Below are positions 1 to 64,000 of a stretch of DNA of 64,000 nucleotides, piece after piece. Numbering within the stretch: the first letter of the stretch is position 1; every line of letters begins with the position of its first letter. Both the position numbers and the translations under genes were made by a program. The notes under the pieces are model-generated. The model saw only the letters and a list, made by a program, of their open reading frames with translations. It had not been told where the DNA came from and did no database searches. The stretch comes from Peristeroidobacter agariperforans (GTDB taxonomy: Bacteria; Pseudomonadota; Gammaproteobacteria; Steroidobacterales; Steroidobacteraceae): positions 310,001 through 374,000 of the forward strand of contig NZ_RYFW01000003.1 of assembly GCF_004138335.1 (NCBI RefSeq), written 5' to 3'.

Positions 1-2
1 GG

Positions 3-467
3 CAGTTCCCGCTCGGCCCGGGCAATCTGGACGTGAATCTGCTTGCGAACTTCACCAACTCCTATGAAGTGCAACTGCTGGAAGGCTCGGCCTGGCAGGA
101 ATTCGCGGGAACCATCGACGGCACTCAGAACGGCGGCATTCCATTGCCGGACTGGAAGACACTCACGTCCGTGACGTATCGGCTCACGAACTTCGAGGCG
201 GGCGTGCGCTGGCGCCATCTGCCCTCGATGGATGACGTGACGGCGGTGACTCGGCCGGCGAGCCCGGCGCCCGGTGTGCCGTCCTATGACTTGTTCGATC
301 TAACGCTGGCCTATCGCTTGAACGACGGCATCTTGTTCCGCGGCGGCGTCAATAACATCGCCGACGAGGAACCGCCGATCGTCGGAGGCACCATCGGTCA
401 GACGCAGCCGGGCACGTATGACATCCTGGGTCGTTACTACTACGCCGGTTTGCAGCTGAACTTTTGA
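3..467 (+). CDS. TonB-dependent receptor, C-terminal part (5' end outside window)
   Basis: The reading frame is open from the left edge and gives 154 residues of an outer-membrane beta-barrel. It has the alternating hydrophobic/polar pattern of porin strands, a GVNNIADEEPP segment typical of the last TonB-receptor strands, and a terminal phenylalanine (LQLNF) of the kind the BAM complex recognises. Its end resembles the end of the receptor at 14678-17560: both have a DDVT-VT-P segment, then P-Y-L-DL, then GR-YY-GL, so the two are probably paralogues. Family knowledge says such proteins import large or scarce ligands using TonB energy. The plug domain and TonB box lie outside the window, so the ligand class cannot be judged. 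A strong hairpin follows the stop codon. Confidence 0.9.
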   Translation, partial: QFPLGPGNLDVNLLANFTNSYEVQLLEGSAWQEFAGTIDGTQNGGIPLPDWKTLTSVTYRLTNFEAGVRWRHLPSMDDVTAVTRPASPAPGVPSYDLFDLTLAYRLNDGILFRGGVNNIADEEPPIVGGTIGQTQPGTYDILGRYYYAGLQLNF

Positions 468-475
468 TGTTCAGG

Positions 476-510
476 CGGGCGCCGAGGGGCGGAACGCTCC
501 TCGGCGCCTG
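476..510. terminator. Hairpin between convergent genes, probable transcription terminator
   Basis: GGCGCCGAGG (478-487) pairs perfectly with CCTCGGCGCC (499-508) around an 11-base loop, and a G-T and a C-G pair extend the stem outward. It sits between the stop codon at 467 and the convergent stop at 518. The tract after it on the + strand is only CTTTCTC, so this is a GC-rich hairpin with a weak U-run. It could stop both genes. Confidence 0.6.
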
Positions 511-517
511 CGCTTTC

Positions 518-1375
518 TCAGTGATGCAAGCGGCGCGAGGATGGCGTCGATGGGATGGGGCGCGAGGTCTTAGCCGCGAAGAAGTCTTTTGCGCTCTCGA
601 TCGCGAGTCGCGCGCATTCTTCCAATCCCACCTTTTTGGCCAACGTGGCCGTGGGAATCTCGAGCGAATAGGGAATTGCCGGGGGCAGGGCGCCGAGGAT
701 GCCCTGTAGATCCAAACCGCCGGCGCCAGGAAACAATCGGTCGTTGCGCGCGGCGAAGATCAATCCATCCAAGGTTGGCGGCGGCTTACTCGGCGCGTCG
801 CAGACTTGCACGTAGTGGAACCACGAGCGCGGGAGCTTCGCAAGCTCAGCCACGTCCTCGTTGGAGCGTGAGAAGTGCAGCGTGTCGATCAAGAGTCCGC
901 CGTTGCTTCGGGCGGCGCCTCGAACGATTGCAGCGGCGCGGGCGAGATCCGCTGTCTCCGTCCACGTCACAAATTCGATATCGGCGGTGAGATTGCGCTT
1001 GGCCGCAGCGTCACAGAGTTGGGCGAAATGCTCGGTGACGCGCTCCTGGTTCGAATCGGAGCCCTGCGCGATGAGATGCCGGGCGCCGAGTTCGGCGCTC
1101 GCGTCGAGTAGCGCATCTTGTTCGTGAACATCGAAGTCTGGTGTCAGTCGAATGAGTTCCACATCCAATACCCGCACGCCAGTGGCGGCGAGCTGCCGTT
1201 TCGTTTCCAACAACATCGCGCGATCCCGATGCAGCGGATAGCGCGGCTCGTCGGTCGTGACGGCGCTAGGCCGTAAGCCAACGTAGGTGTAGCCCGCCTT
1301 GGCGGCTACGGCGACCATCCGTGGCGGGGCCATGCCCAGCACAGTGAGATAGGCGAGGGAATATTCAGGGTGCAT
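518..1375 (-). CDS. Sugar-phosphate-isomerase/AP-endonuclease-2-like TIM barrel, possible 3-dehydroshikimate dehydratase
   Basis: This 285-residue single-domain protein has the size and pattern of the xylose-isomerase-like TIM-barrel family. The likely divalent-metal ligands are in order: E134 (DIEF), D164 (LIDTLHF), Q190 (YVQVCDAP) and E239 (SLEIP). That E-D-Q-E set and its spacing match what I recall for bacterial dehydroshikimate dehydratases of the QuiC1/AroZ type. The N-terminal barrel of the fusion protein at 10702-12576 has the same positions but only two of the four ligands. The gene is divergent from the aldehyde dehydrogenase at 1513 and shares a 137-bp promoter region containing a palindrome. 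Other isomerase or epimerase activities in this broad superfamily are equally possible, so the dehydratase assignment is an inference. Confidence 0.8.
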   Translation of the reverse strand: MHPEYSLAYLTVLGMAPPRMVAVAAKAGYTYVGLRPSAVTTDEPRYPLHRDRAMLLETKRQLAATGVRVLDVELIRLTPDFDVHEQDALLDASAELGARHLIAQGSDSNQERVTEHFAQLCDAAAKRNLTADIEFVTWTETADLARAAAIVRGAARSNGGLLIDTLHFSRSNEDVAELAKLPRSWFHYVQVCDAPSKPPPTLDGLIFAARNDRLFPGAGGLDLQGILGALPPAIPYSLEIPTATLAKKVGLEECARLAIESAKDFFAAKTSRPIPSTPSSRRLHH

Positions 1376-1418
1376 GCGCGGCCCAAGCGGTCGTTATGAA
1401 CCAAATGGTACACGCGTA

Positions 1419-1434
1419 TGGACTAGTTAGTCCA
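1419..1434. promoter_or_regulatory. Palindrome TGGAC-N6-GTCCA in divergent promoter region
   Basis: TGGAC TAGTTA GTCCA forms a perfect inverted repeat that extends one more base pair outward on both sides (A-T) and then T-A. It lies between the divergent genes at 1375 and 1513. The 5-6-5 architecture is the same as the TGTAC-N6-GTACA sites around the TetR gene at 9925, differing in one base per half site, so it could be bound by that regulator or a relative. A second small inverted repeat, CTCATCG-TCT-CGATGAG, lies at 1472-1488. Confidence 0.5.
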
Positions 1435-1512
1435 TAAAGGGCTACTCTACCATTCGACCGCCGCGGGGATTCTCATCGTCTCGATGAGTGCGGACGGCTG
1501 CGGACCGAATAA

Positions 1513-2973
1513 ATGAGACGCTATGGGCACTACATAGGCGGCCAGGAGACAGCGCCGCGCAGCGGGAGTTATCTCGCGAGTGAGAATCCGTACACGGGCG
1601 AAGCATGGGCCGAGGTTGCACGCGGTAACGCCGACGATGTGGCGGCGGCGGTAAGCGCGGCGAAATCCGCGTTCGCGAATCCAGCGTGGTGCGAAATCAC
1701 GGCGTCGAGGCGAGCGGCGTTACTGCGCAAAGTCGCCGATCTCATCATCGAAGAGGCGCCGCGCCTGGCGCAGATCGAACAACGCGATAACGGCAAATTG
1801 GCCTCGGAGGTCAATGCACAGGTTCGTTACGTCGGCGAATATTTTCACTACTACGCCGGCCTCGCCGACAAAGTGCAAGGCCATGTCGTGCCGAACGACA
1901 AAGGCGGCGCGCTGACCTACATCCGCTACGAGGCGAAAGGCGTCGTCGGGATCATCACGCCTTGGAATTCGCCTCTGACACTGACGAGTTGGAAGTTGGC
2001 TCCGGCGCTTGCCGCGGGATGCACGGCGGTCATCAAGCCGTCGGAGTTCACCTCCTGCGCCATCGTCGAATTCGCCGATTTGTTTCGACGCGCCGGCTTT
2101 CCGGACGGTGTCGTGAACGTGGTGACAGGCTTGGGTGACGAAGTTGGCGCGCCACTGGTTTTGCATCCCGATGTTGCTCACATTGGCTTTACGGGCGGAG
2201 AGGCGGCGGGCGTTCGCGTCTACGAGCTCGCCGCGCGTGGCTTGAAGACGGTCACGCTCGAGCTTGGTGGCAAGTCGCCGAACATCATCTTCGAGGACGC
2301 GGATTTCGATCAGGCTTTGAACGGCGTGTTCGCAGGCATCTTCGCCGCGTCAGGACAGAGCTGCCAGGCGGGCTCTCGGCTGTTGCTACAGCGGTCCATC
2401 CATGACGAGTTCGTCGAGCGTTTGGCTGCATTCACCAAGGGGCTGCGGCTGGGGGACCCAACCGTGGCGGAGACACAGGTGGGTCCGATCGCTACGCGTC
2501 CGCAGTTCGAAAAGATCCTCAAGTACATCGACATCGCAAAGGCCGCGGGTGCGCGCTGTATCGCCGGTGGCCAAGCGCGTAGCGATCTTGGTGCGGGTCA
2601 GTTCATCGAGCCGACCATTTTCACCAACGTCGACATGCGAATGCGCATCGCGCAGGAGGAAGTCTTCGGCCCCGTGCTGTGCGTGATTCCATTCGAGGAC
2701 GAAGCGGATGCGGTGCGGATCGCCAACGATGTGGCATTCGGCCTGGCCGCTGCCGTCTGGACGAAGGACGTGAACCGCGCCATGTCGATGACCGCGAAGC
2801 TCAAGGCCGGCACCGTATGGGTGAACAACTATCGCGCCACCAGTTTCACCGCGCCGTTCGGCGGCATGAAGCGTTCCGGGCTCGGACGCGAGTCCGGCGT
2901 CGATGCGATCCGTGAATACCTGGACACCAAATGTGTCTGGATTGCCAGCGCCCCAGCGAGGAAGTCTTCATGA
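1513..2973 (+). CDS. NAD(P)-dependent aldehyde dehydrogenase
   Basis: The protein has 486 residues, the normal size for the aldehyde dehydrogenase superfamily. Visible motifs are the NAD-binding TPWNSPL and KPSE segments, the LELGGKSP loop with the general-base glutamate, and GQSCQAGSR with the catalytic cysteine. The C-terminal EEVFGPVL and PFGGMKRSG segments are also present. It would oxidise an aldehyde to an acid in the cytoplasm. It is the first gene of a rightward run that continues with a CoA-transferase (ATGA overlap), a citryl-CoA-lyase-like protein and a ThDP enzyme, so its product may be the acid that is then loaded on CoA. The ATG at 1513 has no clear ribosome-binding site. The substrate is unknown. 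Confidence 0.93.
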   Translation: MRRYGHYIGGQETAPRSGSYLASENPYTGEAWAEVARGNADDVAAAVSAAKSAFANPAWCEITASRRAALLRKVADLIIEEAPRLAQIEQRDNGKLASEVNAQVRYVGEYFHYYAGLADKVQGHVVPNDKGGALTYIRYEAKGVVGIITPWNSPLTLTSWKLAPALAAGCTAVIKPSEFTSCAIVEFADLFRRAGFPDGVVNVVTGLGDEVGAPLVLHPDVAHIGFTGGEAAGVRVYELAARGLKTVTLELGGKSPNIIFEDADFDQALNGVFAGIFAASGQSCQAGSRLLLQRSIHDEFVERLAAFTKGLRLGDPTVAETQVGPIATRPQFEKILKYIDIAKAAGARCIAGGQARSDLGAGQFIEPTIFTNVDMRMRIAQEEVFGPVLCVIPFEDEADAVRIANDVAFGLAAAVWTKDVNRAMSMTAKLKAGTVWVNNYRATSFTAPFGGMKRSGLGRESGVDAIREYLDTKCVWIASAPARKSS

Positions 2974-4172
2974 CGGCAGTGCTGTCCGGCATCCGAGTCA
3001 TCGATATCACCAATGTGCTGGCGGGGCCATTCTGCGCCTATCAGCTGGCCTTATCGGGTGCGGAGGTCATCAAGGTCGAGGCGCCGGGCACAGGTGATCT
3101 CGCGCGTCAGCTCGGAGCAGATCCGGAGCTGAGCCAGCAGCTCATGGGCGCATCGTTCATCGCGCAGAACGGCGGCAAGAAATCCATGACGCTGAATCTG
3201 AAGCTCGAAGGCGGAAAAGAGATATTCCGCCGGCTGGTGCGCAGCGCCGACGTGTTGGTCGAGAACTTTCGGCCCGGCGTGATGGACCGCCTCGGCTTGG
3301 GCTACAACGCACTCGCGGGTATCAATCCCAAGTTGATCTACTGCGCCATCAGCGGCTTCGGTCAGGAAGGGCCGATGCGCGAGGCGCCGGCCTACGATCA
3401 GATCGTGCAGGGCATGTCGGGTGTGATGAGCATTACCGGCGATCGTCACAACGCGCCATATCGCGTTGGTTATCCGGTGAGCGATAGCATCGGCGGACTG
3501 ACCGCTGCTTTCGCCATCTCGAGCGCACTCGTAGGACGAGAACGCACGGGCGAAGGCCGCTTCATCGACGTCTCGATGCTCGATTCAACCATCGCGACCA
3601 TGGGCTGGATCGTGTCGAACTATCTGATCGCCGGCGTCGAGCCCGAGCCCATTGGCAACGACAACTTCACGGCTGCGCCGTCCGGCACGTTCCGAACGGG
3701 CGCCGGCTTGTTGAATATCGCTGCCAATACCGATGATCAGTTTGCATCGCTGGCGAAGCTCATCGAGCGGCCGGATCTGGTCGGCGATCCTCGCTTCCTG
3801 ACGCGCGAATCCCGCAAGCGTAATCGGGAAGTGCTGACGTTACTGATCGAGACGGAACTGCGGCAGCAGCCGGCCGTGTATTGGGAGGATCAGCTCAACA
3901 AAGCCGGCGTACCGGCAGGGCGCGTGTTGAGCGTGCCGCAGGCGCTTGATCTTCCACAGATCGCGCACCGCCAATTGATTCGCAAAGTCTCGGACGTTGC
4001 CGGTATCGGCAAAGACGTGAGCGTCGTGCAGGGTGGCTACCGGTATTCCGATGCCGATGTTCCCTCCGACCTGCGGCCACCAACGTTGGGCCAGCACACC
4101 GAGGAAATGCTCGGCGATCTCGGCTATGGATCGGAAGAGATCGAGAAGTTCCGCGCTGCCGGTGCGATATGA
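2970..4172 (+). CDS. Class III (CaiB/BaiF) acyl-CoA transferase
   Basis: The start is the ATG at 2970, which overlaps the upstream stop as ATGA and has GCGAGGAAG before it; this gives 400 residues, typical of the family. An earlier in-frame ATG at 2931 would give a 13-residue extension lying inside the previous gene. The N-terminus (VLAGPFCAYQLALSGAEVIKVE) and the DVLVENFRPGVMDRLGLGY segment are diagnostic of CaiB/BaiF transferases. The catalytic aspartate that forms the acyl anhydride is present in VSMLDST. These enzymes move CoA between carboxylic acids. Coupled to an aldehyde dehydrogenase upstream and a citrate-lyase-like enzyme downstream, it probably activates a hydroxy or branched dicarboxylic acid; the acid itself cannot be named. 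Confidence 0.92.
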   Translation: MTAVLSGIRVIDITNVLAGPFCAYQLALSGAEVIKVEAPGTGDLARQLGADPELSQQLMGASFIAQNGGKKSMTLNLKLEGGKEIFRRLVRSADVLVENFRPGVMDRLGLGYNALAGINPKLIYCAISGFGQEGPMREAPAYDQIVQGMSGVMSITGDRHNAPYRVGYPVSDSIGGLTAAFAISSALVGRERTGEGRFIDVSMLDSTIATMGWIVSNYLIAGVEPEPIGNDNFTAAPSGTFRTGAGLLNIAANTDDQFASLAKLIERPDLVGDPRFLTRESRKRNREVLTLLIETELRQQPAVYWEDQLNKAGVPAGRVLSVPQALDLPQIAHRQLIRKVSDVAGIGKDVSVVQGGYRYSDADVPSDLRPPTLGQHTEEMLGDLGYGSEEIEKFRAAGAI

Positions 4173-4996
4173 GTGACGCTTCGCAGCTGATCGACAAGGC
4201 GCAAGCCTGGTGGAACACGCGCATCATCGATATTCACCCGGGCGAAATCGGCATTCGCGGCTACCCGATCGAAGAGCTGATAGGGCGCGTTTCGTTTGCC
4301 GACATGATCTGGCTCATGACCCGGGGCGAGCTGCCCGCCAAGGGACAAAGCAGGCTGCTCGAGGCCGCGCTGGTGGCGTCGGTGGATCATGGGCCGCATG
4401 CGCCTTCGATTGCCATCGCCCGCATGGCGGTTACTTGCGGGGTCGATCTCAACAATGCCGTCGCCTCGGGCGTCAATGTGCTCGGCGACATTCACGGCGG
4501 CCCCGGCCAGCAGTGCATGGAGTTGTACGAAGAAGTTCGTGCGGCGAGCGGCAACGACCTGGCGGCGTCGACCGATCGTGTGCTCGACAGCTACATCGCG
4601 CGCAATGGAAAGATCATTCCCGGCTTCGGTCATCGCTTTCATCCCGTCGACCCGCGCGTTGCTCCTTTGTTTGCACTCGTGGAGAGCGCGTCGCGCGAGG
4701 GCACGGTTTCGGGCAACTACGCGCGCATCGGTAGGGAAGTCGAGGCGGCGTTGCGTCGACGCACTGGCAAAGCGATTCCGATGAACATCGATGGCGTCAC
4801 CGCGGTGATCTTTTCCGAACTGGGATTTCCCCCGCCCATGGGGCGCGGCTTGTTCATCTTGTCGCGCTCCGTGGGAATTCTGTCGCACGCATGGGAACAG
4901 GCGCAGCTGAACCAGCGCATCAAAGGCCCCATGCCCAAAGAGATTCCCTACACCTACAGCGGCCCGGAGCGACGCTCGCTCGATCCGGATCGATAA
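4169..4996 (+). CDS. Citryl-CoA-lyase-like (short citrate-synthase fold) protein
   Basis: At 275 residues this is much shorter than true citrate synthase (about 430) and matches the short citryl-CoA lyase group, which has only the core of the fold. Key segments are GDIHGGPGQQ and IPGFGHRFHPVDPR, with histidines at the positions of the citrate-synthase active site, and NIDGVTAV, where the catalytic aspartate is expected. The family cleaves or forms a bond between an acetyl-CoA unit and a 2-oxo acid. Its ATG overlaps the CoA-transferase stop as ATGA, so the two are translationally coupled, and I infer that the lyase splits the thioester made by the transferase. Confidence 0.82.
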   Translation: MSDASQLIDKAQAWWNTRIIDIHPGEIGIRGYPIEELIGRVSFADMIWLMTRGELPAKGQSRLLEAALVASVDHGPHAPSIAIARMAVTCGVDLNNAVASGVNVLGDIHGGPGQQCMELYEEVRAASGNDLAASTDRVLDSYIARNGKIIPGFGHRFHPVDPRVAPLFALVESASREGTVSGNYARIGREVEAALRRRTGKAIPMNIDGVTAVIFSELGFPPPMGRGLFILSRSVGILSHAWEQAQLNQRIKGPMPKEIPYTYSGPERRSLDPDR

Positions 4997-5026
4997 CGCA
5001 TTGGCATTCGCAGGTCGAGGTCCGTT

Positions 5027-6784
5027 ATGACACAAACCGTAGCCCAGTTGCTGGTCGCTTATCTCGAAGCGCGCGGGGTCGATCACATCTTTGGCCTGTG
5101 CGGGCACACCAATATCGCGGTGCTGGCGGCACTCGAGAAAAGCTCGATTCGCTTCGTCAACACGCGACACGAGCAGATCGCAGCTCATGCCGCCGATGGC
5201 TACGCGCGAGCGAGTAGGAAGACCGGTGTGGTGCTGAGCCACCTCGGGCCGGGCCTCACGAATGCGGCTACGGGTGTGGCGAACGCGGCGCTCGATTCGA
5301 TCCCGATGGTCGTGATCGCGGGCGATGTGCCGAGCCACTACTACGGCAAGCATCCTCATCAAGAGGTGAACATGCACGCCGACGCCTCGCAGTTCGAGAT
5401 TTATCGTCCCTTCGTCAAACGCGCATGGCGAGTGGAGCGTCCGGATCATCTGCCGGAGATCGTCGACAAGGCGTTTCATCTCGCCGAGAGCGGACGGCCG
5501 GGGCCGGTGCTGATTTCCGTGCCGATGGATATCTTCTCCGCCGAAGCCCGCTCGACGTTGTTCGATCGCGTGAAGGCGAACGCATCGACCTATCAGAAAC
5601 CGTCGATCGACGACACGGCCGCTCGCACGATCGTGAAGACGCTGCTGAGCGCACGCAAACCCGTAATGTATGTCGGCGGCGGTATCCTGCTCGCAGATGC
5701 GGCTAAGGAGCTGCGCGATTTCGCCGATCACATGGGTATTCCGGTCGCGCATTCGTTGATGGGTAAGGGCGCGCTGCCCGACGATCATCCGCTGACGCTC
5801 GGCATGACGGGCTTCTGGGGCACCAAGTACATCAACGACAGCTGTCGCAATGCCGACTATGTGCTCGCGCTGGGCACGCGATTCTGCGAGGCCGACTGCA
5901 GTTCGTGGGAAGGTGAGTACACCTTCAACATGCCGCCGACGAAGCTGATCCACATCGACATCGATCCGTCCGAGCTCGGTCGAAATTATCCGGTGGAGAT
6001 GGGCGTGATTGCGGATCTGAAGCAGGCGCTGACCGTGCTCAACCGGGTTGCGCGTGAGTTGCTGTCACAGCCGCGCCGCAACGAGTCGTTGCGACAGGAG
6101 ATCGCCGCCTATCGCAAGCAGTTCAAGAGTAATAACGCCGCGGCGGAAGCAAGCTCGCAATTCCCGATGCGACCCGAGCGCATCCTCGCCGATGTGCGAG
6201 CCGTGCTGCCTCGGGATGCATTCATTACGACCGACGTTGGCTGGAACAAGAATGGTGTCGGCCAACAGTTCCCCATCTACGAGCCCGGCACGATCTTCAC
6301 GCCGGGCGGCTACGCCACGATGGGCTTCGGTGCTCCGGCCGCACTGGGTGCGAAGATCGCACGGCCCGATCGCGTGGTCGTGTCGCTCGTCGGTGATGGC
6401 GGCTTCGGACAGAACCCTGCCGTGCTGGCGAGCGCCGTCGAACAGAATGCGGCTGTGGTGTGGGTGGTGATGAACAACCTGGCCTTCGGCACGATCGCGG
6501 GCCTGGAGAAGGCGCACTTCGGCACGACCTTCGGCACGGTGTTCCGTCACAACGATCAGCCGTACTCGCCGAACTTCGCGGCCGTGGCCAAAGCTTACGG
6601 CGTGGACTCGGTGCGCATCGAGGCGGCGGATCAATTCAAGCCGGCGCTGGAGCACGCGGTGAGCTGTGGCAAGCCGTACCTGCTGGATGTGATCATGGAG
6701 AATGCGCCCGTGCCCACTGCTGGCCACTGGAACATCATGGACATCTATTCGCCGGGCCGAAAGGTGAGCCACGTGTCGACCTGA
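5027..6784 (+). CDS. Thiamine-diphosphate-dependent enzyme, acetolactate-synthase-like
   Basis: The 585-residue protein has the three-domain layout of the acetolactate synthase/2-oxoacid decarboxylase family. The N-terminal domain has the cofactor-activating glutamate in NTRHEQIAAHAADGYAR. The C-terminal domain has the ThDP/magnesium motif from GDGGFGQ to VVMNN. Such enzymes decarboxylate 2-oxo acids or join the activated aldehyde to another carbonyl. The gene starts 30 bp after the citryl-CoA-lyase-like gene and probably shares its transcript. If that lyase releases a 2-oxo acid, this enzyme is placed to consume it. It is not obviously the biosynthetic IlvB: no small-subunit gene is adjacent and the neighbours are catabolic. 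Oxalyl-CoA-decarboxylase-like or sulfopyruvate-decarboxylase-like roles are alternatives. Confidence 0.9.
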   Translation: MTQTVAQLLVAYLEARGVDHIFGLCGHTNIAVLAALEKSSIRFVNTRHEQIAAHAADGYARASRKTGVVLSHLGPGLTNAATGVANAALDSIPMVVIAGDVPSHYYGKHPHQEVNMHADASQFEIYRPFVKRAWRVERPDHLPEIVDKAFHLAESGRPGPVLISVPMDIFSAEARSTLFDRVKANASTYQKPSIDDTAARTIVKTLLSARKPVMYVGGGILLADAAKELRDFADHMGIPVAHSLMGKGALPDDHPLTLGMTGFWGTKYINDSCRNADYVLALGTRFCEADCSSWEGEYTFNMPPTKLIHIDIDPSELGRNYPVEMGVIADLKQALTVLNRVARELLSQPRRNESLRQEIAAYRKQFKSNNAAAEASSQFPMRPERILADVRAVLPRDAFITTDVGWNKNGVGQQFPIYEPGTIFTPGGYATMGFGAPAALGAKIARPDRVVVSLVGDGGFGQNPAVLASAVEQNAAVVWVVMNNLAFGTIAGLEKAHFGTTFGTVFRHNDQPYSPNFAAVAKAYGVDSVRIEAADQFKPALEHAVSCGKPYLLDVIMENAPVPTAGHWNIMDIYSPGRKVSHVST

Positions 6785-6838
6785 GCCGGGCAGCCCACAG
6801 CCAACGCCTGACGCCAATATCTGATCTCGGGGGATTGA

Positions 6839-8512
6839 ATGCAGAACTCTTTGGGCCTGCGTGCGGCCGTGTGTCGCGCGCTGTTGGCAACGACTGCTTT
6901 GTGGATGAGCAGCGCCGCTGCGCAGATCGTCGAGACACCGATTCCCGGCGACCCGGTCGCCATCGATACCGGCAACGTCAGCGGCAAACTGCTTCCGTCT
7001 GGCGTGCGAGCCTACTTCGGTGTGCCATTCGCTGCCCCACCGACGGGCGATCGGCGCTGGGCCGAGCCGCAAGCGCGCGAAGCGTGGAAAGGCGTGTACA
7101 ACGCAGACCGCTTCGCGCCCGAGTGCATCCAGATCCTCCGGCCGCACCACATCAATCATTACTTTGGCGAGGAGGCGACCAGCGAAGATTGTTTGTATCT
7201 GAACATCTGGGCGCCGGCTTCGTTGCCGCAAGGGGAGAAGGCGCCCGTCATTCTGTGGTTGTATGGCGGCGGATTGTCCATAGGCTCGGCCAGCATGCCT
7301 AACTATGGCGGCGAAGGGCTGGCGCAGAAGGGCGTCGTCTATGTCACCGCCGGTTATCGCGTCGGCGCGTTCGGCTTCATGGCGCATCCGGAGTTGACCG
7401 CGACTTCGCCGCATCGAGCCTCGGGAAACTACGGCCATCTCGATCAAATCGCAGCCTTGCAATGGATTCAGCGGAACATCGAGCGCTTCGGCGGCGATCC
7501 GAATCGGGTGACGGTGATGGGTCAGTCGGCCGGCGCCAGCTCTGCCTTCAGTCTGCAGGCCAGTCCGCTCGCGAAGGGCTTGTTTCATCGCATCGTCGGC
7601 ATGAGTGGTGGCGGCCTGCGGGCCGGATCGGATCCGATCTCGCAGAGCGAAGCCGAACAGTCCGGCCTGGAGTTGCAGCGTGCACTCAAGGTTGACTCGC
7701 TTGCCGATCTCCGCAACGTGCCCGCCGATCGCATCCTCGCCGCGCAGGCCGAATTCCAGTTGGGCGGCACGGCCGGCACCGTGCGGTTCCGACCGAACAT
7801 CGACGCTTACTTCATGCCGCAGGCGCCGCGAGAGATCTTTGCGAACGGCGCTCAGAACGATGTGCCGTTGCTGATCGGGTTCACCCGCGACGAGAGCGGG
7901 AACGAGCTGCGCACGGCCCGCACCATCGATGAGTTCAACTCGGCAGCGAAGCAATACTTCGGTGACAAGGCCGATCAGTTCCTGAAACTCTATCCGGTAC
8001 GTGCCGATGCGGAGGTGCCGACTGTCGGCGCTGCTGCCGTTCGCGACGGCGGCATGGCGACGTCGATTCGTAGCTGGGCGCTCGGACAAGTCGCGCAAGG
8101 CAAGGCGGCGACTTATGTGTACATGTATAGCCACCCGCATTCGTATGAGCCGGGTGTGGCGATCGCCGACCTCAATCCCGCGACGGCCGGCGCCTATCAC
8201 ACGAGCGAGGTGCCGTTCTTCTTGTTGACGCAGGATGTCTATAACCGCATCCGCCCCACTCGCGCCTGGACGGACTACGATCGCGCCTTGGCCGACAAGA
8301 TGTCTGATGTGCTGGTGGCCTTCGCAAAAACCGGCATTCCAGCGACAGCGGCAGTGAAGGCACCGATGTTCACGGTGCGCACCCAGGAGTTCATCGAGTT
8401 CGGCGATGAGATCAAGGTGCGCCGCTTCGATGTGAAGCGGATGGATTTCTTCTCGACCGTGAACATGCCGGGCGCCGTTGGGGCCGGCGCACCGCGGACA
8501 CCTCGCGATTAA
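6839..8512 (+). CDS. Secreted type B carboxylesterase
   Basis: The protein has 557 residues with an N-terminal signal peptide ending near the SSAAAQ segment, so it should be periplasmic or exported. Type B esterase hallmarks are present: FGVPFAAPPTGDRRW near the start, SEDCLYLNIWAP, the GGGLSIGS oxyanion-hole segment, the nucleophile in GQSAGASS, the acid in TRDESGNE, and a histidine in AYHTSEVPF. It hydrolyses carboxylic esters. Its position after the ALDH/CoA-transferase/lyase/ThDP genes (54 bp gap) suggests that it releases the substrate of that pathway outside the cytoplasm. Its stop overlaps the convergent transporter gene by 4 bp. Confidence 0.93.
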   Translation: MQNSLGLRAAVCRALLATTALWMSSAAAQIVETPIPGDPVAIDTGNVSGKLLPSGVRAYFGVPFAAPPTGDRRWAEPQAREAWKGVYNADRFAPECIQILRPHHINHYFGEEATSEDCLYLNIWAPASLPQGEKAPVILWLYGGGLSIGSASMPNYGGEGLAQKGVVYVTAGYRVGAFGFMAHPELTATSPHRASGNYGHLDQIAALQWIQRNIERFGGDPNRVTVMGQSAGASSAFSLQASPLAKGLFHRIVGMSGGGLRAGSDPISQSEAEQSGLELQRALKVDSLADLRNVPADRILAAQAEFQLGGTAGTVRFRPNIDAYFMPQAPREIFANGAQNDVPLLIGFTRDESGNELRTARTIDEFNSAAKQYFGDKADQFLKLYPVRADAEVPTVGAAAVRDGGMATSIRSWALGQVAQGKAATYVYMYSHPHSYEPGVAIADLNPATAGAYHTSEVPFFLLTQDVYNRIRPTRAWTDYDRALADKMSDVLVAFAKTGIPATAAVKAPMFTVRTQEFIEFGDEIKVRRFDVKRMDFFSTVNMPGAVGAGAPRTPRD

Positions 8513-9819
8513 ACGTCCATCTCGACCGGCTTCACCTCCCCGACGATGAAGATGTAGGACAGTGCGCCAACGATGGCGACGAACGCGATGTAGGCGAGCG
8601 CGAAGAAGAACGAGCCGGTGGCGCCGACGATCACGCCGATGACCAGCGGCGTGATGATGCCGGCGAGGTTTGCGCACAGGTTGAATACGCCGCCGGTCAA
8701 GCCGATCAGCCGCTTCGGCGCCACGTCGGTGATCAGCGTCCAGCCCAGGTTGACCATGCCCTGGCCGAAGAACGCCACCGACAGCACGGCGATCACGACC
8801 TGGTCGCTATCGACGAAGTTCGCGATCACGATGGTGGAGGCGAGCAGCAGGCCGGTCAGGATGGGCAGCTTGCGGCCCAAGGTTGCCGAGCCCGTGCGCC
8901 GGATGATCATGTCCGAAACCCAGCCGCCGACCAGCACGCCGACCGAGGCGGCGATGAAGGGCATCACCGCATAGAAGCCGACCTTGAGCCAGCCCATGTT
9001 CCGCTCGGTGGCGAGGTAGGTCGGGAACCAGGTCAGAAAGAACACCAGCGTGGAATTGCCGGCGAACTGGCCGATCGACGCGCCGAGCACCTGTCGATGT
9101 TTCAGCAGCCGGCCGATATTGCGCCAGGCGAACGGCGTGGCCGTGCCGCGATAGCCCAGCCCGCCGCCGGCCTCGATGTATTCCAGCTCGGCCCGGTTGA
9201 CGGTGGGGTGATCGTGCGGGTCGCGATAGAGTTTCAGCCAGACCGCCGCGAATAACAGGCCGGCAATGCCCGCGATCACGAACAACGCCCGCCAGCCGAG
9301 CTCGGCGACGATCCAGAACAGCAGGGGGCTCAGGAACGCCAGCCCGAAGTACTGGCCCACCGAGTAAACTCCCGTCGCACGGGCGCGCTCGTGTTGTGGA
9401 AACCATGTGCTTAGCACGCGGCTGTTGGTGGGATAACATGGCGCCTCGGCGATGCCCAACCCGAGGCGGAATGTGAGCAAGGAAACGAGGCCCGACGCCA
9501 GGCCCTGCAGCAGCGTGAATACCGACCAGATGCTGACCGACCAGAAATACGACAGCCGCGCGCCGACGCGATCGACGAACGCGCCCCCGGGAATCTGAGC
9601 GGCGGCATAGGTCCAAGAAAAAGCCGAGAACACGATGCCCATCACCACCGCATCCAGTCCGAGCTCCCTGGTCATCGACGGGGCGGCGACGCCCAGCACG
9701 GCACGATCCAGATAATTGATCATGGTGCCGACAGTGATCAGCCCCAACACGGTCAGCCGTGCGCGACTGCGCACGACGCTCGTGTCCGCTTTCACTGCCA
9801 CTGTCGCCGTGTTCTCCAT
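8509..9819 (-). CDS. MFS transporter, ACS (anion:cation symporter) type
   Basis: I place the start at the ATG at 9819 because GGGGGAACGGG precedes it; the frame is open for 30 more codons upstream, but those cross the operator region. That gives 436 residues with about 12 hydrophobic segments. NYLDRAVLGVAAP in helix 1 and GIAEAPCYPTNSRV with FPQHERARATG in the middle are signatures of the ACS family, which imports organic acids such as hexuronates, galactonate, tartrate and aromatic acids. It is divergent from the TetR gene at 9925 and has two TGTAC-N6-GTACA-like sites upstream, so the regulator probably controls it. A role in importing quinate/shikimate-type acids would fit the neighbours but is not shown. 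Confidence 0.92.
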   Translation of the reverse strand: MENTATVAVKADTSVVRSRARLTVLGLITVGTMINYLDRAVLGVAAPSMTRELGLDAVVMGIVFSAFSWTYAAAQIPGGAFVDRVGARLSYFWSVSIWSVFTLLQGLASGLVSLLTFRLGLGIAEAPCYPTNSRVLSTWFPQHERARATGVYSVGQYFGLAFLSPLLFWIVAELGWRALFVIAGIAGLLFAAVWLKLYRDPHDHPTVNRAELEYIEAGGGLGYRGTATPFAWRNIGRLLKHRQVLGASIGQFAGNSTLVFFLTWFPTYLATERNMGWLKVGFYAVMPFIAASVGVLVGGWVSDMIIRRTGSATLGRKLPILTGLLLASTIVIANFVDSDQVVIAVLSVAFFGQGMVNLGWTLITDVAPKRLIGLTGGVFNLCANLAGIITPLVIGVIVGATGSFFFALAYIAFVAIVGALSYIFIVGEVKPVEMDV

Positions 9820-9857
9820 CCCGTTCCCCCAGCGTGCACAGTCATCGAGGCCGGTCA

Positions 9858-9873
9858 TGTACCAACCGGTCCA
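9858..9873. promoter_or_regulatory. TetR-type operator candidate 1 (TGTAC-N6-GTCCA)
   Basis: TGTAC CAACCG GTCCA matches the 5-6-5 consensus seen at 9885, 10659 and 12628 with one mismatch in the right half. It lies in the promoter region of the leftward MFS gene, 38 bp from its start codon. Confidence 0.55.
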
Positions 9874-9884
9874 ATTTTTCACTA

Positions 9885-9900
9885 TGTACCAGGCAGTACA
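9885..9900. promoter_or_regulatory. TetR-type operator candidate 2 (TGTAC-N6-GTACA)
   Basis: TGTAC CAGGCA GTACA is a perfect half-site pair, 24 bp upstream of the TetR start codon and 27 bp (start to start) from candidate 1. This is the expected position for autorepression plus control of the divergent transporter. Confidence 0.65.
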
Positions 9901-9924
9901 GAGTGTCAATGAACGAGGTCAGCC

Positions 9925-10596
9925 ATGAGCAAGCCAGCCAAGAAAAAAGCCGCCGCGGAACAACCGCCGGTAGTGACGCGCGATCCGGAGGCCTCGGTGC
10001 AGGACATCCTGGCGGTCGCCACCGAAGAATTCGCCATCAATGGCTTGAGCGGCGCGCGCGTCGATCAGATTGCCGAGCGCACGCGCACTTCGAAGCGGAT
10101 GATCTATTACTACTTCAAGGGCAAGGAGGGCCTGTATCAGGCGGTGCTCGAAAAGGCCTACATGGATATCCGAGCGCTCGAGGAAAAGGCCAAGCTGCTC
10201 GACATGGAACCGCGCGCCGCCATGCGCAAGCTGATCGAGCTGACATTCGATTACGATGAGACGCATCCGCTGTTCATCAGCTTGGTGAGCGTGGAAAACA
10301 TTCACCAGGCCAAGCACCTGACCAATCTCACCTCCATCAAGGACGTGAACCAGAGCGTGATTCGCACGCTGACCAGCATTCTGGAGCGAGGGCGCAAGGA
10401 GGGCGTGTTCCGCGCCGATCTCGACCCGGTGGACGTGCACCTGTTGATCAGCGCGTTCTGTTTCTTCCGCGTCTCGAACCGGCATACGTTCGGCGCCATC
10501 TTCGAGCGCGATCTGTCCGATCCGAAGCTCCGCAAGCGCCATAAGAAAATAATCATCGAAGCGGTAGAGCGGCTATTGGAAGTGCGCAAGGGCTGA
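9925..10596 (+). CDS. TetR/AcrR family transcriptional regulator
   Basis: This 223-residue protein has a lysine-rich N-terminal tail followed by a TetR DNA-binding domain at about residues 25-75. The helix-turn-helix reads from ATEEFAINGLSGARVDQIAE to TSKRMIYYYFKGKEGLY, the family's most conserved segment. The remaining two thirds are a helical ligand-binding domain similar in length to the TetR_C families that sense aromatic or CoA metabolites. A GAGGT ribosome-binding site precedes the ATG at 9925. Four TGTAC-N6-GTACA-like sites lie between 9858 and 12643, beside this gene, the transporter, the QuiC1-like gene and the esterase, so these are its likely targets. The inducer is unknown; a shikimate or protocatechuate metabolite is a reasonable guess. 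Confidence 0.95.
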   Translation: MSKPAKKKAAAEQPPVVTRDPEASVQDILAVATEEFAINGLSGARVDQIAERTRTSKRMIYYYFKGKEGLYQAVLEKAYMDIRALEEKAKLLDMEPRAAMRKLIELTFDYDETHPLFISLVSVENIHQAKHLTNLTSIKDVNQSVIRTLTSILERGRKEGVFRADLDPVDVHLLISAFCFFRVSNRHTFGAIFERDLSDPKLRKRHKKIIIEAVERLLEVRKG

Positions 10597-10658
10597 CAGG
10601 CTCTCAGCGGCGAGCCGCGGCGACCAGGGATGGTGCATCAGGCTGTTGGCGCGTAGAG

Positions 10659-10674
10659 TGTACGAACCGGTACG
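10659..10674. promoter_or_regulatory. TetR-type operator candidate 3 (TGTAC-N6-GTACG)
   Basis: TGTAC GAACCG GTACG lies 27 bp upstream of the QuiC1-like start codon. It has one mismatch at the last base of the right half, and its core GAAC matches the site at 12628. Confidence 0.6.
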
Positions 10675-10701
10675 GACGCAAGTGCCAGGAGTGCGCCGCC
10701 C

Positions 10702-12576
10702 ATGTTCACCTCCATCGCCTCGGTTTCGATCAGCGGCCGGCTCGACGCCAAGCTGCGCGCCATCGCCGACGCCGGCTTCGACGGCGTCGAGCTGGTCGAG
10801 AATGATCTGCTCGCTTTCGACGGTACGGCGCGCGATGTCGGGCGGATGATCCGCGAGTTCGGGTTGAAGTGCACGGCGTTCCAGCGAGTCGATGATTTCG
10901 AGGGTATGTCCGGCGCAGCTCGGGCGCACAACTTCAATCTGATCGAGCGCAAGCTCGACACCATGGAGCAGGTGGGTGCCGATCTGCTGATCGTCGGCAG
11001 CAACGCATCCACGGCCACGTCGGGGGATCGTCAACGCATCGTCGCGGACTTCCATGAACTGGCGGAGCGGGCGCATGCGCGCGGCATGCGCATCGGCTAC
11101 GAGGCGCTCGCCTGGGGCCGATACATTTTCGATCATCGCGAAGCCTGGTCGGTCGTGAAGGACGCCAATCATCCCGCATTGGGCCTGGTGCTAGGCAGTT
11201 TCCATTCGCTGGTCCGAAACATTCCCATCGACAGCCTGCCCGACATCGATCCGGTCAAGATCTTCCTGGTACACCTCGCGGACGCGCCGGTCATTCAGAT
11301 GGATTTGCGCTCGTGGAGCCGTCACTTTCGTTACTTGCCCGGGCAGGGCGAGCTGGATCTCGAAGCGTACGTCGCAGCGCTGCGGGCCCGCGGCTACAAC
11401 GGCATCTGGTCGCTCGAAGTGTTCAACGATCGTTACCGGGCGAGCGCAGCGTCGACGAGCGCGGTCGATGGCATGCGTTCCCTGCGATACATCGAAGATC
11501 AGGTCGCGCGACGTTTGTTGCTGGCCAAGGGTTCGGGGCGGCCGCCGCGTGTCCGGTGTCACGGCATCGAGTTCATCGAATTCGCCGCCAACGACAACGA
11601 GGTCGAGCCGCTGGGCAAGATGTTCGAGACCCTGGGATTCACGCTCACGGGACGGCATCGCTCCAAGCGCGTCACGCGCTGGAGTCAGAACGGCATCAAT
11701 CTGCTGATCAACAATGAGCCTGCCAGCTTCGCCCGAGCGTATGCGGACATGCATGGCGCCTCGGTGTGTGCGATGGGCGTGCGTGTCGAGGACGTGCAAG
11801 CGGCGATGGAGCGCGCGCAGGCACTGCAGATCAGCAGTTTTTCCCAGCCTGTCGCCCCCGGAGAGCTGCAGATTCCTGCAGCTCGCGGCGTGGGTGAAAG
11901 CTTGCTTTATTTCATTCGGGACGGTGAAGAGCAGCACGTCTGGAAGAATGATTTCCTCTCGGTCAGCGACCCGACAGCAGGCGCGCGGGCTGTCGGGTTG
12001 CTCCGCATCGACTATGTGACTCAGACGATGCAGTACGAGGCCATGCTGTCGTGGCTGTTGTACTACCTTTCCTTGTTTGCAGTCTCCAAGACGGCGCAGG
12101 TGGAGATCGACGATCCGTTTGGATTGGTCTATAGCCAGGCCCTGGAAGCGTCCGACCGAACATTCCGTATCGTGCTGAACAGTTCGCCGACGCCGCAAAC
12201 GCTGTCGTCACGCTTCCTGCACGGATTCATGGGTGCGGGTGTGCAACACCTGGCGTTGCAGACCGACAATATCTTCAAAACCGCCCGGTTGTTGCAGGAG
12301 CGCGGCGCGCAGATGCTGCCCATTGCGGCGAACTACTACGAAGATCTGCAGGCAAGATTCGATCTCGATGGAGCGCTGATCGAACGCCTTGCGGCCAACA
12401 ATATCCTGTACGAGCGCGACGGGCAGGGCGAATACTTCCAGTTGATCACGCGCGCGTTTGCCAAGCGTTTCTTCTTCGAGGTCGTGCAGCGACGTAACTA
12501 CCAGGCTTACGGCGCCAGCAACGCTGCCATTCGTATCGCCGCGCAGTCGCGCTATCGCCCCGACGCCCAGGGCTGA
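10702..12576 (+). CDS. quiC1: QuiC1-like fusion: dehydroshikimate-dehydratase-type TIM barrel plus HPPD-like VOC domain
   Basis: The 624-residue protein joins an N-terminal TIM barrel (about 1-270) to a C-terminal 4-hydroxyphenylpyruvate-dioxygenase-like module of two VOC units (about 283-600). This is the architecture of Pseudomonas QuiC1, which turns 3-dehydroshikimate into protocatechuate. An NAD-type shikimate dehydrogenase two genes downstream supports the pathway. The metal sites are odd. In the barrel E134 and E239 are kept, but G165 (LVLGSFH) and H191 (FLVHLADA) stand where the family has Asp and Gln. In the second VOC unit Y438 (LRIDYVTQ) replaces the first histidine, while H516 (VQHLAL) and E577 (GEYFQL) remain. 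Ligand numbering is from memory of the Pseudomonas enzyme. The family assignment is firm; activity is uncertain. Confidence 0.85.
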   Translation: MFTSIASVSISGRLDAKLRAIADAGFDGVELVENDLLAFDGTARDVGRMIREFGLKCTAFQRVDDFEGMSGAARAHNFNLIERKLDTMEQVGADLLIVGSNASTATSGDRQRIVADFHELAERAHARGMRIGYEALAWGRYIFDHREAWSVVKDANHPALGLVLGSFHSLVRNIPIDSLPDIDPVKIFLVHLADAPVIQMDLRSWSRHFRYLPGQGELDLEAYVAALRARGYNGIWSLEVFNDRYRASAASTSAVDGMRSLRYIEDQVARRLLLAKGSGRPPRVRCHGIEFIEFAANDNEVEPLGKMFETLGFTLTGRHRSKRVTRWSQNGINLLINNEPASFARAYADMHGASVCAMGVRVEDVQAAMERAQALQISSFSQPVAPGELQIPAARGVGESLLYFIRDGEEQHVWKNDFLSVSDPTAGARAVGLLRIDYVTQTMQYEAMLSWLLYYLSLFAVSKTAQVEIDDPFGLVYSQALEASDRTFRIVLNSSPTPQTLSSRFLHGFMGAGVQHLALQTDNIFKTARLLQERGAQMLPIAANYYEDLQARFDLDGALIERLAANNILYERDGQGEYFQLITRAFAKRFFFEVVQRRNYQAYGASNAAIRIAAQSRYRPDAQG

Positions 12577-12627
12577 AACCAGTCCTTGCCGCGCGACGCT
12601 TGCCATTGGTCCTGTGCCGAGGCAGTA

Positions 12628-12643
12628 TGTACGAACTAGTACA
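12628..12643. promoter_or_regulatory. TetR-type operator candidate 4 (TGTAC-N6-GTACA)
   Basis: TGTAC GAACTA GTACA, with both half sites perfect, lies in the 91-bp gap before the secreted esterase gene, 24 bp upstream of its ATG. Its presence inside a collinear gene set suggests an internal promoter under the same regulator. Confidence 0.65.
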
Positions 12644-12667
12644 GACATAACTGGGCGGCCAGAGCAC

Positions 12668-13690
12668 ATGAGTTCCAGGGGCGTGCGCAGATTCGGGCTG
12701 GGAGTAGGGGCAGCAGTCGTGGCGTTGCAGCTGGCGGCGCCGGCTCGCGCCGATGTAACTGCCGAGACGGCCGCTGCGCCAGTGCTCGACGATCGGTATC
12801 CGCGAGCCAAAGTCTCGTTCGGATCGGATGTCGAGAGTTATCCCGACGTGATTTACAGCGCACCGGCAGGCTTCCGGCCGTTGCGTCTCGATATCTATCG
12901 TCAGCTCGCACCCAAGGGGCCGCGTCCGCTGGTTGTTTATATCCACGGCGGCGGCTGGCAGAGCGGTCACACGCGCCACTCCGGCGCGTTCGCGAACTGG
13001 CCCGGGGTGCTCGCTTCGCTGGCTCGCAAAGGCTATGTGGTGGCGTCGTTGGAATATCGCCTCAGCGCTGAAGCGAAGTTCCCAGCCGCGATTCACGACG
13101 TGAAGAACGCGATCAAATGGCTGCGAGCCAACGCCGCGAAACACTCCGTCGATCCGCAGAAGACCATCCTGTGGGGCGGCTCCGCAGGGGGGCAGTTGGC
13201 GGCGCTGGCTGCGACTACATGCGGCGTCGAAGCAGTAGAGCCGAGCGCTGCGGATAAGAACATCGCGAGCCAGTCCGACTGCGTGCAGGGCGTGGTGGCC
13301 TGGTACGGCGTGTTCGATTTCAACGCCATTCCCCCGCCGCCGCCCGGCGTCGACGATGCCGTGTCGGCCGCTGGTAAGTACTTCGGCTGCGCGCCGGCGC
13401 AGTGTCCCGACAAGGTTGCGCTCGCCAGCCCGATCTCACATGTCGATGCGAAAGATCCGCCGGCGTTGCTGATTCATGGCGAGCTCGACAAGGTCGTTGC
13501 GGTCGACCAGTCGCGCGCCTTCGACGCGGCGCTGCGAGCGAAAGGTGTCGCATCGCAGTTGCTGGTGATTCCCGCGGTCGATCACAGCTTCATTGGCAGC
13601 TCGCCCGAGGCAACGCGTCAGGCGAGTCTGCAGGCGTTGGCAAAGACGTTCGAGTTCATCGATGCGGTGACCGGAGGCGAACGGAAGTGA
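12668..13690 (+). CDS. Secreted alpha/beta-hydrolase (carboxylesterase/BD-FAE type)
   Basis: The ATG at 12668 is chosen because a signal peptide (arginine-rich start, hydrophobic core, ALQLAAPARA cleavage region) begins there and because an operator lies just upstream. The longer open frame from 12458 would overlap the previous gene by more than 100 bp. The 340-residue product has HGGGWQSG (oxyanion hole), the nucleophile elbow WGGSAGGQLA and a catalytic histidine in AVDHSFIG, the pattern of esterase/lipase family enzymes including feruloyl esterases. It probably hydrolyses an ester in the periplasm. Its stop overlaps the GTG of the shikimate-dehydrogenase-like gene, which suggests that the ester contains a shikimate or quinate unit; this is inference. 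Confidence 0.9.
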   Translation: MSSRGVRRFGLGVGAAVVALQLAAPARADVTAETAAAPVLDDRYPRAKVSFGSDVESYPDVIYSAPAGFRPLRLDIYRQLAPKGPRPLVVYIHGGGWQSGHTRHSGAFANWPGVLASLARKGYVVASLEYRLSAEAKFPAAIHDVKNAIKWLRANAAKHSVDPQKTILWGGSAGGQLAALAATTCGVEAVEPSAADKNIASQSDCVQGVVAWYGVFDFNAIPPPPPGVDDAVSAAGKYFGCAPAQCPDKVALASPISHVDAKDPPALLIHGELDKVVAVDQSRAFDAALRAKGVASQLLVIPAVDHSFIGSSPEATRQASLQALAKTFEFIDAVTGGERK

Positions 13691-14586
13691 GTTCCGCCGT
13701 TTCCACCGCAAGCAATCGTCGCGTGCTGGCCGGGCTGATCGGTTCGAGCATCCAACAGTCGCTGACACCGGCGCTGCACATGGAAGAGGGCGCGGCGCAA
13801 GGCTTGGACTATCGCTATGAGCTGATCGATCTGGATCGCATCAACGGCGGCGTGACTGCACTGCCGGCGCTGTTGGCGTCTGCACAGGAGCGAGGCCTGG
13901 CGGGGTTGAACATCACCCATCCTTGCAAGCAGATCATCCTGCCGATGCTCGATTCCTTGAGCGACGACGCGCAGGCGCTGGGCGCTGTGAACACTGTGGT
14001 GTTCTCGGAAGGCCGCCGCGTTGGGCACAACACCGATTGGTGGGGCTTCGCGGAAAGCTTCAAGCTCGGTCTGCAAGGTGCAATTGCCGAGCGTGTCGTG
14101 CAACTTGGCGCCGGTGGCGCCGGCGCCGCCGTCGCTTACGCCATGCTCAAGCTCGGCGCGCAGTGCTTGGACATCTACGACATCGACACTCCGAAGATGC
14201 GAGCACTGGTCGCGCTGCTGAGCGAGTTGTTTCCTTCTCGACAGATTCGCGCAGTCAGTGACCTGCGATCGGCCATGGCCGCTGCTGATGGGCTGGTGCA
14301 CGCGACCACGACTGGCATGACGAAGAACCCCGGGCTGCCACTGCCGGCCGACCTGCTTCGTGCATCGCAGTGGGTCGTCGAGATCATCTATTTCCCGTTG
14401 CAGACGCAGTTGCTGAAGACCGCTCGCAGCATCGGCTGTCGCACGCTCGATGGCGGAGGCATGGCCATCTATCAGGCGGTCGGCGCATTCCGCTTGTTCA
14501 CGGGTATTGCGCCGGATGCACAGCGCATGGCCCAGCATTTCGATTCTCTGGCGCGCCGGCCCGCTGCGCTCGCTGCCGCGGAATGA
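13687..14586 (+). CDS. Shikimate/quinate 5-dehydrogenase, probably NAD-linked and catabolic
   Basis: Translation most likely starts at GTG 13687, overlapping the esterase stop as GTGA; upstream codons in this frame belong to the esterase region. The 299-residue product has the AroE layout: GSSIQQSLTP substrate loop, catalytic lysine in NITHPCKQ, catalytic aspartate in HNTDWWGF, and a Rossmann loop GAGGAGAAVAYA. At the end of the second Rossmann strand it has YDIDTPK instead of the basic NRT-type motif of biosynthetic NADP-dependent AroE. An acidic residue there favours NAD, as in catabolic quinate/shikimate dehydrogenases. It would oxidise shikimate to 3-dehydroshikimate (or quinate to dehydroquinate) for the QuiC1-like protein or the barrel at 518. 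Confidence 0.9.
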   Translation: MSSAVSTASNRRVLAGLIGSSIQQSLTPALHMEEGAAQGLDYRYELIDLDRINGGVTALPALLASAQERGLAGLNITHPCKQIILPMLDSLSDDAQALGAVNTVVFSEGRRVGHNTDWWGFAESFKLGLQGAIAERVVQLGAGGAGAAVAYAMLKLGAQCLDIYDIDTPKMRALVALLSELFPSRQIRAVSDLRSAMAAADGLVHATTTGMTKNPGLPLPADLLRASQWVVEIIYFPLQTQLLKTARSIGCRTLDGGGMAIYQAVGAFRLFTGIAPDAQRMAQHFDSLARRPAALAAAE

Positions 14587-14677
14587 AGAGGGGGCGCGAT
14601 TAGCTGATTTCTGGTTCGACATCGACAAGATCCGAGCACCACGGTGCGAGGAACATGAACGTTTGGGGGGATGAACA

Positions 14678-17560
14678 ATGAAACAGACACGATGGCGCCT
14701 CGTCGCCGGCATAGCCGCGACAACGGTTGTAAGCACGGCCCTGGCTCAGGATCAGGCGGCGAGTGGGCTCGAAGAGGTCGTGGTCACCGGCTCGCTGATC
14801 TCCGATCCGAATCACGTCGCGCCCAGTCCCATCGTCATCGCCGATGCCGAGGCGTTGAAAGAGACGGGCGCGGTCACGCTCGAAGCGGCGCTCAATCAAT
14901 TGCCGCAGTTCTCGCCCTCAGGCACGGCGGGCAACGGCGGGCAGGGCACGGGCGGCCACGCCACCGTGAACCTGCGCGGCCTGGGCTCCAACCGTAACCT
15001 CGTGCTGCTCGATGGTCGCCGTTTGCCACTTGCCGATATTTCCGGCAACGTCGACATCAACCTGATTCCCGACGCCATCTTGTCGAGCGTGCAGACCATC
15101 ACTGGCGGCGCTTCGGCGGTGTACGGCTCGGACGCGATGTCAGGCGTCGTCAACTTCATCACGCTTCCGCACTTCGAGGGGATCCGCACCGACGTGCAAT
15201 ACGGCAACTCGGAGCGCGGCGACTACGAGCAGATAACCTCGTCCGCTGCGTTTGGAACTTCCTTTGCGGACAGTCGCGGCCAGGCGCTGTTGTCCATCGG
15301 GTACTCGACACGCGAAGGCTTGAACGGCAACAAGCGCGATTTCTTCGACCTGGTGACGCCGTCGTCCTTCATTGGCCAGGGCACGTTCGTGCCTTCGGCG
15401 ACCAACCTGCCGAGCCAGGCCGCGGTCAACAGCCTGTTCGCAAGCTATGGCGTGACGAGCACGGTCGGCAACACGCTCAATCTGGGCTTCAACGACGATG
15501 GCACGTTGTTCTCGCAGACGGGCGCGCGGAACTATCGCGGCCCGACGGACGGCGCCTATGCGATCATCGCCGGCAACGTGCGCATGCCGGTGGGCCCGCA
15601 GACGGTGATCCAGAACCCGCTGGATCGCACGTCCATCTACACCAAGTTCGATTACGACTTCACCGACAATCTGACCCTGTACGGTCAGTTCATGCACGTC
15701 GACTCCGAGGTCACCACCAGCAGCGGTGGCAGTCTCACGCAGTTCGGCACGCTGACGAGCATCCCAATCACGAATCCGTTCATTCCCGCGGACCTGCGAA
15801 CGCTGCTCGCGTCGCGTAGCGATCCGAATGCGCGTTTCACCTGGAATGGCCGTTACGTTGGACTGCCGGCCAAGTCATGGGATGAGCACTACGACACGTC
15901 GCAGTATCTGGTCGGACTAAAGGGCGTCCTGCCGTTCGAGAGCTGGACTTGGGATCTGTACGGCTCCTATGACGACACGAACCATCTGCAGTCCAACTAC
16001 AACGCCGTGTTGAAGAGTCAGGTGCAGAATCTGCTGAACGCGCCGGATGGCGGCAATTCGCTGTGTGCGGGCGGCTTCAATCCGTTCGGCCTGGCGAACA
16101 GCAGCAACATCTCGCCGCAGTGTCGCGCATACATGACGACCACGGCGAAGAGCACCGAAGTGCTGACGCAAACGAATTTCCAAGGCGTCGCTCAAGGCGA
16201 TCTGTTCAGCATGCCTGCTGGCGAGGTGAAGCTGGCGTTGTTGGCTTCGCACAGAAAGAACACGTATCGATACAGCCCGGACTCGCAGCTGGCCTCGCAG
16301 AACATCGAAGCCGTGATTGCTTCGCTGCCCTCGCAAGGCAAGTACGACGTGACCGAGTATGCGGCGCAGATCGACGTGCCCATTCTGGCCGACCTGCCGC
16401 TGATCGAGCGGTTGAACGTGGGCGCGGCGTTTCGTCGGTCGGATTACTCGACCAGCGGCAGCGTCGACAGCTATGAAGGCGACCTGAAATGGACGCCGAC
16501 GCCCGGCTTGCTGATTCGCGGCGGCTATCAGCGCGCCGTGCGTGCGCCGAATATCGGCGAGCTGTTCGCCGCCGACAGCGGTTCGCAGATCGCGTTCGGC
16601 ACACCGCCGGCTTCCATCGGCGATCCTTGCGATGTCCGCTCGACCGCTCGCACGGGCGCAGGCGGCGCCAGCGTGAGATCGCTGTGCCTGGCGCAGGGCA
16701 TCCCAACGAGCGTGATCGACAACTACACGTTCCCGACGACGGCGACCGCCGGCTTGACCCGAGGCAATCGAGATCTGGATCCGGAGACCGCCGACACGTA
16801 CAACATTGGCTTCTCGTGGCAGCCGGGCTCGCAGTCGCCCTGGGTAAGCGGAATCACGCTGTCGGTCGACTACTACGACATCAGCATCAAGGACGTGATA
16901 TCCATCGTTCCGGGCCTCACGGCGCTCAGCAAGTGCTACAACCTGGACGGCTCGAATCCCGGCTACGATCCCAGCAATTCGTTCTGCGCCTTGTTGACTC
17001 GCGATGCGAACGGTCTGTTGCAGGTCATCCGGACGCCCTATCTGAATCTCGGCGGGCTCGAGACCAGCGGCATCGACGTGCAGTTCGCCTGGAGCGCCGA
17101 CTTGAACGAGATCGGCTTCGGCACGGGCCGCGTGTTCTTCTCCACCGGCGTGGGCTACTCCAAGAACTTCTCGATTCAAACGCTGCCCAATACGCCGTTC
17201 CAGGAGTACGGCGGCACGAACACGATCGGCGCGTCGTATCCGGAGTACAAGGCGCTGACGAGCGTCGGCTACGGCATCGGCGGCGCATCGGTGTCGGTGC
17301 GTTGGCGATATCAGCACGCCATGGACGATGTGACTTCGGTGACGACACCGGCGAATCCCGGCGTCGGCGTGCCGACGTACAACCTGTATGACCTGGTCGG
17401 CTCGTATGAATTCAACGATCAATGGCAGATCCGCATGGGCATCACCAATCTGACCGATAAGGATTCGGTGTTCGTGTCCAGCTCGCAGACGAGTACGGAC
17501 ACCAGCGTGTTCGACGCCGTCGGCCGCTCGTACTACCTGGGACTGCGCTTCTCGATGTAG
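14678..17560 (+). CDS. TonB-dependent receptor
   Basis: The 960-residue protein starts with a short signal peptide (cleavage near STALAQ), followed by a TonB box-like EEVVVTGS and a plug domain (about 45-180) with NLRGLGSNRNLVLLDGRRLP and GGASAVYGSDAMSGVVNF. The rest is a 22-strand barrel of normal length. It ends in LRFSM, so the usual terminal phenylalanine is third from last. There is no N-terminal STN signalling domain, so no FecI/FecR-type control is expected. GGGG precedes the ATG at 14678. It follows the shikimate-dehydrogenase-like gene by 91 bp and is followed after 2 bp by a secreted protein, suggesting uptake of the ester or oligomer that these enzymes process. Confidence 0.95.
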   Translation: MKQTRWRLVAGIAATTVVSTALAQDQAASGLEEVVVTGSLISDPNHVAPSPIVIADAEALKETGAVTLEAALNQLPQFSPSGTAGNGGQGTGGHATVNLRGLGSNRNLVLLDGRRLPLADISGNVDINLIPDAILSSVQTITGGASAVYGSDAMSGVVNFITLPHFEGIRTDVQYGNSERGDYEQITSSAAFGTSFADSRGQALLSIGYSTREGLNGNKRDFFDLVTPSSFIGQGTFVPSATNLPSQAAVNSLFASYGVTSTVGNTLNLGFNDDGTLFSQTGARNYRGPTDGAYAIIAGNVRMPVGPQTVIQNPLDRTSIYTKFDYDFTDNLTLYGQFMHVDSEVTTSSGGSLTQFGTLTSIPITNPFIPADLRTLLASRSDPNARFTWNGRYVGLPAKSWDEHYDTSQYLVGLKGVLPFESWTWDLYGSYDDTNHLQSNYNAVLKSQVQNLLNAPDGGNSLCAGGFNPFGLANSSNISPQCRAYMTTTAKSTEVLTQTNFQGVAQGDLFSMPAGEVKLALLASHRKNTYRYSPDSQLASQNIEAVIASLPSQGKYDVTEYAAQIDVPILADLPLIERLNVGAAFRRSDYSTSGSVDSYEGDLKWTPTPGLLIRGGYQRAVRAPNIGELFAADSGSQIAFGTPPASIGDPCDVRSTARTGAGGASVRSLCLAQGIPTSVIDNYTFPTTATAGLTRGNRDLDPETADTYNIGFSWQPGSQSPWVSGITLSVDYYDISIKDVISIVPGLTALSKCYNLDGSNPGYDPSNSFCALLTRDANGLLQVIRTPYLNLGGLETSGIDVQFAWSADLNEIGFGTGRVFFSTGVGYSKNFSIQTLPNTPFQEYGGTNTIGASYPEYKALTSVGYGIGGASVSVRWRYQHAMDDVTSVTTPANPGVGVPTYNLYDLVGSYEFNDQWQIRMGITNLTDKDSVFVSSSQTSTDTSVFDAVGRSYYLGLRFSM

Positions 17561-17562
17561 TC

Positions 17563-18654
17563 GTGGTGCGAGTCGCTGCCTGGTTCATCCTCTGGCTCGC
17601 TGCGGGCTCGGTGCAGCCCGCAGCGAGCGATTCGTCCTCGACCGGGTGCGCGCCGACCCGTTCTCTCCAATTCATTTGCGGCGCCGAGCGAGCCGAGGAT
17701 GTCACTCGCATTCCCGGCACGCGCTGGCTGGTCTTTAGCGGCTTCAGTAACGGTGCAGGGCTGAAGCTGGTGGATAGCTCGGCGCACTCGCTGCGGCTTT
17801 GGTACTCGGGAGCGCCAGATCAGATTCAACATGATAGGCAGGCCTTCCCGCGCTGTTCTTCGCCGCCGTCTGCAGAATCATTCAACGCGCAGGGCATCAG
17901 TCTTCGGTCCGTGGCGCCAGCTTCGCATCGGCTCTACGTGGTGAATCACGGCGGTCGGGAAAGCATCGAAGTATTTCTGGTCGATGCGCGGGCCGACGAG
18001 CCAAAGCTGTCGTGGATCGGCTGCGTGTTGTTACCCGAAGGCATCGCGGCCAACAGCGTCGCGACATTCTCCGATGGAACGATCCTGGCGAGCGTGCTGA
18101 CGCATTCGGGCACGTCGATCGCCGACTTCGTGCTCGGCAAGACCACTGGCGGCGTTTACGAGTGGCGCCCGGGCGCGGAACAGTTCAAGTTGCTCCAGGG
18201 CACGCAGCTGCCAGGAAACAACGGCATCGAGACATCGCGCGATGACAAGGAATTCTATGTCGTCGCATTCGGCTGGCGCTCGGTCGTGGTGTTCTCACGC
18301 GCCGATCCGTCGAAGCCCGTGCGTCGTGCGGCTGCACCAGGCTTCATGCCTGACAACATTCACTGGCACGAAGGACGGCTCTTGCTCGCGGGCATGCAGT
18401 TCGACGAACCGGCGTGCGGTGGACGCCGCAAGATCGTCGACGGCAAAGCCGACGGGATGCTGTGCCACCGGGGCTACGGCGTGGCGCAGCTCGATCCGGC
18501 GACCATGCAATTCAAGCTGATCGCTTATGACGGTCCCGATCCGGCGTTCAACGGCGTATCGGCCGCCGTGCTCGTCGATAACGATCTGTGGCTGGCCTCT
18601 TATCAGTCGGATCGCGTCGCTGTCCGTCGCCTGAGCTATCCGTTGAGTCCCTAG
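17563..18654 (+). CDS. Secreted beta-propeller-like protein, SMP-30/gluconolactonase-like
   Basis: The gene starts with GTG only two bases after the receptor stop and is surely coupled to it. The 363-residue product has a signal peptide (cleavage near QPAAS) and then repeated short blade-like segments such as RLYVVNHGG, NGIETSRDDKEFYVVAF and MPDNIHWHEGRLLLAG. These resemble the SMP-30/gluconolactonase/paraoxonase propellers, including the N-G-I-E and D-N-I-H positions that usually hold the metal. Conserved cysteines at the N-terminus and in the CGGR/LCHRG region could form disulfides. Family members hydrolyse lactones or aryl esters. Given the neighbours, a periplasmic lactonase for quinate- or phenol-type lactones is plausible, but I cannot name the substrate. 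Confidence 0.75.
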   Translation: MVRVAAWFILWLAAGSVQPAASDSSSTGCAPTRSLQFICGAERAEDVTRIPGTRWLVFSGFSNGAGLKLVDSSAHSLRLWYSGAPDQIQHDRQAFPRCSSPPSAESFNAQGISLRSVAPASHRLYVVNHGGRESIEVFLVDARADEPKLSWIGCVLLPEGIAANSVATFSDGTILASVLTHSGTSIADFVLGKTTGGVYEWRPGAEQFKLLQGTQLPGNNGIETSRDDKEFYVVAFGWRSVVVFSRADPSKPVRRAAAPGFMPDNIHWHEGRLLLAGMQFDEPACGGRRKIVDGKADGMLCHRGYGVAQLDPATMQFKLIAYDGPDPAFNGVSAAVLVDNDLWLASYQSDRVAVRRLSYPLSP

Positions 18655-18793
18655 CGCGCCCCGCGATGGCCGTGCCAGTTCGGTCAGCCCGCCGCCGTAA
18701 GAGCAGCTGACTTTCCATCAGACTTGCGCCACCAAAGTGGCGCCAGTGCGAGCAGAGTCGAGCCCTCGGTGCCCGTCCATACCGAGGCAGATC

Positions 18794-19540
18794 ATGAAAT
18801 GCACGCATTGGCGGCAAGCGGCTCGCGGTGTCCTGCTGTTGCTGGCGACGTGTATGAGCAATCTTGCGCAAGCGGAAGGCGAGCGCATCGGGCTCGTGCT
18901 CGGCGGCGGCGGGGCACGAGGCGCAGCTCACATCGGCGTCCTGAAGGTGCTGGAGCGCGAGCGCATTCCCACCTTGGTGCGCGGACAGAAGCTGGGCCTG
19001 TGGCTGCGCCGGATGTTTCTTGGCCGCGGCAAGGTCGAGAGCTTCAATGACCTGCCCATTCCGTTCCGTTGTGTCGCCACCGACATCGGCCAGGTCAAGC
19101 CGGTCGTGTTTCAGTCCGGCGAGCTGGCGCTGGCGGTGCGCGCAAGCATGGCGGTCCCCGGCGCGTTTGCGCCCGTGAAGCACGAGGGGCGAGTACTCGT
19201 GGATGGCGGCGTCGTCAACAATCTTCCCATCGATGTGGCTCGTGAGATGGGCGTCGATCGTCTGATCGTCGTCGACGTGGGTCAACCGTTGGCGCCGGCG
19301 GAGTCGGTGCAGAGTGGGCTGTTCGATCTGCCGGTGTACCTGGCTGGCAGTCTGGAAGGCGGCAATGCCTGGCTCGATCGCGCGGACGTTTCGACCGGCG
19401 ACCTGATCAAGGCTGGCAGCGTGTTCCTCGGACTCGACTTGCCCATCGGTCCTTTGCAGTTCGGCTATGGCCGCACGTTCGATGGACGCGATGCGGTCTA
19501 TCTCAGTTTCGGTTCGCTGGTGCTGCCCAACTATCGTTAG
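18794..19540 (+). pseudogene. Patatin-like type Vd protein relic with two in-frame internal deletions
   Basis: The 248-residue frame begins with a signal peptide and the patatin oxyanion motif LGGGGARGAAHIGVL. The nucleophile elbow G-x-S-x-G, expected about 30 residues later, is absent: the sequence jumps from ERERIPT to LVRGQKL, a segment that normally lies beyond it. The catalytic aspartate segment VDGGVVNNLP is intact. After VDVGQPLAP the sequence jumps again to PVYLAGSLEGGNAW and GLDLPIGPLQFGYGRTFDG, which are the last strands of the outer-membrane barrel found at the C-terminus of PlpD-like proteins of about 730 residues. Both joins keep the frame. Without the serine it cannot be a normal lipase. 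It may be a decayed gene, an unusual short form, or an assembly error. Confidence 0.7.
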
Positions 19541-19584
19541 TTTGCGCAAGACTGGTCGCTGCACGACGCGCTAGTATCCGCGGC

Positions 19585-20367
19585 ATGCAAGCTCATGAGA
19601 TTTTCTGGCGTGGTCTGATGGCGAGCTTTGTCGCCGGCATGGGCACGGTGATCGGGGCGGTCTGGGTGTTCTTCTTTCGGCGCCCCTCGCCAAGAGCGCA
19701 GGATGCATTGCTGAGCGGCGCGGCCGGCGTCATGTTGGCGGCGACATTCTTTTCGCTGTTGCAGCCGGCGCTCGACCATGCCGAAGCGCACATTTCTTCC
19801 AAGCCGCTGGCAGTGCTGATCGTCATCTCCGGTCTGCTCGCCGGCGCGATCGGTCTGTACTGGATACACACGCGCGTGCCGCACGAGCACTTCGTGCTCG
19901 GCAAACAAGGACCGGACAGCCTGCGAATACAGCGGCTCTGGTTGTTCATCATCGCCATCACGCTGCACAACTTTCCCGAAGGCATGGCGGTCGGCGTCGG
20001 TTTCGCGGGCGGCGACATGGGCAAGGCGACGCCGCTGGCGGTGGGCATCGGGCTGCAAAATATCCCCGAGGGGCTGGCGGTTGCGGCGGCCATGCTGGCC
20101 ATCGACTATCCCAAGTCACAAGCGTTCCTGGTCGCATCGCTGACCGGCTTGGTCGAGCCCTTGGGCGGCGCGGTCGGCGCCTCGGCGGTGTGGATTGCCG
20201 GGCCGATGATGCCCATCGTGCTCGGCATGGCGGCCGGCGCCATGTTGTTCATCATCAGCGACGAGATCATTCCTGAAACCCATCGCGGCGGCTACGAAGA
20301 CATCGCGACCTTTTCGCTGCTCGGCGGCTTCGCCGTGATGATGTTCCTGGACGCGGTGTTTGCCTGA
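19585..20367 (+). CDS. ZIP family divalent metal transporter
   Basis: The 260-residue membrane protein has about eight hydrophobic segments. The two ZIP signature helices are clear: HNFPEGMAVGVGF and QNIPEGLAVAAAML, which hold the metal-coordinating His, Asn, Glu and Gln-Asn-Ile-Pro-Glu-Gly residues. The shorter, histidine-poor loop between helices 3 and 4 resembles bacterial ZupT-like zinc/iron/manganese importers. The gene stands 44 bp after the patatin relic and converges with the sulfatase at 20369. Nothing in the sequence links it to the catabolic genes, so it is probably a housekeeping metal carrier. Confidence 0.92.
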   Translation: MQAHEIFWRGLMASFVAGMGTVIGAVWVFFFRRPSPRAQDALLSGAAGVMLAATFFSLLQPALDHAEAHISSKPLAVLIVISGLLAGAIGLYWIHTRVPHEHFVLGKQGPDSLRIQRLWLFIIAITLHNFPEGMAVGVGFAGGDMGKATPLAVGIGLQNIPEGLAVAAAMLAIDYPKSQAFLVASLTGLVEPLGGAVGASAVWIAGPMMPIVLGMAAGAMLFIISDEIIPETHRGGYEDIATFSLLGGFAVMMFLDAVFA

Positions 20368-20368
20368 G

Positions 20369-21760
20369 TCAGTGCTCGCCGAAGGGCGAGGAGGTGCCCG
20401 GCAGCCACGGATCGTGTGTTTCCACTCGGAACTTGTTCATATCCGCTCGCATGCTTTGCACGACCTGCCGATAGGCCGGATCGTTCGCGACATTGCGTAG
20501 CTCGTGCGGATCCTTGCTCAAGTCATAGAGTTCTTCGCCGGGCCGGTGCAGAAAGGCGTCGAGCGAGCGTGCGCCGAGTCCTAGCGACGGCTTCGCTTCG
20601 ATCGCACGCCACGTGGCCGAGGAGGCGATGTCCCCAGCAATGGGAAACGGCAGCGGCGCTGCGAGATTCGCGATGTATTTGTATTGTCGCGTGCGCAACG
20701 CGCGCATGGGGTAGTACTGCTGAATCTCATGGAAACCATGCGACGCGTACACGCGCTCCCAGCTCTGCGGCCGGCTCTGCTCGAGGATGGGAAGTAACGA
20801 TCGGCCCTGCAGTTTATATTCCTTCGGTCCGGGTACGCCCGCCCACTCGAGGATGGTCGGTGCGATGTCGATCCAACTCACCATGGCTTCGTTCTTCACC
20901 CCACGCTTGGATTGTGTCGGCGCCGCGATGATCAGTGGCAAGTGGATGCCTTCGTCGTAGAGCGTGGTCTTCGCGCCCGGGAACGGCCGCCCGTTGTCGC
21001 TCAGGAAGATGACGAGCGTGTCGGCCGCGCGGCCGGATTTCTGCAAGCTGTCGAGCAGCAGGCCGATGCCGCTGTCGAGCCGGCTGATCGATTCGTAATA
21101 GTCGGCGAGGTCTTTGCGGACTTCAGGCGCGTCGGGCAGGTGCGCTGGCATTGGGATTTTCTTCGGATCGTAAGTGACCCTCTCGACCGACGGCCACGCC
21201 TGCGTGTTGCCGAAGTTCTCCGCCGCGCGGTGCGGATCGCTGAAACCGACGATCATCAGGAACGGCTTGCCGGCAGTCGCAGCCATGAACTTACGTGCTT
21301 CCTCTGCCATGAACGCCACGTCACGAACGCCGGGCTTCTCCGGCGCCAACTCCGCATCGAAGGGCAGCGCCGACTCCGGAAGAATATGTTTCTTGCCGAC
21401 CAGCGCGGTTGCGTAGCCGGCGGCCTTGAGTATCTGGGGCAGGGTGCGAACCCAAGGCAGGTAATGTTGGTTGTGAACGTCGTGCGCCAGGCCGTACATG
21501 CCATTGCTGTGCGAGTACAAGCCGCTGTAGATCACGGAGCGGCTCGGGCTGCAGGAGGAAACGGTGGCGAATGCATTGGTGAACAACGTGCCTCGCGCCG
21601 CGAGCCCATCGAGGACGGGTGTCTGCAAAACGGGGTTGCCGTAAGCGCCGAGGTCGCGGCCCTGGTCGTCGGAGATGATCAGAAGCACGCTGCGAGGCGC
21701 GGCCACAGTCGCAGTTGCCAGCAGCGCCAACAGAACGAATGTCCACCGGTAGGAGCTCAT
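20369..21760 (-). CDS. Secreted sulfatase (cysteine-type formylglycine enzyme)
   Basis: The product is 463 residues from the ATG at 21760 (an ATG four codons upstream at 21772 is the alternative; neither has a good ribosome-binding site). It has a signal peptide followed by LIISDDQGRDLGAYGN, where the paired aspartates bind calcium. SCSPSRS contains the C-x-P-x-R motif whose cysteine is converted to formylglycine. GKKHILP, FSDPHR and FLSDNGRPFPGAKTT supply the other metal and sulfate ligands. The closest general group is the heparan N-sulfatase/arylsulfatase A-like family. It would remove sulfate from an organic sulfate ester outside the cytoplasm. No sulfatase-maturase is visible in the window. 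It lies downstream of the LeuCD/HMGL/CoA-transferase genes with a gap of about 100 bp. Confidence 0.92.
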   Translation of the reverse strand: MSSYRWTFVLLALLATATVAAPRSVLLIISDDQGRDLGAYGNPVLQTPVLDGLAARGTLFTNAFATVSSCSPSRSVIYSGLYSHSNGMYGLAHDVHNQHYLPWVRTLPQILKAAGYATALVGKKHILPESALPFDAELAPEKPGVRDVAFMAEEARKFMAATAGKPFLMIVGFSDPHRAAENFGNTQAWPSVERVTYDPKKIPMPAHLPDAPEVRKDLADYYESISRLDSGIGLLLDSLQKSGRAADTLVIFLSDNGRPFPGAKTTLYDEGIHLPLIIAAPTQSKRGVKNEAMVSWIDIAPTILEWAGVPGPKEYKLQGRSLLPILEQSRPQSWERVYASHGFHEIQQYYPMRALRTRQYKYIANLAAPLPFPIAGDIASSATWRAIEAKPSLGLGARSLDAFLHRPGEELYDLSKDPHELRNVANDPAYRQVVQSMRADMNKFRVETHDPWLPGTSSPFGEH

Positions 21761-21866
21761 GGCAGCCAGCATAGCCGACGAGCGGACGCCGAGTGGATAC
21801 GCAGACCCTTTCTGCCGACGGCCGGCCCGGACTATCTCCTACGCGCCGGCTGGCCGTGAAGTTATT

Positions 21867-23000
21867 TCACGACCCAAGGTAGTCACGGAGAATGGCCTCG
21901 CGATCCTCATCGATCTGAGACAGCGACGCCTCGCGCGCCACGAGCTCACCGTCGAATGCAATCGGCAAAGTCGGCAGCCGCGTCGTTTTGCCGTCGCCGA
22001 GCTGCACAGATTCGAGGGCGCCGGAGGCGAGCAGGTGAGGATCGTCGAGCATGTCTTCGGGCTTGCCGATGGGCGCGAACGGCAAGCCCGTTCCCTCCAG
22101 CCGTTGGATGATCTCGGCGCGCGTGAAGCCGGCAATCAACGCTCTGATCTGCGGCAGAATACGGTCGCGCTGTTGAACGCGGGCATTGTTCTTGCGCAGG
22201 GACTCGTCCGCCCACAGCTCGTTCAGCCCGAAGAGCTTGCAGAACTTCTCCCAAAGCGCGTCAGTGACCACGCCGATGAAGATCGGCTCGTCCTTGGTTT
22301 CGAACACGTCGTAAATGGCCCACGCCGAAATGCGAGCCGGCATCGGATTCGCGGGCTTGCCGGTGACCGCGAACTGCGCCATGTGCTGGCCGACGAGATA
22401 CACCGTCGTCTCGAACAACGAGGCCTGGATGAGCTTGCCCTTGCCGGTGCGATGGCGCTCTTCGAGCGCTGCGAGCACGCCGATGACACCAAACATTCCG
22501 CCGGTCACGTCGATGACGCTCGCGCCGGCGCGCAAAGGCCGGCCCGGCGGACCCGTCATGTACGCAAGCCCGCCCATCATTTGCGCGACTTCATCGAGCG
22601 CCGTGCGGTCTTCGTACGGGCCCGGCAGGAAGCCCTTGGCGGAGCAGTAGATCAAGCGAGGATTGCTGGCAGACAACGCTTCGTAGCCCAGGCCGATTTT
22701 GTCGAGCGCGCCGGGCCGAAAATTCTCAACGAGGATGTCGCTGCTCGTTGCAAGGCGCTTTGCAAGCGCGAGATCGTCTTCTGCCTTCAAATCGAGCGCG
22801 ATGCTCTGTTTGTGCCGGTTGTACATCGGAAAGTAACCGGCGCCCGAGCCGAGCAGCGTGCGCGTCTTGTCGCCTTCGAGCGGCTCGACGCGAATCACAT
22901 GAGCACCCAAGGCCGCCAGCATCGCGCCGGCGGCGGGGCCCATCACCATGTGAGTGAGTTCGATGACCTTCAAACCACTCAGCGGGGCAGGCCGGCTCAT
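21867..23000 (-). CDS. Class III (CaiB/BaiF) acyl-CoA transferase
   Basis: The ATG at 23000 overlaps the stop of the HMG-CoA-lyase-like gene (ATGA) and gives 377 residues; the open frame continues upstream only because of GC-rich sequence. MVMGPAAGAMLAALGAHVIRVE and DILVENFRPGALDKIGLGYEAL are typical CaiB/BaiF segments. At the catalytic position this protein has glutamate (ASLFETT) instead of the aspartate found in the paralogues at 2970 and 45487. Glu variants do occur in annotated family members, so activity is not excluded. It is the last gene of the leftward operon with LeuC, LeuD and the HMGL-type lyase and probably supplies or removes CoA for the acid cleaved by that lyase. Confidence 0.9.
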   Translation of the reverse strand: MSRPAPLSGLKVIELTHMVMGPAAGAMLAALGAHVIRVEPLEGDKTRTLLGSGAGYFPMYNRHKQSIALDLKAEDDLALAKRLATSSDILVENFRPGALDKIGLGYEALSASNPRLIYCSAKGFLPGPYEDRTALDEVAQMMGGLAYMTGPPGRPLRAGASVIDVTGGMFGVIGVLAALEERHRTGKGKLIQASLFETTVYLVGQHMAQFAVTGKPANPMPARISAWAIYDVFETKDEPIFIGVVTDALWEKFCKLFGLNELWADESLRKNNARVQQRDRILPQIRALIAGFTRAEIIQRLEGTGLPFAPIGKPEDMLDDPHLLASGALESVQLGDGKTTRLPTLPIAFDGELVAREASLSQIDEDREAILRDYLGS

Positions 23001-23929
23001 GCGCGTACTCCATCGTTGAAGCCCAGCGGCAGGCCGGCGTCCGGCGTGAATCCATACAACGGCTCGCCTGGTAACGCTTCTGCGAGAATGCGGCGGACTT
23101 CCAGCAGCCGTTGCAGATCGATGCCGGTCTCGTAGCCCATCGCTTGCAGCATGAACACGAGATCTTCGGTGACAATGTTTCCAGAAGCACCAGGTGCGAA
23201 CGGGCAACCGCCGAGGCCGGCGAGTGATGCATCGAGCGTCGTGATGCCTTCTTCGAGTCCGGCGAGCGCGTTGGCGAGCCCCAGGCCGCGAGTGTTGTGA
23301 AGGTGCAGCGTGTTGAGCTTGTTCGACCCGATCTCTGCTTTCACCTTGCGCACCAGGCGTTTGACCTGTGCGGGGTTCGCATAGCCGGTCGTGTCGGACA
23401 GGCCGACTTCAACTGCGCCGGCTGCAATGGATGCAGCAGCAAGACGCACGACGGTGTCCTCGCTGACCGGGCCTTCCATCGTGCAACCGAAGGCCGTGGA
23501 CAAGCCGACTTCGAAGTGAGGCCGACTCTCGGCAGGTTGTGCAGCGACGAGCTCGGCGATAGCGCGAATCTCTTCGACCATCGCCGCGTGACTCTTGCGC
23601 ACATTCTTGAGGCTGTGCGTTTCGGACATGGAGAACGGAATCGACATCTTCTGCGCACCGGCCGCGATGGCGCGTTCGGCGCCCTTGAGATTGGGAACGA
23701 GCACGGCCACCGAGAGTCCGCGAATCATCCGGGCGAAGGCGACCAGTTCGGCGGTGTCCGCCATCTGGGGTAGGAGCGCGGCGGGCACGAAGCTGCCGAC
23801 TTCGATTTCGCGCACGCCGGCGGCCGCTTCGGTGGCAATCCACGCCTTCTTGGCATCGAGCGGCATGACGCGTTTGATGCTCTGCAGGCCGTCGCGCGGC
23901 CCGACTTCGCTCAGGTGAATGCGTGTCAT
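22997..23929 (-). CDS. Hydroxymethylglutaryl-CoA-lyase-like enzyme
   Basis: This 310-residue protein belongs to the HMGL/DRE-TIM metallolyase family. The N-terminal SEVGPRDGLQ contains the metal-binding aspartate and catalytic arginine. LHLHNTRGLGLANA has the metal-binding H-x-H pair, and the glycine-rich loop GLGGCPFAPGASGN contains the catalytic cysteine typical of HMG-CoA lyases. Such enzymes cleave 3-hydroxy-3-methyl-acyl-CoAs to acetyl-CoA and an acid, or related substrates such as citramalyl-CoA. ATGA overlaps on both sides join it to the leuD-like and CoA-transferase genes. With LeuCD upstream, a branched hydroxy-dicarboxylic acid is a likely substrate class; ordinary leucine degradation is less likely because no methylcrotonyl-CoA carboxylase is present. 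Confidence 0.92.
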   Translation of the reverse strand: MTRIHLSEVGPRDGLQSIKRVMPLDAKKAWIATEAAAGVREIEVGSFVPAALLPQMADTAELVAFARMIRGLSVAVLVPNLKGAERAIAAGAQKMSIPFSMSETHSLKNVRKSHAAMVEEIRAIAELVAAQPAESRPHFEVGLSTAFGCTMEGPVSEDTVVRLAAASIAAGAVEVGLSDTTGYANPAQVKRLVRKVKAEIGSNKLNTLHLHNTRGLGLANALAGLEEGITTLDASLAGLGGCPFAPGASGNIVTEDLVFMLQAMGYETGIDLQRLLEVRRILAEALPGEPLYGFTPDAGLPLGFNDGVRA

Positions 23930-24537
23930 GGTTGTGTGGAGAAATAAATCCAGGGACGGGCGAGCCGGTCTGCTCGTTGAAATGCGGCGATCCGCTCGCG
24001 ATGTTTCAAGGTGAGCTCGATGCCGTCGAGACCTTCGAGCAGCATCGCCTTGGCCTCGGCGCCGATCGCGAAAGTCCAACGCTGCGAGCCCGCTTCGACC
24101 TGCTGTTGAGCGAGATCGATCCTCACCGGCTCGTTCACAGCTGCAATTGCAGCGATACTTCCCTGATCGAGCACGACGGGCAGCACGCCATTGCGAATGC
24201 AGTTGCCTGCAAAGATCGGCGCGAAGCTCGGGGCAATGATGGCACGGATGCCGTACTCGGCGAGTGCCCACACGGCGTGCTCACGACTGGAGCCGCAACC
24301 GAAGTTGTCACCGCCCAGGAGAATACGCGCACCGGCGTAACGCGGCTGATTGAGCACGAACGCCGGATCAGGATCGCGGCTGCCGGGCGAGAGGTATCGC
24401 CACGGGGCAAACAAACCAGCGGCGAGCCCGGTCTTGCCCGTGCTCTTCATCTCACGCGAGGGAATGATCGCGTCCGTATCGACGTTGTCGCGAAGCAGGG
24501 GAGCGGCAACGGATGTGAGTACGGTGAACGGCGTCAT
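23926..24537 (-). CDS. leuD: 3-isopropylmalate dehydratase small subunit-like (LeuD/aconitase swivel domain)
   Basis: This 203-residue protein has the LeuD pattern: DNVDTDAIIPSREMK near residue 20 and GDNFGCGSSREHAVWAL in the middle, the swivel-domain loops that complete the aconitase-type active site. The ATG at 24537 overlaps the LeuC stop (ATGA). It would form the heterodimer that isomerises a hydroxy acid by dehydration and rehydration. In a catabolic run with an HMG-CoA-lyase-like enzyme and a CoA-transferase rather than with leuA or leuB, it may work on a substrate other than isopropylmalate, such as citramalate or a dialkylmalate. That is inference from context; the sequence itself looks like an ordinary LeuD. 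Confidence 0.92.
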   Translation of the reverse strand: MTPFTVLTSVAAPLLRDNVDTDAIIPSREMKSTGKTGLAAGLFAPWRYLSPGSRDPDPAFVLNQPRYAGARILLGGDNFGCGSSREHAVWALAEYGIRAIIAPSFAPIFAGNCIRNGVLPVVLDQGSIAAIAAVNEPVRIDLAQQQVEAGSQRWTFAIGAEAKAMLLEGLDGIELTLKHRERIAAFQRADRLARPWIYFSTQP

Positions 24538-25916
24538 GGTCGCAGCTCCCGCGGATCGGCGATGCATCCCGCGATGGCGCTGGCCGCCACCACTTCGGGG
24601 CTGGCGATGTGCGTGCGAATGTTCGGGCCTTGTCGCCCTTCAAAGTTGCGATTGGTCGAGGAGATGACGCGCGAGCCCGGCGGGAAGCTCTCACCGCCTG
24701 CGTAGAAGCACATGGAGCAACCGCTCTCGCGCCATTCGAAACCGGCTTGTTCGAAGATCACATCGAGACCTTCGGCTTCGGCTGCGCGCTTCACGTGCAT
24801 GGAGCCAGGCACGCACAGCGCCTTGACGCCGGGCGCGACCCGCCGGCCCTTGAGCAGCGCCGCGGCACGACGCAGATCCGATAATCGGCTGTTGGTGCAG
24901 CTGCCGATGAAGGCCGCATCGATAGGCGTGCCGGCCAGGCGCTGTCCGCTCTCCAGGCCTATATATGTGAGTGCCCTTTCCGGCGCCCCCGAGGGCACCG
25001 TGCCGGAAATGCCGATGCTGTGCTCGGGCGAGGTGCCCCAGCTGACCATGGGTTCGATGCTGTTCGCGTCAATGAGGATCTCGGCATCGAACTGCGCGCC
25101 GTCGTCAGTGCGAAGGCTTTGCCAATGCTTCAGTGCCTGCACTCGCAACTCGCCAGTCGGGGCATAGCGGCGGCCTTCGAGCCACGCGAATGTTTTCTCG
25201 TCGGGGGCGACGATGCCGGTCATCGCCGAAAACTCGGTCGCCATATTGCACAGGGTCATCCGCGCTTCCATGTCCAGCGCGGTGACAGTTTCGCCGGCAA
25301 ATTCGACGACATGACCTTTGCCGCCGCCCGCGCCGTGACGTGCGATCAACTTGAGGATCAGGTCCTTTGCGGTCACGCCGGCTGGAAGCACACCGGTGAA
25401 CGTCACGCGCAGGGTCTTCGGGCGCGACAGACGCAGCGCTCCGGTTGCCAACGCGTGCTCGGCTTCGGAGGAGCCGATGCCCCACGCGAGCGCGCCAAAC
25501 GCACCTTGGGTGCAGGTGTGGCTGTCGGGTGCAATCAATGTGCAGCCAGGCAGCACGATGCCGAGCTCCGGCGAGATCACGTGCACGATGCCTTGATCAG
25601 GATCGGTGACATCGAAGAGCGTGATGCCGGCTTCGCGTGCCGCACTACGCGTCTCCGTGATGAATGCCTGACCGCCGGGCATCAATGTCTGATCGTTGCG
25701 TCCACGCCGTGTATCGACGATGTGGTCCATGACACAGAAGACGCGCGATGGATCGGCGATCGCACGGCCGGCCTCTCGCAGGCTGTTCAGCGCAGCGGCG
25801 CCTGTGCGCTCGTGCAGGAAAATACGGTCGATAGCGATCAGGTCGACGCCACCGTCGAGGGTGGCGACGACGTGCTGGTCCCACAGCTTGGCGAACAGTG
25901 TGGTTGGCTTGGACAG
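24534..25916 (-). CDS. leuC: 3-isopropylmalate dehydratase large subunit-like (LeuC), probable CTG start
   Basis: Family N-termini read M-SKPTTLFAKLWDQHVV, and this exact pattern begins at a CTG codon (25914-25916) preceded at five bases by GGAGAGG. No ATG, GTG or TTG is in frame between the upstream stop region and the internal ATG at 25730, which would delete about 62 conserved residues. From CTG the protein has 460 residues, near the usual 465-470. MDHIVDTRRGRND, APDSHTCTQGAFGA, GSCTNSRLSD and a later SGCSMCFYAGGE supply the iron-sulfur cysteines and substrate contacts. It catalyses hydroxy-acid isomerisation together with LeuD. It sits 14 bp after the calycin-like gene in the leftward operon controlled from 27980. 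Confidence 0.9.
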   Translation of the reverse strand: MSKPTTLFAKLWDQHVVATLDGGVDLIAIDRIFLHERTGAAALNSLREAGRAIADPSRVFCVMDHIVDTRRGRNDQTLMPGGQAFITETRSAAREAGITLFDVTDPDQGIVHVISPELGIVLPGCTLIAPDSHTCTQGAFGALAWGIGSSEAEHALATGALRLSRPKTLRVTFTGVLPAGVTAKDLILKLIARHGAGGGKGHVVEFAGETVTALDMEARMTLCNMATEFSAMTGIVAPDEKTFAWLEGRRYAPTGELRVQALKHWQSLRTDDGAQFDAEILIDANSIEPMVSWGTSPEHSIGISGTVPSGAPERALTYIGLESGQRLAGTPIDAAFIGSCTNSRLSDLRRAAALLKGRRVAPGVKALCVPGSMHVKRAAEAEGLDVIFEQAGFEWRESGCSMCFYAGGESFPPGSRVISSTNRNFEGRQGPNIRTHIASPEVVAASAIAGCIADPRELRP

Positions 25917-25921
25917 TGTCG

Positions 25922-25928
25922 CCTCTCC
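25922..25928 (-). promoter_or_regulatory. Ribosome-binding site GGAGAGG that decides the CTG start of leuC
   Basis: GGAGAGG on the minus strand lies five bases before the CTG at 25916. It is a near-perfect Shine-Dalgarno sequence with optimal spacing to this codon and to no other start candidate in frame. Confidence 0.75.
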
Positions 25929-25930
25929 AG

Positions 25931-26410
25931 CTACTTCTCGTACGACTGCCAGTCGCGACTGATGAGCCGCTCCTGAATTGCCGTGCGCGTTTCCAACTGA
26001 CCGTTGCGGATCCAGTGCCAGGTGCGGCAGCGGTTCTGGCCGTCATCGGACAGCTGAATCATCTCGTAAAGATACAGGCTGGGATCGCCCTGGCGCTGCC
26101 AGTACAGCATCACCGTGCGTCGATATTCATCGAGCGCGACTTCTGCAGCCCAGCCCTTGATCAGTTCATTGTCCCACCACACGCGCTTGTCGGCGTAGCG
26201 AGCGGGGAAGTCGCGAGTTTCGGTGCGGCCGTCGGCCCAGGTGTAGAAGTTGGTCTGGTGATAGGGATGCGGGCCCTGCGCAGGAAAACGGCACAGCAGG
26301 CGGGACTGATGCTCGTCGATCTTCACGCCGGCGGCGTTGTAATAAACATAGACGCCATCCCACACCCCTTCGTGGCGCGCGAGTACCGGCATGTCTTCAC
26401 GAATTCCCAT
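25931..26410 (-). CDS. Small calycin-like (DUF3598/lipocalin-type) protein of unknown function
   Basis: This 159-residue protein is tryptophan- and tyrosine-rich, with repeated beta-strand-like segments such as HEGVWDGVYVYYN, HQTNFYTWADG, RVWWDNELIKGW and RTWHWIRNGQ. This pattern and an early G-x-W recall the lipocalin/calycin barrels grouped as DUF3598 or fatty-acid-binding-like domains. There is no signal peptide, so it should be cytoplasmic. It lies 9 bp after the tandem hydrolase and 14 bp before leuC, in the same operon. It could bind a hydrophobic intermediate or act as a small lyase or isomerase. I do not recognise a precise family and the fold call is tentative. Confidence 0.75.
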   Translation of the reverse strand: MGIREDMPVLARHEGVWDGVYVYYNAAGVKIDEHQSRLLCRFPAQGPHPYHQTNFYTWADGRTETRDFPARYADKRVWWDNELIKGWAAEVALDEYRRTVMLYWQRQGDPSLYLYEMIQLSDDGQNRCRTWHWIRNGQLETRTAIQERLISRDWQSYEK

Positions 26411-26419
26411 GCGAATCTC

Positions 26420-27970
26420 CTAAACCTTCGGTGACCAGATGTCGGCGCGCTCCGTGGCCCAGGCGGCTCGTTCCCAGTTCGCGATAGCAGGTGCGCCGGC
26501 GAGAAGTTGCTCGCGATCGACATTGAGCAACGTTCGCAGCAACGCGCGGCCCGAGCGTGCACGAATCAGACTGCGATGTTCCAACGCGAGCGCTTCCGGT
26601 GTGATGTCGGCGGCTTCGAAGGGAACAGCGTTCGCTGCTTTGCCGTCAAACCATGGCCAGAAGAAGTGACCGGCGCGAACCGCGCTCCAGGCAGCGTTCA
26701 AATAACTGCCGAAGCGATCGGGCGTGAGATCGGGAATGGCCGCGTCGGCCCACCGCCGTGCGTCCTGCGACTGCGGAATGTGAGCGTCGATTGCACCCCA
26801 GCTATTTGCGCCAGTGCTTCGTGCAACGTCGGCCGCAAGGAATGCAGACAAGCCTTCGCCAACGATCGCGGGCTTGCTGTTTACGCCGATGGCTTTCATC
26901 GCGGCGGTGACAACGGCATTCCAATCTTTCAACTCCACGGAGCGGCCGTTCTGCCAATCATCCGACAAACCGTGGCCCGGCAGATCGATTGCGAGTACCC
27001 GCGACGTATCGAGCAGTTCCGTCGATCGTCCCGGCGCATGCAGCACGACAGTGTCCGCATCGCGCCGGCCGCTCCAGTGAATCAAGCCATCGAAGCCAGG
27101 CGCCGTTACAACGACGAAGCCCGCATCTGCGTTCTCAGGCGGAGCGGGGCACGGAATCGGCGGCGTCTGACGCACATGCTGCAAACACGCCGCTTCGAGT
27201 TCGGCCGGCGTCGCGACACCTCGCGCGCTCCAACTCGGCGGCAAGGTGCCCAGTCGCGGAATGTGTGAGTGAAGCGGATCGCCCTCATAAGCGGCGATCA
27301 GCACAGGCGGCGTTTTCGCGGTCGGGGCCGGAATGTCTCTTGGTGCTTTCAACACGGCGCCGTAGCCGGCGCGATAAGCGTCACCGCTATCGAGCATGTC
27401 TCGCACGACCGCGTCGGTGCGAACGGGGTCGTCATGAGCCACGCGCAGACGCGTGCTGTTGCGCACGTCGAACCAGGGGAAGAACCAGGTCTGCTCGAGG
27501 ATGCGATTCCACAGCCACACCAGGTGCTCGCCGTAGGCGCTCGGCTGGAACGGCGGCAGGTAGCCCTCGCGGAAGTGCGCCATTTCTTCCGGCGTCCAGA
27601 TCGCATAACCGCCAATGGCCAGCGCCGTGAAGCGCTCGGGGCTGCGCCTGGCCGCGCTGACCAGAATGATGCCGCCTGAATGAAAGCCGTAGGCGGCGGT
27701 GCGCTCGATGCCCAGCGCGTCCAGCAAGTCGAGGTAGTGCTGCGCGAAATCGCCGATTTCGGGCGAGCCGGGCAGCGGATCGGACTGGCCGAAGCCGGGC
27801 GAGTCCGGCGCGATGCAGGTGAAGTGCTGGCCCCACTTGCGCATCAGCGGCTCGTACTCCGCCGAGCTGCGCGGGCTCTGGTGCACCATGATGAGGCTCG
27901 GCCCGGAGCCGGCCCGGCGGTAGTGGACGCGACGGTTGCCGACGCGCACGAAATGGCGGAAGATCCTCAT
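26420..27970 (-). CDS. Tandem alpha/beta-hydrolase with a degenerate second half
   Basis: I start at ATG 27970, because the TTG seven codons upstream lies inside the operator palindrome. The 516 residues form two hydrolase-like halves. The first (about 1-280) has VHQSPRSS (oxyanion region), APDSPGFGQSDP and the nucleophile region YGFHSGG, arranged like the G-x-H-T/S-G elbow of some haloalkane/haloacetate-type hydrolases. The second (about 300-516) repeats the layout with LAIDLPGHGLSDD, but its elbow reads VGEGLSAF, so glycine occupies the nucleophile position. The second half is probably a non-catalytic partner domain. There is no signal peptide. As the first gene of the leftward operon it likely performs the first cytoplasmic hydrolysis (ester, lactone or C-C bond). 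Confidence 0.88.
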   Translation of the reverse strand: MRIFRHFVRVGNRRVHYRRAGSGPSLIMVHQSPRSSAEYEPLMRKWGQHFTCIAPDSPGFGQSDPLPGSPEIGDFAQHYLDLLDALGIERTAAYGFHSGGIILVSAARRSPERFTALAIGGYAIWTPEEMAHFREGYLPPFQPSAYGEHLVWLWNRILEQTWFFPWFDVRNSTRLRVAHDDPVRTDAVVRDMLDSGDAYRAGYGAVLKAPRDIPAPTAKTPPVLIAAYEGDPLHSHIPRLGTLPPSWSARGVATPAELEAACLQHVRQTPPIPCPAPPENADAGFVVVTAPGFDGLIHWSGRRDADTVVLHAPGRSTELLDTSRVLAIDLPGHGLSDDWQNGRSVELKDWNAVVTAAMKAIGVNSKPAIVGEGLSAFLAADVARSTGANSWGAIDAHIPQSQDARRWADAAIPDLTPDRFGSYLNAAWSAVRAGHFFWPWFDGKAANAVPFEAADITPEALALEHRSLIRARSGRALLRTLLNVDREQLLAGAPAIANWERAAWATERADIWSPKV

Positions 27971-27979
27971 GCCACAAGT

Positions 27980-27991
27980 TTGTCCGGACAA
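27980..27991. promoter_or_regulatory. Operator candidate TTGTCCGGACAA between divergent operons
   Basis: This perfect 12-bp palindrome lies 9 bp from the start codon of the leftward hydrolase gene and 62 bp from the rightward cysteine-hydrolase gene. The same 12 bases occur at 40776 and 40983. Palindromes beginning TTGT and ending ACAA resemble operators of HutC-type GntR regulators, and the only such regulator here is at 46574-47332. Confidence 0.75.
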
Positions 27992-28053
27992 CTTTACTTA
28001 CACAAGCCTTTTTTGCGACTTGCGCGTTAAGCGCTGATTTCGCGGGAGTGAGC

Positions 28054-28734
28054 ATGCAGCCGATCGGAACCAAGATGGTGTGCGATGGACGCACCGCGCG
28101 ACAGATCTTCGAACAGACCATGGCCAACCCGGCCCGCAACAAGTTCGGCTTCGGGGCAAAGCTGGCCATCGTCAACGTCGATATGCAGCAGGCGTACACG
28201 CGCATCGACATGTTCAAAACCGCGTATGAGACCGATCCGCGGCAAATCGAGTACATCAACACGATTTCGCAACTGGCGCGCAGCCGCGGCATGCCGGTGA
28301 TCTGGAGCCGCGTCGGTTACAAAGACGACGCTGGCGATGCCGGGGTGTGGGGTATCCGCACCAACACGCCGGACTCACTGCAGAACATCAAGTACGGCAG
28401 CGAGCGACACGCGTACGACCCACGCTGCGCCATCGATCCCAACGACTTGCAGTACACCAAGCGCATGCCGTCGGCATTCTTCGAGACGCCGCTGAACAGT
28501 TATCTGCGCTGGCACAAAGTGGATACGGTCGTCGTGACTGGCGGCAGCACGTCGGGCTGCGTGCGAGCTACGGCGGTCGATGCTTTGGCCTATGGATTTC
28601 GCACCATCGTGCCGATCGAAACGTGCGCCGACAAACACGAGAGCTATCACTTCGCGAATCTGACGGACCTGCAGCTGAAGTACGCCGATGTCGAGCCGGT
28701 GCAGGTCGTGATCGAGTGGCTGGAGGCGCGTTGA
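28054..28734 (+). CDS. Isochorismatase-family cysteine hydrolase (N-carbamoylsarcosine-amidase-like)
   Basis: The ATG at 28054 is preferred over the GTG at 28048 because GGGAG lies at proper spacing before it. The 226-residue protein has the catalytic triad of the family: Asp in VNVDMQQAY, Lys in TKRMPSAFF, and Cys in TGGSTSGCVRATAVDA. These enzymes hydrolyse C-N bonds in small amides such as nicotinamide, N-carbamoylsarcosine or biuret, or vinyl ethers as in isochorismate. It opens an operon with two deacetylase-fold enzymes, a combination that suggests stepwise hydrolysis of a cyclic or acylated amide. A TTGTCCGGACAA site lies upstream. Confidence 0.92.
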   Translation: MQPIGTKMVCDGRTARQIFEQTMANPARNKFGFGAKLAIVNVDMQQAYTRIDMFKTAYETDPRQIEYINTISQLARSRGMPVIWSRVGYKDDAGDAGVWGIRTNTPDSLQNIKYGSERHAYDPRCAIDPNDLQYTKRMPSAFFETPLNSYLRWHKVDTVVVTGGSTSGCVRATAVDALAYGFRTIVPIETCADKHESYHFANLTDLQLKYADVEPVQVVIEWLEAR

Positions 28735-29639
28735 TGGACACTGTGCAACGAGCCGATCCGCAGCTTTACGATTTCAAGCCGTATCGCGCGCGACCGAAGA
28801 TCGTCTGGCCGGGCGGCAAGCAGATCGCGGTGTGGGTGGCGCCGAACCTCGAGTACTACGAGATCGATCCGCCCGCCAATCCTCACCGCAAGAGCTGGAC
28901 CAAGCCGCACCCCGACGTGGTCGGCTTCTCACATCGAGATCACAGCAATCGCGTCTCGCACTGGCGCATGGCCGAGGTGATGAGCAAGTACGGCTTCCCG
29001 GGCTCGGTATCGCTGTCGGTGGCGCTTTGCCAGCATCATCCGGAAGTCGTTGCCGACGCCAATCGACGCGGTTGGGAGTTCTTCAGCCACGGCATTTACA
29101 ACACGCGCTACACGTACGGCATGGACGAAGCGCAGGAGCGGGCGATCATCGAGGATTCGATTCGCACGGTGCGCGAAGCCACGGGCCAGACGATTCGCGG
29201 CTGGCTCGCGCCTGCGTTGACGCACACCACGCGCACTCTCGATCTGCTCGCCGAGTACGGTCTGCACTACACCTGCGATCTGTACCACGACGATCAGCCG
29301 CAACCGGTGAAGGTGAAGTCGGGTCGCTTGATTTCCATTCCATACAGCCTGGAAGTCAACGATCACTATGGGTTCTTCGTCTACAACATGTCACCGCGCG
29401 ACTACGCGGATGCGTTGATCCGTCAGTACGACCGGTTGGCGACTGAAGGCGAGCAGTCGGGCACGGTGATGTGCATCCCGCTGCACGCTTACTTGATCGG
29501 CCAGCCGCATCGCATCGGGCCGTTCGCCGAGGTGCTCAAGCACATCGCGGCTGATGGTCGCGCCTGGATTGCGCGCGCCGGCGAGATTGCGGATCACTAC
29601 TACGATCATCACTACCAGGGGGCCGCCCATGGCGCTTGA
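28734..29639 (+). CDS. Polysaccharide-deacetylase-fold enzyme (PuuE/cyclic-imidase-like), first of two
   Basis: The ATG at 28734 shares its A with the stop codon of the cysteine hydrolase (TGATG). The 301-residue protein has the NodB-type barrel in the form used by PuuE-like allantoinases and cyclic imide hydrolases: VWPGGKQIAVWVAPNLEYYE near the start, then FFSHGIYNTRY with the metal-site histidine, GWLAPALTHTTRTL, and IPLHAYLIGQPHRI near the end. It lacks a signal peptide, so it is cytoplasmic and not a wall-polysaccharide deacetylase. It probably hydrolyses a small cyclic or acyl amide. The next gene encodes a diverged paralogue, so the two may form a heteromer or act in sequence. Confidence 0.88.
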   Translation: MDTVQRADPQLYDFKPYRARPKIVWPGGKQIAVWVAPNLEYYEIDPPANPHRKSWTKPHPDVVGFSHRDHSNRVSHWRMAEVMSKYGFPGSVSLSVALCQHHPEVVADANRRGWEFFSHGIYNTRYTYGMDEAQERAIIEDSIRTVREATGQTIRGWLAPALTHTTRTLDLLAEYGLHYTCDLYHDDQPQPVKVKSGRLISIPYSLEVNDHYGFFVYNMSPRDYADALIRQYDRLATEGEQSGTVMCIPLHAYLIGQPHRIGPFAEVLKHIAADGRAWIARAGEIADHYYDHHYQGAAHGA

Positions 29640-30540
29640 GCCTTCGTATCTCGAATACGCGAAGCGTCGCGAGGGCTATGACCACGACTTGTATGAGTGG
29701 TCATCGATCTTTTCGCGCAGCCCGGTCGGCTGGCCAGGCGGCAAGTCGGTTGCGGTGTGGGTGTGCGTGAGCCTCGAATGGTTTCCGATGACGCCCTCGG
29801 ACAAGCCCTTTCGTGCGCCGGGCCACATGGTGACGCCGTATCCGGATTATCGGCACTACACCGCGCGAGAGTACGGCACGCGAGTGGGTTTCTATCGACT
29901 GCTCGATGCCTTCAAGAAGGCGGGTGTGAAGGCGTCGGTGGCGACCAATGGCGCGATCGCTGAACGGTACCCGCAGATCATTGCAGACATCGTGGCGGAG
30001 GGGCACGAGATCATTGCCCATTCCACCGATATGAACGGCGCGATTGCGACGGGTCTGCCCGAAGCAGAAGAGCGTGCGTTGATCGAGCGATCGCTCGCAG
30101 CGCTGTCGGTTGCGGGCAAGAAGCCGTCTGGGTGGTTGTCGATTGCGCGCTCGCAGAGCTGGAATACGCCGCGCTTGCTCAAGGAGGCAGGGCTGACCTA
30201 CATGTGCGATTGGGCCAACGATGAGCTGCCGTATGCGTTCTCGAACGGCCTTGTCAATTTGCCGCTCAATCACGAGCTGTCGGATCGACAGGTTATTACG
30301 GTTCAGCAGCAGTCGATCGACAGCTATGCCCAGCAGGTTGGCGATGCGTTCGATTGGCTGGCGGGTGAAGCGAAGCGCTATGGCGGTCGCGTCCTTCCGT
30401 TGCACATTACGCCGTACATCGTTGGCCTGCCGTATCGAATCGACGCGTTCGAGAAGTTGCTCGAGCAGTTGAGCAAGCGCCGGGAAGCGTGGTTCGCAAC
30501 GGGAGAAGAGATTGTGGCGAGCTGGCGGACGCAGCAGTGA
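29629..30540 (+). CDS. Polysaccharide-deacetylase-fold enzyme (PuuE/cyclic-imidase-like), second of two
   Basis: The ATG at 29629 overlaps the previous gene by 11 bp. The 303-residue product shares the layout of its neighbour (GWPGGKSVAVWVCVSLEWF, GHEIIAHSTDMNGAIA, GWLSIARSQSWNTPRLL, LPLHITPYIVG) but with limited identity, so the duplication is old. The motif GHEIIAHS places the metal-binding histidine. It has no signal peptide. Two adjacent members of this fold beside an isochorismatase-type hydrolase point to degradation of a nitrogen-containing ring or an N-acyl compound. A third, more PuuE-like member is at 53762. The substrate is unknown. Confidence 0.88.
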   Translation: MALEPSYLEYAKRREGYDHDLYEWSSIFSRSPVGWPGGKSVAVWVCVSLEWFPMTPSDKPFRAPGHMVTPYPDYRHYTAREYGTRVGFYRLLDAFKKAGVKASVATNGAIAERYPQIIADIVAEGHEIIAHSTDMNGAIATGLPEAEERALIERSLAALSVAGKKPSGWLSIARSQSWNTPRLLKEAGLTYMCDWANDELPYAFSNGLVNLPLNHELSDRQVITVQQQSIDSYAQQVGDAFDWLAGEAKRYGGRVLPLHITPYIVGLPYRIDAFEKLLEQLSKRREAWFATGEEIVASWRTQQ

Positions 30541-31970
30541 GTCTTGCTGTCATTAATCCGCGCACGGGCGTGGCTGATCACTCCATTGACCCGGTTGGCG
30601 CGGACGCTGTTTCGGCGCTTGCTGCCGACCTGCGAGCGCACCAGCGCGCTTGGCTGGACAAGGGCGCAGAGGGCCGAGCGGGCGCGCTGCGGCGACTGGC
30701 TGAAAGTGTCGCGCGTCATCGCGAGGCTCTGGTCGCAGCGCTGATTGCCGACACGGGGCGCGCTGGACTATCGGCAGTCGAGGTCGATAGCGTCATCCGG
30801 ATGTTGAATCGCTGGGTGCAGAGTGCGCCGGCTTTGATCGCTCGCTATCAAGCTTCCAGTCAGGGCACAGCGATTCCGTCGATCACGACGTCGACTCGGC
30901 TCGTGCCTTATAGCCTGGTAGGCGTCATCAGCCCGTGGAACTTCCCGCTGCTGCTGTCGATGATCGACACGATTCCGGCGTTGGCGGCGGGCTGTGCGGT
31001 CATCGTGAAGCCGTCCGAGATCACGCCACGCTTCATTCGTCCGTTGATGAAGGCGATTGTCGAAGTCCCAGAGCTCGCGTCCGTGTTGACCGTAATCGAG
31101 GGCGATGGCGCCACCGGCGCTGCGCTGATTCCTAACGTCGATTTCATCGCGTTCACCGGCTCCGTCGCCACCGGTCGCAAAGTAGGCGAGAGCGCCGCAC
31201 GCGCATTTATTCCAGCGAGTCTGGAGCTAGGCGGCAAAGACCCACTCATCGTGCTCGCAAGCGCCGATCCTGAGAACGCGGCGGGCATCGCGTTGCGCGC
31301 GTCGGTAGTGAACACCGGGCAGGCGTGCCAGTCCATCGAACGCGTTTACGTCGCGCGCCCCATCGCTGAGCGCTTCCTGGCTGCGCTGGTTGAGAAGGCG
31401 CAGGCCGTGAGGCTCAATTATCCCGATATCAAAGTCGGTGACATCGGGCCTTTCATCAGCGCGAGGCAGGCGGACATCGTGCGGGCACAGATCGACGATG
31501 CTGTGTCACGTGGCGCGAAGTTGTTGGCCGGCGGACGCGTCGAAACGCTCGGCGGCGGGAAGTATTTGCGGCCGACGGTTCTCACGGATGTCACGCCTGA
31601 CATGCTCGTGATGGCCGAGGAAACGTTCGGCCCCGTCATCCCCGTGACGGTATTTGATACGAACGACGAGGCCGTAGCACATGCGAACGCCGGCACCTTC
31701 GGCCTTTCAGCCGCCGTGCTCGCTGGTACAACTGAGGAAGCCGAGGAAATCGCTGGACGCATCAACGCGGGCGCCGTGTCGATCAACGACGGAGCGTTGA
31801 CGACGATGGTCTGGGAGGCCGAAAAGTCCAGCTTCGGTGCGAGCGGCCTCGGGCCGTCACGCATGGGAGAGAGCGGCCTGCTGAGGTTCTTCCGCAAGCA
31901 GGCGCTGATTCGTCAGAGCGGCGCGCCGGCGCCGCTCGCGGCGTATTCAGAGGAAGCGCTTCAGCGCTGA
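30537..31970 (+). CDS. NAD(P)-dependent aldehyde dehydrogenase
   Basis: Translation likely begins at GTG 30537, overlapping the upstream stop as GTGA; the track of codons further upstream belongs to the deacetylase gene. The 477-residue protein has SPWNFPLLLS, KPSEITPRFI, the glutamate loop LELGGKDPL, the catalytic cysteine in NTGQACQSIER and the EETFGPVIP segment. It is distant from the aldehyde dehydrogenase at 1513 and ends with a coniferyl/benzaldehyde-dehydrogenase-like ASGLGPSRMGESGL region. It is last in its operon and would oxidise an aldehyde formed by the upstream hydrolases. Its 3' end overlaps the convergent gene at 31961 by 10 bp. Confidence 0.93.
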   Translation: MSLAVINPRTGVADHSIDPVGADAVSALAADLRAHQRAWLDKGAEGRAGALRRLAESVARHREALVAALIADTGRAGLSAVEVDSVIRMLNRWVQSAPALIARYQASSQGTAIPSITTSTRLVPYSLVGVISPWNFPLLLSMIDTIPALAAGCAVIVKPSEITPRFIRPLMKAIVEVPELASVLTVIEGDGATGAALIPNVDFIAFTGSVATGRKVGESAARAFIPASLELGGKDPLIVLASADPENAAGIALRASVVNTGQACQSIERVYVARPIAERFLAALVEKAQAVRLNYPDIKVGDIGPFISARQADIVRAQIDDAVSRGAKLLAGGRVETLGGGKYLRPTVLTDVTPDMLVMAEETFGPVIPVTVFDTNDEAVAHANAGTFGLSAAVLAGTTEEAEEIAGRINAGAVSINDGALTTMVWEAEKSSFGASGLGPSRMGESGLLRFFRKQALIRQSGAPAPLAAYSEEALQR

Positions 31971-32695
31971 AGCTCCACCAGCTCGTACCACGTCTGCATA
32001 TAACCGCCGACGCCGCCTTGCACGAAGATGGCGTCGTCATCGGCGGTCACCCAAACATCGTAGTGCGGATGTTGTTTACCGCCCATGCCCGGGCCTTCAT
32101 CGTCGACGAAGCGGAAGTGCCGGCACTTGAACGTACCGGCCGCAACGGTGATCGTTTCCTCCCCCACGTACTCCAGCCCGATGGCTACTTCCGCGATCTG
32201 CGGCGGCGTGGCGCCTCGATGATCGGGTGAGGGCACGAACACGCGAATGGCGCGTCGATGCGGGCCCTTGCTCAGGTCCATGCAGCGCGTCGTGTAAGCG
32301 TCGCCAGCCACCGGGTGAGTGCCGAAGCCGTCGATTGCGCCCGTGTATTCGACTCGCTGCGACAGCCTGCCAATCGATGGTCCGAAGCTCTCGCATTCGA
32401 CCACACCGCTGTCGTTGCCCGGCTCATGACGCAGCCAGCCCGAGCCCATGAAGCGATCACCGACGGTGAGGTGCACGTGCAGGCTCTGGGGGCGGCCGGC
32501 GCTGTCGAGCGAGTACACGATGTCTCGCAGCACGGTCGGGGCAGGTTCCTCGATCTCACAGCGAGCGCGGAAGATCGCGCTGCCGTCGCCGTGGTGTGTG
32601 AAGGTGAACCACTCGCGGCCGCGCTCTTTGTCGAGCAAGTCGGGCTTCTTGGAGGTATAGCGGATGAGCCCGCTCACAGCACGATGTTTCATCAA
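31961..32695 (-). CDS. Protein of unknown function, beta-rich (DUF3108-like pattern)
   Basis: The 244-residue protein has alternating charged and hydrophobic strand-like segments and no signal peptide or transmembrane segment. Recognisable features are VYSLDSAGRPQSLHVHL, DAYTTRCMDLSKG and a C-terminal half with ETITVAAGTFKCRHFRF and YDVWVTADDDAIFV. The last segments recall DUF3108-type proteins, where a tetrapyrrole- or lipid-like ligand has been suggested but no activity is established. Its ATG overlaps the stop of the 118-residue gene, and it ends the eight-gene leftward operon that starts with the TonB receptor at 40740. I can say only that it is probably a soluble binding or auxiliary protein of this pathway. 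Confidence 0.8.
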   Translation of the reverse strand: MMKHRAVSGLIRYTSKKPDLLDKERGREWFTFTHHGDGSAIFRARCEIEEPAPTVLRDIVYSLDSAGRPQSLHVHLTVGDRFMGSGWLRHEPGNDSGVVECESFGPSIGRLSQRVEYTGAIDGFGTHPVAGDAYTTRCMDLSKGPHRRAIRVFVPSPDHRGATPPQIAEVAIGLEYVGEETITVAAGTFKCRHFRFVDDEGPGMGGKQHPHYDVWVTADDDAIFVQGGVGGYMQTWYELVELQR

Positions 32696-33048
32696 TTATC
32701 TCGCAGGTCTACGCTGATATCGGCGACCGGCTTCTCGTCCGTCTGCATCGCCTCCATTTCCTGCTGGACGCCGCGCATGACGCGGGCGATGTATTCCTTG
32801 GTCATCAAGCCGCGCTGGTAAGCGGCGTCGCGATCGGGCTGATACTTCTCGATGTCAGCACGGCTGATCGTGCCTTTGCTGTCGAGTAGTCGCTCCACCG
32901 TATCGAGCCGCTCCTTCAGCACCGACACCTCACCGACAACCGCGAGCAGGATGGACAACATGCGCTCGCTGCTCGGGTCGCCGAGAAAGTCAGGGCGCTT
33001 GCCCTTGGCTCGCGCGCCCGCGCGCAGGATGTAATCGATGTCGCTCAT
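32692..33048 (-). CDS. Small protein of unknown function with a predicted coiled coil
   Basis: This 118-residue protein overlaps its neighbours by 4 bp on both sides (ATGA), which supports it as a real gene. It contains a heptad-like helix from about residue 28 to 55 (LSILLAVVGEVSVLKERLDTVERLL), then RADIEKY and a polar C-terminus. No catalytic motif is visible. Position between the methyltransferase and the DUF3108-like protein in the receptor operon suggests a structural or assembly role, perhaps as a small subunit of one of them. I do not recognise the family. Confidence 0.75.
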   Translation of the reverse strand: MSDIDYILRAGARAKGKRPDFLGDPSSERMLSILLAVVGEVSVLKERLDTVERLLDSKGTISRADIEKYQPDRDAAYQRGLMTKEYIARVMRGVQQEMEAMQTDEKPVADISVDLRDN

Positions 33049-34247
33049 GATTGCGGCTTCCAGGCTCCGTATGCGTTCCAGACGGCAGCGCGACCGTGAT
33101 CTTCCTTCTCGCCCGATGCGGCGACCGGGAAGACGGTAGGGTCGACGACTGCGCGCACGCCCGTCACAAACTGACTGGAGCGGGGCAGGCCGGCGGCCTC
33201 GATGACTTTCTTCAGGTCCATGGCGTGCATGGCCGACCAGAACGGCTCGTTGTTGTTGAAGGCGTCCCAGTCGCGAATGAACTGCTCGTACAACGGCATC
33301 TCATCGGAGTATTGCGGCTGTTCGAGGTGCAACATCAGTCCGCCCGGTGCGAGCACACGCACGCCTTCGCGAATGATTTGCGGCAGCGCCTTGCCGGACA
33401 GTTCGTGCAGGAACATCGTCGTCTGCACCCAGTCGAAATGTCCGTCGGGGAAGCGGCTCAGGTCCTCGGCGTTCATCTGTATGAACTTCAGGTTCTTCGC
33501 ACCGAGCGCTTGAGCGCGTGCGTGTCCGTAGCGCAGGACGGGCGCGGCAGTATCGATGGCGATGATTTCGGTTTCCGGGAACGCGAGCGCGAGCGGCACG
33601 ATGTTGTGGCCGATGGTGCAGCCGACGTCGAGAATGCGCTTCGGCGTCCAGCCGGGGCGCTCGCGTTTGATCCATTCGACGAGCGCCTGCCCGCCGCCAT
33701 CGGACAGCGCGCCGAGCCCACCCGCGGTCGTCGCGAAGATGCCGCAATCGTAGTTCGCGCCGGCGGACACATCGCCAGGCCGCTCTTCGCCATGATACGA
33801 GCCGGGCATGCAGTGAATATCCACCGCATTTTGATAGCGAGGCGTGGCAACCGAGGGATTGAGCTCCAGTGTCGGTCGATCCGCATTGAACTCACGAGCT
33901 TTGGCATCCAGCGCTTCCAGCTGACGCAGCACCATCGAGCGGCCGTTCTGCTGGCGCATCTCCATGGAGTTGCGCTTGCAGGCCGACCAGAAGCGATGCC
34001 ATGGATCTTTGTTCATCGCGTGCCGGATCTCGAAGCGGTCTTTCGGATCGCGCTGATGCTCGGCTCGGAACGCGGGCAGCACGCGCTTCTCGTAAGCGAG
34101 CTTATTGCCAGGGCCGACGACGCCGGACAAATACTTGTTGAAGGCGGTGAGGAAGTTGAAGCGCGCCGCTTCGTCGTGAGTCGGCGTCGGAAACACTTCG
34201 TGCCGGGTCACCGCGGTGTACGGCGGCGGCACATCTTCACGTTTCAT
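33045..34247 (-). CDS. SAM-dependent methyltransferase with long N-terminal extension
   Basis: The 400-residue protein has a Rossmann methyltransferase core at about residues 205-330: motif I reads ILDVGCTIGHN (a threonine replaces the usual second glycine), followed by EIIAIDTAAPVLRY, NLKFIQMNAEDL, FDWVQTTMFLHEL and VLAPGGLMLHLEQP. The first 200 residues are not part of a typical class I methyltransferase and resemble no domain that I recognise. It could O- or N-methylate an intermediate, or act in C-C chemistry as some methyltransferase-fold proteins do. It sits between the nitrilase-like gene and the small coiled-coil gene, with 4-bp overlaps on both sides. Confidence 0.87.
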   Translation of the reverse strand: MKREDVPPPYTAVTRHEVFPTPTHDEAARFNFLTAFNKYLSGVVGPGNKLAYEKRVLPAFRAEHQRDPKDRFEIRHAMNKDPWHRFWSACKRNSMEMRQQNGRSMVLRQLEALDAKAREFNADRPTLELNPSVATPRYQNAVDIHCMPGSYHGEERPGDVSAGANYDCGIFATTAGGLGALSDGGGQALVEWIKRERPGWTPKRILDVGCTIGHNIVPLALAFPETEIIAIDTAAPVLRYGHARAQALGAKNLKFIQMNAEDLSRFPDGHFDWVQTTMFLHELSGKALPQIIREGVRVLAPGGLMLHLEQPQYSDEMPLYEQFIRDWDAFNNNEPFWSAMHAMDLKKVIEAAGLPRSSQFVTGVRAVVDPTVFPVAASGEKEDHGRAAVWNAYGAWKPQS

Positions 34248-35395
34248 ATGAGCCCATCCTTCGCGAGGCGCTCGATCACTTGTTCATGAGCGCGCAGGAA
34301 ATGATTGCGGTCCGGGACCTTCACCTGGCCGTTCTCGATCAGGCCGTTGGCCGGCTGTCCGACAGTGGCCCCATACACGGCTGCGAACGGCTCGAGCCGC
34401 TGACGCGCCAGGAAGTTGGTCATGCCCGGCTTGCGTCGCTGATGGCGCAAGGCGTCCAGGTTGAGATCGGCGAACGCGGTAAAGGTTTCGCCAGTATTCG
34501 CTTCGGCCAGCACCGCGCCCTTGTAGTCGATGACTACCGAATTGCCGTCGGCCGAATCGAGCGGCAGCGTCGTGTCCTCGATGCCTGCGGTGTTTGCTGA
34601 CACGACGTACGCGATGTTCTCCATCGCCCGCGCGCGCTTGGCCAGCGCCTTCGGCGTCATGAGCGGCGAGCCGATTTCGGAGGAACTGTGCACGAAGATC
34701 TCGGCGCCACGCAGCGCGTGGGCACGGGCGATCTCCGGATACAGAATCTCTTCGGAGGCGATGGCGGCGAGGTTGCCGATCTCGGTGCGAGCGACGGGGA
34801 AGACGCCGTCGATGCCGTAGATGTCCAGGTACTTCGACCAGACGTCATGAGGCGTCGGCGCGAACATCGAGTTCAGTCGGCGGTAACGCAGGACGACATC
34901 GCCGCTGGGGCCGATGACAAAGCTCGTCTGGAAGTAGAGGCCGGGGAAGTGAGCGTCGCGTTCGTACGCGTTGCCAGCCAGAAACAACTGCTGTGACTGT
35001 GCGACCTTGCCGAGTGCCTGATACTCGGGACCGTCGATGTCGAGCGCGGCCTTGGCTGCGAAGTCTGGAATGGAGATGCGGCCCGGATAACTCGTCAGCA
35101 CATACTCTGGCAGAACCGCGAGCTTTACTGGTGTGCCGCCGTACTGCTGAATGAAGACGCTGGAGCTCCGCAGCTTCACGCCGATCGCTTCGATCATCGC
35201 GAGCATCTGCTGACGCGCAGCCGCGCGATCCGCCAGGCGCTCCACCGAGCGAGCGGCGATTTGCAAAGCCACGGCTGCGTATTGAGAGACCGCAGTCATA
35301 CGGTTACTCCGCGAAGTATCGGCGGCGCCGACGGCAGACGAGGGCAGACCTGCTGCCACCATGCCCGCGAGCATTTGCCGGCGATCGATGCCCAT
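34244..35395 (-). CDS. Nitrilase-superfamily (carbon-nitrogen hydrolase) protein with serine at the catalytic cysteine position
   Basis: The 383-residue protein begins with a Tat-like signal (GIDRRQMLAGMVAAGLP), so it may be exported folded. The nitrilase fold follows, with the glutamate in LPEYVLTSYP and a basic segment in RYRRLNS where the lysine is expected. The nucleophile motif, normally I-C-x-D/E-x-x-x-P-E, reads AIASEEILYPEIAR, putting serine at the cysteine position. A Cys-to-Ser change normally abolishes amidase activity, but the rest of the motif is well kept, so this may be a distinct subfamily with another chemistry. It lies 3 bp after the FAD-oxidase gene in the receptor operon. 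Confidence 0.87.
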   Translation of the reverse strand: MGIDRRQMLAGMVAAGLPSSAVGAADTSRSNRMTAVSQYAAVALQIAARSVERLADRAAARQQMLAMIEAIGVKLRSSSVFIQQYGGTPVKLAVLPEYVLTSYPGRISIPDFAAKAALDIDGPEYQALGKVAQSQQLFLAGNAYERDAHFPGLYFQTSFVIGPSGDVVLRYRRLNSMFAPTPHDVWSKYLDIYGIDGVFPVARTEIGNLAAIASEEILYPEIARAHALRGAEIFVHSSSEIGSPLMTPKALAKRARAMENIAYVVSANTAGIEDTTLPLDSADGNSVVIDYKGAVLAEANTGETFTAFADLNLDALRHQRRKPGMTNFLARQRLEPFAAVYGATVGQPANGLIENGQVKVPDRNHFLRAHEQVIERLAKDGLI

Positions 35396-35398
35396 CCA

Positions 35399-36958
35399 TC
35401 ATAGTCCCAGGCTGCCGGGATTCATCAGGTTGTTCGGATCGACCGCGCGCTTCACCGCTTGCAACAGCTCCCACGCGCGCGGGTCGCTGGCCTGCTTCAG
35501 CGGATAAGCGCGACCGACCTGAAGATGCGTCGCACCCAAGTCGCGGAAGATGCCGATGAGCGACGTGCGCAACTGCTTGACCAACGCGCGAGCCGACTCA
35601 TTCGCCGGAAATCCCTTGAGCTTCGCAAGGTGTGCGGCTTCGACAGAACGGCGGTGGATGTCCTGCAGCTCGTCCGGCCAATAGAACACCGGCTCGATCA
35701 AACAAGTGGAGCGATTCACTGCGCACAGCAACGCGCCGGTGGTCACTCCGTTGTTCGCCATGGCAGTCGCATGCTCGGCGAACATTGCTTGAATGCGATT
35801 CCAGCCCTCGACCAGTCGGCTGTGCGGCAGGAAGCCGTGCACCGGCACCCAGCGCTCGCCTTCCGGTCCGACCATCGAATTCACCGGCGGGAACGGATTG
35901 GCGCGCAGAATCTTCGGGATCGTGTTCTCGACACTGTGACCGCCGAATCGAACGGCAATGGCTTCCACCGCCTTCATGTCGGCATCGACCGCACTTTGAT
36001 GACGACCTTCAGCGATCACGTGCAGCGAGAAGTGCGCGTCATCGAGGAACGAGCGGCCCGCGGCGACAACCTTCGCGCCTTCCTTGAGCGCCTTCCAGGC
36101 CGAGCCTTGCGCCTTCATCATGTTGACCAGCGACTGCGCATCCCTGGTCAGGCTCTCACGTTTCATGCGCTGAGCCTGCAGGTTCGGGTCGAAGCCGAAA
36201 CATTCGGAGGCCAGGCCCTCGCGTGAGACCGCGCTCATGGCCTTGAAGTAGCCTTCGGCCTCGGGGAAGCTGAAAGAGCCGTACGCAAAGGCGGTGCCTT
36301 CGCGAACCGTCTGCAGCGTGATCGTCGCTTTCACACCGAGTGCGCCACAATCGGCGGCGAACAGGCCCGTGATATCCGGTCCGAACGTGCGGAAGAAGTC
36401 GCTGCCGGTCTTCACAAGAGTTCCGTCAGCGAGCACGACTTCGAAACTGATCGCCGCATTGACAACCGTGCCGCCGGACGCGCCCCAGAAGATGCCGTTC
36501 TGGCTCATGCCGCCACCGACGGTGGCGTTGATGCCGGACAAGGTGCCCCAGGCCAGCGCTCGCAATCCTTTCGGCTTCAACGTGCGCTGCAGCTGGTCCC
36601 ACGTGCAGCCGGCCTCGACAGTTACGGTCATGTCCGTCTCGTTGATATCGAGCACGCGGTTCATCGCGCCCGTGTCGACGAGCAGCGCCTGCTTGCTAGG
36701 TGCGAGATAGCCACCCGTGTAGCTCATGCCGCCGCCGCGAGGAATGATTGCGAGGCCGGCTTTAGTGGCGGCCGCGATTCCGCGAGCGAGCGTGTCTTTG
36801 TCGTTCGGACGGAGCACGGCGAGCGCAGTCTCGCCGCCGCTATAAACATCGTGCGAGTAGTAGCGCAGCTCGGCTGGATCGGTCACCAGGGCTTGTGGGC
36901 CAACGGCGGCGGCAAGCGCCGCCAGGGGATCGTTTGCAATTTGCATCGAAGCGTTCAT
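35399..36958 (-). CDS. FAD-linked oxidase/dehydrogenase (VAO/GlcD family)
   Basis: The 519-residue protein has the PCMH-type FAD-binding domain in its first half: AIIPRGGGMSYTGGY with the pyrophosphate loop, TVTVEAGCTWDQLQ, and SGINATVGGGMSQNG. The C-terminal half is a substrate-binding cap ending in DPNNLMNPGSLGL, the usual end of glycolate oxidase GlcD and vanillyl-alcohol oxidase relatives. Substrates of the family are alcohols, 2-hydroxy acids and phenols. No His for covalent flavin is obvious at the usual position. There is no signal peptide. It lies 15 bp after the MFS gene, so it probably makes the first oxidation after uptake. Confidence 0.9.
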   Translation of the reverse strand: MNASMQIANDPLAALAAAVGPQALVTDPAELRYYSHDVYSGGETALAVLRPNDKDTLARGIAAATKAGLAIIPRGGGMSYTGGYLAPSKQALLVDTGAMNRVLDINETDMTVTVEAGCTWDQLQRTLKPKGLRALAWGTLSGINATVGGGMSQNGIFWGASGGTVVNAAISFEVVLADGTLVKTGSDFFRTFGPDITGLFAADCGALGVKATITLQTVREGTAFAYGSFSFPEAEGYFKAMSAVSREGLASECFGFDPNLQAQRMKRESLTRDAQSLVNMMKAQGSAWKALKEGAKVVAAGRSFLDDAHFSLHVIAEGRHQSAVDADMKAVEAIAVRFGGHSVENTIPKILRANPFPPVNSMVGPEGERWVPVHGFLPHSRLVEGWNRIQAMFAEHATAMANNGVTTGALLCAVNRSTCLIEPVFYWPDELQDIHRRSVEAAHLAKLKGFPANESARALVKQLRTSLIGIFRDLGATHLQVGRAYPLKQASDPRAWELLQAVKRAVDPNNLMNPGSLGL

Positions 36959-36973
36959 ATCAAAGCGCTGGGA

Positions 36974-38272
36974 TCAGGAAGCTCGGACCAGCTCGGGCTC
37001 GGCGTCGGCGCTGGGCTCGGCGAAGTTGTCGTTGTAGCGGCCCAGGGCCAGCAGCATGGCGCCACCGACGGCGAACAAGACCATCGCGACGAGCAACATC
37101 GGATCGTAACCACCGGTGCGATCGCGCACGATGCCGTAGATGATGGGAGAGATCGCCGAGCCGATGCCGAACGGCATATACAGCACGCCGTAGATGCGGC
37201 CGTAATGGGCCATGCCGAAATATTTCGCAGCGAGAAACGCGATCACGTCGGACTCGGCGCCGGCAGCGAAGCCGAGCAGGAACGCGCCCGTCATCACTAA
37301 CGGCAGACTCGTGTCCGTTCCCATCAGCAGATAACAAGCCAGTGCCGGCAACAGCAGAGCAGGGAAGGCGACACCCGGCGCCCAGAAACGATCGAACAGG
37401 AAACCCACGAGGAGTCGTCCAGTGAGGATGCCGATCGCGACGACACCGAGCACACTCGCGGCGACTTGAGCCGAAAAGCCGTGCAGCCCGACGATCTGCG
37501 CGATGTGAATGTGAGCGCCGCCGTAAGCGAACGCGATCATCAAGATCGAGCCGAGCAACACCCAGAAGCGATAGCCACGCGCGGCTTGTGCGAGCGTGAT
37601 GCCGGTGACTTTGCCATCCGCGCCGCCGACACCGGCGGGCCGCTCGTCGGCGCGCGGCTCTCGAAACCACAGATAGCCGATCGGCAACGCGACCAGTATC
37701 GGCAACAGTGCGACGACCGGAAACGCCATGCGCCAGCCACCGGCTGCGATGGCGCGTTGTGCGATCTGAGGGACGACCATCGCGGCGAGGCTCGTGCCCA
37801 GCAACATGATGCCGAGCGCCAGGCCGCGGTTGCGGTTGAACCACAAGCTGACGGCGCGGCTCCAGGTCACCGGGGTCGAGCCGATGCCGATCGCGCCGAG
37901 CGCCGCCCAGAACAAGATGTAACCTCCGATCGAGCCGGGCAGGAAATAGAACGCGCCGAACATCAGCCCGAACAGAAACAACGACAACAAGGCGACGGGC
38001 CGGACGCCGAAGCGGTCGGCCAGCCCGCCGAACACCGGCGCCATGAACGAAGCGATCAGACCGAACACGGTCACGCCCGCGCTCACCGAAGCGAAATCCC
38101 ACCCGAATTCCTTGTGGATCGGGCCCATCACCAGCGGCAGCACGTTGAACGGCAACGGCGAGGCGCCGCACGCCACGCCGAGCAACGCCGCGACCAGCGG
38201 TTTGGAGCCCCGCTTGAATTCCGAAGCTGGCCGCGCCGACACGGTGTCGGCGCGGCTTTCGCCTGCTGTCAT
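36974..38272 (-). CDS. MFS transporter, monocarboxylate/oxalate-formate type
   Basis: The ATG at 38272 shares a base with the stop codon of the TonB receptor gene (TGATG), giving 432 residues with 12 predicted helices. The segments MAPVFGGLADRFGVRP after helix 2 and SLWFNRNRGLALGI between helices 4 and 5 are typical of the monocarboxylate porter/OFA group. Translational coupling to the receptor strongly suggests that the two carry the same substrate across the outer and inner membranes. It is unlike the ACS-type carrier at 8509. Confidence 0.93.
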   Translation of the reverse strand: MTAGESRADTVSARPASEFKRGSKPLVAALLGVACGASPLPFNVLPLVMGPIHKEFGWDFASVSAGVTVFGLIASFMAPVFGGLADRFGVRPVALLSLFLFGLMFGAFYFLPGSIGGYILFWAALGAIGIGSTPVTWSRAVSLWFNRNRGLALGIMLLGTSLAAMVVPQIAQRAIAAGGWRMAFPVVALLPILVALPIGYLWFREPRADERPAGVGGADGKVTGITLAQAARGYRFWVLLGSILMIAFAYGGAHIHIAQIVGLHGFSAQVAASVLGVVAIGILTGRLLVGFLFDRFWAPGVAFPALLLPALACYLLMGTDTSLPLVMTGAFLLGFAAGAESDVIAFLAAKYFGMAHYGRIYGVLYMPFGIGSAISPIIYGIVRDRTGGYDPMLLVAMVLFAVGGAMLLALGRYNDNFAEPSADAEPELVRAS

Positions 38273-40740
38273 CAGAAGTTGAACCTCGTGCGAAGCATCC
38301 ACTGCATCGGAGCGTTGATGTAGGAGGTGTTGGCCAGCGATGTGTTGACTGCCGTCTCATTGAAGCAGTTCGTGCACTCGGCCGCCACCAGCCAGCGATC
38401 GTCCGCGCCGAACAACGTCAGCGTGGCATTCACGAACCACGCCTCCGGGCTGTGCGAGCCGGTGATGAAGTCGCCGCCGTACGGGTTGGAGGGGAAGGTC
38501 CCATTGGTGCCCGTGACCGAGCCGCTGTAGATGGTCAGGTTGTTGGTCGCCACTTCCTGCTCGGTGCGATAGCTGGCGTTGATCGAAGGCACCAACGTCA
38601 TGCGGCTCGCGCCCAGCGCAATGTCGTAGCTTGCACCGAACGACAGCGTCACGTCCGGAGTGCGCACCGGTTCGGCGATCTGGCCATCGGCAGTGATGAC
38701 GCCGGCGGCGCAGGCGGCGACAGCGGGGCTGGCGTTCGGAATCGCACCGGTCGCCAGCTGTTGCTGACACAAGCGCTGCTGCGCGCCCACCGACTGGATG
38801 CCGTACTCGTCGAAGTCCGGCGCGTTGCGGTCGATCTTGTACTTGTCGTCCTGGAAGCCGGCGTTGAAGTACGTGGTCAAGCCGTCGATCGGCATGTACG
38901 TGAGCTCGAGCTCGATGCCCTTGTTCTCGTAGTCCGCGAAGTTGCGGGTCAGGAACGTCATCGAGCCGTTGGCGTTGAGCAGCGCCGAGGGCGTCTGCAG
39001 GTCGGACACGTCCAGGTAGAAGAACGTCAGGTTGGCGCGCAGGCGATTGTTCAACCAGTCGGTCTTGGCGCCGGTCTCGTAGCTCCACACCTTTTCCGGG
39101 CCGAACGGCAGGACGCTGCGAGCCGGCGTGCTGCGGGCGTTCCAACCGCCGGACTTCATGCCGCGGGTCGCCGATGCGAACAGCAGCACGTCGCCCGAAG
39201 GTTGATAGTTGACCGCAAAACGCGGCGTCCACATGTCGGTGCCCATCTCTCGCGGAATCGGCTTGCCGGACGGGGAGATCAGGTTGACGTTGTCCATGCA
39301 CGTCGCCTCGATCGTGCCGTCGTTACAGCTCGGACGATTGTCGCGGATCGACATCTTCTTGGTTTCGTCGGTGTAGCGGATGCCGGCCGTGAGCTTCCAC
39401 TCGTCGGTGACGTTGAAGTCGGCTTGCGCATAACCGGCGAGCGCTTCGGTCGTGTTGTCCAGCACGCGGTCTGCGAGCAGCAACGTGTCGCCGAAGATGT
39501 CGGCGAAATCCGTCGTGTTCTTCTCGTCGAGGTAGTACACGCCTGCGACCAGGTCGGCGAAGCCATCGCCCAGGCTGCCGTTCAACTTGATTTCCTGGCT
39601 GAACTGCTCGTGCGAGCCGTCATTGAGGATGGTGAAGCCGCCACGGGTGAAGCCGCGAACCGGTGGGTTCGGGGATGCCAGCGACGGACCGCCGCGGCCA
39701 TCGTAGAAGTCCAGCCCGTATTGCTGGGTCGTGTCGACGTAGCCGGTAATGAAGCTCAACTGGAAGTCCGGGCTCAGATCGATCTGGAAGTTCGACGTGA
39801 TCAGGTCGGTCTCTGAGCGGGCGCCGAGCAGATAGTTTGCCTTGCGTCCCGAGATCACCAGCGGAGCATAAGGCGACGCGCCGATTGCGCCTTCACGCAG
39901 GCCGGTGCTCGCGAAACGGCCGTTGCAGTCGGCGGGATTCGCCGGGTTGCACTCGAAATTGAGGATGTTCTCGCCATCGGCCTGGATCTTTGCAAACGAA
40001 GCCGACCAGGAGAGTGCGTCGGTGAAATCAGCTTTCAGGCCGACGCGGGCGCCCCAGCCGTCGTCGTCATTCAGACGATCGCCGGTGGTGACATTCTTCA
40101 CGTAGCCGTCGTCTTCCTGCCAGTAACCGCTGAGCTTCACGGCCAGCTTGTCGAACACCGGCACATCGATGGAGCCGCGTGCGACTTGCTTGTTGTAGCG
40201 GCCATAGCCGATCTCGGCGTAGCCGCCCAGCTCGTCGCCCGGATCCGCCATGATCATGCGCACGGCGCCGCCCGTCGTATTACGGCCGAACAGGGTGCCC
40301 TGCGGACCGCGCAGCACTTCGACCCGCTCGACGTCGAACAAGCTCAGGTTGTTGGCGTTCTGGCGGCTCAGATAGATGTCGTCGACGTAAGTGCCGACCG
40401 GCGGGTCGAACGTGGCCACCGTCTCGCTGTTGCCCAGGCCGCGCAGATAGAACGCGTTCGCCGAGCCGAGGCCGGTGTTGTTCTGCGCCACCATGTTGGG
40501 GATGTACTGACCGATCTGCAGCGTGTTCGACACGCCCTGGCTGGTCAGCTGCTCGGCGGAGAACGCCGAGATCGCGATCGGCACGTCCTGCGCGCTTTCG
40601 GTGCGGCGTTGAGCCGTAACGATGACCTCGGTGATGCCGGACGAGGCGGCCTCGTCGGATCCCGCATCGGTCTGTGCGTACAGCGGCATGGTCACGAGGC
40701 TGGTCGTCAGAGCTGTGGCCAGGCCAAACAGATTGCGCAT
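38272..40740 (-). CDS. TonB-dependent receptor
   Basis: The ATG at 40740 follows GGGAGGGGAAT; the 18 codons upstream in frame run into the operator and are not used. The 822-residue product has a signal peptide ending near PLYAQ, a TonB box ITEVIVTAQ, a plug with YVDDIYLSRQ and RVEVLRGPQGTLFGRNTTGGAV, and a barrel ending WMLRTRFNF. This plug type (VPIAISAFSAEQL) is common in sphingomonads and related catabolic bacteria for aromatic or terpenoid compounds, unlike the receptors at 14678 and 59156. It leads an eight-gene operon and has a TTGTCCGGACAA site at 40776-40787. Confidence 0.95.
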   Translation of the reverse strand: MRNLFGLATALTTSLVTMPLYAQTDAGSDEAASSGITEVIVTAQRRTESAQDVPIAISAFSAEQLTSQGVSNTLQIGQYIPNMVAQNNTGLGSANAFYLRGLGNSETVATFDPPVGTYVDDIYLSRQNANNLSLFDVERVEVLRGPQGTLFGRNTTGGAVRMIMADPGDELGGYAEIGYGRYNKQVARGSIDVPVFDKLAVKLSGYWQEDDGYVKNVTTGDRLNDDDGWGARVGLKADFTDALSWSASFAKIQADGENILNFECNPANPADCNGRFASTGLREGAIGASPYAPLVISGRKANYLLGARSETDLITSNFQIDLSPDFQLSFITGYVDTTQQYGLDFYDGRGGPSLASPNPPVRGFTRGGFTILNDGSHEQFSQEIKLNGSLGDGFADLVAGVYYLDEKNTTDFADIFGDTLLLADRVLDNTTEALAGYAQADFNVTDEWKLTAGIRYTDETKKMSIRDNRPSCNDGTIEATCMDNVNLISPSGKPIPREMGTDMWTPRFAVNYQPSGDVLLFASATRGMKSGGWNARSTPARSVLPFGPEKVWSYETGAKTDWLNNRLRANLTFFYLDVSDLQTPSALLNANGSMTFLTRNFADYENKGIELELTYMPIDGLTTYFNAGFQDDKYKIDRNAPDFDEYGIQSVGAQQRLCQQQLATGAIPNASPAVAACAAGVITADGQIAEPVRTPDVTLSFGASYDIALGASRMTLVPSINASYRTEQEVATNNLTIYSGSVTGTNGTFPSNPYGGDFITGSHSPEAWFVNATLTLFGADDRWLVAAECTNCFNETAVNTSLANTSYINAPMQWMLRTRFNF

Positions 40741-40775
40741 ATTCCCCTCCCGTTGTTCTAAAGCGCGGCAAAAAG

Positions 40776-40787
40776 TTGTCCGGACAA
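40776..40787. promoter_or_regulatory. Operator candidate TTGTCCGGACAA (receptor side)
   Basis: This exact copy of the 12-bp palindrome lies 35 bp upstream of the TonB receptor start codon. Confidence 0.75.
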
Positions 40788-40876
40788 ATCGCACTAAACG
40801 GGCACCTTGTCAAGCGTGCCCTGGCCGACACGCCAGTGCAGGGCGCGGGAAACCGCCGCCGCACAATGCTTTAGAG

Positions 40877-40888
40877 TTGTATGGACAA
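40877..40888. promoter_or_regulatory. Imperfect operator TTGTATGGACAA
   Basis: It matches the palindrome at 10 of 12 positions, with both outer TTGT/ACAA arms intact. It lies midway between the two exact copies. Confidence 0.5.
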
Positions 40889-40982
40889 TTGTAACCGCGC
40901 GCATCCTGCGACTTGGGCCGGCGCCGCGCAGTCGTTGCACGCGCGCTGCAATGCTGTGCAAAAAAGCTTGCTTGCAAAAAAG

Positions 40983-40994
40983 TTGTCCGGACAA
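40983..40994. promoter_or_regulatory. Operator candidate TTGTCCGGACAA (CitE-operon side)
   Basis: This exact copy of the palindrome lies 96 bp upstream of the first gene of the rightward operon. Confidence 0.75.
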
Positions 40995-41090
40995 ATACCA
41001 TGGGCGCTATGATGATTACGAGACTGTCATCCAGCGCCCGTTCCGGTGCGCTCGGCGACAGGTAAAAAGACGACGGGAGATGCACGAGCG

Positions 41091-41762
41091 ATGCCACTGA
41101 TGTACCCGACACTGGTTTATCTGCACCTGCTGTTGTTCGTGCTCTGGCTCGGTGCAGACGTCGGTGTGTTCGTGCTCGGACAGCACTTTCGTAAGCGAGA
41201 GAGCTACACGCTCGATCAGCGTCTCGCACTGTTGAAGCTGCTGGTGCAGGTGGACATGGTGCCGCGCACCGCGTGGGCGCTCATGGTGCCGCTGTCCTTG
41301 TCAGTGGTGTCGGCCGGCGGTTGGTGGGCCGTGCCTGGCTGGCTGCTCGCAACGGCGTGGCTGGCGGGCCTGGTGTGGTTGTGGCTGGTGTGGGATGCAC
41401 ATCTGCACGATCAAACACCGCGCGCCGTGCGCAATCGCAAGATCGAGTTCTGGCTCAAATGTTTCATCATGGTCGGTTATCTGTGGATCGGCGCGCAGTC
41501 GTTGGCGACCGGCGCACCGCTCATTCCGACCTGGCTTGCCGCAAAAGCATTTCTGTTCGGCGTGATCTTCGCCGCCGCAATCATGATCGATGTTGCTTTC
41601 AAACCGGTCGGGCCGCAGCTGGGTCGCCTCATCAAGGAAGGATCGAGTGACGCCACCGAGAAGCCGCTGCGGGCCACGATGGACCGCACGCGCTGGTGGG
41701 TATGGGCGGTTTACCTGCTGCTGCTTGTGACTTCGTACCTCGGCGCGGTGAAGCCGCTATGA
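41091..41762 (+). CDS. Integral membrane protein of unknown function (CopD/DUF2269-like)
   Basis: The 223-residue protein has about six hydrophobic helices, starting with YPTLVYLHLLLFVLWLGADV and ending with VWAVYLLLLVTSYLGAV. A histidine in helix 1, WDAHLHDQTPRAVRNRK in the loop after helix 4, and aspartates in helices are reminiscent of CopD/DUF2269 membrane proteins, which sometimes bind haem or metal. ATG 41091 is the likely start; a ribosome-binding site GGGAG lies rather far upstream, and ATG 41100 is an alternative. It overlaps the CitE-like gene (ATGA). Its role in a CoA-thioester operon is unclear; an electron-transfer partner for the acyl-CoA dehydrogenase or a transport accessory is possible. 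Confidence 0.83.
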   Translation: MPLMYPTLVYLHLLLFVLWLGADVGVFVLGQHFRKRESYTLDQRLALLKLLVQVDMVPRTAWALMVPLSLSVVSAGGWWAVPGWLLATAWLAGLVWLWLVWDAHLHDQTPRAVRNRKIEFWLKCFIMVGYLWIGAQSLATGAPLIPTWLAAKAFLFGVIFAAAIMIDVAFKPVGPQLGRLIKEGSSDATEKPLRATMDRTRWWVWAVYLLLLVTSYLGAVKPL

Positions 41763-42610
41763 CGAACGTAGCAAACGATGTTGCCAGTGTGCTGTTCGTA
41801 CCGGGCAGCAAGCCGGAGCGCACATCGAAAGCGCTGGCCTCGGCGGCCCGCATTGTTTGTGTCGATCTCGAGGATTCGGTCCCCGCATCCGACAAGGCCA
41901 CGGCGCGGGCCGCCGCGCTCGCTGCGTTGGGTGCGGGCGATCGACGCCTCGCTCTGCGCATCAACGGCATCAAGACGCGCGCGGGGCTGGAAGATCTGCT
42001 GGCGCTCGTGAACGCGAACATCGCGCCGCCGCTGTTGTTGGTTCCGATGGTCGAGAGCGCAGCTGAGATCGCCGTTGTCACAGCAGCGTTCGGCGGCAAG
42101 GCTCCGGCGATCGTGCCGTTGATCGAAACGGTGCAAGGCTTGCGGGCGGCTCATGAAATCGCGGCTGCGCCGGGCGTCGCCGCAATGATGTTCGGTGGCG
42201 GTGATTTCGCTGCCGAGCTCGGCGTCGCGCTGGCGTGGGAGCCGCTGCTCGCCGCGCGCGGCGCTTTCATTCTCGCGTGCGCAGGTGCGGGCATCGGAGC
42301 CATCGATGTTCCGTTCATCGGGCTGGACGATCAACAAGGTTTGATCGCCGAGACCCGCGCCGCGAAGCAATTGGGCTTCACCGGCAAGGCGGCGATTCAT
42401 CCGGCGCAGGTCGATGCAATCAACGCAGTGATGTTGCCGACGGCGGAAGAGATCGCCGAGGCGCAGGAAGCAGCACAAGCATTCGCAGCGGCCAACGGCG
42501 CCGCTGTGCGTTTCAAGGGCCGCATGCTCGAGGCACCGATCATGCGCCGCTATCGAAGAATTCTGGATCAGGGCAGTTTGATGAACATGCGGAGCGAGCA
42601 CGATGCGTGA
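41759..42610 (+). CDS. CitE/HpcH-type acyl-CoA lyase (malyl-, methylmalyl- or citramalyl-CoA lyase-like)
   Basis: The 283-residue protein starts at the ATG overlapping the membrane-protein stop. CitE family residues are all visible: FVPGSKPER, the metal-binding VDLEDSV, the CoA-contacting ALRINGI, the second ligand glutamate in PLIETVQGL and the aspartate in GGGDFAAELG. Family members cleave 3-hydroxy-dicarboxylyl-CoAs into acetyl- or propionyl-CoA and glyoxylate or pyruvate. The following MaoC hydratase, acyl-CoA dehydrogenase and CoA-transferases form a complete logic of activation, desaturation, hydration and cleavage, as in methylsuccinate or itaconate degradation. The exact substrate is an inference. 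Confidence 0.9.
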   Translation: MTNVANDVASVLFVPGSKPERTSKALASAARIVCVDLEDSVPASDKATARAAALAALGAGDRRLALRINGIKTRAGLEDLLALVNANIAPPLLLVPMVESAAEIAVVTAAFGGKAPAIVPLIETVQGLRAAHEIAAAPGVAAMMFGGGDFAAELGVALAWEPLLAARGAFILACAGAGIGAIDVPFIGLDDQQGLIAETRAAKQLGFTGKAAIHPAQVDAINAVMLPTAEEIAEAQEAAQAFAAANGAAVRFKGRMLEAPIMRRYRRILDQGSLMNMRSEHDA

Positions 42611-43112
42611 TGGGGTCATTGAAATCAGTCCGGGCCGCTATCGCGAGAGCTTTGGACGTTACTACGAGGATTTCGTGGTGGGGCACGTGTACGAGCACCG
42701 TCCCGGACGCACGATCACCGATACCGACAACGTGTGGTTCACGTTGCTCACCATGAACACGCACCCGGCGCACTTCGATTACGAGTTCGCCAAGAAAACC
42801 GAGTTCAAGAAGCCGCTGGTGTGCTCGCCGTTCACGGTCGCGCTGATGGTCGGCATGAGCGTCTCGGACGTGAGCCAGAAGGCGGTCGCGAACCTGGGCT
42901 GGGACAACATCCGGATGTCACATCCGCTGTTCCCCGGCGACACGCTGTATGCGGAGAGCGAAGTGATCGACAAGCGCGAATCCGCCAAGCGTCCCGAGCA
43001 GGGCATCGTGACCGTCAAGACGACGGGCAAGAACCAGCACGGCGACATCGTCTGTACATTCAGCCGGACCATGCTGATCTGGAAGCGCGGTTGCGGTCCG
43101 GTCGGCGACTGA
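42603..43112 (+). CDS. MaoC-family enoyl-CoA hydratase (mesaconyl-CoA-hydratase-like)
   Basis: The 169-residue hot-dog-fold protein overlaps the lyase gene by 8 bp. The hydratase-2 type catalytic region reads NTHPAHFDYEFAKKTEF, with the histidine and aspartate/asparagine positions of MaoC dehydratases. YEDFVVGHVYEHRPGRTITD at the start and MSHPLFPGDTLYAESEV later are typical of the mesaconyl-CoA hydratase/itaconyl-CoA hydratase group. It would hydrate a branched enoyl-CoA to the 3-hydroxyacyl-CoA that the CitE-like lyase splits. A gap of 12 bp separates it from the acyl-CoA dehydrogenase gene. Confidence 0.92.
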   Translation: MRDGVIEISPGRYRESFGRYYEDFVVGHVYEHRPGRTITDTDNVWFTLLTMNTHPAHFDYEFAKKTEFKKPLVCSPFTVALMVGMSVSDVSQKAVANLGWDNIRMSHPLFPGDTLYAESEVIDKRESAKRPEQGIVTVKTTGKNQHGDIVCTFSRTMLIWKRGCGPVGD

Positions 43113-43124
43113 GGGAATTCATAA

Positions 43125-44294
43125 GTGTCAGCACATTCGCAACGACGCATCGAAGCGTCCGCGGAACAGGCTCTGCTCGAAGCGATCGACCGTTGGGTCG
43201 AGCGCGAGGTGCGCCCGGTCGTGATGCATCACGACCACAACGACATCTGGCCGGCCGAGCTGGTCGAGCAGATGAAGGAGATGGGGCTGTTCGGCGCCAC
43301 GATCGGCCAGGAGTACGAGGGGCTGGGCCTGCCGGCGACCACGTATGCGAAGATCATCGCCACGATCTCTTCGTACTGGATGGCGATCACCGGCATCGTC
43401 AACTCACATCTGATCATGGCCGCGGCGGTCGAACGCTTCGGCACTGAAGATCAGAAGCAGAAGTGGCTGCCGAAGTTCGCGTCCGGCGAGATTCGCGGCG
43501 GCCTGGCGCTGACCGAGCCCGACGCGGGCACGGATCTGCAAGCCATTCGCACGACTGCGGTTCGCGATGGTGATGATTACATCATCAACGGCACCAAGAC
43601 CTGGATCACCAACGGCATTCAGGGCAGCTGCTTCGCCGTGCTGGTTAAAACCGATCCGAAAGCCGAGCCGCGTTACAACGGCATGAGCTTTTTTGTCTGC
43701 CCGAAGGGCCCGGGCTTCAGCGTCGGCAAGAAGTTCGACAAGCTCGGCTACAAGGCGATCGACAGCGCCGAGCTGGTATTCGAGAACTATCGAGTGCCGG
43801 CCGCGAACCTGATCGGCGGCAAAGAAGGCCAGGGGTTCTTCCAGGCCACTGGCGGTTTGGAGCTCGGCCGCATCAACGTCGCCGCGCGCGGCGTCGGTCT
43901 GGCGGAAGGCTCGCTGCGGCTCGCCACCGCCTATGCGCAGGTCCGAAAGACCATGGGCAAGCCGATTGCCCAGCATCAGGCCATCCAACTCAAGTTGGGC
44001 GAGATGGTCACGCGCGCCGAGGCGGCACGATTGCTCGTGACCAATGCCGCCGAAGCCTACGACCGCGGCGAACGCTGCGACATGGAAGCGGGCATGGCGA
44101 AGTACTTCGCCTCTGAAGCGGCGGTTCGCAACTCCGAAGAGGCCATGCGCATCTTCGGCGGCTACAGCTACTCCAAGGAATACGAGATCGAGCGCTTCTA
44201 CCGGGACGCGCTGCTCATGTGCATCGGCGAGGGCACCAACGAAATGCAACGGATGATCATTGCCAAGCAGTGGCTGAAGAGGAATCCGGCATGA
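43125..44294 (+). CDS. Acyl-CoA dehydrogenase
   Basis: This 389-residue flavoprotein starts at GTG 43125, with GAGGGA upstream. It has the family order: ALTEPDAGTDLQAIRT (FAD/substrate loop), GTKTWITNG, the FENYRVPAANLIG strand, RKTMGKPIAQHQAIQLKLGEM and the catalytic glutamate in CIGEGTNEMQRM near the C-terminus. It oxidises an acyl-CoA to the enoyl-CoA, passing electrons to ETF. Methylsuccinyl-CoA-, glutaryl-CoA- and isovaleryl-CoA-like substrates are all possible; placement with the MaoC and CitE genes favours a branched dicarboxylyl-CoA. The lyase, hydratase and dehydrogenase genes run in reverse order of their presumed reactions. Confidence 0.94.
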   Translation: MSAHSQRRIEASAEQALLEAIDRWVEREVRPVVMHHDHNDIWPAELVEQMKEMGLFGATIGQEYEGLGLPATTYAKIIATISSYWMAITGIVNSHLIMAAAVERFGTEDQKQKWLPKFASGEIRGGLALTEPDAGTDLQAIRTTAVRDGDDYIINGTKTWITNGIQGSCFAVLVKTDPKAEPRYNGMSFFVCPKGPGFSVGKKFDKLGYKAIDSAELVFENYRVPAANLIGGKEGQGFFQATGGLELGRINVAARGVGLAEGSLRLATAYAQVRKTMGKPIAQHQAIQLKLGEMVTRAEAARLLVTNAAEAYDRGERCDMEAGMAKYFASEAAVRNSEEAMRIFGGYSYSKEYEIERFYRDALLMCIGEGTNEMQRMIIAKQWLKRNPA

Positions 44295-45481
44295 AGTCCT
44301 TGCCGCTCGCAGGCTTTCGTATTCTCTCGGCCGAGCAATACGGCGCGGGTCCTTATGGCACGCAGTTCCTGGCGCAGCTCGGCGCGGAGGTCATCAAGAT
44401 CGAATCGCCCGGCGAAGGCGACACGGCGCGCGCTGTCGGCCCGCACTATCTGCGAGAGAACGAGAGCCTGTACTTTCAGAGCTTCAATCTCAACAAGCGT
44501 TCGCTGACGCTCGATCTCAGCAGCCCCGAGGGCAAGGCCATCCTGCACCGGCTGGCGGCGCAGAGCCACGCGCTGGTCAATAATCTGCGCGGCGATCTGC
44601 CGAAGAAGATCGGTTTGACCTACGATGACCTCAAAGACGTCAACCCGGCGCTGGTTTGCGCGCACTTGTCCGCCTATGGACGCGACAACGAGCGCACGCG
44701 CTGGCCGGGCTATGACTATTTGATGCAGGCGGAAGCGGGCTTCTTGTCGTTGACCGGCGAGCCGACTGCTCCGCCGACTCGCTTTGGATTGTCGATGGTG
44801 GACTTCATGACGGGCGCGCAGATGGCGATCGGTTTGCTCGCGTCGTTGCTCGATGCTCAGCGTACGGGGCAGGGGCGCGACGTGGACGTCGATCTGCTGT
44901 CCGTCGCGGTTCATCAAACGAGCTATCCGGCGATGTGGTACTTGAACGAAGGCGATTTGATTCCTCGCACGCCGCGTTCGGCGCATCCGTCGGTCACGCC
45001 GAGCCAGATGTTCCGCACCGCCGATGGCTGGGTGTTCGTGATGGCGCAGCTGCCGAAGTTCTGGCGCACGCTGGTGGATAAGATCGGGCAGCCCGAGCTG
45101 GCGCGCGATCCTCGCTTCGTCACGCCGGCTGATCGGCTCGCGCATCGTGAAGAGCTGACAGCCATCCTCGATGACGTGTTCAAGCAGCACCCGACCGCGC
45201 ATTGGGTCCAACTGCTCTGTGGCCATATGCCCGTTGCACCGGTGTTGTCGCTCGACGAGGCGCTGGACAATCCGCATTTGCGTACCATCGGCATGATTGA
45301 CACTGTCGCGCATCCCGATCGTCCCGAACTGCGAGTGCTCGCGAGCCCGATCCGGCTCGATGGCAAGCGCTTGCCGAATCGCGCCGGGCCGTTGCTGGGA
45401 GCGGACACCGACGCCGTGCTGGCCGAAGCGGGTTACAGCGTGGCGGATATCGCAGCGTTCAAGAACAGAGGCATCGTCTGA
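44291..45481 (+). CDS. Class III CoA-transferase subunit lacking the catalytic aspartate
   Basis: The ATG at 44291 overlaps the dehydrogenase stop (ATGA), giving 396 residues. GAGPYGTQFLAQLGAEVIKIE and HALVNNLRGDLPKKIGLTYDDL mark the CaiB/BaiF fold. At the site of the catalytic aspartate, other members in this window read MLDST or MFDSL; this one reads DLLSVAV, with serine. The next gene (5 bp away) encodes a second transferase with the aspartate intact. This matches what is known of heteromeric class III enzymes such as benzylsuccinate CoA-transferase, where only one subunit carries the aspartate. I infer that the two proteins form one enzyme. Confidence 0.87.
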   Translation: MKSLPLAGFRILSAEQYGAGPYGTQFLAQLGAEVIKIESPGEGDTARAVGPHYLRENESLYFQSFNLNKRSLTLDLSSPEGKAILHRLAAQSHALVNNLRGDLPKKIGLTYDDLKDVNPALVCAHLSAYGRDNERTRWPGYDYLMQAEAGFLSLTGEPTAPPTRFGLSMVDFMTGAQMAIGLLASLLDAQRTGQGRDVDVDLLSVAVHQTSYPAMWYLNEGDLIPRTPRSAHPSVTPSQMFRTADGWVFVMAQLPKFWRTLVDKIGQPELARDPRFVTPADRLAHREELTAILDDVFKQHPTAHWVQLLCGHMPVAPVLSLDEALDNPHLRTIGMIDTVAHPDRPELRVLASPIRLDGKRLPNRAGPLLGADTDAVLAEAGYSVADIAAFKNRGIV

Positions 45482-45486
45482 AGTCC

Positions 45487-46572
45487 ATGGGCAAGCTCAC
45501 CGGCATCAAAGTCGTCGACCTGTCGCAGTTCCTGCCGGGCCCGATGCTGTCGGTGATGATGGCCGACCAGGGAGCGGAGGTCATCAAGGTGGAGCCGCCG
45601 GCGGGCGATCCGGCGCGCGCGCAGGCGCCGTTCGAAGCCGGGCAGTCGGTGTGGTTTCGCAATTTGAATCGGGGCAAGCAGAGCGTTGCGCTCGATCTGA
45701 AATCGCCTCACGGCGTCGCCGCGCTGTGGTCGTTGATCGATGGCGCCGACGTGTTCATCGAAGGCTTCCGCCCGGGCGTGATGAAGCGACTCGGCTTCGG
45801 CTATGAAGCTGTGTCGGCGCGAAACCCGCGTATCGTTTACTGCTCTATCTCCGCATTCGGTCAGACCGGCGAGATGGCCCATCACGCGGCCCACGATCTG
45901 GCGGTCCAGGCGCTCAGCGGTTTTATTTCAGTGAATGATGGTGTGGATGGAACGCCGGTCGTTCCGGGGGCTCCGTCCGCCGACATGGCTGCAGCACTGA
46001 CCGGGTTGTCGGCTGTCCTCATGGCGTTGCTGGGCCGAGAGAAGAGCGGGTGCGGCGACTATCTCGACATCGCAATGTTCGATTCGCTGTTGCCGTGGTG
46101 TTCGCACATCGTCGGCACGGCGATGGCAGGTGGTGAGCCGCCGCGTTCCAGCAACCAACGATCGCTGGGTGGCGCGGCGTTCTACAACGTTTATGAAACA
46201 TCCGACGGTCGGCACATCGTGCTGGGCGGCCGCGAGCCGAAATTCGCGGCGAATCTGCTCAATGCCCTGGGCCGGCCCGAGTTGATTCCGCTGGCGAGCG
46301 AGCCGCCGGGGCTCGCGCAGCTGCCGCTGGTCGATTTCCTCCGACAAACGTTTCGCACGCGTTCGCGTGATGCCTGGATCGAGTGGTTCGCCGACAAGGA
46401 TGTGGCGTTCGCGCCGGTGCTGGATTTTCGCGAGGCTTTCGCTCAGCCGCACCTGGCGGAGCGCGGCCTGGTGGCCCAGGCCGATGGCGCTTATCACATT
46501 GCGCCGGCCATTCGTTTCCCGGGCGAGCCGGCCTGGACCCCGCGGCCGGCGCCGGAGCTCGGCGATGGCTGA
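45487..46572 (+). CDS. Class III CoA-transferase, catalytic subunit
   Basis: The 361-residue protein has FLPGPMLSVMMADQGAEVIKVE at the N-terminus, DVFIEGFRPGVMKRLGFGYEAV, and an intact catalytic aspartate in LDIAMFDSLL. It is shorter than most family members (380-400) because the C-terminal region is compact. It is the last gene of the operon from 41091 and converges with the GntR gene, whose stop is one base away. It likely pairs with the preceding aspartate-less protein to activate the acid that the dehydrogenase oxidises, using succinyl-CoA or acetyl-CoA as donor; the donor is unknown. Confidence 0.9.
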   Translation: MGKLTGIKVVDLSQFLPGPMLSVMMADQGAEVIKVEPPAGDPARAQAPFEAGQSVWFRNLNRGKQSVALDLKSPHGVAALWSLIDGADVFIEGFRPGVMKRLGFGYEAVSARNPRIVYCSISAFGQTGEMAHHAAHDLAVQALSGFISVNDGVDGTPVVPGAPSADMAAALTGLSAVLMALLGREKSGCGDYLDIAMFDSLLPWCSHIVGTAMAGGEPPRSSNQRSLGGAAFYNVYETSDGRHIVLGGREPKFAANLLNALGRPELIPLASEPPGLAQLPLVDFLRQTFRTRSRDAWIEWFADKDVAFAPVLDFREAFAQPHLAERGLVAQADGAYHIAPAIRFPGEPAWTPRPAPELGDG

Positions 46573-46573
46573 G

Positions 46574-47332
46574 TTATTGTTCCAGGTCGATGTGCATCGA
46601 GTAGACGAAGCGATCGGCGGGGTGGTAGCTCGAGGAGATCTCGAACAGCCGGTCGTTGGCGCCCATGTAACAACGCAGGATGTGCAGGCACGGCGTCTTG
46701 CGCGGAATATTCAGCTCGGCCGCTACCTGATTGCTCACCGCCACCGCTTTGATGTTCTGAGTGACGTGCGTCATCTTCACGCGCGCGAGCCGTTCGAGCT
46801 GAGCAAAGATCGCGGCGCCATTGGGCTTGATCTTATCGACCACGCCCTGGAAGTCGGGATGGATGTATGCATCCGTCAACGCGATGGGCTCCGGCTGGCC
46901 GGGTCGTGTACGCAAGCCGCGAAAATGAAACCAGCGCTCCTCGGACGGCGCGCCAACGTTTGCCGCAATGTCCTTGGGCAGCTCAATCATGCCCAACGGC
47001 GTGAACGAAGACTTGGTATCGCGTGCGTATTGAAGAATTTCCCGGACGCTCGACAGTTGATACAACGATCCGCCACGAGCGGTCGCAGGCTGAATCGTGG
47101 TGCCGGAGCCGCGCGTGCGCTCGATCAAGCCCTCGAGCTGCAGAGAGCGCAACGCCTCGCGCACCGTGTAACGGCTGACGCCGTAGCGCTCGCACAGAAC
47201 ACTTTCGGTCGGGAACTGATCCAGGTCCCGGTAATCGCCGCGCAAAACGCCTTCACGCAGTTCGGCCGCGATCTGTTGATACTTCGGCTTGCGAACCGCG
47301 CTGCGCGTCGATCTTTTGATCTTTGCTGCCAA
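46574..47332 (-). CDS. GntR/HutC-family transcriptional regulator with UTRA domain
   Basis: I start at TTG 47332, since GGAGG (47340-47344) lies seven bases upstream; a TTG at 47377 would put 15 codons across the divergent gene's start. The 252-residue protein has a winged helix-turn-helix (about 10-75: YQQIAAELREGVLRGDY, FPTESVLCERYGVSRYTVREAL, RTRGSGTTI) and a C-terminal UTRA ligand domain (EPIALTDAYIHPDF, HILRCYMGANDRLFEISSSYHPADRF). HutC-type proteins bind palindromes of the TTGT...ACAA kind. Exact TTGTCCGGACAA copies at 27980, 40776 and 40983 flank four operons, so this protein is the prime candidate for their regulator. The effector is probably a pathway acid. Confidence 0.92.
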   Translation of the reverse strand: MAAKIKRSTRSAVRKPKYQQIAAELREGVLRGDYRDLDQFPTESVLCERYGVSRYTVREALRSLQLEGLIERTRGSGTTIQPATARGGSLYQLSSVREILQYARDTKSSFTPLGMIELPKDIAANVGAPSEERWFHFRGLRTRPGQPEPIALTDAYIHPDFQGVVDKIKPNGAAIFAQLERLARVKMTHVTQNIKAVAVSNQVAAELNIPRKTPCLHILRCYMGANDRLFEISSSYHPADRFVYSMHIDLEQ

Positions 47333-47339
47333 GCCAACG

Positions 47340-47344
47340 CCTCC
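47340..47344 (-). promoter_or_regulatory. Ribosome-binding site GGAGG that decides the TTG start of the GntR gene
   Basis: GGAGG on the minus strand is seven bases from TTG 47332. With this start only 44 bp separate the divergent start codons of the regulator and the MmgE/PrpD gene. Confidence 0.65.
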
Positions 47345-47376
47345 ATTTGGCAATTGTCGGTGGAGAGCCACCTGCA

Positions 47377-48621
47377 ATGAATAGTAGCAAGCTTAGCGAA
47401 ACCGAGCGCCTGGCGGAGCGACTTCTGCAGCCCATTGACGGTTCGGTGCGCCGGCGGGCCCGCCTGCACTTGCTGGATTGGCTGGGTTGCGTGGCCGGGG
47501 CGCGAACGTCGGCAGTCGGAAAAATCCAGAGAAACGCGCAGTCGGGCGCGCCTGTTCAAGCCGCCGCATGGCTTGGAAACGTGTTGGAAATGGATGACGT
47601 GCATCGCGCCGCGCTGCTGCACCCCGGGCCGGTGATCTGGCCAACCGTGCTCGATGTGGGCGGTGACGCGCTGGATTCGGTGCTGGAGGCGGCGATTCGA
47701 GGTTACGAGGCCATGATCGCGGTGGGCTCGATGTTCGATGCGCGCCACTATTCGTTTTGGCACAACACGTCGACGGCTGGGTTTTTCGGCGCCTCGGCGG
47801 CCGCCGCCTGTTTGTTAGGAGCGGATCGTGACCAGCTCGTCTCGGCGCTGGGCCTGGCGGGCTCGGTGGCCGGCGGGCTCTGGCAAATGCGGCACGAACC
47901 CGTCATGGCGAAACAATGGCATCTGGCGCATGCCATGGCGACCGGCGTCGCCGCCGCTCGTCAGGCGCGCAATGGCGTGACCGGGCCACGTTTCATATTG
48001 GAAGGTCCGCAGGGCTTGCTGGCGGCAACTTGCCTGCAGCCAAAGCCGCTCGATCTCGGTGGCGCATGGAAGATTGAAGCCGTGAGCTTCAAGCCCTGGG
48101 GCGCTTGCCGGCATGCGCACCCAGCTATCGACGCCGCCATGGAGCTCAAGAGCCGAGGATTACTGACCGGGCGCATCACCGTCAGCACCTATCGCGACGC
48201 CTTGGTGTTCTGTAATCGTTTGAATCCGGCTAGCGTGCTCGAGGCCAAGTTCTCGCTACAGCACGCGGTCGCGATCGTGATGAAGCGGGGCAGGCCGCGC
48301 CTCAGCGATTTCGAGCCCGCCGCCATCGAGGAATTGGCCGAGCTTCGCAAGCTGGTGACCGTCGAGGAATCACCAGAAATGACGGCGGCATATCCAGCCC
48401 ATTTCGGTGCGCGCGTCACGTCGGACTCCGGCGAGGTCACGTTGAGCGATACGCTCGGCGATCCGGAGCGCCCGTTGAGCGAGGCTGGCGTCGTCACCAA
48501 AGTGCGAGAGTTGATGGAGTGGGGCGGACTGGCCTCGTCTTCGATCGATGACATCGTGCGCACGGTGTTCGAGGCCCACAGCGTTCGCGACATCACCGCA
48601 GTCGTGAGGGGGCTGGTGTGA
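47377..48621 (+). CDS. MmgE/PrpD family protein, first of two
   Basis: The 414-residue protein has the two-part MmgE/PrpD layout. The helical N-terminal domain contains LLDWLGCVAGAR, NVLEMDDVHRAALLHPGPVIWP with the conserved aspartates and histidine, WHNTSTAGFFGASAAAA and KQWHLAHAMATGVAA. The smaller C-terminal domain begins near SFKPWGACRHAHPAIDA. The family includes 2-methylcitrate dehydratase, cis-aconitate decarboxylase and iminodisuccinate epimerase. It starts the rightward ten-gene run opposite the GntR gene. A ribosome-binding site GGAGAG precedes the ATG. The second MmgE/PrpD gene overlaps its stop, so they may work as a heteromer or on successive intermediates. Confidence 0.9.
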   Translation: MNSSKLSETERLAERLLQPIDGSVRRRARLHLLDWLGCVAGARTSAVGKIQRNAQSGAPVQAAAWLGNVLEMDDVHRAALLHPGPVIWPTVLDVGGDALDSVLEAAIRGYEAMIAVGSMFDARHYSFWHNTSTAGFFGASAAAACLLGADRDQLVSALGLAGSVAGGLWQMRHEPVMAKQWHLAHAMATGVAAARQARNGVTGPRFILEGPQGLLAATCLQPKPLDLGGAWKIEAVSFKPWGACRHAHPAIDAAMELKSRGLLTGRITVSTYRDALVFCNRLNPASVLEAKFSLQHAVAIVMKRGRPRLSDFEPAAIEELAELRKLVTVEESPEMTAAYPAHFGARVTSDSGEVTLSDTLGDPERPLSEAGVVTKVRELMEWGGLASSSIDDIVRTVFEAHSVRDITAVVRGLV

Positions 48622-49919
48622 GCGCCACTCGCAAACTGCTGGATTTCGCACGAGCCCCGCACACGCTGCCCCCGGAGGTTCGCGAGGCGACCCTACGGCT
48701 GCTTGCCGATACGTTAGCTGTCGGAGCGGCGGGATCGACGGCGCCAGGCGCTTCCGGCGTGCTCACTGCGGCGCGCGGCTGGGGCGCAGGCAACGAGGCA
48801 CGAGTGTTGGCGAGCAACGTGCGCTTGCCAGCGGCGAGCGCGGCCTTCGTGAATGCATTTCAGATTCATTGTTTGGAATGGGACGCCGTGCACGAGCCTG
48901 CCGTCGTGCATGCGTTGTCCACGGTTACCGCCGCTTTGCTGGCAGCGATCGATCGTCGCGGCGGCTGTGATCCGGAAGCCGCGCTCACTGCGCTAGCAGT
49001 CGGTGTCGATATAGCAAGTGGGCTCGGTCTCGCCGCGACCAGTCCGCTGCGCTTCTTCCGTCCGGCGACGGCGGGATGCATCGGCGCTGCTCTGGCAGTA
49101 GCGCGCATCGAAGGCCTGGAGGATGTCGACGACGTGCTCGGCCTGGCTTACTCACAATGCGCCGGCACGATGCAGGCGCATGTCGAAGGGTCGATCGCGT
49201 TGCCGCTGCAGATTGCTGGCGCGGCTCGGGCGGCAATAGCGGCTGTCGATTTGGTGAAGGCCGGTCTCACCGGGCCGCACGATGTGCTCGAAGGGCCGTT
49301 CGGCTATTTCAAGTTGATCGATGACGGCGATCTCGCCACGTACACGAACACGATCGGCTCGGTGTGGCGTATCGCTGAAGTCAGTGTGAAACCATTTCCA
49401 AGTGGGCGAGCGAGCCACGGTGTGCTTTCGACGCTCGACGCGCTGCGTCGCGAGGGGCTCGTCGACCTGGAATCGGTGGCGCGCATCGAAGCGTTCGTGC
49501 CGACGCTCGTTCACCGACTGGTCGGTCGGCCGCTGCAGCCTGCGATGACATCGGCGTACGCACGCCTGTGTCTGCCGCTGCTCACTGCGCTGATGCTCAC
49601 CGACGGTCGTATCGATCCGCGCCGCTTCACGGCGGCAACATTCTCTGATCCGAACATCATGGCGCTGGCGTCCGGGCTCGAGATCACTCGCGACGCCAAT
49701 CCGAATCCCAATGCGTTGGCGCCTCAGCGCATCGTCGTCCATCGAAACGATGGCGCGAAGATCGAGCGCGACGTGCCCAATGTTCTAGGCCACCCGGCCG
49801 CGCCTATGAGCACTGCGCAGGTGGCTGCCAAGCGCGGGCTCTGTCGCGAGCTGGCTGCAGACGGTCTGGATGATGAATTGTTCCTGGATCCGCTGTCTTT
49901 CTTCTCTCATGCGGAGTGA
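48618..49919 (+). CDS. MmgE/PrpD family protein, second of two
   Basis: This 433-residue paralogue begins at GTG 48618, overlapping the previous stop (GTGA). It shares the family layout (LLADTLAVGAAGS, HCLEWDAVHEPAVVHALSTV, FFRPATAGCIGAALAVARIEG, SVKPFPSGRASHGVLSTL) but is only distantly similar to its neighbour. In the first domain the typical HNT/STAG loop is replaced by RPATAGCIG. No metal or cofactor is expected. Pairs of MmgE/PrpD genes beside amidases and ligases occur in catabolic islands whose chemistry is not established, so I give no reaction. Confidence 0.9.
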   Translation: MSATRKLLDFARAPHTLPPEVREATLRLLADTLAVGAAGSTAPGASGVLTAARGWGAGNEARVLASNVRLPAASAAFVNAFQIHCLEWDAVHEPAVVHALSTVTAALLAAIDRRGGCDPEAALTALAVGVDIASGLGLAATSPLRFFRPATAGCIGAALAVARIEGLEDVDDVLGLAYSQCAGTMQAHVEGSIALPLQIAGAARAAIAAVDLVKAGLTGPHDVLEGPFGYFKLIDDGDLATYTNTIGSVWRIAEVSVKPFPSGRASHGVLSTLDALRREGLVDLESVARIEAFVPTLVHRLVGRPLQPAMTSAYARLCLPLLTALMLTDGRIDPRRFTAATFSDPNIMALASGLEITRDANPNPNALAPQRIVVHRNDGAKIERDVPNVLGHPAAPMSTAQVAAKRGLCRELAADGLDDELFLDPLSFFSHAE

Positions 49920-49922
49920 TGC

Positions 49923-51296
49923 ATGACGTTTCCCTCGTACTTCGAAGCATTCGATGCCCGGCAGATGCTCGAGGACTATCCCATCGGCGACGCCTTCGTT
50001 GCGCGTTACACGGCGATGAGCCGCGATGAGTTGCGCTCACTGCAGAATCAGCGCTTCCTGCGGCTGATGAAGCGCGGCTGGCAGATTCCGTTCTATCAGC
50101 GGTTGTGGGGTGCGAAGGGCATCGAGCCCGGCGACATCCGCAGCCTCGAAGACATCGTCAAGCTGCCGGTCTACGACAAGAGCGACTTGATGAAGTCGAT
50201 CGCCGAGCATCCGCCGTATGGCGATTTCGCCGGTGTCGGCGGAGCAGAGCGTGCACCGGTGATTTTTCACACGACCTCGGGCACCACCGGCCGTCCGCAG
50301 GCGCTGCTGTTCGGTCCGAAAGGTCGAGAGGTCACGAATCTGCTCGTGGGGCGCATGTATCGCTGGCAGGGCCTGCAGCCCGCAGACGTGGTGCAGTCCG
50401 TGTACGGGCACGGCATGATCAACGGCGGCCACTACATTCGCGAGGCGGTCACGCATTTCACGAACTCGATCTTCCTTTCCGCCGGCACCGGCATCGAAAC
50501 GCGTTCGGCGAATCAGGTGGCGTTGATGGCCGACTTCAACGTGTCCGTGCTGGTCGGCTTCATCGACTACATCCGCAAGCTCGCTGAAGTCGCACGCGCA
50601 GAAGGCGTGCTCGACAAGATCAACATCCGCATGATCTGCGGCCACCTCGGTACGGAAGATCGCTCAGGTGTCGAGCAGGCGTGGAACGGTGCGAAGGCAT
50701 TCGATTGGTACGGCGTGGGCGATACCGGATCGATTGCCGGTGAAGGCCCTGAGCGCGACGGTCTCTATGTTTGGGAAGACGCGCAATATCTGGAACTGCT
50801 CGATGTCGATGCCGGCGTGCCCGTGGGACGAGGCGAGGTGGGCGACATGGTCGTCACCACGCTGTTCAAAGACGACATCGCGCCTTGCATCCGCTTCAAC
50901 ACGCACGACATCACACACGAGCTGACTGGTACGAATCAGACCGGCATGGTGTTCAGCCGCATTGCTGGCTTCAAAGGCCGCAGCGACAACATGGTCAAGC
51001 TGCGCGGGATCAATGTGTTCCCGCACGCCATCGGGGCATTGATCGAGAACCGCAGCGATCTCACGGGCGAGTATGTCTGCCGCCTGACGCGGGATCCGGG
51101 CACGATGCGCGACGACATGGTCGTCGTGCTCGAAACCCGTGGCGGCACGGATCCGGAACAACTCGCCGGCGTGTTGCGGCAAGGGTTGGGCGTCGAAGTG
51201 TTGGTGAAGCTGGTGGGCGCGGGCGAGACCGCGTCGCTGACCCAGATCGACGTGCGTCAGAAACCGATTCGACTGATTGACGAGCGCAAGTCGTGA
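49923..51296 (+). CDS. PaaK-like AMP-forming acyl/aryl-CoA ligase
   Basis: The 457-residue protein has the ANL-family adenylation motif FHTTSGTTGRPQALLFGP (P-loop type A3). It has YGVGDTGSIAGEGPERDGLYVWED, where phenylacetate-CoA ligases bind the acyl adenylate, and CIRFNTHDITHEL followed by GRSDNMVKLRGINVFP, including the hinge and the C-terminal lid. Its size and lid match PaaK rather than the longer acyl-CoA synthetases. It would convert an aromatic or short acid to its CoA thioester with ATP. It starts 3 bp after the second MmgE/PrpD gene and overlaps the amidase gene by 4 bp, so an acid released by that amidase could be its substrate. Confidence 0.92.
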   Translation: MTFPSYFEAFDARQMLEDYPIGDAFVARYTAMSRDELRSLQNQRFLRLMKRGWQIPFYQRLWGAKGIEPGDIRSLEDIVKLPVYDKSDLMKSIAEHPPYGDFAGVGGAERAPVIFHTTSGTTGRPQALLFGPKGREVTNLLVGRMYRWQGLQPADVVQSVYGHGMINGGHYIREAVTHFTNSIFLSAGTGIETRSANQVALMADFNVSVLVGFIDYIRKLAEVARAEGVLDKINIRMICGHLGTEDRSGVEQAWNGAKAFDWYGVGDTGSIAGEGPERDGLYVWEDAQYLELLDVDAGVPVGRGEVGDMVVTTLFKDDIAPCIRFNTHDITHELTGTNQTGMVFSRIAGFKGRSDNMVKLRGINVFPHAIGALIENRSDLTGEYVCRLTRDPGTMRDDMVVVLETRGGTDPEQLAGVLRQGLGVEVLVKLVGAGETASLTQIDVRQKPIRLIDERKS

Positions 51297-52606
51297 GCGA
51301 TTGGCGGAGAGTCAGCATAGCAAGTCTGCGAGCCGCTTATGCCGCTGGCGAGACGACGCCTGCGCAAGTGGTCGCGAGCTATCTGGATCGGATCGAGCGG
51401 CTTGCGTCGCTGAAGGCATTCATCGAGGTCGATCGAGAACGCGCGTTGTCGGATGCCGCTGCCGGCGGCGAGCGTATCCAGAGAGGACAGGCACGAGCGC
51501 TCGAAGGCGTGCCGGTCGGCATCAAAGCAAACATCGCGGTCCAAGGACTCGAATGGAACGCAGGCATGGAGTTGCGACGAGGGGTGGTCGCAGATCGTGA
51601 CGCGCACGTCGTTGCGAGACTGAAGGAAGCCGGCGCCATCGTGCTCGGCACGCTGAATATGCACGAGGCGGCGCTTGGTGCGACCACTGACAATCCGTGG
51701 TTCGGTCGGGCCATGAATCCTCATCGCGAAGGTTACACGCCCGGCGGCTCATCGGGTGGCAGTGGCGCAGCGATCGCAGCTGGACTATGTATCGCTTCGC
51801 TCGGCACGGACACGCTTGGTTCAGTTCGTATTCCAGCGGCCTACAACGGTGTGTATGGCATCAAGCCGACCACGGGGCTGGTCTCATCCGCGGGGCTCAT
51901 GCCCTTGAGCGAACGCCTCGATTCCATCGGGCCGCTCGCGCGCTCGTTGGAGGATCTGAACACGGTCCTTCGTGTGTTGATGGATGTTTCGCCCGCCGTT
52001 GAGCCGAAGCGTGTGTTGCTCCTCGATGGCTTGGTCGAATCATCCGAGTGTGAGCCGGCTGTGATTGCTGGATACGAGAAGGCGCGTCAGCTGCTGTTGG
52101 ATCGGCCGGCCGCCAATATCGAACTTCAGGACGATGCGTTGGCCATACGCTCTGCGGGGTTCATCGTGGCCGTTCGAGAGCTGATCGAGCATCTCGGCGA
52201 GACGCGCCGTGTGCGCGCCGAAGTTCTCTCGGCGGAACTGAAGTTTATGCTTGGCTATGTAGAAGGTCGTTCGGAGGCGCAGTACGCGGACGCTCAGGCC
52301 GTGCTCGAGCGCACGCGAAAGCTTCTTCGCGACAGCATCGGCAAGGATGGCGTGCTGTTGCTGCCAACTGCGCCGCAAGCTGCGTTCGAGCACACATCGA
52401 GACCGCCTGTCAGCCAATCGAATTTCACCGCGCTGGCCAGCATCGCCGGCCTGCCGGCGATCAGTATTCCAGCGGGCGTCAATGAGCACGGTCTGCCTGT
52501 CGCTGTTCAGCTCGTCGGCGCTCCGGGCAACGAAGCTGGATTGATCGCGGTCGCGCGAGAACTGGATGCGGGCCTGCGCGCCTATACGCCTCCACCTATC
52601 AATTAG
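51293..52606 (+). CDS. Amidase-signature family amidase
   Basis: This 437-residue protein starts at GTG 51293 (GTGA overlap). The Ser-cisSer-Lys triad is visible: lysine in VGIKANIAVQG, the cis-serine in TPGGSSGGSGAAIAAG, and the nucleophile serine in GTDTLGSVRIPAAY. The C-terminal SIAGLPAISIPAGVNEHGLPVAVQLVG is also typical. The family hydrolyses linear amides and some ureido acids to the acid and ammonia or amine. No signal peptide is present, so it acts in the cytoplasm. With the PuuE-like and isochorismatase-like enzymes elsewhere in the island, it adds to the evidence that the degraded compound contains amide nitrogen. Confidence 0.92.
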   Translation: MSDWRRVSIASLRAAYAAGETTPAQVVASYLDRIERLASLKAFIEVDRERALSDAAAGGERIQRGQARALEGVPVGIKANIAVQGLEWNAGMELRRGVVADRDAHVVARLKEAGAIVLGTLNMHEAALGATTDNPWFGRAMNPHREGYTPGGSSGGSGAAIAAGLCIASLGTDTLGSVRIPAAYNGVYGIKPTTGLVSSAGLMPLSERLDSIGPLARSLEDLNTVLRVLMDVSPAVEPKRVLLLDGLVESSECEPAVIAGYEKARQLLLDRPAANIELQDDALAIRSAGFIVAVRELIEHLGETRRVRAEVLSAELKFMLGYVEGRSEAQYADAQAVLERTRKLLRDSIGKDGVLLLPTAPQAAFEHTSRPPVSQSNFTALASIAGLPAISIPAGVNEHGLPVAVQLVGAPGNEAGLIAVARELDAGLRAYTPPPIN

Positions 52607-52623
52607 AAAGCGAGGGACTCCCC

Positions 52624-52929
52624 ATGCGAATCGTCGTTCTATTCAATCTCAAGCCCGGCGCGGACGCGGCGGCTTATGAGAAGTGGGCGCGGACCACGGA
52701 TATCCCGGGCGTGCGTGCATTGAAATCGGTTGCGGACTTTCAGGTGTACCGCGCGACCGGGCTGCTCGGCGCCGATGCGAAGCCGCCGTACTCTTATATA
52801 GAGGTGATCGACGTCCCGGATATGAATGCATTCGGCGCGGACGTGGGGAGCGAGGCCGTGCAGAAGGTCGCCGCTGAATTCCAACAGTTTGCGGACAATC
52901 CTCAATTCATTCTGACGCAGGCAATCTGA
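52624..52929 (+). CDS. Small HapK/RedY-like or Dabb-type alpha+beta barrel protein
   Basis: The 101-residue protein begins MRIVVLFNLKPGADAAAYEKWA and continues with a KSVADFQVYRATG strand, YSYIEVIDVPDMNAF and VQKVAAEFQQFAD, the beta-alpha-beta-beta pattern of dimeric ferredoxin-like barrels. It reminds me most of HapK/RedY, an accessory protein of the prodigiosin pathway and of many catabolic gene sets. No catalytic residue can be identified. It follows the amidase gene by 17 bp, has GCGAGGGA upstream, and overlaps the SDR gene by one base, so it is probably a small pathway enzyme or chaperone. The family assignment is tentative. Confidence 0.8.
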   Translation: MRIVVLFNLKPGADAAAYEKWARTTDIPGVRALKSVADFQVYRATGLLGADAKPPYSYIEVIDVPDMNAFGADVGSEAVQKVAAEFQQFADNPQFILTQAI

Positions 52930-53762
52930 TGCGGCGCTTCGAAAACAAAACCGTGGTCGTGACCGGCTCCGGTCGCGACAAAGGCCTCGGCCAGGCCATC
53001 CTGCAACGCTTCGCCGACGAGGGCGCGAACTGCGTCGTCTCCGACCTGGGTGCGCCGGCTCAGCACATGGGAGCAGGCGACATCGGCACGACGGCGGAGA
53101 TGGAAAAGATCGCGACCGAGCTGCGTCAGCGCGGCGCGAAAGTCGTCACCATTCCGTGTGACGTGCGTTCCGAGCAGAGTTGCGAAGCCTTGGCGCAGAA
53201 GGCGGTGGAAGCCTTCGGTTCGCTCGACATCTGGGTGAACAACGCGGGCATCGGCTACATCATGAAACCGCTGTTGGAAACAACTGCGAGCGAATGGGAC
53301 GCGGTGCTTGGCGTCAACCTCTCGGGCGCGTTCTTCGGCACGAAGGCCGCCGCGCGCGTGATGATCAAGCAGGGGCGGGGCGGACGCATCATCAATATCG
53401 CGAGCCAGGCCGCGAAGTCCGGCTTTCCTCACATGGCGCCGTACACCAGCTCGAAGCACGGCATGGTCGGTTTGACTCGATCCACCGCGATCGAGCTCGG
53501 CGCGCATGGCGTTACCGTCAACGCGGTGTGTCCGAACCATGTGACGACCGGCCTCGGCGCCAAACAGAACGAGTATTTCTCGAAGCTGCTGGGCTTTCCG
53601 ACCGTCGAAGCCTACATCGAGAACATGAAGCGCAAGAACCCGCTCGGCCGGCCTGGATTCGCGAGCGACACCGCCGCTGCTTGCGCGTGGCTCGCTTCCG
53701 ACGATGCAGTGTATGTGACGGGCGAAGCGCTCAATGTTTCCGGCGGCGAGGAGATGCACTGA
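52929..53762 (+). CDS. Short-chain dehydrogenase/reductase (SDR)
   Basis: The 277-residue protein has the classical SDR layout: cofactor loop TGSGRDKGLGQAI, NNAGIGY, the catalytic serine region NIASQAAKSGF, and YTSSK with the catalytic tyrosine and lysine. An arginine in GSGRDKG may bind NADP phosphate, although the cofactor preference is not settled. It shares a base with the HapK-like gene stop and with the next gene's start (TGATG), so all three are translationally coupled. The likely reaction is oxidation of a secondary alcohol or 3-hydroxyacyl group. Confidence 0.93.
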   Translation: MRRFENKTVVVTGSGRDKGLGQAILQRFADEGANCVVSDLGAPAQHMGAGDIGTTAEMEKIATELRQRGAKVVTIPCDVRSEQSCEALAQKAVEAFGSLDIWVNNAGIGYIMKPLLETTASEWDAVLGVNLSGAFFGTKAAARVMIKQGRGGRIINIASQAAKSGFPHMAPYTSSKHGMVGLTRSTAIELGAHGVTVNAVCPNHVTTGLGAKQNEYFSKLLGFPTVEAYIENMKRKNPLGRPGFASDTAAACAWLASDDAVYVTGEALNVSGGEEMH

Positions 53763-54628
53763 TGCAGGAAGAACGCATCGGGTGGCCGAATGGCGCCAAG
53801 CTGGCGCTGTCGATCGTCGTCAACGTCGAAGAAGGCTCGGAGATGACGGTCGCCCGCGGCGACAAAGGCATGGAGCCGGTCGACGAGTTGGGCATTCATC
53901 TCAAGATGCCCATTCGAAACTACGGCAACGAATCGAATTATCTGTACGGCATCAAGGCCGGCGCGCCGCGCATAGTCAAACTGTTGCGCGACTATGGCGT
54001 GAAGGCGAGCTGGACGGTCGCGGCGCTCAGCCTCGAGAACCATCCCGAGATTGCAAAGGCCATCGCCGAGCTCGGCCATGAGCCGGTCAGCCACGGCTGG
54101 CGCTGGATCCATCAGTTCAAAATGAATGAAGCCGACGAGCGTGAGTTCATCCGCAAAGCCGTGGCTTCGATTCAGAAGACCGTGGGCGTGCGTCCGATGG
54201 GCTGGCTCAGCCGCTATTTGCACACGGACAACACTCGACGCCTGCTGATCGAGGAAGGCTTCAGCTATCACATGGACGACTACTCCGGCGACGTGCCGTT
54301 CTGGGATCGCACCACCGTGCCGGGCAAGCCGATCGCGATCGTGCCGTATCAGCTCGATACCAACGATATGAAAATGTGGATCGACCCGGCCATGACGCCG
54401 ACGCAGTGGCTGGAATATGCAAGGCAGTGCTTCGACCAGCTGTATCGCGAAGGCGAAGCCGGCTTCCCGAAGATGATGTCGCTCGGCTTGCACCTGCGCA
54501 TCATCGGCCGTCCCGGTCGCATCTGGGCGTTCGAAGAATTCCTGAAATATGCAACGGCAAAACGCGACGTGTGGATCACTACGCGGCACGAGATCGCCAG
54601 GCACTTTGCCAAGGTGAGCCCGCCGTGA
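53762..54628 (+). CDS. PuuE-like polysaccharide-deacetylase-fold hydrolase
   Basis: The 288-residue protein is closer to the PuuE allantoinase/cyclic-imidase type than the two at 28734 and 29629. It has WPNGAKLALSIVVNVEEGSE, GNESNYLYGIKAGAPRI, GHEPVSHGWRWIHQF with a metal-site histidine pair, and LGLHLRIIGRPGR near the end. These enzymes open cyclic ureides and imides, or hydrolyse related amides, without the classic NodB aspartate pair. No signal peptide is present. Being third of its kind in the window, it supports a heterocyclic or amide substrate. It overlaps the SDR gene and the enoyl-CoA-hydratase-like gene. Confidence 0.9.
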   Translation: MQEERIGWPNGAKLALSIVVNVEEGSEMTVARGDKGMEPVDELGIHLKMPIRNYGNESNYLYGIKAGAPRIVKLLRDYGVKASWTVAALSLENHPEIAKAIAELGHEPVSHGWRWIHQFKMNEADEREFIRKAVASIQKTVGVRPMGWLSRYLHTDNTRRLLIEEGFSYHMDDYSGDVPFWDRTTVPGKPIAIVPYQLDTNDMKMWIDPAMTPTQWLEYARQCFDQLYREGEAGFPKMMSLGLHLRIIGRPGRIWAFEEFLKYATAKRDVWITTRHEIARHFAKVSPP

Positions 54629-55389
54629 CGGTCCGCCTCGAAAAGCAGGGCGCGATTGCGCGGCTGGTGATTGACCGAGCTGCGAAGCGCAATGCGATCA
54701 CGCAGGCGATGTGGGATTTGTTTTCATCGTTACTCGATGACGCGATGAAGGACGCAGCCATCAAGGTCGTGATCCTGCAGTCAGCGGTCGATGGCGTGTT
54801 CTCCGCCGGCGCCGACATTTCCGAGTTCGCGACGGGGGCGCTCGATCCGGCGTGGCAGAAGATGAATCAGGCGGCGATTCGCAGAGTTCAGTCCGAGCTG
54901 GCGCGCGCGCCGAAGCCGGTGATTGCTCTCATCGACGGCGATTGCGTCGGCGGTGGCTGTGGGCTTGCCATCGCATGTGACATTCGTGTCGCCAGTCCGC
55001 GTGCGCGGTTTGGTATCACGCCCGCGAAGCTGGGATTGGTGTACTCGCTGCACGATACGAAGCTGCTGGTCGATCTGGTGGGGCCGGGGCAGGCCAAGCG
55101 CATGCTGTTCTCTGGTCAGTTGCTCGATGGCGCCGAGGCGCATCGGATCGGGTTGGTGGAGCTTCTTAGCGAGGACGCCGCGAGCGAAGCGAACCAGCTT
55201 GCCGAGGTGATTGCGAGTAACTCGCCGCAAGCGATCCGCGCGATCAAGAGCATCATCCGACGAATTCTGGATGGCCAGCCGGATGACGACGCGTCCACCC
55301 AGCAAATGTTTTCGGCCGCGTTCGGCAGCGAGGACTTTGCTGAAGGCGTCGCGGCGTTCCTTGCCAAGCGTAAAGCACAGTTCAAATGA
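54625..55389 (+). CDS. Enoyl-CoA hydratase/isomerase-fold protein lacking both hydratase glutamates
   Basis: Translation starts at GTG 54625 (GTGA overlap), giving 254 residues of crotonase fold. The oxyanion-hole segments FSAGADISEF and DGDCVGGGCGLAIACD are intact. The two acid residues of true hydratases are missing: GGGCGLA replaces GGGCELA, and FGITPAKLGL has alanine-lysine where FGQPEIxLG has glutamate. Such variants often act as isomerases, hydrolases, decarboxylases or ring-cleaving enzymes rather than hydratases. In this operon it follows a PaaK-like ligase, so it probably acts on a CoA thioester. The reaction cannot be specified. Confidence 0.9.
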   Translation: MTVRLEKQGAIARLVIDRAAKRNAITQAMWDLFSSLLDDAMKDAAIKVVILQSAVDGVFSAGADISEFATGALDPAWQKMNQAAIRRVQSELARAPKPVIALIDGDCVGGGCGLAIACDIRVASPRARFGITPAKLGLVYSLHDTKLLVDLVGPGQAKRMLFSGQLLDGAEAHRIGLVELLSEDAASEANQLAEVIASNSPQAIRAIKSIIRRILDGQPDDDASTQQMFSAAFGSEDFAEGVAAFLAKRKAQFK

Positions 55390-56291
55390 GCAACTATTTG
55401 ACTCACGGCCGCATCGTCGGCGGCGTCGTCACCACACCGGATCTCAACGCCGCCCTGGCCGATTATCACGAGCGCTTGGGGCTCGAGCTGGTAGATCACG
55501 GGCCGCTTACGGCGGATCTCGCGGCGAGCTGGGGTTGCCCACGCAGCGCCGGCGCAAAAACCGCAACGCTGCAACCGAAGAGCGGGGCGCATTGTTTCAT
55601 TCGTCTGGTCGAAGCGCCGTTGCCGGCGGATTTTCGCCCGACGCGCACTTACGGTTGGGCGGCCTACGAGCTGACCGTACAGGATGTCTTCGGCTGGCCT
55701 GGACGATTGCAAGGCAGCGGCTTCGATGTGGTCGGTCCGCCGAAAGCGCTCGAGGGCTTGCCATACTTCATCCCGATGCAGGTGCTAGGGCGCGGCCGCG
55801 AGATGATTTATCTGAATGAAGTCGCGGAGAACACGCCGACTTCGGATCTGCCGAAGGCCAACTCGCTCACCGATCACATATTCATCGTCATTCTCGCGAC
55901 GCCGAACCGCGAAGCGACGGTGCAGTGGTACGAGCACTTGCTGCAGCTGGACGTGGGCAGCAGTTACACGCTCGCATACTCGATGATCAACAATGCCTTC
56001 GGTCTGCCGAAGGATCATCGCAGCACCATCACGATGGTGCAGAAGGGGCGGCTGCCGATCGTCGAAGTCGATGACTATCCCGAAAGCGCGACGGTTCGAT
56101 CGGGACCGGAGGGCACGCTGCCGCCGGCGAACGCCTTGGTGACGCTCGCGGTGAACGACTTGGACGCGCTGCCGCTGGAATATATCGAAGCGCCCGTGCG
56201 CCGCTCGGGGCCCGTGTATGGCGGGCGTCGTGCAGCGACGGTTCGAGGGCCCGCAGGGGAACTGCTCGAGTTGCTCGAGATCGGTCGCTAG
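55386..56291 (+). CDS. VOC-superfamily (extradiol-dioxygenase/glyoxalase-like) protein
   Basis: The 301-residue protein has two tandem VOC modules, about 10-145 and 155-295, the second beginning DHIFIVILATPNREATVQWYEH. In each module a beta-alpha-beta-beta-beta pattern is visible. The second module has the histidine (DHIF) and a late glutamate (LLELLEIGR) at positions used for metal binding in dioxygenases and glyoxalases, while the first begins GGVVTTPDL without histidine. It may be an extradiol-type dioxygenase or an isomerase. It overlaps the preceding gene (ATGA). Confidence 0.85.
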   Translation: MSNYLTHGRIVGGVVTTPDLNAALADYHERLGLELVDHGPLTADLAASWGCPRSAGAKTATLQPKSGAHCFIRLVEAPLPADFRPTRTYGWAAYELTVQDVFGWPGRLQGSGFDVVGPPKALEGLPYFIPMQVLGRGREMIYLNEVAENTPTSDLPKANSLTDHIFIVILATPNREATVQWYEHLLQLDVGSSYTLAYSMINNAFGLPKDHRSTITMVQKGRLPIVEVDDYPESATVRSGPEGTLPPANALVTLAVNDLDALPLEYIEAPVRRSGPVYGGRRAATVRGPAGELLELLEIGR

Positions 56292-56317
56292 TACGAGACT
56301 TACAACGAAGGTCAGCC

Positions 56318-57331
56318 ATGTCAGCCGGGAATCAGGAAGTCGTACTTCGTCACTCGCCGCAAGCCCGTCCGGTTGCAGCGGACCTCGCGTTGGTCGAACG
56401 GCCCGTGCCGGCAGCAGCGCCACGCGATGGGTTGCGTGTACGAGTCATTGCGTTGTCGCTCGATCCGTATCTCGGCTCTCGCATGCGTGGCAAGCACATG
56501 GGGGAACCTGCGCCTGCGCCGGGGGCTTCTCTGCCGGGCTGGGCAGTGGCTGAAGTGCTCGATTCGGATCATCCGGACTTTGCGCGTGGCGACTATGTCG
56601 TCGCGGAGACCGGCTGGACGAACATCGCTGCGATTCCTGCGAGTGGCGCTCGGAAAGTTGATCCGACACTGCCGCTAACGGCACATCTCGGTGTGCTCGG
56701 CATGCCCGGGCTGTCGGCTTGGGTGGGCATCACACAACTGGCGAAAGCCAAAGAGGGTGATGTGCTCACTGTCGATGCCGCTGCTGGGACTGTCGGCGGC
56801 GTGGCAGGGCAGATCGTGCGTGCGTTGGGTGGACGCGCCATCGGCATAGCTGGTGGGCCGGAGAAATGCGCGCTCGTCACGCAACGCTACGGGTTCGATG
56901 CCTGCATCGACTATCGCACCGAGAATTGGGCGGCGGCGCTCAAGCAAGCCGTCGGCGAAGGTTCGACCATTCATTTCGAGAACGTCGGACTCGCGGTTTA
57001 TGAGAAGGCGTTTCCGTTGCTGCGTTTGTATGGGCGTGTCGTTCTTTGCGGCCTCGCCGATCATTACCACTCGGATGGGCCGCCCGCTGCCTATCCGCTC
57101 GGGCCGGTGATGGGCAAGCGTGCGACGGTCATGGGCATGGTCGTCTACGACTATTTCAATCGCCTTCCCGAATGGGTGCGGCTCGGCTCGCGTTGGTTGC
57201 GCGAGGGCAAGCTCGTTCAAGTCGATGACATTTCCGACGGCCTGGCCAGCGCACCTGCGCAGTTCGAGCGCATGGTGCGCGGCCAGCATCTTGGCAAAGC
57301 GTTGGTCCGCATCGGCGCGGATAAGGCTTAG
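56318..57331 (+). CDS. NADP-dependent MDR oxidoreductase (CurA/PTGR-like, zinc-free)
   Basis: This 337-residue medium-chain reductase has no zinc ligands. The nucleotide-binding segment is VDAAAGTVGGVAGQIVRALGGRAIGIAGG, and IHFENVGLAVYEKAFPLLRLYGRVVLCGL follows. This group reduces alpha,beta-unsaturated ketones or aldehydes with NADPH, such as curcumin reductase CurA and prostaglandin/leukotriene reductase. The N-terminal VALSLDPYLGSRMRG is a group signature. It ends the ten-gene run and follows the VOC gene by 26 bp. An enone or enal intermediate is therefore plausible. Its end overlaps the convergent gene at 57328. Confidence 0.92.
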   Translation: MSAGNQEVVLRHSPQARPVAADLALVERPVPAAAPRDGLRVRVIALSLDPYLGSRMRGKHMGEPAPAPGASLPGWAVAEVLDSDHPDFARGDYVVAETGWTNIAAIPASGARKVDPTLPLTAHLGVLGMPGLSAWVGITQLAKAKEGDVLTVDAAAGTVGGVAGQIVRALGGRAIGIAGGPEKCALVTQRYGFDACIDYRTENWAAALKQAVGEGSTIHFENVGLAVYEKAFPLLRLYGRVVLCGLADHYHSDGPPAAYPLGPVMGKRATVMGMVVYDYFNRLPEWVRLGSRWLREGKLVQVDDISDGLASAPAQFERMVRGQHLGKALVRIGADKA

Positions 57332-57897
57332 TCCGCGGTCTGCTTGTTACAAGTCACGAGCTTGTTCCAATCGGAGAAATAACCGTCGGGGTTGCGCTCC
57401 CACGCCCACACGTGCAGTTCGTAAAAGGCGGGCAGCCCGTAACGATTGGGTTCGCCCACGAAATGCATCAGATGGCCGTCGACCGACGGTGCGGCGCCGT
57501 CCGGATGTTTGCTAGCCCAATCGTCGGCGATCACGATGAATTCCACACCCACCAGACGCATCTCGCCGCTCGCCAGCGGCTCGTAGATCAGCGCTTCGGG
57601 CTCGTCGCCATCGACCTCTCCGTCCCCGACGCGAGCGGGTAGTACAAAGTGCACTCCCATTGCCCCTGCGGTCGGGCCGCTGACGCAAGGTGTTGCCGCC
57701 ACCCAGCCTTCGTTGAGTGCGACGCTCAGGTTCTTGAACTCCGTCGTGGCGCGTCTCACCTTTTCGACGAGCGGCGCGGAGCCCCTGCTGGTCAAAGCGC
57801 GCTCCGCACTATCGGTTGCGGCCGGGTCGGCCGCAGAGACCAGCAGCGGAAGACCCAGAAGTGCGGCGAAGAGTAATGGACGCGGACAGGTTGTCAT
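57328..57897 (-). CDS. Secreted protein of unknown function
   Basis: The 189-residue protein has a signal peptide (cleavage near LLVSAADPA), then a helical segment and a mainly beta region, with GWVAATPCVSGPTAGAMGVHFVLP, EALIYEPL, RLVGVEFIVIADDW and YELHVWAWERNPDG. Two cysteines (one mid-protein, one near the C-terminus) may form a disulfide, and the histidine-rich GHLMHFVGEPN and YELHVWAW could bind metal. Similar proteins occur among short exported proteins of environmental bacteria, but I recognise no established family. It is oriented opposite to the preceding operon and has a short AT-rich upstream region at 57898-58029. Confidence 0.8.
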   Translation of the reverse strand: MTTCPRPLLFAALLGLPLLVSAADPAATDSAERALTSRGSAPLVEKVRRATTEFKNLSVALNEGWVAATPCVSGPTAGAMGVHFVLPARVGDGEVDGDEPEALIYEPLASGEMRLVGVEFIVIADDWASKHPDGAAPSVDGHLMHFVGEPNRYGLPAFYELHVWAWERNPDGYFSDWNKLVTCNKQTAD

Positions 57898-58029
57898 GGG
57901 GGTTCTCCTGAGGTGGAGCGCCGACGATAGAACCCTCGCATTGCAGCCTGATAGGGCGGACTTACCTATATTGGCGGTGACTTTGGTGCGCCAGTTGGCG
58001 TCTGTTGGGACGCCGTCAGTATTCTTATT

Positions 58030-58938
58030 TCATTCGAGGCCACGTCGTTGGACTTTCCAATCGGCGTTTACGCACAGCGAGCAACGCTCGCCGACGAACA
58101 TTCCCTTGCTGGCCTGCGATTCGTCACCGAGCAATTGCCATCGGATCCACGCCACCGCGACTTCGCCGAACGGGCCGCCGTTGTCTTCGGAATAGGTGCC
58201 ATGGTGGCCGATCGCCGGGCGCACGGCATGGAAGACGGGGATCGCGGCGGGCAGCGTTTCGAAGTCACGCAGTCCGTTGGGATGTGCGACGTCTTGAGGA
58301 CCTCCAGTGACGATCAGCACGGAGCTGTGAAGCGAGGCGAGGATGGGAGCGTTGGGCTCGAGCAAGCCGCTGTTCCAGATGCCGACCGTGGTGACACGTT
58401 TGTCGCTGGACGCGCCGTAGGCCATGAGGCCGCCGCAGGACATGCCCATGACCGCGACTTTGCTCATGTCGATCTTGTCGAAATAACGACTGCCCTGTTC
58501 TTTGTTGCGAGCTTCGACCCAGTCGAGCGCGGCGATGAGAGGAGTGCCGTCGAGCTTCAGTGAGCTGGGGCTGGGTCGAGGAGTGGGTTCCCGACGCTGC
58601 TCGGGCGGAACGCGCTTTTCGAGAATGGGCGGGCCGTCGGCGATGATCACGACGCCGTGCGAGGCGATCTCGGCGAGAAACTCGGCGAACAGCAAACCGG
58701 ATTTCTTACAGGCGCCGTTGGCCCACGCCATGACGGGATGTTTGATGGCGCCGAGTTTGGCGGGGCGGTAGATGGTGTGCGTCGCCAGTGACGCATCCTG
58801 CTCGATGACGACGCCGTACTCGCCTGACGGCGGCTTGCCGATCAAGTCGGCCTCTATGTTTTTTACGCTCGCCGTTTCGCTGGCCGCTGCGGCTGCGGAG
58901 AGGAGGCAGATTGCAAGGATCAGATGTTTAGTGGTCAT
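58030..58938 (-). CDS. Secreted alpha/beta-hydrolase (dienelactone-hydrolase/PETase-like)
   Basis: The 302-residue protein starts with a signal peptide ending near AAAAASE. PVMAWANGACKKSGLLFAEFL is the oxyanion region; the nucleophile elbow is VMGMSCGGLMA (G-x-S-x-G), and a histidine lies in AIGHHGTYSE. This resembles the poly(ethylene terephthalate) hydrolase/chlorophyllase-like branch in which an exported enzyme removes ester bonds from a large substrate. The protein ends with a two-cysteine segment, ERCSLCVNADWK. It is separately transcribed, 217 bp from the receptor gene end at 59156. A substrate cannot be predicted. Confidence 0.88.
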   Translation of the reverse strand: MTTKHLILAICLLSAAAAASETASVKNIEADLIGKPPSGEYGVVIEQDASLATHTIYRPAKLGAIKHPVMAWANGACKKSGLLFAEFLAEIASHGVVIIADGPPILEKRVPPEQRREPTPRPSPSSLKLDGTPLIAALDWVEARNKEQGSRYFDKIDMSKVAVMGMSCGGLMAYGASSDKRVTTVGIWNSGLLEPNAPILASLHSSVLIVTGGPQDVAHPNGLRDFETLPAAIPVFHAVRPAIGHHGTYSEDNGGPFGEVAVAWIRWQLLGDESQASKGMFVGERCSLCVNADWKVQRRGLE

Positions 58939-59155
58939 GAGGGCCTGCTCAAGAGGCGGAATTTGGGCGTTGCGAACTGCGGCTTGTGTGTGGTCGGGAC
59001 GAAGAGGAACTGTGGCTCGCGTCTGCCGGGAGGAGACACCCCCTACCCGACAGCCGCCGATGTGGCGGTAGTAGCGTCACGCTCCAAGAAAAGAGATGGT
59101 GGGCGCGGCGCTCGGCTCTGCTTCGGTCTCCTTCCATGCAAACCTCTCTTCTTCC
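58939..59155. other. Intergenic sequence without recognisable gene
   Basis: The 217 bp between the hydrolase start and the receptor's stop codon hold no convincing coding frame, promoter pair or riboswitch on either strand. It should contain the hydrolase promoter and the receptor terminator, but I cannot pinpoint them. Confidence 0.4.
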
Positions 59156-61813
59156 TCACCAGTCCTTGCGAACACTCACCGCAAACAATCTTCCGATCGG
59201 GCTCGTCGACTGCGGGTCGTACCCACCTGAGATATTCACAAACGGCGGATCCTCATCCGCAACATTCTGCACGTCCAGTGCAACCGACAGCCCCTCGGAC
59301 CACTGCGACAGCTCATATCCAAAGTGCAAATCCACCGTCTTATACGCATCGATGGTTCGAGGCACCGCGACCCCAACCTGATCGTACGAGCTCACATAGT
59401 TAACAAACGCCAGCGCGCTGAACTCATTCCGCCGCCAGCCAAGTTCTGCGCGGCCGCGGAAGCGTTGGGGGAAGTTGAGGGTACTGAGGACGTCGACTTG
59501 AGGCGCGCCGGGCGCCTGGGACGTGGTTAGCTTTGTGAAGTACGAACCGTTGAAGCCCGCGCTCAGCTGGCCGCCGGCCAGGTCCCAGTCGTAGTTGAGG
59601 GCCGCATCGATGCCTTTCGCGATGGTTTCGCCCAGGTTTTGGCGACGGCCGTCCTGGATATAAGTCACGGTCGCCGGATTGATGGACGAGTTGATTGGCA
59701 AACCTGACCCAAGTAGCGCGGCCACTTGTTCCGCCGTGGGATTCAGAGTGCGATAGGGCGCGTAGATGGGATTGGTCAGCAAACCGGCGCTGCCGCGAAG
59801 ACCAATGATTTGATTCTCGTATTCGATGCTGAAGTAAGTAAGAGACGCGCGCAGGTTAGGCAGTGCCTGTGGCGTGTACTCGAAGCCGGTGGACCACGTC
59901 GTCGCCTCTTCAGGTTTCACATCGGGATTGCCACCCGCGATGCCGATGCCTTGGCAGGTTGTTGCAGGAGGACGGTGATTGCAGGGCAGGGTATCGCCAT
60001 ATAAACCGTAGCCGCCGGAGCGCGGATCGTTTTCGGCGAGGCCGGGGGCGCGGAAGGAGGTGCCCCAGCTGCCGCGGACAGCGATATCAGCGAACGGGCG
60101 CCACGTCACGCCGACTTTTGGATTGAAGGTGTCGCCGAAGTCGCTGTACTCCTCGTAGCGCCCGGCGAGCGAGACACCCAGTTCCTGTCCAGTGTTGGAG
60201 TTGGCGCCGATGATCGGCACATAGGCTTCGGCGAACACGGCGCTCACGTCTCGAGAAATTTTGCTCGGCACGTACACAGGCGCTACCGCGGAGCCTTGCG
60301 TGAGAAGGCCGTTCAACCCCTCGTCTCGATACTCGCCGCCCAAAGCAAGGCGCACATCGCCACCGGGCAACGACCACACGGGACCATCGGCTTGCACCGC
60401 TGCCACTGTCATGTCGGTGTCGCCCTGGATGATGAACATGCCATTGCGGATGGCGGCGACCGTAGCGGGATTGGAAATGCCGCCACCGCCAAAGGGATTG
60501 AACGCCAGCGCAGGATCGGTAATAGCGAGCGCAGCGTTGATGCCGCCGGGCGTGGTGTTCAGATTTTGCGTCCGGCGCACGAAGTCTTCGCTCTTGCCAT
60601 GCGCGACGTAAGTTTCCACTTGCCAGGTGGTGGAAAGATTGAAGCGCGCGCCGAACACGGCTTGCCACGACTCTGCCTCACCGGGATTCTCAGGAATGCC
60701 GCCGTCGTTGGCGAAGTCATATTGAACGGTGATCGGTCCGGTGCCGCCGGTAGGATTGACGTAGTACGGGTTGGCGCGCGTCACCGTGAGATTGGAGACG
60801 ACCTGTGAGTCCCGCAAAGAAAAGCTGCGTTGCGAGAAATAACCCTCGGCGAACAAGGTAACTGCATCGCCCAGGTCCTGCGTGACTGCGACGAACGCGC
60901 TGGTCCGTCTCAAATCGGGAATGATGTCGCCGCGCTTCAGGTTGTCGCAGAGATTTCGCGTGTTAGCTGTGAACGAGGCCGGTGTCAGGCCCGTGCCCGT
61001 CGAGTTCGCAGGAATCGCGTAAGGAACACCGCCGACCACAATGGTGCCAGGGGCACACTGTTGCGAGCGCAGATCGTCGCCACCGAAGCGTCGCAGGTCG
61101 GAAGTGTAGAAATCCCTGTCTTTGCCTTCGAGTGCGCTGTGATAGGTGTGCTCGATGGCCGCCATCGCATGGCCCGTGCTCCAATCGAAACCGCCAATCT
61201 GCGCGACGGACCAATCGTAGTAGCCGTCGGCCGCGCCGTAGCGTGCCCAACTTTCCGCGCCGTCGAAATCGCGTCTCGGCACGAGGTTCACAACGCCGGT
61301 CACCGCATCCGAGCCATAGATTGCGGAACCGCCGTCCGCAACGACTTCGAGGCGCTCGACCGCAATCGATGGAATGACTGACGCATCTGTGAACTGGCCT
61401 TGCGTTCCGGCCGGCGGCATGCGTCGTCCGCCGAGCAGGAGCAGCGTTGCATTCGACCCGATGCCACGCAAGTTCACAGCGACACCGCGAGTTGCGTTCG
61501 CCGCGCCGTTCTGCGCGCCTGACGCCGTTTCGGAGGCACCGAGGCCGACGATCTGCGGAAGCTTTCTGATCAGATCGCTCGTCGTCGGCGCGCCGGTTTC
61601 GACGATGACATCGCGATCCAAGGCGATGACGGCCGATCCGGTCGGCTCCACGCCGCGAATGCGACTGCCTGTGACGACAACTTCATTCAAGCCTTCGCTG
61701 CTCGCGGTCTGATCCTGCGCGAACGCGTGCGGTGTGCCGAGCGAGACTGCAGTGAACGCCAGGCCGAGTGCGTGACGAAGTGCGCGACGTAAAGAAACAG
61801 CGTGGCTCGGCAT
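59156..61813 (-). CDS. TonB-dependent receptor
   Basis: The 885-residue receptor starts at ATG 61813, preceded by GGGGGAT. After a signal peptide (cleavage near GTPHAFAQ) it has the TonB box LNEVVVTGSRI, a plug with AVNLRGIGSNATLLLLGGRRMP and GGSAIYGSDAVTGVVNLV, and a barrel ending SVRKDW, so tryptophan takes the place of the terminal phenylalanine. It is of the same type as the receptor at 14678. It is divergent from a tannase/feruloyl-esterase-family gene, so the pair probably takes up and de-esterifies a plant polyphenol ester, although the sequence does not prove the ligand. Confidence 0.95.
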   Translation of the reverse strand: MPSHAVSLRRALRHALGLAFTAVSLGTPHAFAQDQTASSEGLNEVVVTGSRIRGVEPTGSAVIALDRDVIVETGAPTTSDLIRKLPQIVGLGASETASGAQNGAANATRGVAVNLRGIGSNATLLLLGGRRMPPAGTQGQFTDASVIPSIAVERLEVVADGGSAIYGSDAVTGVVNLVPRRDFDGAESWARYGAADGYYDWSVAQIGGFDWSTGHAMAAIEHTYHSALEGKDRDFYTSDLRRFGGDDLRSQQCAPGTIVVGGVPYAIPANSTGTGLTPASFTANTRNLCDNLKRGDIIPDLRRTSAFVAVTQDLGDAVTLFAEGYFSQRSFSLRDSQVVSNLTVTRANPYYVNPTGGTGPITVQYDFANDGGIPENPGEAESWQAVFGARFNLSTTWQVETYVAHGKSEDFVRRTQNLNTTPGGINAALAITDPALAFNPFGGGGISNPATVAAIRNGMFIIQGDTDMTVAAVQADGPVWSLPGGDVRLALGGEYRDEGLNGLLTQGSAVAPVYVPSKISRDVSAVFAEAYVPIIGANSNTGQELGVSLAGRYEEYSDFGDTFNPKVGVTWRPFADIAVRGSWGTSFRAPGLAENDPRSGGYGLYGDTLPCNHRPPATTCQGIGIAGGNPDVKPEEATTWSTGFEYTPQALPNLRASLTYFSIEYENQIIGLRGSAGLLTNPIYAPYRTLNPTAEQVAALLGSGLPINSSINPATVTYIQDGRRQNLGETIAKGIDAALNYDWDLAGGQLSAGFNGSYFTKLTTSQAPGAPQVDVLSTLNFPQRFRGRAELGWRRNEFSALAFVNYVSSYDQVGVAVPRTIDAYKTVDLHFGYELSQWSEGLSVALDVQNVADEDPPFVNISGGYDPQSTSPIGRLFAVSVRKDW

Positions 61814-61894
61814 GTATCCCCCATTTCATCGTTGTGTGTTCGTTTCGAGCGCGAGAAGTAATAGCACAAAGAAATTTATTTTGTCTCTGTTGTC

Positions 61895-61923
61895 TTGACG
61901 AAGTGAATGCCGAAGAAAACAAT
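61895..61923 (+). promoter_or_regulatory. Possible sigma-70-like promoter for the tannase-family gene
   Basis: TTGACG (61895-61900), a 17-base spacer and AACAAT (61918-61923) lie about 80 bp before the start codon, in the AT-rich gap between the divergent receptor and esterase genes. The -10 element matches the consensus at four of six positions. Confidence 0.35.
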
Positions 61924-62005
61924 CGTCGCCGCCGCGACGCTTGTGGCGTCGAGCCATATGAAGTGCTTATGAAGCCATCTCTGTTTACTTATGGAGAGGC
62001 GAGAA

Positions 62006-63559
62006 ATGTTTGCAGTGGGGGTGGGCATGAAGCAATCGGTTGCAGCGCTGCTGATCTCAGTCGTCACAATGAGTGGCGCGCATGCGGACGATCAGTCGTG
62101 CTCGGCGCTGCAGGCGCTGGCGTTGAAGGATACGAAGCTCACCGCGACATTCATCGAGCCAGCGCCGACGTGGACTGTAGAGAACGACACGCTCACGCGC
62201 GGCGCGGTCGCCGTCAGTGATCCCTTCTGTCGCGTGCAAGGGCGTATCGAGACGGAGATCGAGTTCGAACTGTGGTTGCCGGCGCCGTCGCGTTGGAATG
62301 GCAAGCATCTCGGTGTGGGTAACGGCGGCTATGCGGGCTTCATCAACTTCAGCTCGCTCGCGCACGGGCTCAAGCGCGGCTACGCGACGGCTTCGACAGA
62401 TACAGGGCACAAGGGCGGCCCGATGGACGCATCGTGGGCTCTGGGTCATCCGCAGCGGATCGAAGACTATGGCGGGCGCGCACAACATCTCACCGCGGCC
62501 GCGACCAAGCAGATTCTCAAGACGTACTACACGCGGCCTGCGCGCTATTCGTATTTCATGGGATGTTCGAATGGCGGCCAGCAAGGGCTGACAGCCGCGC
62601 AGAGGTATCCCGAAGACTACGACGGCATCGTCTCCGGCGCGCCTGGCACGAGCTTTCCCGACATGTCGACGTACGTGATGCTCAGTGGCCGTGCAAACGG
62701 GGCTACGGCTCCGGGGCGACTGACACAGCAGGATATGGAGTTTGCGGTCGCGCGCATGGTCGCCTCTTGCGACAAGAATGATGGCGCCGAGGACGGGCTC
62801 ATCGAGCATCCGCCTTCGTGCAAGTTTGATTTTGCCTCCCTGGCGTGTACCGGCGCGGAGCAGGGGCAATGCTTGAGCAAGGCGCAAGTGGAGAATCTGC
62901 GCGGTTTGTTCTCGCCGTTGACAGACGCCACCGGCAAGGAGATTTATCCGCCGCCTGCGATCGGCACCTTACTGCCGGCGTCGGAGCTGGAGCGTCGAGG
63001 CAAGCTCGGCGCCGACATGTATCGATACGCGGTGTTTCAGGACAAGAGCTGGGATCCGGCGTCGTTCGTTCTGGAACGTGACCTGCCCATCGCGCGCGAG
63101 CGCTTGAAGGCGCTGATATCCGATAACGTCGATCTGACTCCGTTCGCAAAGCGCAACGCGCGCTTGATTCTGTATCACGGCTGGGACGATTCGGGGCCGT
63201 CCCCCTACAACAGCATCAATTACTACGAAGCGGTGCGGCGCAAAGTGGGCGAGCAGAAGGCCGATGGCTTCTTCCGCATGTTCATGGTGCCCGGCATGTA
63301 TCACTGCCGCGGCGGACCGGGCCCGAACAGCTTTGGTAACGCGGGCGATCCGCCGGTACTGGATGCCCAGCACGATGTGTTGATGGCGCTCGAGCGATGG
63401 GTGGAACAAGGGACTGCGCCCGAGCGCATCGTCGCGAGCAACGTGAAGGCCGGCAAGGTCGAGCGTTCGCGCCCGCTGTGTCCCTATCCGAAGGTGGCGC
63501 GCTACAAAGGTGCAGGCAGCATCGATGACGCCGAGAACTTTGCATGTGTAGCGCCGTAG
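62006..63559 (+). CDS. Secreted tannase/feruloyl-esterase family hydrolase
   Basis: I start at ATG 62006, which has GGAGAGG seven bases upstream; ATG 62027 also gives a good signal peptide and is an alternative. The 517-residue protein has the tannase-family order: WNGKHLGVGNGGYAGFIN, TASTDTGHKGG, the nucleophile elbow GCSNGGQQG (G-x-S-x-G), DGIVSGAPG, an acidic segment GWDDSGPSP, and histidine in MYHCRGGPGPNSF. Two cysteines flanking these residues form the family's characteristic disulfide. It hydrolyses gallate, ferulate or similar esters in the periplasm or outside. The divergent TonB receptor at 59156 supports a plant-polyphenol role. Confidence 0.94.
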   Translation: MFAVGVGMKQSVAALLISVVTMSGAHADDQSCSALQALALKDTKLTATFIEPAPTWTVENDTLTRGAVAVSDPFCRVQGRIETEIEFELWLPAPSRWNGKHLGVGNGGYAGFINFSSLAHGLKRGYATASTDTGHKGGPMDASWALGHPQRIEDYGGRAQHLTAAATKQILKTYYTRPARYSYFMGCSNGGQQGLTAAQRYPEDYDGIVSGAPGTSFPDMSTYVMLSGRANGATAPGRLTQQDMEFAVARMVASCDKNDGAEDGLIEHPPSCKFDFASLACTGAEQGQCLSKAQVENLRGLFSPLTDATGKEIYPPPAIGTLLPASELERRGKLGADMYRYAVFQDKSWDPASFVLERDLPIARERLKALISDNVDLTPFAKRNARLILYHGWDDSGPSPYNSINYYEAVRRKVGEQKADGFFRMFMVPGMYHCRGGPGPNSFGNAGDPPVLDAQHDVLMALERWVEQGTAPERIVASNVKAGKVERSRPLCPYPKVARYKGAGSIDDAENFACVAP

Positions 63560-64000
63560 TGAAGTCGGACGATGTGCTGATCTATGCCGTCGGCGACATC
63601 GGCCCGAGCCGACCCGATCCGGACACGCTGTTCGATTACGTGCGGCCGACATTGCAGCGGGCCGACGTTGCGTTCATGCAGCTCGAGCTGCCGATTTCAG
63701 AACGCGGCGCGCGTTTGCCGCAGGTGAGGCACACGGATCGCAGCCCGAAGGCCGCAGCACCAGCACTTCGAAGAGCGGGCTTCACCGTAGCGTCCATGGC
63801 CGGGAATCACTGCATGGACTGGGGCGCCGACGCGATGTTCGACACCGTGCAGGCCTTGCGTGAGAGCGGGCTCAGCGTCGTCGGTGTCGGCGCGAACATC
63901 GCCGAAGCGCGCAAGCCGGTCATTAGCGAGGTGAAGGGCCGTCGTGTCGCCTTTCTCGCATACAGCTCCATTCTGCCGATGGGCTTCTGGGCCGAAGAGA
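63544..64000 (+). CDS. CapA-like (poly-gamma-glutamate synthesis protein family) calcineurin-type protein, 3' end outside window
   Basis: The frame is open to the right edge and gives 152 residues. The start is either ATG 63544, overlapping the previous gene by 16 bp, or GTG 63559; neither has a strong ribosome-binding site. AVGDIGPSRPDP, FMQLELPIS, MAGNHCMDWGADA and VGVGANIAEARKP match the CapA/PgsA-type domain, whose GD...GNH motifs recall metallophosphoesterases. Members act in polyglutamate capsule synthesis or as hydrolases in catabolic clusters. The overlap with the esterase suggests co-transcription and a catabolic role rather than capsule synthesis. Confidence 0.85.
   Translation, partial: MCSAVVKSDDVLIYAVGDIGPSRPDPDTLFDYVRPTLQRADVAFMQLELPISERGARLPQVRHTDRSPKAAAPALRRAGFTVASMAGNHCMDWGADAMFDTVQALRESGLSVVGVGANIAEARKPVISEVKGRRVAFLAYSSILPMGFWAEE

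Follow-up and report, generated by a model that had tools for sequence, protein, structure and literature searches.

The described regulators closest to the one studied here are NagR/YvoA and DasR, which share its architecture of a GntR domain joined to a UTRA domain. NagR/YvoA is the best solved-structure match of our protein, and DasR is among the matches. In NagR, Arg48 contacts G(-4) of the operator, Arg38 contacts G(-5), and Gly69 lies in the wing (PMC4333415). With respect to the enzymes, the MaoC and CitE proteins of our locus are nearest in NCBIfam to RipB and RipC of itaconate degradation (Ict/RipA, Ich/RipB, Ccl/RipC). In the maleamate branch of nicotinate degradation, taken together with dimethylmaleate hydratase, an alpha/beta hydrolase, an isochorismatase-family hydrolase and a LeuCD-type hydratase follow one another in a row. 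Sphingomonas plasmid pJE1 resembles the locus in its GntR protein, TonB receptor, MFS transporter, FAD oxidases, HapK, SDR and MmgE/PrpD, and it also pairs a methyltransferase with the uncharacterised protein P118. The open-access literature searched yielded no paper naming pJE1 together with Sphingomonas.

Our locus lies in a 64,000-nucleotide stretch of a Steroidobacter genome (the window) and differs from each of these systems. Its regulon genes, in contrast to what NagR/YvoA and DasR would suggest, do not look like amino-sugar genes. Unlike itaconate degradation, it includes family III CoA-transferases and an acyl-CoA dehydrogenase within a larger regulon, and its candidates miss the equivalog cut-offs for RipB/Ich (245 of 340 bits) and RipC/Ccl (231 of 375 bits). 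Compared with nicotinate degradation and dimethylmaleate hydratase, as we understand them, the annotated genes include no pyridine oxygenase, while a PuuE pair and an HMG-CoA-lyase-like enzyme are added. The pJE1 GntR protein matches ours at 27%, and the palindrome described below is absent from the 31-kb stretch of the plasmid that holds the related cluster; pJE1 has no P159 match and carries hydantoinase A/B where the window has PuuE.

Three exact copies of the 12-bp palindrome TTGTCCGGACAA (extended form, AATTTGTCCGGACAAATT) and one 10/12 match, TTGTATGGACAA, are present in two divergent promoter regions (Table 1), in the number and placement given by the sequence-only reading. Nine base pairs separate the copy between the two hydrolase operons from the ATG (27970) of the leftward one. 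Allowing up to two mismatches, the window contains seven matches; shuffled sequences average 1.44, and none of 100 shuffles reached seven. The assembly (7,651,871 bases in 17 contigs, 97.9% complete) holds exactly six perfect copies, compared with about 0.3 expected and none for a reversed-pattern control, so the palindrome is not frequent genome-wide here. Three of the six are in the window; the other three lie within 9.4 kb of one another in a single unlinked satellite cluster on contig C10, which holds paralogues of window genes. A further six sites have one mismatch; the control pattern gives two when up to one is tolerated. With two mismatches the counts rise to 165 for the palindrome and 130 for the control, and the imperfect site at 40877 is therefore of little weight alone; it is identical in S. 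agaridevorans. Scans for sigma-70 promoters in both promoter regions found nothing. A conserved CTTGT begins about 15 bp before the site and may be a -35 element or a half-site. The one literature match for the 12-mer was a Drosophila paper.

Table 1. Coordinates of candidate operator sites and genes in the window.
Feature	Position	Strand	Remarks
CoA-transferase family III	21867..22988	-	PF02515; start approximate
HMG-CoA-lyase-like lyase	22997..23926	-	265.9 bits, subfamily cut-off 246
LeuD-type small subunit	23926..24567	-	profile match
LeuC-type large subunit	24534..25916	-	homology in frame past first ATG (25730)
P159, uncharacterised	25931..26410	-	74-97% identical in 47 loci; weak DUF3598 resemblance
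Alpha/beta hydrolase, 516 aa	26420..27970	-	profile match
Putative operator TTGTCCGGACAA	27980..27991		divergent promoter between hydrolase operon (left) and isochorismatase-PuuE operon (right)
Isochorismatase-family cysteine hydrolase	28054..28734	+	profile match
PuuE-like polysaccharide-deacetylase-family protein a	28734..29639	+	profile match
PuuE-like protein b	29629..30540	+	profile match
Aldehyde dehydrogenase	30489..31970	+	72.5% to satellite copy
P244	31961..32692	-	weak DUF3108 match under gathering threshold; 43% to satellite copy
P118	32692..33048	-	uncharacterised
SAM-dependent methyltransferase	33045..34247	-	profile match
Nitrilase-fold protein	34244..35395	-	apparent Tat signal; no cysteine
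FAD-linked oxidase (FAD_binding_4)	35399..36958	-	profile match
MFS transporter	36974..38302	-	profile match
TonB-dependent receptor	38272..40740	-	profile match
Putative operator TTGTCCGGACAA	40776..40787		upstream of TonB-receptor operon, 35 bp from its ATG 40740
Imperfect site TTGTATGGACAA	40877..40888		midway between two exact sites; weak alone
Putative operator TTGTCCGGACAA	40983..40994		before 41091/CitE operon, 96 bp upstream of ATG 41091
Apparent membrane protein	41091..41762	+	without Pfam family
CitE/RipC-like lyase	41696..42610	+	NCBIfam; nearest PDB 3qll
MaoC/RipB-like hydratase	42603..43112	+	NCBIfam
Acyl-CoA dehydrogenase	43125..44294	+	profile match
CoA-transferase III	44291..45481	+	start approximate
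CoA-transferase III	45487..46572	+	profile match
GntR/UTRA (HutC-type) regulator, proposed repressor	46574..47317	-	convergent with last operon
Adjacent operon	47323..57331	+	mostly conserved alongside cluster

The cluster and its site are spread over Alpha- and Gammaproteobacteria. An exact copy is present in each of the 47 loci retrieved with one cluster protein, and every evaluable orthologue of the divergent hydrolase promoter has the site (40/40). Across 41 sequences all 12 site columns are invariant; the corresponding means for the 30-bp flanks are 0.74 and 0.50. Genes of relatives were called with a simple composition-based ORF picker, which missed or over-extended some, and those of the extended regions were grouped by mutual similarity; in 7/7 of these regions the hydrolase, TonB-receptor/methyltransferase and acyl-CoA dehydrogenase/CoA-transferase modules lie within 60 kb. 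The regulon was probably transferred between sphingomonads and Steroidobacter, and a 12-bp site unchanged over two bacterial classes makes a clean case for horizontal transfer of a regulon plus its operators. The adjacent operon encodes two MmgE/PrpD proteins, a PaaK-like ligase, an amidase, a HapK-like protein, an SDR, a third PuuE, an enoyl-CoA hydratase and a VOC protein. It ends in an MDR reductase that did not group with any gene of the relatives, and no site with up to four mismatches occurs near the operon's start in the window.

The distribution of the site follows that of the regulator. Among 199 sphingomonad-family genomes, which are not phylogenetically independent, at least two copies occur in 21 of the 22 with a GntR orthologue versus 0/177 without, and at least one copy in 22/22 versus 14/177. 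Copies without a GntR homologue number one each in these 14 genomes; in a set of 88 genomes, 14 have one or two such copies. In the eight of the 22 genomes whose copies are fully placed on a single contig, none of the 46 copies is farther than 40.3 kb from gntR, setting aside two exceptions: Glacieibacterium (G111), where just 3/36 copies are that close and 12 of 14 inspected lie outside the cluster, and G241, whose one copy is 1.2 Mb from its GntR orthologue. Linkage is not readable in G132, whose gntR gene and sites fall on separate small contigs. A site with 0-1 mismatch precedes gntR in the gntR-mmgE promoter of 4/8 regions; none with up to four mismatches does so in the window, S. agaridevorans or two sphingomonads. 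Distant GntR homologues (29-36%) are found in eight more genomes, six of which carry an exact copy no more than about 6 kb away; in two of the six it stands about 72 and about 87 bp before gntR. The exact copy is absent from the whole genomes of G067 and G080, which have homologues at 34-36%, and from the contig carrying the second GntR homologue of G060. Of 13 relatives that carry P159 homologues, five (G043, G059, G061, G088 and G097) have neither GntR (at E 1e-30) nor the site, which indicates that the site tracks GntR and not P159.

Both domains of the regulator score above gathering thresholds (N-terminal wHTH, PF00392, 1.1e-18; C-terminal UTRA, PF07702, 1.1e-17). Aligned with NagR, and judged by the contacts cited above, the protein keeps Arg48 (Arg49 here) and the wing glycine, whereas Arg38 is replaced by Ser39 and the site carries T at -5 where NagR reads G. 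A change of this arginine to Ser or Leu also occurs in homologues without the site, and is thus compatible but not diagnostic. The canonical HutC operator consensus, GT-N-TA-N-AC, describes a site preference and no property of the protein; our palindrome reads GT-C-CG-G-AC, keeping the GT half-site without the central TA.

On these data, the GntR/HutC-type product of the gene at 46574-47317 very likely has TTGTCCGGACAA as its operator and would repress four operons; this degree of confidence applies to operator, regulator and four operons, and a single common substrate falls outside it. We infer that the protein, presumably dimeric, probably occupies the site near the start codons, represses the four operons and the unlinked satellite cluster, and would be released by a pathway intermediate acting through the UTRA domain. 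The sequence-only reading had already proposed one regulon of four operons under a HutC-type GntR protein. As far as comparative data go, this proposal is supported by near-uniqueness of the site in the genome, its conservation in the promoter, co-occurrence and clustering with gntR, sites before gntR in some relatives and the fit to the NagR half-site contacts. Its divergent operon arrangement held, but its gene lists needed correction. LeuD lies at 23926-24567, which rules out P159, a separate protein at 25931-26410, as LeuD. Besides the receptor, transporter, oxidase and methyltransferase, the TonB operon contains a nitrilase-fold gene and two small uncharacterised genes. The gntR gene, thought to end the last operon, lies outside it. 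A truncated LeuC, as called from the first ATG, is also ruled out because homology extends in frame upstream; its start is a probable CTG near 25916.

The palindrome could instead serve a different regulator that accompanies the cluster, such as the satellite LysR protein or an unlinked factor, while GntR controls something else. The LysR gene does start 5 bp from one satellite site and has a relative in two of the 47 loci (L020 and L050), but none was seen in the other 45 (each stretch spanning about 20 kb or less). Moreover, GntR tracks the motif over the 199 genomes and stays near it in distant genomes despite a differing remainder of the cluster, and the GTC..GAC core and the G(-4) contact fit HutC-type proteins; we regard a different regulator as highly unlikely. 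A structural or chance repeat without operator role would accommodate Glacieibacterium, where several of the 36 copies are seemingly intragenic, and the 8/42 copies in relatives' regions that fall inside a called ORF (the caller was crude and at least some calls were over-long). It is scarcely credible given the promoter-proximal copies in window and satellite, their positional conservation in relatives and their rarity elsewhere in the genome.

The regulon genes probably degrade a nitrogen-containing compound, and the set includes cyclic-amide-type hydrolases. Uptake would proceed through the TonB receptor and MFS transporter, followed by flavin oxidation. The PuuE-like pair, cysteine hydrolase and alpha/beta hydrolase may then open a ring or amide, with subsequent aldehyde oxidation. 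The cysteine hydrolase apparently retains what we take to be its Asp-Lys-Cys residues; the two PuuE-like proteins scored, b (98.9 bits) and the third copy (244.3), miss the allantoinase PuuE cut-off of 424.6 (TIGR03212). LeuCD and MaoC could hydrate an alkyl-substituted dicarboxylate, and CoA activation and C-C cleavage by the HMG-CoA-lyase-like and RipC-like enzymes would yield central CoA esters and keto acids. By profile scores, the end of the pathway looks like CoA-dependent cleavage of a branched dicarboxylate, akin to itaconate breakdown; beyond this narrowing, the earlier view that the substrate is not deducible stands.

Our most specific candidate, at the level of a guess, is alkyl-maleimides from linear tetrapyrroles. 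An aerobic pathway mineralising linear tetrapyrroles (bilins and products of chlorophyll breakdown) or derived alkyl-maleimides would use a PuuE-like imidase and a cysteine-hydrolase half-amidase to form dialkylmaleates, LeuCD and PrpD-like enzymes to hydrate them, CoA-dependent lyases for cleavage and P159 as a calycin-like carrier. We consider this whole scheme doubtful; if true, it is an undescribed pathway. Direct degradation of a methyl-branched dicarboxylate of the itaconate, mesaconate or citramalate type, with the hydrolases and TonB receptor serving side reactions, seems equally improbable: the RipB- and RipC-like enzymes, even below their cut-offs, and an HMG-CoA-lyase-like enzyme exceeding its own speak for it, but the hydrolase operon is equally strongly conserved and small acids of this type are not known to need a TonB receptor. 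Somewhat less unlikely is that GntR governs all operons through the site and that these belong to more than one pathway with no single common substrate. Several Gammaproteobacteria carry a distant GntR homologue and a site beside acyl-CoA dehydrogenase, MaoC, CitE or CoA-transferase genes, with the hydrolase operons absent from the stretches fetched; the co-location of all three modules in the extended regions of relatives argues against such a division.

Whichever substrate applies, a catabolic regulon comprising some two dozen genes, common to Steroidobacter and dozens of sphingomonads, can be linked to a single regulator and a single operator, which together provide a direct experimental handle on the pathway. 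A search of the open-access literature returned no paper dealing with the cluster or treating the motif as an operator.

The regulon also offers a handle on the uncharacterised families P159, P244 and P118 and on Cys-less nitrilase-fold proteins. Profile searches with P159 gave PDB 2o62 (E 0.011 over 38 residues) and DUF3598_N (E 0.064), so that a calycin fold may serve as a lead only; those with P244 gave nothing below E 1. Actinobacterial P159 neighbourhoods gave no clue to the substrate; in Nonomuraea they contain an ALDH-P159-nitrilase-fold trio. Amidases of the nitrilase superfamily use the catalytic Cys of a Glu-Lys-Cys triad. The window protein has no cysteine in 383 residues and is therefore not an ordinary nitrilase, and we dropped its gene as a further amidase. 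At what we take to be the catalytic position, Ser replaces Cys in this protein, six orthologues and the Nonomuraea relative. Two satellite-type copies are also without Cys there, in an alignment that had no reference nitrilase. P118, seen in 28 of the 47 loci, adjoins the methyltransferase in 26 of them.

An earlier sequence-only reading had proposed that a 12-bp palindrome joins four operons of the window into one catabolic regulon, and the positions it gave for three exact copies and one 10/12 copy are all correct in the window sequence. The genome-wide scan that it suggested as a check found six exact copies in 7.65 Mb against about 0.3 expected, three in the window and three on another contig, C10. 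One-mismatch copies number six more in the genome (the reversed-pattern control gave two at up to one mismatch). The two-mismatch count was 165 against 130 for the control over the whole genome, so imperfect sites mean little alone. From sequence comparison we consider it very probable that the palindrome is the predicted operator of a real, conserved GntR/HutC-type regulon for a catabolic pathway, a judgement that leaves aside whether the operons share a common substrate. The regulatory system is of a known kind; the point of interest is the substrate of the pathway.

Palindrome sites and associated genes (window positions unless a contig is named)
Feature	Position	Content
Sulfatase gene	20369-21772	immediately downstream of the leftward operon
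LeuC upstream extension	25730-25916	frame continues with homology for some 60 codons before the first ATG; no ATG, GTG or TTG start
Exact site, leftwards	27980	alpha/beta hydrolase, P159 (uncharacterised, 25931-26410), LeuC, LeuD, HMG-CoA-lyase-like enzyme, family III CoA-transferase, in order
Exact site, rightwards	27980	isochorismatase-family hydrolase (cysteine hydrolase), two PuuE-like proteins, aldehyde dehydrogenase
Exact site, leftwards	40776	TonB receptor, MFS, FAD oxidase, nitrilase-fold protein (34244-35395), methyltransferase, P118 (uncharacterised, 32692-33048), P244 (uncharacterised, 31961-32692)
10/12 site	40877-40888	
Exact site, rightwards	40983	ORF without Pfam family, RipC-like lyase, RipB-like hydratase, acyl-CoA dehydrogenase, two CoA-transferases
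gntR	46574-47317 (-)	GntR/UTRA (HutC-type) regulator
Operon beyond gntR		two MmgE/PrpD, PaaK-like ligase, amidase, HapK-like, SDR, third PuuE-like, enoyl-CoA hydratase, VOC protein, reductase
Satellite exact sites	C10:987581, C10:994705, C10:996947	

The putative operators of the window and of the C10 satellite cluster lie 5-96 bp before start codons, the position expected for repression. At the 40776-40994 promoter, the exact-imperfect-exact spacings are 101 and 106 bp, or about ten helical turns each, so that cooperative binding or looping among these sites would be possible; S. agaridevorans keeps all three. The gntR gene is convergent with the operon running rightwards from 40983. The operon beyond it is mostly conserved with the cluster, and its start in the window has no site at up to four mismatches. 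The gntR-mmgE gap holds a site with zero or one mismatch in four of eight regions (G100, G101, G107, G108), and none at up to four mismatches in the other four, including the window. LeuC probably starts at a CTG directly after P159. The sulfatase gene adjoins the cluster in S. agaridevorans too; the remaining 46 loci, each viewed over about 20 kb at most, did not show it.

Several window genes have a paralogue in the satellite: P159 (82%), aldehyde dehydrogenase (72.5%), P244 (43%), FAD oxidase (36%), the nitrilase-fold protein (28%) and the TonB receptor (27%). The satellite sites precede the P244-like gene by 26 bp, the TonB receptor gene by 14 bp and a LysR gene by 5 bp. Only one homologue of this GntR was found in the genome at E 1e-10, which would mean control of the satellite in trans.

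To assess conservation, we scanned a P159 alignment against contigs, with one genome per species. The resulting 47 loci come from Steroidobacter agaridevorans (P159 97%; of the named species searched, the closest to the window genome), many entries named as genera of the Sphingomonadales, and a few entries labelled only Proteobacteria or Alphaproteobacteria. All 47 carry at least one exact copy. An exact site lies between the divergent hydrolase and cysteine-hydrolase genes in 40/40 evaluable pairs, 5-12 bp from the hydrolase start; the seven loci left out (gene missing, or pair non-adjacent by the criterion used) have 1-4 copies each. None of the 12 columns varies among 41 sequences, and the 30-bp flanks average majority frequencies of 0.74 and 0.50. 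Part of this conservation reflects descent, since the isochorismatases are 72-99% identical among loci; the flanks, however, have diverged. Across nine regions (window, satellite and seven relatives) there are 42 copies, with the extended consensus AATTTGTCCGGACAAATT and outer-base frequencies of 0.67-0.87 in 39 of them, S. agaridevorans being omitted as a near duplicate. A crude ORF caller placed eight of the 42 inside ORFs; at least the two of these that come from S. agaridevorans are caller errors, as they match intergenic sites of the window. A second palindrome, TTGTCGAGACAA, lies directly beside the exact site in 12/47 loci (L024, L032, L034, L036, L043, L045-L049, L052, L062) and is possibly a second operator.

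The site also tracks the regulator. A close GntR orthologue (45-100%) is present in 16/16 queried genomes, twice in G101, and the palindrome in 15/15 relatives, at 3-9 copies except for 36 in Glacieibacterium. A further sample comprised 199 genomes of the family to which Sphingobium chungbukense belongs, five of them already in earlier sets. At E 1e-40 or better, 22 have an orthologue; all 22 carry the palindrome, 21 in two or more copies. Among the 177 others, 14 have exactly one copy and none has two (Fisher 1.8e-27, relatedness ignored). In eight of the 22 genomes, with all copies listed and on the gntR contig, 46/46 copies lie within 40.3 kb of gntR; outside this count stand G111, G241, G132 (fragmented contigs) and 11 further genomes with incomplete copy listings, with 3/36 copies that near in G111 and 0/1 in G241. 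G111 is Glacieibacterium frigidum (loci L168-L181), with 36 exact copies of TTGTCCGGACAA in 3.4 Mb and none of the reversed control. Of 14 copies inspected there, 12 are not in the cluster, many of them in unrelated surroundings that look coding, and the repeats look like a highly iterated palindrome without relation to the regulon.

Among 98 relatives of the window genome, eight more have GntR homologues of 29-36%. In six of these an exact copy lies no more than about 6 kb from the gene, about 87 and 72 bp before it in G032 and G036; G067 and G080 have no exact copy. Acyl-CoA dehydrogenase (68-73%, five of six stretches), MaoC, CitE or CoA-transferase genes lie near these homologues. One or two copies occur in 14/88 relatives without a homologue. 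P159 homologues occur in 13/98, with a site in eight; the five site-less genomes also lack a GntR homologue, which argues that the site follows GntR and not P159. In NagR (PMC4333415), Arg38 contacts G(-5), Arg48 G(-4) and wing Gly69 the minor groove. The window GntR has Ser39, Arg49 and Gly70 at these places, and the palindrome reads T(-5) G(-4). The first place is S, T, A or N in close orthologues, which keep Arg at the second, and L, M or I in distant homologues. This pattern is compatible with the site and is also present in homologues without it.

Within the predicted pathway, assignment is most secure for LeuCD and the HMG-CoA-lyase-like enzyme, which pass subfamily cut-offs, and for the RipB/RipC-like pair, whose scores fall short of the equivalog cut-offs. 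The front end is predicted to be hydrolytic. The nitrilase-fold protein has zero cysteines and is thus no candidate for an ordinary amidase; its group is possibly an altered or non-catalytic nitrilase clade. Several members show an apparent Tat signal, and aligned orthologues have Ser in the catalytic motif. The REDY/HapK-like protein scores 45.9 bits (cut-off 25). Cyclic imide or lactam chemistry that yields methyl-branched dicarboxylates would be consistent with these genes; linear tetrapyrroles, one possibility of this type, are an improbable guess at the substrate class. A related cluster on plasmid pJE1 of Sphingomonas sp. JE1 also encodes a HapK-like protein, with GntR, methyltransferase, P118, MmgE/PrpD, a hydantoinase A/B pair and a TonB receptor; this stretch has no palindrome.

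Close GntR occurs in 2/14 genus-sample genomes (the window genome and G001, whose GntR coordinates are identical to those of S. agaridevorans genome G098), while the identity of sphingomonad proteins reaches 91%. The cluster has likely spread by horizontal transfer. In the actinobacterium Nonomuraea (L164, 10572-13403), aldehyde dehydrogenase, P159 and nitrilase-fold genes are consecutive, with NMT1-type-looking ABC transporter genes nearby.
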